Of a stretch of DNA of 20,400 nt, positions 1-20,400 are shown piece after piece. Position numbers and translations under genes: made by a program. The notes under the pieces were generated by a model that was given only the letters and a program-made list of their open reading frames with translations, was not told where the DNA came from and made no database searches. Every line of letters begins with the position of its first letter. Positions within the stretch are counted from its first letter, which is position 1. The DNA lies in the IMG/VR virus record IMGVR_UViG_3300048015_000211, positions 1 to 20,400 of that record; one strand, written 5' to 3'. The stretch comes from a virus.

Positions 1-446
1 TTATTGACCCAGTTCAAGCGCGGATCCTGCACCTGGCCGCGCGTAATCGCTGCCTGGTGAATGGCCTGCAATTGCTCACCGAAAGTGCGGAAATGCTTGC
101 CCTGCTCAACCTTGAAGTTGAGACCCGCCCGAATAGCCGCCAAATGACCGTCAAAGGCATTTCCAGCCTGGTAATTGCCATCCGCCGACCGCGTCAGATT
201 GGGACGTGGGATGGAATAGATCGACCGTTCGATCGGTGCCAAAGCCGCATCATCGCCTGTATTGCCATCCAAGGGCCGGGCCTGGCCTGCCATGGCGCGT
301 TCGGCCTTTTCGGCGCGTTCCAATTGCGCGCAGGCATCATTAAAGGCGGCTTCGGCAGCCTCGAAAGCCGCCGCATCATTAACGGCTTTTTGCATTGCTT
401 GGGCCGCATCTAATTTGGCCTGGCGCAGTTTCAAAATCATGCTCAT
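1..446 (-). CDS. Major capsid protein, HK97 fold (N-terminal part, cut by window edge)
   Basis: This gene reads leftward and leaves the window, so only about 148 N-terminal residues are present. The ATG at 444-446 is preceded by AGGAG six bases upstream, which fixes the start. Residues 1 to about 55 are an Ala/Glu/Lys-rich helix, as expected for the scaffold-like delta domain that the prohead protease removes in HK97-type capsids. The later segment (HFRTFGEQLQAIHQAA, then a QDPRLNW motif) matches the start of the mature capsid domain in this family. Its place directly after portal and prohead protease is the standard HK97 order. It would form the icosahedral shell. The identification is strong from context and moderate from sequence, because the C-terminal two thirds are not visible. 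Confidence 0.8.
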   Translation of the reverse strand, partial: MSMILKLRQAKLDAAQAMQKAVNDAAAFEAAEAAFNDACAQLERAEKAERAMAGQARPLDGNTGDDAALAPIERSIYSIPRPNLTRSADGNYQAGNAFDGHLAAIRAGLNFKVEQGKHFRTFGEQLQAIHQAAITRGQVQDPRLNWVN

Positions 447-471
447 GAATTTCTCCTGTTGAGCGGGTAAA

Positions 472-487
472 GCCGCGCAGACGCGGC
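472..487. other. Short GC hairpin between protease and capsid genes
   Basis: GCCGCG and CGCGGC form a perfect 6-bp stem with the tetraloop CAGA, in the 95-bp gap between the prohead protease stop and the capsid start. No T-run follows on the minus strand, so it is not a standard terminator. It could modulate relative capsid expression or mRNA stability, but that is only a guess. Confidence 0.3.
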
Positions 488-541
488 GGGTCAGCCCGCG
501 CCAGACCGGTGCGGGAATTTGAATTTCACGTGTTGTGGGGA

Positions 542-1789
542 TCAGCCCGCTTGGGCTATGGCCACAGCCGCCGCCGCCTGGCGCGCGCGCAGGGCACGGG
601 CGGATTCGTCATCGGCGGGATCATCGGTGCTATCATCGTCAGCCGGGTCATCATCCGCTTCATCAAGCTGGCCCAGAATGCCGGCAACGCCTTCGATCGC
701 GCGGGTCATATAGTCATGGGTATCGCGCAGGCAGCGTTCATTTTCCGCCGATAGCACGCGGCCCGCGCGGATATGCAAGGTACTTTTCGTGAGCGTCCGC
801 CCCCGCCGATGATCAATGATTTCCAAATCAGCGCCTGATAAAATAGATTCCGCCGCGCGCATCATTGAATAGCGATGATCAGCATTAAGCAGCGCCATGG
901 CACGCATCATCCGCAGCAATTCATCACCCTGATTGCCGCCGCGAATATTGGCATCCACATCAATGCCCTTGGATAAGTCAGCGATCAATTCGCCGACTTC
1001 TTCAGCGGTCATATCGATCAGCGCTTGACCCAGCGCTTTCACCACATCCAGCAATTGACCAGGCACTGGACTGTTATCGCCTTCGTATTCCGCTTCCTCT
1101 GCGGTTACATCCTGCAAATAGCCCAGATCACCCAGGATCTTGGCCAGCCAGCCCACCGAATAAAGCCCGCGTTTGGAAATTTTGATGCTGCGTGATTGCG
1201 TCATGGCGGGCATGTCCCTTTCATCTGCCTGCAGAATCCGTTTGGCCCAATCGACCATGACATCGCAATTGATCCCGGCTTTGCGCGCGGCCAGAAGCGC
1301 ATCGGGCAAAGAGCCGACCGGTACGATTGAGATTTCCAAAAGTTCCTGTTCGGTGAAATCAAAGCCTTGCTGGCGCGTGCGATCCTTGGCGGGCGCGCCC
1401 TTTTTCGGGATGAACCCGACGCTGCAGGCGCGCAGCCAGCCGCCATCGATCATGCGCAGGATCAAATCGGCAAGCGGGTTTAGATCCGCCGCCATGAATT
1501 CAATATCGGCGTAGAGCGCATCCCCCCGCGTGATGAAATTGACCGTGCGGCCAATCACGCCTTCAATGTGATCGCTGTCATGAACGGCGAGTACGACGGG
1601 ATTGAGTTTGTACGCCGACAAATCCCAGCCATTGGTTGCCAGCGTATGGCCATCGCGCGCGACATTGCCCGATGAGATCAGAAAGCGGCGGATGCGGGAG
1701 GCGCCTTGATCCTGATCCTCCCCGATCCGGACATCATCGGATATCGCGGTATAGCGCTGCAATTCGGCCGGCAGAATGGGTTTGGTCAT
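542..1789 (-). CDS. HK97-family prohead (capsid maturation) protease with long C-terminal extension
   Basis: This is a 415-aa S78-type prohead protease that processes the capsid precursor during head assembly. The fold is recognisable in residues 30-165. The usual catalytic candidates are His70 (LAVHDSD), Ser123 (ACSVGF) and Glu152 in the LEISIVPVGSLPDA motif. Phage proteases of this family are commonly 180-250 aa, so about 200 residues after position 170 are extra. That extension includes helical sequence and an Asp-rich tail near residues 378-400. It may act as a fused scaffold, as seen in some HK97-type phages, but this is inference. The ATG at 1787-1789 has GAGG five bases upstream. It lies between the portal/nuclease genes and the capsid gene, all on the minus strand. 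Confidence 0.85.
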   Translation of the reverse strand: MTKPILPAELQRYTAISDDVRIGEDQDQGASRIRRFLISSGNVARDGHTLATNGWDLSAYKLNPVVLAVHDSDHIEGVIGRTVNFITRGDALYADIEFMAADLNPLADLILRMIDGGWLRACSVGFIPKKGAPAKDRTRQQGFDFTEQELLEISIVPVGSLPDALLAARKAGINCDVMVDWAKRILQADERDMPAMTQSRSIKISKRGLYSVGWLAKILGDLGYLQDVTAEEAEYEGDNSPVPGQLLDVVKALGQALIDMTAEEVGELIADLSKGIDVDANIRGGNQGDELLRMMRAMALLNADHRYSMMRAAESILSGADLEIIDHRRGRTLTKSTLHIRAGRVLSAENERCLRDTHDYMTRAIEGVAGILGQLDEADDDPADDDSTDDPADDESARALRARQAAAAVAIAQAG

Positions 1790-1927
1790 GGTGCCTCGAA
1801 TGGATTGGGATGCGCTTGAAACCTGTAGCGATCGGGCCTATATTCGCCCTTGATCGATTGCGTTCCGGACGTCAGACCCAAGGTGTTTTGCGCCAAACAA
1901 AATTGCATGAAGGGATCGGTCACACTG

Positions 1928-2365
1928 CTAGATGCGGCTTTTCCAAAGGCTTTTAAAAGCAACCTGGCTTTTCTTGAAGCCGATCGTTTCCACATAACGA
2001 TAGTCAAAACGGCCGACCCGGGCAGTATAGAGCAAGCTGGCGGCGCGCCCGTTTGCGCCCGGCCTGAATTCAATCGCATGCGCGCTCGAAATAATCTTGC
2101 CCAGCCGCCCGATATCAGCTTTTGAAATCGCAGCCTGGGGCGGTTTGCGCGCCGACTCACGCGCCTTATTGCCATGGGATTTCAAGGCATGGATGACGGC
2201 TGAGCTGGTCATCACCCGACTAAATCCGCGCAAGTCACACCCGGTCTGATGACCGACATCATGAACATTCCAATCCGGCAGCGCGCCGCAAGCCAGTTTT
2301 TTGGTTTGACCCTTGGCCGAGAGTGCCTGATTGACCAGCCGCCGGATCCGCCGCGCGCCCGGCAT
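1928..2365 (-). CDS. PBECR-like phage nuclease domain protein, probably interrupted by an amber codon
   Basis: The 145-aa reading frame from the ATG at 2363-2365 resembles the phage Barnase/EndoU/ColicinE5-D/RelE-like (PBECR) nuclease families often found in head-gene clusters. The visible signature is SSAVIHALKSHGNKARES, then ISKADIGRLGKII, then an RFDYRYVETIGFKKSQVAFKSLWK tail pattern. Members are thought to be RNA-targeting toxin-like nucleases; the role here is unknown. Two oddities suggest the true protein is longer. Upstream of the ATG the same frame reads WNPNQPRDENGRWAG, a linker motif known from phage head proteins, with no ATG available. Downstream of the TAG at 1928-1930 the same frame stays open for 29 codons and ends SDVRNAIDQGRI. 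It may be a pseudogene or a readthrough gene. Family assignment is moderate. Confidence 0.5.
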   Translation of the reverse strand: MPGARRIRRLVNQALSAKGQTKKLACGALPDWNVHDVGHQTGCDLRGFSRVMTSSAVIHALKSHGNKARESARKPPQAAISKADIGRLGKIISSAHAIEFRPGANGRAASLLYTARVGRFDYRYVETIGFKKSQVAFKSLWKSRI

Positions 2366-2429
2366 GCCCGCCCAGCGGCCGTTTTCATCGCGCGGCTGAT
2401 TGGGATTCCAGGTCCGCAGATTTACAAAG

Positions 2430-3875
2430 TCAAAGCGCGGATCGGCGAAAGTATTTACGCAGCTGCGTCACCCCCCGGACGCGTGCGGCCCGGCTTTCCG
2501 GACGCCCGGCGCCGGGATTATCTCCGCCCAGATCGGAACCGGGACCATTGCCCTTTAGCGCTTTGGCCAGATCCAATTGCGCGCCCAAGGGACCGTAATT
2601 GACCGCCATATAGATTTTGTCACCCGGCCCCTTGGCCGCTGTTTCATCGTAAGGATCCATGCCCTCGCGATCGCGGATTTCATTGGGCGTGAATATGCCG
2701 TTCAGGCCGGTTTTATAGACTTCAAACCGGGCGGCAATATCACCTTCCAGCAGGATCGTGCGGTCAAAATCCATGATGATGCCGTCTTGAGGCAGATCAA
2801 AGGTTTTTTCGATGCGCCGCTGCCAGCCGCTGGTATAGGTTGAGAGCGTATTGTTGAAATAATCCTGGGACATCTGCGTGATGACATTGGTCGTCACCCG
2901 CTGCACTTCGCCAATCATATGCGGCGGCATGCGGAACATGCGGGCGATTTCATTCAACTGAAATGTGCGGCTGGCGATAAATTCAATATCAGCCGAGGTC
3001 ATGGACAAAGGCTGCCATTTCAGGCCCATTTCCAGAATGGCGGTTTTGCCCGAATTGGCGAGGCCGGAATTGGCTTCCTGCCAGGATGCTTTGGAGGCTT
3101 TACGTGCTTCCTCTGTCAGTTGTGTGTCGGTTGACAGGATGCCCGAGGGCTTAGCCGCATTGCGCATCCAGCGCGCGGCCTGCTGTTCCTGGGCGAGTGC
3201 TAAGCCAATCGCCTCGCGGTTCATCGAAATCTTGGACAGGCCCTGCAGGCCATTGGCGGACAGGCCCTTGATATGCAGCATATCGCGGGCGGGGATCAAA
3301 AACGGGACGTCGCGCAGCACGGCCTGCTCGTGAATATTGGCGCGCGCGACATTGTAGAACAGCGAGCCGTCAGGGGCTGGCCATAAGGTCACCTGGTCGG
3401 GGTTGATCGGCACAAGCGCGGTTGGCCGGCCGAAATGATCACGCAGGATCGGCGCATAGGCATTGCCGCGCAAACACAGGCCCAACATCATCTGGCCGCA
3501 AAATTCATCCCACGTCTGCCAGTCATTGGGATTGAGCAAAAGCGCGCTTAGCGGATGATCGGTGACATTTTCCCAGCCGCCCTTTGGTTTGCGCCGACGC
3601 AGACGCGGGGTGAGTTTGGCGACATCTTCAGACAAGATCGACACGCAGGCCATGACAGCGGCGCACGACATGGCCGTTGCCTGATTGATCGCAATGCCCG
3701 AGCCCGAGGGAACCGAGAAATAAGGTTCACCCCCGGATAGCCAGTCACTGCCGGCATCACGCCGCAGGACTGGCCCCGGCCCCCGCCACCAATTGATGAG
3801 CGCCTGAAGCGGTGACCGCCCGGTCTTGGTTGCGTTGGCCAAATCCGCCCCCTTTTTTGGCCCGATGGGCGTCAC
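2430..3875 (-). CDS. Phage portal protein, HK97 family
   Basis: This protein, of up to 481 aa, would form the dodecameric portal at the capsid vertex, the channel for DNA entry and exit and the docking site for terminase. Typical family stretches are present: AVMACVSILSEDVAKLTPRL near residue 75, LCLRGNAYAPILRD near 132, and TFQLNEIARMFRMPPHMIGEVQR around 300. The extreme C-terminus is basic (RKYFRRSAL). The start is uncertain. The longest frame begins with GTG at 3873-3875 and has no clear ribosome site. A TTG at 3840-3842 has AGGGGG about six bases upstream and would remove 11 residues. It sits directly after the large terminase, 31 bp away, as in HK97-type clusters. Confidence 0.9.
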   Translation of the reverse strand: MTPIGPKKGADLANATKTGRSPLQALINWWRGPGPVLRRDAGSDWLSGGEPYFSVPSGSGIAINQATAMSCAAVMACVSILSEDVAKLTPRLRRRKPKGGWENVTDHPLSALLLNPNDWQTWDEFCGQMMLGLCLRGNAYAPILRDHFGRPTALVPINPDQVTLWPAPDGSLFYNVARANIHEQAVLRDVPFLIPARDMLHIKGLSANGLQGLSKISMNREAIGLALAQEQQAARWMRNAAKPSGILSTDTQLTEEARKASKASWQEANSGLANSGKTAILEMGLKWQPLSMTSADIEFIASRTFQLNEIARMFRMPPHMIGEVQRVTTNVITQMSQDYFNNTLSTYTSGWQRRIEKTFDLPQDGIIMDFDRTILLEGDIAARFEVYKTGLNGIFTPNEIRDREGMDPYDETAAKGPGDKIYMAVNYGPLGAQLDLAKALKGNGPGSDLGGDNPGAGRPESRAARVRGVTQLRKYFRRSAL

Positions 3876-3906
3876 GCAGGAACATAGACATCACCCCGTG
3901 CTGATA

Positions 3907-5616
3907 TCACCAGGTGTCGACCAGCGAGCCGGTGATGGGCGGCGGCGGCGGTTTGTGGACCAAATAGAGCCCTAAGCCCATAATGGTTGCGACCATGCCG
4001 TCAATGCGTTTGGGCGTGCGCCGCCGGTCAGGTTTAACCGGTTTAAGATTATCCGCCGGATCGGACGCAAAGCTTAAACATTGGGCATGGTGGTTTAAGA
4101 CCGGGTGATGCCCGTGATTGAGCAATTGGCCTAAGACCAGCCGCTCCAATTCCTTGGACGGTGCCGACATCGAGGCAAAGCCCTGGCCGAAGGTTTCGAC
4201 CGGGATATTTTCCGCCATTAACTGGGTTGAAGTCTGGGTCGAATTCCAGCGGTCAATCCCAAGCTTGATGATATTGGCGGTTTGCGCGAGACCGCCTTGG
4301 CCGCAAATGAAATCCTTGACCGCATCATAATCAACGACATTGCCATCGGTCAGGGTTAGATACCCGGCAGCTGCCCATTTATCATAGGGCACGCGATCGC
4401 GCTTGATGCGATCAGCCAATCCTTCTTTCGGCAGCCAGAAATGGGCAAAGACATCCATCACGCCGGGCGTTGTTTGTGATTCCAAAACACCGGCCAGCGC
4501 GGTCAGATCGGTGATCGAGGACATATCCAGGCCCGCCCAGATCCGCCTGCCCTTGAGATCATTCAAGGTAAGCGGGCCGGAAGGTGCCTTGCGCCATGCT
4601 TCCATATCCAGCCCGGCTTCGGCTTGGGCCGCCCAAATGTTTAAATGATAGCGCTTAAACGCTGCAATCTTGCGCGGATTGCCTTGGGCGGCGCGGACTT
4701 CGCTTTCCAGATAATCGGGTTTGACGGAAATCCCATAATTGGGATTGGCGCGCGCCCAGGTTTTAGGGTTCTGCCAATCATCATCCGGGTCGGCTGCGTA
4801 AATTTTGGCGTGAAAAGTTGGATCGACAAAAATGCCGTTAAGCCAGGCACACGCCTTTTCATGCAATTCGGCCCCATAGCCTTGATCGGGTTCGCCTGCT
4901 GTGGTGATCAGGATTTCAACCGGCTGGCGTCTAGCCGCTGTGCCCTTATGTACGACATCATGCAATTCGCCATCGGGCCATTGGTGGATTTCATCGCCAA
5001 TGGCAAAGGAGGGGGAGAAGCCATGTTTGCCGCCCGGCCGGCTGGATAAAGGCCTGAAGGTTGCCAATAATTGCGGGACGATGATCATCTTTTTCTGGGC
5101 ATCCGCCAGACTGGACAGATCTTCATCCAGCGAGATCATCACGGCCATTTTAGCAAAGACGATTTTGGCCTGATCTTCATCGACCGCCATGGAATAGCCC
5201 TGGCCGCCATATTCGCCATCATGGAGCAAGAGGCACAAAGCGATCGCGGCGGCAAGTTCCGTCTTGCCGTTTTTGCGCGGGATTTCCAGATAAAACACCC
5301 GGATGAGACGGGTGCCGTCTGCCCGCTTCCAGCCAAAAAGCGGGCGGATGACGTCGGTTATTTGCCAATCCGCCAGTTTGAACGGGCGGCCATACCATTC
5401 CGCCTCGGTATGGCGGCAATAGGCTTCGATCCAGGCAATCGCGGCATCTGCCGCTTTGGCATCAAACCAGGCGCCATAGGCTTCCCCGCCTTGCGGCATG
5501 GGCGGGATCGGCCAGCAGCGGCGAATGGGCCTGGATGGGGGTTTGGCTTGGGCTTTGGGTTGGGCTTTTTGTTTTAAGGGCGCACGCTGGGGTTTTAACG
5601 CCGCACTAGTGGACAT
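3907..5616 (-). CDS. Terminase large subunit (packaging ATPase/nuclease)
   Basis: This is the motor that drives DNA into the prohead and cuts the concatemer. In the 573-aa frame counted from the TTG at 5628, the ATPase half shows a Walker A variant, IPRKNGKTE, near residues 116-124, and a Walker B, FAIGDEIHQ, near 208-216. A coupling-type ITTAGEPDQGYG segment follows. The nuclease half carries acidic residues in GLDMSSITDLTAL and GIDRWNSTQ and ends with the IDGMVATIMGLG motif common to the Terminase_1 family. I place the start at the ATG at 5614-5616, which overlaps the small subunit gene by 11 bp; the TTG at 5628 is an alternative. The Lys/Gln/Pro-rich first 35 residues look disordered. Confidence 0.93.
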   Translation of the reverse strand: MSTSAALKPQRAPLKQKAQPKAQAKPPSRPIRRCWPIPPMPQGGEAYGAWFDAKAADAAIAWIEAYCRHTEAEWYGRPFKLADWQITDVIRPLFGWKRADGTRLIRVFYLEIPRKNGKTELAAAIALCLLLHDGEYGGQGYSMAVDEDQAKIVFAKMAVMISLDEDLSSLADAQKKMIIVPQLLATFRPLSSRPGGKHGFSPSFAIGDEIHQWPDGELHDVVHKGTAARRQPVEILITTAGEPDQGYGAELHEKACAWLNGIFVDPTFHAKIYAADPDDDWQNPKTWARANPNYGISVKPDYLESEVRAAQGNPRKIAAFKRYHLNIWAAQAEAGLDMEAWRKAPSGPLTLNDLKGRRIWAGLDMSSITDLTALAGVLESQTTPGVMDVFAHFWLPKEGLADRIKRDRVPYDKWAAAGYLTLTDGNVVDYDAVKDFICGQGGLAQTANIIKLGIDRWNSTQTSTQLMAENIPVETFGQGFASMSAPSKELERLVLGQLLNHGHHPVLNHHAQCLSFASDPADNLKPVKPDRRRTPKRIDGMVATIMGLGLYLVHKPPPPPITGSLVDTW

Positions 5617-6172
5617 GGGCGCCGCCAATGGCGGGTGGCTTCGATGGGGTCACTTGAGCCTGTTTGGCGGGCTTGGTACCGGCACCGCCGGTCAAGGGCA
5701 ATTCGCCCGGCGGCGGCGCGCCGACGCCTAAGAACAGGCGCTGCTGGATCTGCTGGCGGGCGGCGGGGTTGAGCCCCAAGCGGTCTTCAAGCGCAAGCAG
5801 CGTCTTTTCGATCCGTTCCCGCATCAGGAATTTAGGGTTTACGCGATATAGGCCATCCGGATTGTGAGCGGACGTGACCAGGCGGGTCTCGCCTTCGATT
5901 TCAAGATCCGCGGTATATTGCCAGAACTTAGCGAGGTGATGGCAGTAGCGCGCAAATGGCTGCAAATCCGTCTGGCGCAGAAAATTGAGCCGGGTCAGTT
6001 CCGGGCCCAGCTCCTGCCAGATTGTGGCGGCATCGACCCCTAATTGCGGCGGGACAGCCAGTTTCAGTTTAGGCGTGACGGCGGGCACGGCCTGGCGGCC
6101 TTTGGCGGGCTTTCGGCTTCTGCCCTTGGCCGCTTTGACCGCGTCGGGCTGGGGCGTGCGTCCACGGGCCAT
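5606..6172 (-). CDS. Terminase small subunit, P27 family
   Basis: This 188-aa protein recognises phage DNA and recruits the large subunit for packaging. It starts with a basic, probably DNA-binding segment (MARGRTPQPDAVKAAKGRSRK). A helical region follows (ATIWQELGPELTRLNFLRQTDLQPFARYC), the characteristic part of P27-like small terminases. The tail beyond residue 150 is Pro/Gly-rich. The ATG at 6170-6172 has GAGG at good spacing. Its end overlaps the large-subunit start, so the two are translationally coupled. Position between the HNH gene and the large subunit agrees with cos-type packaging modules. Confidence 0.85.
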   Translation of the reverse strand: MARGRTPQPDAVKAAKGRSRKPAKGRQAVPAVTPKLKLAVPPQLGVDAATIWQELGPELTRLNFLRQTDLQPFARYCHHLAKFWQYTADLEIEGETRLVTSAHNPDGLYRVNPKFLMRERIEKTLLALEDRLGLNPAARQQIQQRLFLGVGAPPPGELPLTGGAGTKPAKQAQVTPSKPPAIGGAHVH

Positions 6173-6303
6173 CGAAGAACCTCTGGCAAACAGCGCGCGA
6201 AACCCGAAAAAAAAGTTTTACGAATTTCGCGCGCGAGAAAATTTGTTTGGGGGCCGGTCGCGGGGGGAGAGGGTTGGAATGGAGGAAAACCCCCTACCCC
6301 CTT
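6173..6303. other. Non-coding spacer between HNH and terminase genes; candidate cos region with a 10-bp inverted repeat
   Basis: This 131-bp gap holds a perfect 10-bp inverted repeat, GCGCGCGAAA at 6193-6202 and TTTCGCGCGC at 6225-6234, separated by 22 bp containing an A8 tract. A strongly G-rich block follows (about 6248-6290). Cohesive-end sites of HK97-type phages usually lie next to the HNH/small-terminase genes, so this is a reasonable place for cos and its terminase-binding site. No nick site can be assigned from sequence alone. It does not look like a terminator, because no T-run follows the stem on either strand. Confidence 0.3.
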
Positions 6304-6588
6304 CTAGCCCTTGCGGCCATGGCGGCGATTGTCACAGGCAGGGCACAGCGTGCGCAGGTTGGCGGGGACGTCTGCCCCGCCCTCGCGGCGCGGCTGGATA
6401 TGGTCGACGATCAGGCGCTGCCCATAGCCGCGCCCCGGTGTTGTGCAATCCGGCCAGATGCAGCGATGGCGATCACGCGCCAGGACCAGCTGACGCAAAG
6501 CCTTCCATTCCGGCGATTGGTAAAAGGGATCCGTCTTTTTCGGCGGCGGCTGCGGCACGCCTCGATGAATTGGCGGGGCAAAGGGCAT
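6304..6588 (-). CDS. HNH endonuclease of the packaging module
   Basis: This 94-aa protein, counted from the ATG at 6586-6588, has a compact HNH nuclease motif. Zinc ligand pairs are Cys43/Cys48 and Cys82/Cys85. The catalytic pair Asp62-His63 lies in LIVDHIQPRREGG, Asn77 in ANLRTLCP, and His90 in CDNRRHGR. In HK97 and many cos phages an HNH protein encoded beside the terminase stimulates cleavage at cos. The neighbourhood here is the same, with small and large terminase genes directly downstream. A Pro-rich N-terminus precedes the domain. The ribosome site is weak, and a GTG one codon upstream is an alternative start. Confidence 0.88.
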   Translation of the reverse strand: MPFAPPIHRGVPQPPPKKTDPFYQSPEWKALRQLVLARDRHRCIWPDCTTPGRGYGQRLIVDHIQPRREGGADVPANLRTLCPACDNRRHGRKG

Positions 6589-7016
6589 CACATCTTGGCC
6601 CCGAAAAGATTACGCCCGGCAGGAACATCCAACCGGGCGCAAATCATCACAGTGAACAATCGATACCCCAACAGGCGGCACCTAGTCAAGCCAGAAACCA
6701 CCACATTTAGTGAAAATCATGCCGATACCTGTGTATCAGGGCTTATTAGGGCATTTATTAGGTGCTTAAGCCCATGTATTTATTTATTTAAATTTAATCC
6801 TAATAAAATAATAACACATAAGAGTGCTGGCCCATGACGCATGAAGAATGACGCAAAAGCCGTTCTCACCCGCGCGTACCAGCGCGCGTTACAGGAAGCA
6901 GAACATAGCAATGCGCGCACAAAGGATGTGCGCCTTAGTTTATTAGGCTTTATTAGGCCGCTGAAATTAAACGGGAATTTCCAAATATTTTTTATTAGGC
7001 TTTTGGACCAAGCCTA
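6589..7016. other. AT-rich non-coding region, candidate replication origin or late-control region
   Basis: This 428-bp gap separates the replication genes from the packaging genes. It contains a short AT-rich tract (about 6776-6822), repeated TATTAGG motifs, a GATAC-CTGT-GTATC dyad at 6724-6737 and a GCGCAC/GTGCGC hairpin at 6915-6933. No convincing gene was found in it. Together the features resemble an origin next to the initiator or helicase gene, and a promoter for the downstream late genes may also lie here. Function is inferred from layout only. Confidence 0.4.
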
Positions 7017-7021
7017 TTAGG
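6742..7021 (+). repeat. Iteron-like cluster of (T)TTATTAGG repeats
   Basis: The core TATTAGG occurs in direct orientation at 6744-6750, 6756-6762, 6941-6947, 6951-6957, 6993-6999 and 7015-7021. An inverted copy, CCTAATA, lies at 6799-6805. Four of the direct copies extend exactly to TTTATTAGG or its one-base variant. Pairs are spaced 12 and 10 bp apart, about one helical turn. Seven copies in 280 bp is far above chance for a 7-mer. The last copy overlaps the TAA stop of the helicase gene. Confidence 0.65.
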
Positions 7022-8816
7022 GCGTCCCATCTGGATACGGGTTACTGCCATCGGGCCGCAATCCGACACTGGTCTGGGCCATTGGCAAGGATGCAATAGG
7101 CACCGCCACCGAATGGGCGGTGACACCCGCAAACCACACCGCCCTAAAGCTTATCGCCCCAGGGAAGCGCTTGATCGACCGGGTCCAGCCGCCGTTCCAT
7201 TTTGTCTGTTCGAAGAGTTTTTGCAACTGCCTATGTTTTGTCGCCACGATCAAGTGCGGGGTGACAGGGCGTTGCGGATCGTCCAGTTCATTTAGCCAGC
7301 GCACCCGCAGGCCGTGTCGCCCCAAATCCTTGTCATGCGGCCCGATGCCATCGGTCATATCGACACCGTCGATAAAATCTCTAATGGCTTCGCCAATTGC
7401 CTTCGCATAGCGGCCGCCGGTGGATGCTTCCACCGTCATGGTCGTCGACAGAAGATGCAATGCGCATTCCATATGATCGAGCGATTCCGTTGATCCAATC
7501 ATGGTTTCCGTGTCGAAGAGATCAACCAGGCGCTGAGCCTCAAGCGCGTTCAGCGGACTATCGGATAGGCACGTATAAGCCGCGCCTAACAACGCGCCCA
7601 ATAAATCGCCCATGCGCCCGCGATCGGCAGGCCGCAATGCCTGACGCACCGCGTGAATGTTTTCACGGAACCGGGTAAACCCTTCCACAATGCGCGCGCG
7701 CAAGACCGGGCCATGGGAAGAGGCGCGCCGGATTAAATCAACGGCGGTGCGATCATTGGGATTGGTCAGCGGCAAAAGGTCCAGCATCGCGACGCGGCCC
7801 ATATCCGCCCGGTTAAGCGGGGCCGGGTTGATCGAGGCAAACAGAAATGTCGCCCTTATGGCATATTCAATCGTGCTGCCCGATGGCGATCCGCGACCAA
7901 CACCGGCCTGATCTTCGGTGGATGCAAGCCGTGCCAGATCCACCAGGGCCGGAACGCGGTCGGAATTGCCCTTATTTTCGGATTCGTCCATCAAAACCGG
8001 ACGCGCCGCGCCATTTAATTTAAGCCCGATAAAGGTGCGCGACGGCTCAGCCGAGCGGATCACCGAACATCCCAGCAAATCGCGGATCAATAATTCAAGT
8101 GTTGATTTGCCCGTGTTACTATCCCCGGTCAGCCAGATATGCGGCCTGAATTCCAAGGCGCCGCAAATCATCGAACACGCGATCCAGCCCAAGGCCAAAT
8201 AGGGATCACCATCCGGCCGCGCCCAGTTCCAGGTATTGAGCGCATCCAGCAATTCATCAACGGCTGCAATATTGTCATGAGGCTTTTCGGCGGGACGCGG
8301 CTGGGGCGGCCCGGCGGCATATATCAACCGGTCCAGCTGCCTGCCGGCAGATAATTTTTCAACCTTGCGGCCGCCGAATATCTGCAAGCAATCGCCTAGA
8401 TGCAGAAGCAAGCGGCCATCAGCCAATCGCCAGGCACCTGGCCCGCGAACTTGTTCGGCATAGTCAAATGAACCGGCGCGATGGCATTCCAATATCAAAT
8501 ATTCAACAATGATATCGACCCGCCACAATGACGTTTTTCCTTGGGGCGGGGCATAAGCATTGCACCACCAGGTTTGCCCCTCAAACAAGGCAACCAGGCG
8601 CTTGTGACTGTGATGATCAACATGAAGCGCCGTGACGCGGCCCGATGGCCCTAAATAAAAATACATGTCGCCGTCAAAGCCCAAAGCCTGCACGGGACAG
8701 GGTGCAATCGGCTTGCCCGGGCCGCCATCTTCATGCGGGGGTTCACCGCTGCCGCCGCCGGCGGCGTCAAATGCCGCATCAATTGCCTGGTCCAATTTTT
8801 GGGTACGCTTAGCCAT
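7017..8816 (-). CDS. Phage replicative helicase-like P-loop ATPase
   Basis: This protein is about 599 aa from the ATG at 8814-8816 (MAKRTQKL). It carries a clear Walker [12 protein letters not shown] (near residues 229-239), and a Walker B-like VLMDESE (near 274-280), followed by a sensor-type [10 protein letters not shown] segment. This matches the SF3/AAA-like helicase domain of phage and plasmid replication proteins (DUF5906/VirE-like group). The N-terminal 200 residues hold an uncharacterised domain that could be primase- or loader-related. Its start overlaps the primase stop by 8 bp, so the pair is co-translated and likely acts as one primase-helicase unit. The frame extends to an ATG at 8835-8837, but the MAKR start fits the coupling better. 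The TAA stop falls in the TATTAGG repeat cluster. Confidence 0.78.
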
Positions 8817-9969
8817 CTTGCACCATGTCATTGGCATCGAGGCCGCGTTCGGGCCAGATCACGCCGACCCGTTTGGAAAATGGATAATTCCCGGCAAATT
8901 TGGTACGCGCGCGATTAATCATGGCGCGGTTATGGGCCGGATTGTGGCCGTCATTATCGGCAATGATCAAGCAGGTCTTGACATCCGGTGGCAGGACAAG
9001 GCCGGGATTATCCCGATCCGGTACCGGCGTTGATTCCACCCGCCCCTGCACGCCATAGCGCCTGTGACTTTCATTCAACATTTTTTGCGCCTTTGGACAG
9101 CCGCCCCCGGCTAAATTTCCCAGGCTTCCCGCCGCCCATACCGCTATGTCGGGGCGCCGTTGACGCACGGATAGACTGCTTTCAATCCCCTCGCCCACGG
9201 CCAGAATATCTTGTTCCGGATAAAGCCGGATGGCGCAGCCCCAATAGGCCCCTTGAATTTTCTTTGACGGCAGGAATTCCCCGGTCTGGGGATGAATGAT
9301 TTCGGCTTTGCCGGATCCATCTTTAGCCAGATAGGTCACATGCGCCGCCTGGATTTCACCGGCACGATCGCGCATCGCAGCGATCTTTGCCGGGAAATGA
9401 CCAATCAACATGGTCCGATCCTCATTAGCGCGCGGCGCCCAATATTCAAGCCCCGCGATAAAGCCAACATCTTGCGGCAGACCAATGGCATCCAGATGCA
9501 AGCCCCGCGCCGCCCAATAGTTTACAACCAGGCTGCCGCCAACCGGTTTCGCGCGCGCGATCAGGCTTAAAGCCCGTTCGCGCTTTTTAATGGCCAGTGC
9601 CTGTTCTTTTTTTGCGCTTGCCGCCTGTTCCGCCCGATAGCGCGCGGCGGCCGCTGCCCGCTGGGCCGGATCCGACGGCACGCGCCCCAGCAAGCGGTTA
9701 ACCGTGCTTTGAAAATCGGTGCCGTCATGGCGCATGAAGAATTCGATCACGTCCCCCTTGGCCCCGCATCCAAAGCATTTGAAATAGCCTTCCGCGCCCA
9801 TGACGTGGAATGACGGACTGCGTTCATTATGAAACGGACAGCAGGCCCAATAGTCCCGCCGCCCCGCCACGGATTTGCGCATATTCCATTGCACCACGCG
9901 GCCGATTTCATCTTCGATCCGCAAGGCTTTGACAGCGGCAATATCATCGATTTGAATAACGCCGCTCAT
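8809..9969 (-). CDS. DNA primase, CHC2 zinc finger plus Toprim domain
   Basis: This 386-aa protein is a bacterial-type primase as found in phages. The CHC2 zinc finger has Cys44 and His47 ([11 protein letters not shown]) and Cys65 and Cys68 (CFGCGAKGD), with the expected 17-residue spacing between pairs. The Toprim part shows the conserved Glu in [11 protein letters not shown] and the DxD pair in [10 protein letters not shown] near residues 335-342. A basic, Ala/Arg-rich linker (about 100-135) joins the two. It would synthesise RNA primers for phage replication together with the ATPase encoded immediately downstream. The ATG overlaps the end of the ParB-like gene by four bases, so the genes are coupled. 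Confidence 0.9.
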
Positions 9970-11246
9970 TTACGCCCCCGCGCCTTGCTGCGCGAGACGC
10001 GCTGGGTGGCCATATCCGATTGGGCTTGTGTGATTGCCAAGGCGCGGGCGGTCAAACCATTATTTAGCGGCTCCGCCCCCTTGACCGGTTCCAAATAGGC
10101 GGTTGGACATTTGGTCCATTTACCCGCTGCAATCGCCGCCTCAATCAAAGCCGGATCCGTTGACTTCCCGCGCGGCAGTTGCATAGGCGGGGATTTTCTT
10201 TCAACCGGCGGCAAGACCATGGGGGCCGGTTTGGGTATTAGTGCTTTTGCCGGTTTAGGGGCCGGTCTACGAGCTGGCGCCTGTATGGGTTTGGGTATTG
10301 CATCCGCTGCCGGTGATGTGATGGTTTTCAATGGCGCCGGTGGACGTAATCCGCCCGCGCGAATGACGGCATCGGCCAATAATCCAGCCAGCACGGAAAA
10401 GAGCAATTGATTGGTGGCAGCGCGGTCCATTTGTGCTTGGGTCAAAAGCTGTGTGCCTTTATCCGCGATGACCTTGATCATCACATCATCATCCAGCCGC
10501 GCCCCGTGCGGATCGACAAATAGCGCGTTTTCAATGGCCCGCAACCAAGCAATCGTGATCGGTGTCAAATGGGCTGTCACGCCGATTTTAATCACGCGGA
10601 TCGCCGCCGCCTCATCCCGGCGTGCGATCAGCGACCCCACACCGGCAATCGCGATAATATCGCCCGGTTTGAACAGGCCCATGGTTGGCGGCAATTTCAA
10701 AATACGCGCGCCGGCCGCCCGGCTGACCCGGTCAATGGCAACAGCCCATGGATCCCCGGCAATGACGGCGGATGCATATAATTGGGTTGAATGGAGCGCT
10801 GTGCGATCCCGGTTGCGGCCGACAAAGGCATCCGCCCGTTGGGCTGCATCGGGTGCTTCAACCACCATGATCGGAATTAAATCAATATCCGTGCGCATCG
10901 ATGCGGCGATTGCCGTGTGCTGGCCATCCAGCAAATGCAATTTGCCATCAACCCGCACACAGGCTGGCGGCTGGAATTTGCGCCAATCCCAGCCATTATG
11001 AATGCGCCTGATATTGCCCAGCGATTTTTCCGATAATATGCGCTGATAGGTTGGATCGATATAAAGATCACAAGGCCGCGCCATTTCAAAAACCGGCCGG
11101 GCGCTGGTAACCGGCTGGGCGTTTAAGCCCGGCATATCAATGGGTGCAATCTGGCGCAACCCATCCGCCGTGACGGGTGCCAAGCCGATCGCCTTTTCAT
11201 TCAAACGAACGCGGCGCGCATGTGGTTTTTCTGTGCTTATGGGCAT
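9966..11246 (-). CDS. ParB-like nuclease-fold protein with Pro/Lys-rich linker (early leftward operon)
   Basis: The start is taken as the ATG at 11244-11246, giving 426 aa; an upstream frame adds 16 residues. The N-terminal half contains a ParB/Srx-type core with [19 protein letters not shown] (DGQHTA at 107-112) preceded by YIDPTYQR, as in phage DUF6551-like proteins. The middle is helical. Residues about 310-375 form a Pro/Ala/Lys-rich linker. The C-terminus is basic (SRSKARGRK), suggesting nucleic-acid binding. It lies between a 63-aa gene (10-bp overlap) and the primase (4-bp overlap), so a role in replication or DNA handling is likely. A true partition role is doubtful, because no ParA is present nearby. 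Confidence 0.65.
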
Positions 11247-11428
11247 GAGGTTTGGCACCGGTATAAAATGGCATCCGCGATTTTTTTGGCCCAATAGGGC
11301 AAAGCGGAATCAGGCACGACATGATCGCGGTATTGGCCGGTTTCAGGCATGAACACTTGAACAACCAGCCGGTTTTCAGCATCGAGTTTCGGATGCACGC
11401 GCGGATCATTTGGGATGATGCCGGTCAT
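11237..11428 (-). CDS. Small conserved-looking phage protein (63 aa), unknown function
   Basis: The ATG at 11426-11428 overlaps the TGA of the upstream gene as ATGA, and the stop overlaps the start of the ParB-like gene. This indicates a real, translationally coupled gene. The protein (MTGIIPNDPRVHPKLDAENR...) is soluble, has no signal peptide or membrane segment and ends in a Cys-containing tail. I do not recognise a family. Being in the early leftward operon between a regulator-like protein and a ParB-like protein, it probably serves early phage functions. Confidence 0.6.
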   Translation of the reverse strand: MTGIIPNDPRVHPKLDAENRLVVQVFMPETGQYRDHVVPDSALPYWAKKIADAILYRCQTSCP

Positions 11429-12447
11429 GCTAATACCTCGTCGCGGCTTAAGGCCGCCGCCAAATTCTGCAGCCCCTTTTGCACCGCGAATTGCACCATG
11501 CCGCGTTTAGCGGGCAAACCATGCGTGTCTTCAATATCGCGAATGGGCAGGTTGCGAATAACGACGGCCTCAATCAACGGCCAAAGCCCAATACCCACCA
11601 AGTAGCGCGCCTGTCTTAAAGCCTGCCCCGCATCCAGGCGATCAATGCCATCAAAAGCGCGGGCCGATGTATCAACAATCGGCCGCATGGGATTAACGGC
11701 GCGCACGCCGCCGCCGCCGGCGCATTCCCACCAATCAACCAATTTAATGGCCGCCGCTATTTCGGCATCCGACAATTTATTGTGAGCAATGAACCAGGTT
11801 AATCCCGGTATTTCCTTTTTAACCGCCTGCCCATCGATTTGTGTGGCCGTTGCAATCATATGCTGATCGCGAAAAGGTCTTATTTCCTTCCCTTCGGTCG
11901 CAGCACCCTTTTTGCGCGCACAGCGCAGCGCCCGATCGCGCCGGGCTGAAAAGACATATTCATCCGACAGAACATAAGTGCCGGTCGGTGATAATTTGAT
12001 CAGACCTTGGCTTTCTGCCTCGCGCGCGATTTTGGCGGCATCCGGAAACAGTCCTGAAATCTCCGCTTGATCCGCAATACCCGATTGAATGGCCTGGGCA
12101 ATCCGTTTGAACTGGGCGGCCCATTTGGCGGATTTATCAGCCGCGATTTCAGAGGGTTTGTGATTGGCATCTTTATCTAGGGACAAAACCCATGTGGAAT
12201 AGGCGCTGGTCAGAATACAGATGCCACCTATGATTTGAATAAAATCGCGGCGTTGCATTTCCAATAATATGGCGGCGGCATCGGGGAAAAGGGCTGCAAT
12301 CTGGTCAGGGCGGCTTTGGCCGTCTTCAATCCGCCGCGCGATGCGGCGGCATTTCTGTGCCCATTCACGCTTGGCCTGCGCCAGGGCATCCATTTGCGGG
12401 GTGGCAATAGTGGTCGTGGCTGATCGCGGCATCAATCGATCCCGCAT
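11425..12447 (-). CDS. Early phage protein with two tandem helical repeats and a DUF6456-like C-terminus
   Basis: The protein is about 340 aa from the ATG at 12445-12447; an ATG at 12430-12432 overlapping the previous stop is also plausible. It contains an obvious internal duplication of about 50 residues. Residues 31-80 (RIARRIEDG, LFPDAAAI, then ILTS) and residues 111-160 (RIAQAIQSG, LFPDAAKI, then YVLS) align with an exact 80-residue offset. Each looks like a small winged-helix-type unit. The C-terminal part (RQARYLVGIGLWPLIEAVVI, then GLPAKRGMVQFAVQKGL) resembles the DUF6456-type domain of alphaproteobacterial phage regulators; that resemblance is weak. A DNA-binding role in early gene control or replication is inferred. 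It ends in an ATGA overlap with the next gene. Confidence 0.6.
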   Translation of the reverse strand: MRDRLMPRSATTTIATPQMDALAQAKREWAQKCRRIARRIEDGQSRPDQIAALFPDAAAILLEMQRRDFIQIIGGICILTSAYSTWVLSLDKDANHKPSEIAADKSAKWAAQFKRIAQAIQSGIADQAEISGLFPDAAKIAREAESQGLIKLSPTGTYVLSDEYVFSARRDRALRCARKKGAATEGKEIRPFRDQHMIATATQIDGQAVKKEIPGLTWFIAHNKLSDAEIAAAIKLVDWWECAGGGGVRAVNPMRPIVDTSARAFDGIDRLDAGQALRQARYLVGIGLWPLIEAVVIRNLPIRDIEDTHGLPAKRGMVQFAVQKGLQNLAAALSRDEVLA

Positions 12448-12851
12448 TGTGGTTTGCCCTGGCGCCAATCGGTTCTGTCAACGCGCGAATTGCCGGGCCA
12501 GGAGGATGTGAGTGTTCGGGGCTGCCCCTGCCCTGTTGCGGCGATAGACGGTTTGGGCCCGATCACGGCCTGCAAATGGGTTTTAAGCGCGCGGTCCATG
12601 ATTTCCAATTCGCGGCCGCAGGCCTTGTTCTGACGGCTTAGGCACAACACATCACAACAGGCCCGGAAGAGCGCGCGCAGCGTTTCGGCATGGGGATGGT
12701 CGGTCAATAAATGGCAAGCGCCCACATCTTCGATGGCATTCGCCAATTCATCACGCTCTTTGGGTCCAACCCCCGACGTTGCCTTGTAGGCCGCCCCCGT
12801 CAGCGCCGCATGGGCTGATTTGGGCGAGACTTGGCGGGGGGCGGCGGTCAT
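12432..12851 (-). CDS. Hypothetical early phage protein (139 aa)
   Basis: The ATG at 12849-12851 lies five bases after the stop of the Cro-like gene, and the end overlaps the next gene, so it belongs to the leftward early operon. The central part (residues about 30-95) is helical and holds four Cys (ACHLL, RACCDVLCLSRQNKACG), which may bind a metal. The C-terminal 40 residues are Gly/Pro/Ser-rich and probably disordered. I recognise no family. A partial operator-like sequence sits 21-40 bp upstream of its start, within the end of the preceding gene. Confidence 0.55.
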   Translation of the reverse strand: MTAAPRQVSPKSAHAALTGAAYKATSGVGPKERDELANAIEDVGACHLLTDHPHAETLRALFRACCDVLCLSRQNKACGRELEIMDRALKTHLQAVIGPKPSIAATGQGQPRTLTSSWPGNSRVDRTDWRQGKPQCGID

Positions 12852-12856
12852 GGGGC

Positions 12857-13174
12857 TTAGGCCTCTAAGCCCAATGGTATATTTACCGCATTTTCCTTGC
12901 CACCATTTAAAAGTTGTGGCACGCTATCATTGGTCTGAGGGGCCGGACGGGTAACTTCGGACGGCCAGGCGAGATCTGATGGCCATTTGTCAAAGATGCC
13001 CGCGATAATCTCTTCGGCCCGGCGTTCGGTGATACGCCCCGCCCCCTCTGCCGTGGACAACAAGCCCACCAGCTTGGAGTCACCGGTCAATTTTTTGGAC
13101 ACCGTTGTCGGCGCGCGCCCGGTATGGCGCCGATAAGCATCCGCGAGCACGAGGATTTGTTGAGACAGCTTCAT
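12857..13174 (-). CDS. Cro-like small regulator, first gene of the leftward early operon
   Basis: The start is placed at the ATG at 13172-13174, which has AGGA six to seven bases upstream; a GTG at 13201 would add nine residues. The 105-aa product begins MKLSQQILVLADAYRRHTGR, then APTTVSKKLTGD, and continues to ITERRAEEIIAGIFDKWP. This layout is typical of short HTH-type proteins encoded divergently from the repressor in alphaproteobacterial phages, with the second helix pair at residues 10-30 as the DNA-binding candidate. By position it is the Cro or early-activator counterpart of the divergent repressor gene. It is transcribed from a promoter whose -10 and spacer are covered by a perfect palindromic operator, so repression by the neighbouring HTH protein is likely. 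Confidence 0.62.
   Translation of the reverse strand: MKLSQQILVLADAYRRHTGRAPTTVSKKLTGDSKLVGLLSTAEGAGRITERRAEEIIAGIFDKWPSDLAWPSEVTRPAPQTNDSVPQLLNGGKENAVNIPLGLEA
12872..12891. promoter_or_regulatory. Degenerate operator within the end of the Cro-like gene
   Basis: The right arm TACCGCAT and the GGTA of the left arm match the phage operator with the same 4-bp spacer; the outer left arm does not match. It lies 21-40 bp upstream of the next gene. It could be a weak operator or chance. Confidence 0.25.
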
Positions 13175-13210
13175 TGCAATTCCTATCCGGTGCGGCTCCA
13201 CATTATGGGC

Positions 13211-13298
13211 GTGCGGTATGATTCGCCCCCAATATGCGGTACATTTACCGCATTCGTCAACCCTGAATTTACCGCATCTTGCGGCAGCGTTACCGCGT
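13211..13298. promoter_or_regulatory. Operator cluster between Cro-like gene and repressor (OR-like)
   Basis: The perfect 20-bp palindrome ATGCGGTA-CATT-TACCGCAT lies at 13234-13253. It is flanked by a half-site GTGCGGTA (13211-13218), a half-site TACCGCAT (13270-13277) and an imperfect full site TGCGGCA-GCGT-TACCGCG (13280-13297). The core 18 bp is identical, on the opposite strand, to the site at 15601-15618. Multiple graded sites between divergent regulator genes are what a lambda-like switch would show. The repressor gene at 13305 is the obvious candidate binder. Confidence 0.75.
13231..13260 (-). promoter_or_regulatory. Leftward early promoter overlapped by the main operator
   Basis: On the minus strand TTGACG (13255-13260) and CATATT (13231-13236) are spaced 18 bp apart. 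The perfect operator fills the spacer and the edge of the -10, so bound repressor would exclude RNA polymerase. It drives the Cro-like gene and probably the whole early leftward operon. Confidence 0.6.
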
Positions 13299-13304
13299 GA
13301 CCCA

Positions 13305-13799
13305 ATGACCGTGGCGCGGTATCACTTTGGGATGTGGGACCCATTGCCAAAATTACTGGAATTTATTGACCGGAAGCTGGCTGAGCATGGCCTTACCGAG
13401 GCGCAGGCGCGGAGAAGTGCGGGCATCACCAACCGCGATTTATTCCGTAATGCCCGGCGCGGATCGATGCCGGAAACCCGCAATTTGCATTTGATAGCAA
13501 AGGCGCTTCGTGTCACCTACGAAGAACTGGTTCAATTCATTCAAGAGCCGGTTGGGCCGGATACCCAAATTTCCTTGACCTATCTGGCTAATACCAATGC
13601 CGACAATGCGCCGGCGCGAGCCAAGGCGGCGGCCCGGCTGGTATTAGGCATGGCTTATGCGCGGCAAATAACTTTATCCGTTGAAGATGCCGCCGCCATG
13701 ATCGAACTGGTTGTCGAAAAAATGCAGGAAACGGATGGCGCCGACGATGAACGGCTTAAAGTCGCCGTTGATATGGCCCTGAGCCTTTTAAAACGATAA
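13305..13799 (+). CDS. HTH (XRE-type) phage repressor candidate
   Basis: The protein is 164 aa from the ATG at 13305, or 155 aa from the ATG at 13332 (MWDPLPKLLEF). An ATG at 13218 is unlikely, because that region contains the operators. Neither preferred start has a good ribosome site, so translation may be weak or nearly leaderless. The N-terminal 65 residues fit an XRE-type HTH: KLAEHGLTEAQARRSAGITNRDLFRNARRG, then LHLIAKALRVTYEELV. The remainder is helical with no S24 peptidase domain, so classical RecA-dependent self-cleavage is not expected. Divergent orientation from the Cro-like gene and adjacent palindromic operators make it the lysogeny repressor candidate. It ends convergently with, and overlaps by 12 bp, the small membrane protein gene. 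Confidence 0.72.
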   Translation: MTVARYHFGMWDPLPKLLEFIDRKLAEHGLTEAQARRSAGITNRDLFRNARRGSMPETRNLHLIAKALRVTYEELVQFIQEPVGPDTQISLTYLANTNADNAPARAKAAARLVLGMAYARQITLSVEDAAAMIELVVEKMQETDGADDERLKVAVDMALSLLKR

Positions 13800-14000
13800 C
13801 CCGAACCGCCAGGCAATAATAGCGATCAGGACAATTCCAAACCAAGACGCCAATTTCAGCCGGCGCCGCAACTGGTTTTTGCGCTCGATTTGATCGAAAC
13901 GATCGTTCAGCGCCAGAATGACCCGGCCCAATTGCTGTGCCGTGATTACCTTAGGTTCGCCGGATTCTAGGTGTCCGGGACCATGGATGATTTCAGACAT
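13788..14000 (-). CDS. 70-aa single-pass membrane protein coupled to luxR
   Basis: The ATG at 13998-14000 lies inside the last codons of luxR (8-bp overlap) with GAGGGG just upstream, so the two are translated from one mRNA. Residues 20-48 form a charged amphipathic helix (QQLGRVILALNDRFDQIERK, then RRRLK). A hydrophobic segment at about 50-68 (LASWFGIVLIAIIAWRFGL) is a likely membrane anchor. The basic residues before it predict a cytoplasmic N-terminus. No family is recognised. Small proteins encoded beside phage LuxR receptors can act as antagonists (I recall one in an Aeromonas phage), and a superinfection or lysis-timing role is also possible. All roles are inference. Confidence 0.62.
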   Translation of the reverse strand: MSEIIHGPGHLESGEPKVITAQQLGRVILALNDRFDQIERKNQLRRRLKLASWFGIVLIAIIAWRFGLSF

Positions 14001-14736
14001 CTGCGCCCCTCAAGGGCGGTGCCGAAATTATGCCCGCACCAATAGCCAATGCGATTAGTTCATTGTCATTACTTGCCCCCAAGCGGCGCCGCGCGCGGCC
14101 CACCGTACCTTTGACAGCGTCAATGCTAATTTCGTTAATGGCCGCGATTTCTTTTAGCCTTAACCCGCGTGATAAATGCTCAACCACCCGAACTTGGGTC
14201 GGGGTAAGCAAAGCGGGCCGCGCTTGAGCGTTTAGGGTCATATCCCAAGCAACCGCCATATAAATGCGCGAAATTTCCGCAAACAAGGCAATTGTTTCCG
14301 GATCATCCAATGCCCGTTTGCCGCCAAAAGCTGCGACCCACACCGAACCGTCAAGCCCCCAATGGGAGGAACATACACCATGCAGCAATCCATGGTCGGC
14401 CGCCGCGGCCATAACCTGGCGGCTGGCCTGGGATTTAACATCAATAGCCGGATCGGCCCAGGAAAAGGCCCCCTCTACTTTATGGGCATGGGCAACCAAT
14501 GGATCGCGCCGGATGAAATTTTGATTGTTATATTCAACCAGCCATGACCTGCCGCGGGTATCGCCCAGACGCAAACATAAGGGGGCCCCGGATGCAGATA
14601 GGGGCAGACGCACGACATGCCACAAATCAGGCCGTGCCGGCATCAGCAACGCTTCAAATGCGGTATTTAATTGCGGTAAATAGGTAAAGTGCCGGGCCGT
14701 TCGAATAAACCGTTTTGCCGCATCAATATCGATCAT
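13993..14736 (-). CDS. luxR: LuxR-family acyl-homoserine-lactone receptor/transcription factor
   Basis: The start is placed at the ATG at 14734-14736 (MIDIDAAKRF, 247 aa), with a GGGTGGG stretch upstream; the frame extends seven codons further. The N-terminal autoinducer-binding domain keeps the whole ligand-pocket signature at family spacing: Trp65, Tyr69, Asp78, Pro79 and Trp93 (equivalent to TraR Trp57, Tyr61, Asp70, Pro71 and Trp85). The C-terminal GerE/LuxR HTH spans about 177-237 (LTPTQVRVVEHLSRGLRLKE, then IAAINEISIDAVKGTVGRAR). The usual Glu of the LTxxE motif is Gln here. It is divergent from a luxI gene and upstream of a coupled membrane-protein gene. An intact pocket argues for real acyl-homoserine-lactone sensing rather than a decayed regulator. 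Confidence 0.88.
   Translation of the reverse strand: MIDIDAAKRFIRTARHFTYLPQLNTAFEALLMPARPDLWHVVRLPLSASGAPLCLRLGDTRGRSWLVEYNNQNFIRRDPLVAHAHKVEGAFSWADPAIDVKSQASRQVMAAAADHGLLHGVCSSHWGLDGSVWVAAFGGKRALDDPETIALFAEISRIYMAVAWDMTLNAQARPALLTPTQVRVVEHLSRGLRLKEIAAINEISIDAVKGTVGRARRRLGASNDNELIALAIGAGIISAPPLRGADV
14658..14678. promoter_or_regulatory. Two direct operator half-sites inside the luxR coding start
   Basis: ATGCGGTA (14658-14665) and TTGCGGTA (14671-14678) repeat the left arm of the phage operator 13 bp apart, about 60-80 bp inside luxR. If bound they could roadblock luxR transcription. They are half-sites only and encode normal-looking protein, so this is weak. Confidence 0.25.
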
Positions 14737-14783
14737 AACCCACCCCGCACAAAACACACTACCCTTGGTATGATAATGACCCT

Positions 14784-14812
14784 AATATATACGGCTTAAA
14801 GTGTCTACACAA
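14784..14812 (-). promoter_or_regulatory. luxR promoter
   Basis: On the minus strand TTGTGT (14807-14812) and TATATT (14784-14789) are spaced exactly 17 bp apart, a good housekeeping-type promoter about 40-50 bp upstream of the luxR ATG. The -35 element lies within the TACAC-AAAA-GTGTA dyad. Confidence 0.55.
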
Positions 14813-14819
14813 AAGTGTA
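14798..14819. promoter_or_regulatory. Candidate LuxR-binding site (nested dyads) between luxR and luxI
   Basis: TACAC-AAAA-GTGTA (14806-14819) is a perfect 5-bp dyad. GTGTCTACAC (14801-14810) is a second, overlapping dyad, and AAAGTGT repeats directly at 14798 and 14812. It sits 71-92 bp upstream of luxI and over the luxR -35. It does not match the classical 20-bp lux box closely, so assignment rests on position and symmetry. Confidence 0.45.
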
Positions 14820-14889
14820 TTTTTTTGACCGCCCGCCTTGCACCGCGAATCAGGCAATCTAAACGTGCTTTTACTTCACGGAGGCACCT

Positions 14890-15540
14890 ATGATTGACCC
14901 GCACAAACTTACCATGTCCCGCATCGGGGCCAGTCAGTTTACCGCAAAACGCGATGACCTGACCACAACCCTGGAACAACGATACCGCATTTTTACACTG
15001 GGACTTAAATGGTTTCCCGAAAATGCCCAGCAACAGGAAAAGGATGGGTATGATTTTTTGCCCTCAACCGAATATCTTTTGGTCTATCACGACCAGCAGG
15101 TGATCAGTTCGATCCGCATGCTTTTGGGCACCCACCCAACCCTGTCCAGCGGTCCCTTGCGATCATTCTGGACCCATGAAGCGCCGCCAGCGGGGCGCCA
15201 GACCGCGGAATCGACGCGCGGCTATACAATTGCCGAAGGGCCGCGCGAGATGGTCACCTTGATCCGGGCTATTGGGGCGGTTGGGTGTATGGAATGGGCC
15301 GTACAAACCGGCATCCGGCGCATGTTCGGCGTGATGGATACCCGCATGATAGCGGCATTTCAGGGTATTGGCTGGCCTATGGATTTTGGCGGGGATCCGA
15401 TTGCCATGCCCGAAGGCGGCATGACGGCGGCTGTTAGCTGGGAATGCACCCAAGATATATTGGAAGAATCCCGCCATCGCATTGGTATTTCCCGGCCCAT
15501 CTTGATCAGTGGAAACAGTGAAAATATCGAAGCGGCTTAA
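14890..15540 (+). CDS. luxI: LuxI-family acyl-homoserine-lactone synthase
   Basis: This 216-aa protein would make N-acyl-homoserine lactones from S-adenosylmethionine and an acyl donor. All invariant LuxI-family residues are present at nearly canonical spacing: Arg31, Phe35, Trp41, Asp52, Asp55 (EKDGYD), Arg76 (SSIRML), then Glu107 and Arg110 (ESTRGYTI). These correspond to EsaI Arg24, Phe28, Trp34, Asp45, Asp48, Arg68, Glu97 and Arg100. Length is normal for the family. The ATG has an excellent GGAGG five bases upstream (14880-14884). It is divergent from luxR, with a dyad between them. A LuxI on a phage control cassette is unusual; the acyl chain specificity cannot be read from sequence. Confidence 0.9.
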   Translation: MIDPHKLTMSRIGASQFTAKRDDLTTTLEQRYRIFTLGLKWFPENAQQQEKDGYDFLPSTEYLLVYHDQQVISSIRMLLGTHPTLSSGPLRSFWTHEAPPAGRQTAESTRGYTIAEGPREMVTLIRAIGAVGCMEWAVQTGIRRMFGVMDTRMIAAFQGIGWPMDFGGDPIAMPEGGMTAAVSWECTQDILEESRHRIGISRPILISGNSENIEAA

Positions 15541-15546
15541 ATATTA

Positions 15547-15583
15547 AGGCGGCGCAATGCGGTAAAAACCCGCCGCGCCGCCT
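15547..15583 (+). terminator. Strong stem-loop after luxI
   Basis: AGGCGGCGC (15547-15555) pairs perfectly with GCGCCGCCT (15575-15583), and GCGG/CCGC in the loop can extend the fold. It starts six bases after the luxI stop. No clean T-run follows, so termination efficiency is uncertain. It would partly insulate the rightward operon from luxI transcription. The loop contains another operator half-site, ATGCGGTA. Confidence 0.45.
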
Positions 15584-15599
15584 GCCTATTTCAAGAAAT

Positions 15600-15648
15600 T
15601 TGCGGTAAATGTACCGCAATTAGTCTTGACGTGGTAAATGTACCGCAA
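15600..15648. promoter_or_regulatory. Operator pair at the rightward early promoter (OL-like)
   Basis: TTGCGGTA-AATG-TACCGCAA (15600-15619) is a perfect 20-bp palindrome whose inner 18 bp equal the operator near the repressor gene. A second site at 15629-15648 has an identical spacer and right arm with a degenerate left arm (ACGTGGTA). The two begin 29 bp apart, about three helical turns, which suits cooperative binding on one DNA face. Confidence 0.75.
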
Positions 15649-15654
15649 GATAGT
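15626..15654 (+). promoter_or_regulatory. Rightward early promoter
   Basis: TTGACG (15626-15631) and GATAGT (15649-15654) are 17 bp apart, with the second operator lying in the spacer, as at the leftward promoter. It is followed by a gene with a good ribosome site and by a long overlapping operon. Confidence 0.6.
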
Positions 15655-15685
15655 GTCCCTAACACGCCTGATTCGCGAGGGGGAC

Positions 15686-15985
15686 ATGACCGCAACCAAA
15701 TCAAACCATTCACGCGCCCTGCCCGGCATTGACACCTATGGCCGGTTCGGGTCCGGGCGTATCGGCATGGTCGGGGCGGCCGAACGCACCGGCTATAATG
15801 GGGCCATGGTCCGGCTGGACTATCCCAATGGCGACCGGTCCTATCAGCCCCTGGCGGCTTTTGTGCCGGTCGACGAGGCTGAAGGCTTGGCGGCCATCAA
15901 AGCGGCTCTGGACGCGGTCAACGCGCGCCGCGCCGCCTTTAGTGTCATTGAGGGCAGCCCATCATTGAATGGCGGCCGGGCATGA
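15686..15985 (+). CDS. Hypothetical protein (99 aa), first gene of the rightward operon
   Basis: The ATG at 15686 has GAGGGGG just upstream; an in-frame ATG at 15638 lies inside the operator and is rejected. The protein is soluble and Gly/Ala-rich (RFGSGRIGMVGAAERTGYNG, then MVRLDYPNGDRSYQPLAAF) with a helical C-terminal third. I recognise no family. As the first gene behind a repressor-controlled promoter it is an early gene, possibly regulatory or anti-host. Confidence 0.6.
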   Translation: MTATKSNHSRALPGIDTYGRFGSGRIGMVGAAERTGYNGAMVRLDYPNGDRSYQPLAAFVPVDEAEGLAAIKAALDAVNARRAAFSVIEGSPSLNGGRA

Positions 15986-16125
15986 GCAACGCGATTTTTG
16001 CTGCCGCCCGCCGCCGCCGTGCGCGGCCCCGGTTTTTGACGCCCTATGCCCGCATCTGGATTTTTGGCCTGGCCAAGACCTTTATCGCGATCGGGGCCGT
16101 GCGCGTGATTTTGGGGGCGTTGTGA
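15982..16125 (+). CDS. 47-aa basic, hydrophobic-tailed small protein
   Basis: ATGA overlap with the previous gene and TGATG overlap with the next support this short gene. The N-terminus is very Arg-rich (AAARRRRARPRF). Residues about 25-46 (IWIFGLAKTFIAIGAVRVIL) are hydrophobic enough for one membrane segment or an amphipathic helix. Function is unknown. Small phage proteins of this shape are sometimes membrane-active, but nothing here proves it. Confidence 0.5.
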   Translation: MSNAIFAAARRRRARPRFLTPYARIWIFGLAKTFIAIGAVRVILGAL

Positions 16126-16349
16126 TGGGACGCTATGAAGCCATCGCACCTGAAGCGCCCAGCGAACCGCGTTCGCTGCTGGCGGCGGGCACCAAAATCC
16201 AAGTCAGCGATGTGACCTATCCCGGCTCGGTTCTGACCGTGGTTGCCGATCGGGGAAATGTGATTTGCGTGCGCGATGATGTCTTTGCGCAGCGCTTTAT
16301 CACCGCATCCTGCATCCGCTTCATTTGTGTGGAGGACGAAGCGCCATGA
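16125..16349 (+). CDS. Hypothetical protein (74 aa)
   Basis: The ATG at 16125 overlaps the previous TGA (TGATG), and its own stop overlaps the next ATG. The protein has a beta-rich core (GTKIQVSDVTYPGSVLTVVA, then DRGNVICVRDDVF, then RFICVED) resembling a small barrel such as SH3-like folds, though I recognise no specific family. The longer frame starting at 15969 is rejected, because it would overlap the small Arg-rich gene entirely. Confidence 0.5.
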   Translation: MGRYEAIAPEAPSEPRSLLAAGTKIQVSDVTYPGSVLTVVADRGNVICVRDDVFAQRFITASCIRFICVEDEAP

Positions 16350-16606
16350 TGTCAAAACCCAAATCCATGCATTGGGATTATATCCGCGCCGCGATGAATG
16401 GCGGCATGTCCGTGGAAAATATTGCAGCCCTTGGGGTCGATCCGGGCCAGATCAAAATCGCGCTTAATGCAGAGGCCAAGGAAAGCCCGGTCGGCCGGGT
16501 GCCGACCAAAGAGCAGATGGACGCGCTGTATCAAGGTCAGCGGTATGAAGATGTCACCTTTCGCGACCGCCCAATCCGCCCGGCCGGTCAAATGGTGCGG
16601 GTATGA
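16346..16606 (+). CDS. Hypothetical small protein (86 aa), possible HTH
   Basis: The start ATGATG at 16346 overlaps the preceding stop, with GGAGG upstream at about 16331. The N-terminal half (YIRAAMNGGMSVENIAALGV, then DPGQIKIALN) reads like a helix-turn-helix, which suggests DNA binding. The remainder is charged. No family is recognised. It ends in an ATGA overlap with the next gene. Confidence 0.52.
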   Translation: MMSKPKSMHWDYIRAAMNGGMSVENIAALGVDPGQIKIALNAEAKESPVGRVPTKEQMDALYQGQRYEDVTFRDRPIRPAGQMVRV

Positions 16607-16779
16607 GCATTTTCATTTTGCCCGCTGTGCAATTGGCCCAGCAAATTGAAGCCCTGGACGCGTTGGGCGAACACGGCGCCGCCAAACTTTTGCGCGCCAT
16701 GCAGCCCTTGGCCAATCAACCGATCCGCCGCGAAACCCGCCGCGACCGCGCCTTTTCAATCAAGGAATGCAAAAGATGA
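16603..16779 (+). CDS. Hypothetical small protein (58 aa)
   Basis: The gene is bounded by ATGA overlaps on both sides, which supports translation. The product is mainly helical (VQLAQQIEALDALGEHGAAK), has a basic C-terminal part (RRETRRDRAF) and ends CKR. Function is unknown. It may be a partner or leader for the ParB gene that follows. Confidence 0.45.
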   Translation: MSIFILPAVQLAQQIEALDALGEHGAAKLLRAMQPLANQPIRRETRRDRAFSIKECKR

Positions 16780-18290
16780 ATGCCCCCATCAAAATCATAA
16801 CCGCCGAAGCCTTGGCTTTTTTGAAATGGGTCAACGATCACCCAAATCAGGAATTGCCCGCATTCCGTACACTTGGCGCCGAACTGGGCATATCACATAC
16901 GGCCGTCAATAAATTCCGCGTTAAATTGGTTGAAGCCGGTTTGATGGTGATCGACATTGACGGCCCGTTTTTGACAGATGCGGGCATACGCGAATTGGAC
17001 GCCCAAAAAGCCGCGAACGCCGATCGCGAAGGGGTGGATTTGACAGCCCAAGCGCGGGCATCCATTCCGCTCACTGCTATACGGCCAAGCGCGCTCAACC
17101 CGCGCAAGCACTTCGATCAAGACGCTTTGGAAGAATTAGCCGCTTCGATCCGGCAGGATGGTTTGATCGAACCGCTTAAACTGCATGAATTGGGCGCGGG
17201 TCAATATGAAATCATCGCCGGCGAACGCCGCTGGCGCGCCCTGTGTATCAATCGTGATTTATACAATTGCTCTCCCGATCTTGAGCCGGAAGATTACCGC
17301 ATCAAGCCGTTTCAAAGCGAAGCGCGCCATCGCGCAATCGCGCTCATCGAAAACATGCAGCGCGAAAACTTATCACCCATGGAAGAAGCACGCGCCTTTG
17401 ACGCCTTGGCTGACTGCGGCTGGTCCAATGGCGACATTGCCGATGCGATCAAAAAAACGGTCCGCTTCGTGCAGGACCGCCGAGCCTTGACGGCGAAATT
17501 AGCCCCCGAAATTGTCACAGCACTTGAACAGGGTCAAATCACCGTCAGCCATGCGCGGGAATTGGCGCGGGCCAATCATGCCATTCAATTGGAGTGGCTG
17601 GACGTCACCCACGGGATGTCGATAGACGAAGATGTCGCGGCCTTTGTCAGAACCCGGATAGAAGCACCGCCAAAGGAAAAACCACATCAACGGACCATGG
17701 GTTTAGCCCAGCCTGACCAGACTGAGCCGGAAGAAACCAAAGAGGATGATGGCGAGGAAACCATAGATGATGATCAGCCGGGTGAGGCCGATGCGCCGCC
17801 AGAAGATGATGATCCGGAACAGACGAATGAACAGCCGGCAGAACCGCCGCCGCCCTCCCCGTCAAATTCGATCAACCAAGCGGAATTAATCAAGATCGAT
17901 AAATTCAAAACCGACTTGCGCCGCGCGATTGTGAAAGCCAGCGAAGATATTCAAATATCCATCCTGATCCAGGCTATCGCCCAGAACCGTTTTCCAAACG
18001 CCGATTTCGAAATAGCGCTCAACGTCTCTCACCATAAATTTTGCCAGGAAATTAGTATTGATTTGTCCGATGTTATTCCGCGCCATGACCGGGCACTAAC
18101 CCATCCGGAACAATATTTTATTAATATTTTTTGTGCCGACAACACGCGCGGCGAAGCACTGGGTACGCTTGCGGCATGCTGCCTGATCATCGAAGGGCCC
18201 GACGGAATCACACCCTCTGCGCAATATATCGCCGATAAATTGGGCGTCCGCGTTCCGAAATCATTAGTCCGCGAAGTGGACGCCGCGTGA
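16776..18290 (+). CDS. ParB-family protein with N-terminal winged helix and acidic linker
   Basis: The ATG at 16776, overlapping the prior stop, has AAGGA nine bases upstream and gives 504 aa; an ATG at 16767 is too close to that site. Residues about 8-75 look like a winged helix-turn-helix (FRTLGAELGISHTAVNKFRV). Residues about 97-205 are the ParB/Spo0J nuclease-like core: NPRKHFDQDALEELAASIRQ, GERRWRA at 149-155, and ENMQRENLSPMEEA at 192-205. A KorB/ParB-type HTH follows to about 265. A very acidic, Pro-rich linker (about 312-362) leads to an unrecognised C-terminal domain. No ParA is encoded beside it, so a regulatory or DNA-organising role is as likely as partition. Confidence 0.8.
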   Translation: MNAPIKIITAEALAFLKWVNDHPNQELPAFRTLGAELGISHTAVNKFRVKLVEAGLMVIDIDGPFLTDAGIRELDAQKAANADREGVDLTAQARASIPLTAIRPSALNPRKHFDQDALEELAASIRQDGLIEPLKLHELGAGQYEIIAGERRWRALCINRDLYNCSPDLEPEDYRIKPFQSEARHRAIALIENMQRENLSPMEEARAFDALADCGWSNGDIADAIKKTVRFVQDRRALTAKLAPEIVTALEQGQITVSHARELARANHAIQLEWLDVTHGMSIDEDVAAFVRTRIEAPPKEKPHQRTMGLAQPDQTEPEETKEDDGEETIDDDQPGEADAPPEDDDPEQTNEQPAEPPPPSPSNSINQAELIKIDKFKTDLRRAIVKASEDIQISILIQAIAQNRFPNADFEIALNVSHHKFCQEISIDLSDVIPRHDRALTHPEQYFINIFCADNTRGEALGTLAACCLIIEGPDGITPSAQYIADKLGVRVPKSLVREVDAA

Positions 18291-18880
18291 ACGCCCCTGC
18301 GATCAACCGGCATAAATCGGCCGACTATGTCCGCGACCCCCATGATTGGTATGTCGAGGATGAACCTTGCGTCGATGCCCTGCTTGATTATTTAGCCCTT
18401 GATCGCGGAACGACAATTTTGGACCCGCATGCCGGCGGCGGCAATTTGATTGACCGGTGCCGCGCACGCGAACTGGACGCCCATGGGTCAGATCTGATTG
18501 ATCGTGGCCGGCCGGACATTCGCACGCCAATCGACTTCCTAACTTTTTCAGGGCTGTATGCGCCGCGTAGCTATGATTGGGTCATATCGAATCCACCCTT
18601 TTATAATGGCGAAGGCCATTTTGATTTTTTACCGAATGCACTGCGCGTCGCACGCATTGGTGTTGCCATGGTCTGCCCCGCCCCGCTTCTGTTCAGTCAA
18701 AAGCGCAAGCGGTTGTGGACCAGTCAAAAGCCTAACCAACTTCTATTTTTATCTAAACGGCCCTCAATGCCACCAGGCGAGTATTTGCGTGCAGGCGGCA
18801 AACGCAAAGGCGGCAAGGAAGACTATTTCTGGGCCATCTGGTGCGGAGAGTTCAGCCTCAATGATTATGATTGGCTATAG
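18287..18880 (+). CDS. SAM-dependent DNA methyltransferase-like protein (N6-adenine type motif)
   Basis: This 197-aa protein begins with GTG in a GTGA overlap with parB. The SAM-binding motif I is ILDPHAGGGN (44-53), and the catalytic motif IV is SNPPFYNG (101-108), as in N6-adenine or N4-cytosine DNA methyltransferases. The acidic motif (HGSDLIDRG) lies between. The small size and lack of a target-recognition domain are typical of phage orphan methyltransferases. No restriction enzyme gene is adjacent. It may protect phage DNA from host restriction or mark it for regulation. Confidence 0.75.
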   Translation: MNAPAINRHKSADYVRDPHDWYVEDEPCVDALLDYLALDRGTTILDPHAGGGNLIDRCRARELDAHGSDLIDRGRPDIRTPIDFLTFSGLYAPRSYDWVISNPPFYNGEGHFDFLPNALRVARIGVAMVCPAPLLFSQKRKRLWTSQKPNQLLFLSKRPSMPPGEYLRAGGKRKGGKEDYFWAIWCGEFSLNDYDWL

Positions 18881-18891
18881 GAGAGATTAAA

Positions 18892-19167
18892 ATGTTTAGC
18901 CTGTTTGGTTTTAAGAAGATCGAAACTGCAGAATCCGAACTGCAGATCACGGACGAACGCGGCAAGGATGCGCCGCCCTTGGATCCCGTGCGGCCACCTT
19001 GGCATGGTTTAAATAGTGATGAAGCACGCTTGCGCGACATCGCCGCAAGTCTACGTTTCGGTACCAGCATCAGCCGCACCAAAATCTGGTGGCTGCTATG
19101 CTACGCGCTGGATCCAGTCAGGGAACGCAGCAAGCTGCGGCTGGCCGATCTTCTCACCGCACGATAG
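18892..19167 (+). CDS. Hypothetical protein (91 aa)
   Basis: The ATG at 18892 has GGAGA at good spacing. The N-terminus (MFSLFGFKKIE) is hydrophobic then charged. Residues 40-91 are helical (SDEARLRDIAASLRFG, then SRTKIWWLLCYALDP). No family is recognised. It is the next gene of the rightward operon after the methyltransferase. Confidence 0.5.
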   Translation: MFSLFGFKKIETAESELQITDERGKDAPPLDPVRPPWHGLNSDEARLRDIAASLRFGTSISRTKIWWLLCYALDPVRERSKLRLADLLTAR

Positions 19168-19178
19168 GGGCGGACAAA

Positions 19179-19496
19179 ATGACCCTAGACACAACACAAA
19201 TCCGCGCTCGAATGGAACAAGCTCAATTTCCAGGGCTCCATCAACATTATTCCGTAGCCGCCCTCTGCGATGAAGTAGATGCACTGCGTAAGAAGGTGGC
19301 AGGATTAGAAACAAAAAACGCCAAATTAGAAGAAGTCAGAGCCTTTGCTCAGCTGGTCGCGGATGAATTTGAACTCAGTCCGGGCGGTGACTTGTATCAA
19401 TTCACAGGTAGCACGAACAATATAGACGGATTACGCGACGCGCTTGAGGTCGCCCGCTCGGTAACGCCCCTACCAACCCCACCAATTGAGGACTGA
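19179..19496 (+). CDS. Hypothetical coiled-coil protein (105 aa)
   Basis: The ATG at 19179 has AGGGG upstream. Residues about 25-60 (VAALCDEVDALRKKVAGLET, then KNAKLEEV) form a clear heptad coiled coil, followed by a globular-looking end. This pattern is common in small phage proteins of unknown function. The stop precedes the next start by three bases. Confidence 0.5.
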   Translation: MTLDTTQIRARMEQAQFPGLHQHYSVAALCDEVDALRKKVAGLETKNAKLEEVRAFAQLVADEFELSPGGDLYQFTGSTNNIDGLRDALEVARSVTPLPTPPIED

Positions 19497-19499
19497 GTG

Positions 19500-19691
19500 A
19501 TGAACGTGCTTGATACTCATACGATCACCATCAGCGTCAGGCGCATTGATTTGGCAGCACTGCGCAAACTCTCGACAGTGTCGCATACGCTCGCAAAGCA
19601 ATTGGATCCCATGACCGGCATAGAACAGACCGCATTGGTCAGCGTGCTTGATAACCTAATAAACCAGATTGCGGTCAAGACCAATTTTTAG
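19500..19691 (+). CDS. Hypothetical protein (63 aa)
   Basis: The ATG at 19500 follows the previous TGA closely; a GTG at 19497 is the alternative. The protein begins with a beta-like stretch (HTITISVRRIDL) and continues in helices (LRKLSTVSHTLAKQLD, then TALVSVLDNLINQIAV). No family is recognised. Codon pattern and tight spacing support a real gene. Confidence 0.45.
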   Translation: MNVLDTHTITISVRRIDLAALRKLSTVSHTLAKQLDPMTGIEQTALVSVLDNLINQIAVKTNF

Positions 19692-19704
19692 AAAGGATCA
19701 CCCC

Positions 19705-19830
19705 TTGTTCCTATTGCTCTTAATTCTAAACGCCGCCCCGCACGTCTTCATGATCGGCAATATGCTGGCCGATGATCGCGCGGGCGAAAGATACACCAAC
19801 CGCCCAGGTGGCCCGCGCAGGGGTGTTTGA
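19705..19830 (+). CDS. Possible 41-aa peptide with hydrophobic N-terminus (TTG start)
   Basis: AAGGA at 19693-19697 is well spaced for the TTG at 19705. The frame then stays open to TGA at 19828, three bases before the next ATG. The product begins with eight hydrophobic residues (MFLLLLIL) and then a polar tail, like a short signal or membrane peptide. It is listed because otherwise this 142-bp gap is unexplained; evidence is thin. Confidence 0.35.
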   Translation: MFLLLLILNAAPHVFMIGNMLADDRAGERYTNRPGGPRRGV

Positions 19831-19833
19831 CCA

Positions 19834-20262
19834 ATGGTTACCTATAGCTTTCAACGCCAATTTGTCAAACCGATTTTGGCGCGGACTAAGATCCAGACGA
19901 TCCGCAGCAACCGGGCGCGGCATGCGCGGCCCGGCGAAGAATTGCAGCTTTACACCGGCATGCGGACCAAACACTGCAAACTGATCTGCCGGGCGATCTG
20001 CACCCAAGTCGATGTGATCACCATGTTTTTGCCGCAATGGAATAACGTTGTAAAAATCAATGGCCAGTTTTTGCCAGAGAAAGAACTGGAAGCACTTGCG
20101 ATCAAAGACGGATTTGAAAGCTGGCAGAAAATGCGCAAATTCTGGTTCGATTGGCATGGCCGAGACGATAGCCAGCATCACCGCCTTGTTGAATTTGAAG
20201 GGGTCATTATTAGCTGGGATCCGATGTCCATAACTGCCGCGACGGATTTGCCCAATCCATGA
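19834..20262 (+). CDS. ASCH-domain protein
   Basis: This 142-aa protein has the ASCH/PUA-like pattern seen in many phage proteins: FQRQFVKPILARTKIQTIR, then ARHARPGEELQLYTGMRTK, then a DGFESWQKMRKFWFDWHG helix. ASCH domains have an RNA-binding fold and are suspected to bind RNA or modified nucleotides; the role in phages is unknown. Its end overlaps the next ATG (ATGA), so it is coupled to the excisionase-like gene. Confidence 0.72.
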   Translation: MVTYSFQRQFVKPILARTKIQTIRSNRARHARPGEELQLYTGMRTKHCKLICRAICTQVDVITMFLPQWNNVVKINGQFLPEKELEALAIKDGFESWQKMRKFWFDWHGRDDSQHHRLVEFEGVIISWDPMSITAATDLPNP

Positions 20263-20400
20263 CCAATCGCCGCGACATATCACACCTGCCTGACTGGCCG
20301 GCCTTTATGAGGGCGGACTTGGCGGCAGCCTATGTGGATGTCAGCGTCGGTACCTTTCTGGCTGAAGTAAAGCTGGGCATCTGGCCCGAGGCGATTAGCC
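20259..20400 (+). CDS. AlpA/excisionase-like HTH protein (truncated at window edge)
   Basis: Only the first 47 residues are visible. They contain WPAFMRADLAAAYVDVSVGT followed by FLAEVKLGIWPEA, the MerR/AlpA-like winged helix of phage excisionases and prophage regulators. In alphaproteobacterial prophages an integrase often follows this gene, which would lie beyond the window. An attachment site cannot be seen here. Confidence 0.6.
   Translation, partial: MTNRRDISHLPDWPAFMRADLAAAYVDVSVGTFLAEVKLGIWPEAIS

Follow-up and report, generated by a model that had tools for sequence, protein, structure and literature searches.

The stretch of DNA analysed here, hereafter the window, is the whole of the IMG/VR virus record IMGVR_UViG_3300048015_000211, a linear fragment of 20,400 bases without end repeats. 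Most of its genes are arranged in two blocks. The leftward block, on the minus strand (542-13201), encodes a protease, the portal protein (2430-3875), the large and small terminase subunits TerL (3907-5628) and TerS, an HNH nuclease, a primase/helicase, a ParB-like protein and unknowns. The rightward block, on the plus strand (15638-20262), opens with a gene at 15638-15985, whose ATG is at 15638 or 15686, and includes a ParB-like protein (16767-18290, +) and a DNA methyltransferase. Phage genes are therefore present on both sides of the central region; portal and TerL were assigned by family matches, and the portal ties the contig to a phage. This portal is 49-57% identical to its nearest sequenced relatives, found in a Rhodospirillaceae MAG and in Xanthobacter and Rhodoblastus prophages, and an alphaproteobacterium is our best guess for the host. 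The two ParB-like proteins, one per early operon, are distinct, that of the leftward operon (9966-11294) matching phrog_1033 and the other ParB_N. The first leftward gene (12857-13201, -) has a 20-bp palindrome, GGGCTTAGGCCTCTAAGCCC (80% symmetric, 12853-12872), at its 3′ end. Neither Rfam families nor tRNA were found in the window.

Between the two blocks are located, in this order, a regulator gene (13305-13799, +), an ORF of 70 aa (13788-14000, -), luxR (13993-14736, -) and luxI (14890-15540, +). A first-pass annotation, made from the sequence alone, had recognized the luxR-luxI pair and had placed it between the phage repressor gene and the rightward early operon; this placement is correct, and Pfam scores above the cut-offs support both identities. 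The 216-aa LuxI matches Autoind_synth (PF00765) with E=6e-11 and 42.7 bits, for a gathering cut-off of 24, and is also recognized by NCBIfam. As had been claimed, all eight invariant residues of the family (R31, F35, W41, D52, D55, R76, E107 and R110) are intact; in our alignment of 36 sequences, R31, D52, R76 and R110 are invariant and F35, W41, D55 and E107 are conserved at 90% or more. The AlphaFold2 model, built with 32 sequences, has a mean pLDDT of 92.8 and its closest PDB structures are the AHL synthases BjaI (E=1.8e-17, TM 0.82), MesI, RpaI, TofI and LasI. The CoA-dependent enzymes BjaI, MesI and RpaI lead these matches, a ranking which is no guide to substrate preference. Family, residues and fold thus confirm a LuxI-type synthase, which is predicted to produce an AHL.

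The 247-aa LuxR, for which an alternative GTG start exists at 14757, contains both expected domains, Autoind_bind (45.5 bits, cut-off 23) and GerE (24.7 bits, cut-off 23.5), and its PDB relatives are CviR, TraR, RhlR and LasR. The AHL pocket residues W65, Y69, D78, P79 and W93, already reported as intact, are conserved, and so is G120. In the DNA-binding domain, as read from the alignment, Gln and Val occupy positions where Glu and Leu are usual, while the Gly is retained; the Glu to Gln change, a small deviation, had escaped the earlier annotation, as had the 70-aa ORF and the paired operators described below. The protein is confirmed as a LuxR-type receptor by its domains and pocket; its binding of AHL is predicted and that of DNA putative.

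Both proteins are isolated in sequence space. Among 36 LuxI proteins placed in a tree, the branch of the window is the longest and its placement is not settled; such a divergence may mean that the product is an uncommon AHL. At the sensitivity used, close relatives were found neither for LuxI in IMG/VR, INPHARED or GTDB contigs nor for LuxR in IMG/VR or INPHARED, and a scan with an alignment of distant LuxI gave zero viral matches. Genome sets were also chosen via the distant portal-bearing relative, the Rhodospirillaceae MAG, and no LuxI above 33% identity was present in 317 genomes of the same order or in 385 of the same class. Eleven viral records having related portals were also searched with proteins and yielded no luxI. 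Around some 40 cellular luxI loci, a limited set of phage proteins detected no prophage signal, apart from one nearby GTA-like cluster. In one alphaproteobacterial genome, about 4 kb separate a bacterial luxR/luxI pair, on the upstream side, from a gene-transfer-agent-like cluster with terminase, portal, protease and capsid genes (8975-10345 and 14008-18351).

The regulator (164 aa) is probably a Cro/C1-type repressor, considering its match to phrog_8 (E=0.004) and its position beside the operators. HTH matches fall below the cut-off (HTH_3, E=0.045; HTH_26, E=0.05), and its structure model, all-helical and of low confidence, gave no significant match in a fold search. The assignment is thus weak by sequence and by fold, which counts against the interpretation that we favour below. 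No S24 self-cleavage domain was found in the protein, so that an SOS-type induction is not obvious. Close relatives of the repressor, of the helicase or of the gene at 12857-13201 were absent from IMG/VR. The 70-aa ORF, directly downstream of luxR, bridges the two regulatory genes, since it shares 8 bp with luxR and, at its other end, 12 bp with the 3′ end of the repressor gene. It has no significant family match in profile searches. Its C-terminus, read by eye, carries a hydrophobic stretch resembling a membrane anchor, and it is a candidate small antirepressor.

This cassette is flanked by matching operator-like palindromes. On the left, the 18-bp TGCGGTACATTTACCGCA (13235-13252) is the exact reverse complement of TGCGGTAAATGTACCGCA (15601-15618) on the right. 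Each is accompanied by a second copy with 2 mismatches, at 13280-13297 on the left, with a half-site at 13267-13278, and at 15630-15647 on the right. Simulation of 300 sequences with the dinucleotide composition of the window never produced a perfect match, and four matches with at most 2 mismatches are seen for 0.06 expected in such sequences. A PL-like leftward promoter, TTGACG-18-CATATT (13231-13260, -), overlaps the left operator, and a PR-like rightward promoter, TTGACG-17-GATAGT (15626-15654, +), overlaps the right set, the second right operator falling between its -35 and -10. Both promoters are consensus matches only; such matches are no more numerous in the region than by chance and are weak evidence alone, but two of the three coincide with operators. 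These features suggest a lambda-type immunity region, bounded by matched operators, with predicted repressor binding, at two outward promoter-like sites. As the cassette lies between these sites, the repressor gene, the 70-aa ORF, luxR and luxI are therefore outside both early transcripts and, judging from this anatomy, should be expressed in lysogens. A hairpin after luxI (15539-15591; arms 15539-15555 and 15575-15591, 82% complementary) is possibly a transcript end separating luxI from PR.

The search for a LuxR target gave one lead. The 12-mer CGCGAATCAGGC occurs in the luxR-luxI intergenic region (14844-14855, +) and, inverted, in the PR leader (15666-15677, -), just downstream of PR and beside the start of the first rightward gene; these are its only exact copies in the window. 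A shared word of at least 12 nt arises in about 0.25% of shuffled pairs (0.0025 uncorrected), nearer 1% when corrected for the three region pairs. The 12-mer could be bound by LuxR, which would link LuxR to PR, or by a different regulator, or it could serve in RNA-RNA pairing; we regard it as a lead and not as a finding. No canonical lux box was seen and no motif is common with the repressor promoter, two results that count against our preferred interpretation. The sequence TACACAAAAGTGTA (14806-14819) was rejected as a lux box, being no better than chance, and folding of the leader RNA revealed nothing unusual.

A phage carrying both its own AHL sender and receiver had been considered rare or undescribed in the first-pass annotation. 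This does not hold, phage luxI/luxR signalling as a general phenomenon being already known: luxI adjoining luxR was noted by Silpe and Bassler in 2019 in an uncharacterised Myoviridae contig (PMC6456758), and Bunsick et al. described in a 2026 preprint two unrelated Phaeobacter prophages whose functional LuxI/LuxR pairs make distinct AHLs driving lysogeny (PMC13345283). In those prophages, LuxR-AHL activates an xre-luxR-luxI lysogeny operon; such modules recur in Roseobacter prophages, 53 of the 93 in that set carrying luxI, and were found in the Roseobacter clade only (PMC13345283). The gene identities, their intactness and their location thus stand, but not the novelty of the pair. New here are the divergent luxR/luxI with a separate repressor and two-sided operators, proteins at most 33% identical to anything found, and the phage backbone.

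The Roseobacter modules are the closest parallel. In both systems, the lysis-lysogeny switch combines phage LuxI and LuxR with an XRE-like regulator and with a gene of opposite orientation, and in both the signal is predicted to be made by lysogens only. The gene at 12857-13201 (phrog_7669, -), first of the leftward operon, is divergent from the repressor gene, with the operators in between; it may correspond to the counter-oriented hth of the Roseobacter modules, which is divergent from xre. However, the Roseobacter operon is co-directional, whereas in the window the repressor (+), luxR (-) and luxI (+) alternate and luxR and luxI diverge. Here the repressor has a separate transcript, convergent with that of luxR and the 70-aa ORF, matching operators flank the whole cassette and a second early operon lies beyond luxI. 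The backbone, nearest to Rhodospirillaceae, Xanthobacter and Rhodoblastus prophages, has no known Roseobacter kin.

Other systems share fewer features. Myoviridae sp. ctcg_2 (MH622937), a putative phage contig with luxI beside luxR, is likened here by description only (PMC6456758). The Aeromonas phages ARM81ld and Apop and the TF-smORF modules also combine a phage LuxR, an XRE-type protein and a nearby small ORF, but they listen to host AHL and no luxI is reported in the module (PMC6456758, PMC10432266); in TF-smORF modules the small gene diverges from that of the TF, whereas the 70-aa ORF is co-directional with luxR and downstream of it. The AHL synthase fold also exists in two lytic roseophages, RDJL Phi 2, whose annotated AHL synthetase was found by structure search, and Dinoroseobacter phage vB_DshS_R26L (PP882867.1), whose gene 2 (276-767) encodes a 163-aa LuxI-like protein annotated as hypothetical. 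These solo proteins are shorter and lie outside an immunity region, with no annotated luxR nearby in the R26L stretch. TraI/TraR of rhizobial conjugative plasmids give a significant LuxI match, with divergent luxR/luxI on several plasmids, yet identity is at most about 32%, they control conjugation and their neighbours differ. Arbitrium (AimR/AimP) of Bacillus phages resembles the logic that we propose, a phage-made signal reporting lysogen density, but relies on a peptide and an unrelated receptor and has no part in common with LuxI/LuxR. INPHARED matches to another LuxI were rejected as phage luxI/luxR pairs, as they include evident host DNA and unverified scaffolds. Two records named 'Acinetobacter phage MD-2021a' (CAKLQH020000009.1 and CAKLQF020000013.1) seem to be, at least in part, host chromosome and not phage; in the stretch examined, the former has bacterial content, namely a lasI/sdiA region accompanied by NRPS and fatty-acid genes.

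We consider it probable, though far from assured, that this phage, presumed temperate, carries its own LuxI sender and LuxR receiver within its immunity region as a sensor of lysogen density feeding the lysis-lysogeny decision. That lysogens broadcast their abundance to bias this decision, as already suggested in the first-pass annotation, fits the anatomy of the locus and has been shown for Phaeobacter prophages. By binding the matched operators that close the region on either side, the repressor would shut PL and PR, while its own gene, luxR, the small ORF that follows luxR, and luxI, lying between the outward early promoters, would be on in the lysogen. Lysogens would then release AHL via LuxI, its level reporting their density, and LuxR would sense it, its output shifting the balance between repressor and PR. 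Most likely, LuxR-AHL would keep lysogeny when lysogens are common, a direction taken from the Phaeobacter prophages. The families, residues and fold of the two proteins, the paired operators overlapping outward promoter-like sites, the base composition and long branch of the pair, the shared 12-mer and the Phaeobacter precedent (PMC13345283) all support this interpretation. Two other points count against it. An integrase or any other lysogeny gene is absent from the 20,400-base fragment. Moreover, at the sensitivity used, no second phage with a repressor-luxR-luxI cassette was found in IMG/VR, INPHARED or GTDB representatives, and hence there is no comparative evidence of maintained selection.

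The opposite outcome, in which high AHL induces the phage, is modelled on VP882 and on the Aeromonas XRE/LuxR-smORF modules. LuxR-AHL would raise its own operon, and either the 70-aa ORF would inactivate the repressor or the convergent transcript would silence it. The position of this homologue-less ORF, directly downstream of luxR, which it overlaps, and converging on the repressor gene with a 12-bp overlap, agrees with such a scheme, and there is precedent for a TF-smORF logic with phage LuxR (PMC10432266). We nevertheless find it unlikely: known modules have their smORF divergent from the TF and respond to a signal produced by the host, and a self-made, lysogen-only signal inducing lysis would defeat its own purpose where lysogens are dense. 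Still more doubtful is that the pair is a moron of lysogenic conversion, rewiring or mimicking host quorum sensing and foreign to the phage switch. Like the lambda rex genes, luxR and luxI are outside PL/PR control, and Phaeobacter phage A also activates host quorum sensing (PMC13345283); however, the operator-bounded placement and the 12-mer common with the PR leader point to the switch. Finally, a misassembly joining host luxR-luxI DNA to phage DNA is unlikely and, even together with decayed passenger genes, such an artefact is very improbable: the cassette is known from one metagenomic contig, with no second copy in IMG/VR or GTDB contig searches, but the 70-aa ORF overlaps luxR and the repressor gene alike, matching operators are found on either outer side, reading frames and active sites are intact, luxI and luxR come near the range spanned by the phage genes of the window in base composition, no similar pair exists in the cellular genomes searched (identity at most 33%), and recent host contamination is disfavoured because of the very long LuxI branch and the lack of a near cellular relative.

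Returning to the sensor of lysogen density, a bolder version can be proposed, which we hold to be speculative and on balance improbable. A non-Roseobacter phage would have assembled, independently, a sender-receiver AHL circuit within an immunity region of lambda-like type whose operators stand on both sides. The shared 12-bp site would let LuxR-AHL control PR and the luxI promoter directly, the repressor would be modulated by way of a small membrane protein, the product of the ORF that follows luxR, and the divergent LuxI would make an unusual AHL. The region is compact, about 2.4 kb with mapped candidate operators, and is directly testable in E. coli reporters. If the locus works as a sensor of lysogen density, in either version, phage-made AHL signalling would no longer be confined to the single bacterial clade from which it is known, and would be wired into a different type of switch, with a separate repressor and two-sided operators. 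This would support the view that arbitrium-like census-taking has been put together more than once from parts of bacterial quorum sensing.
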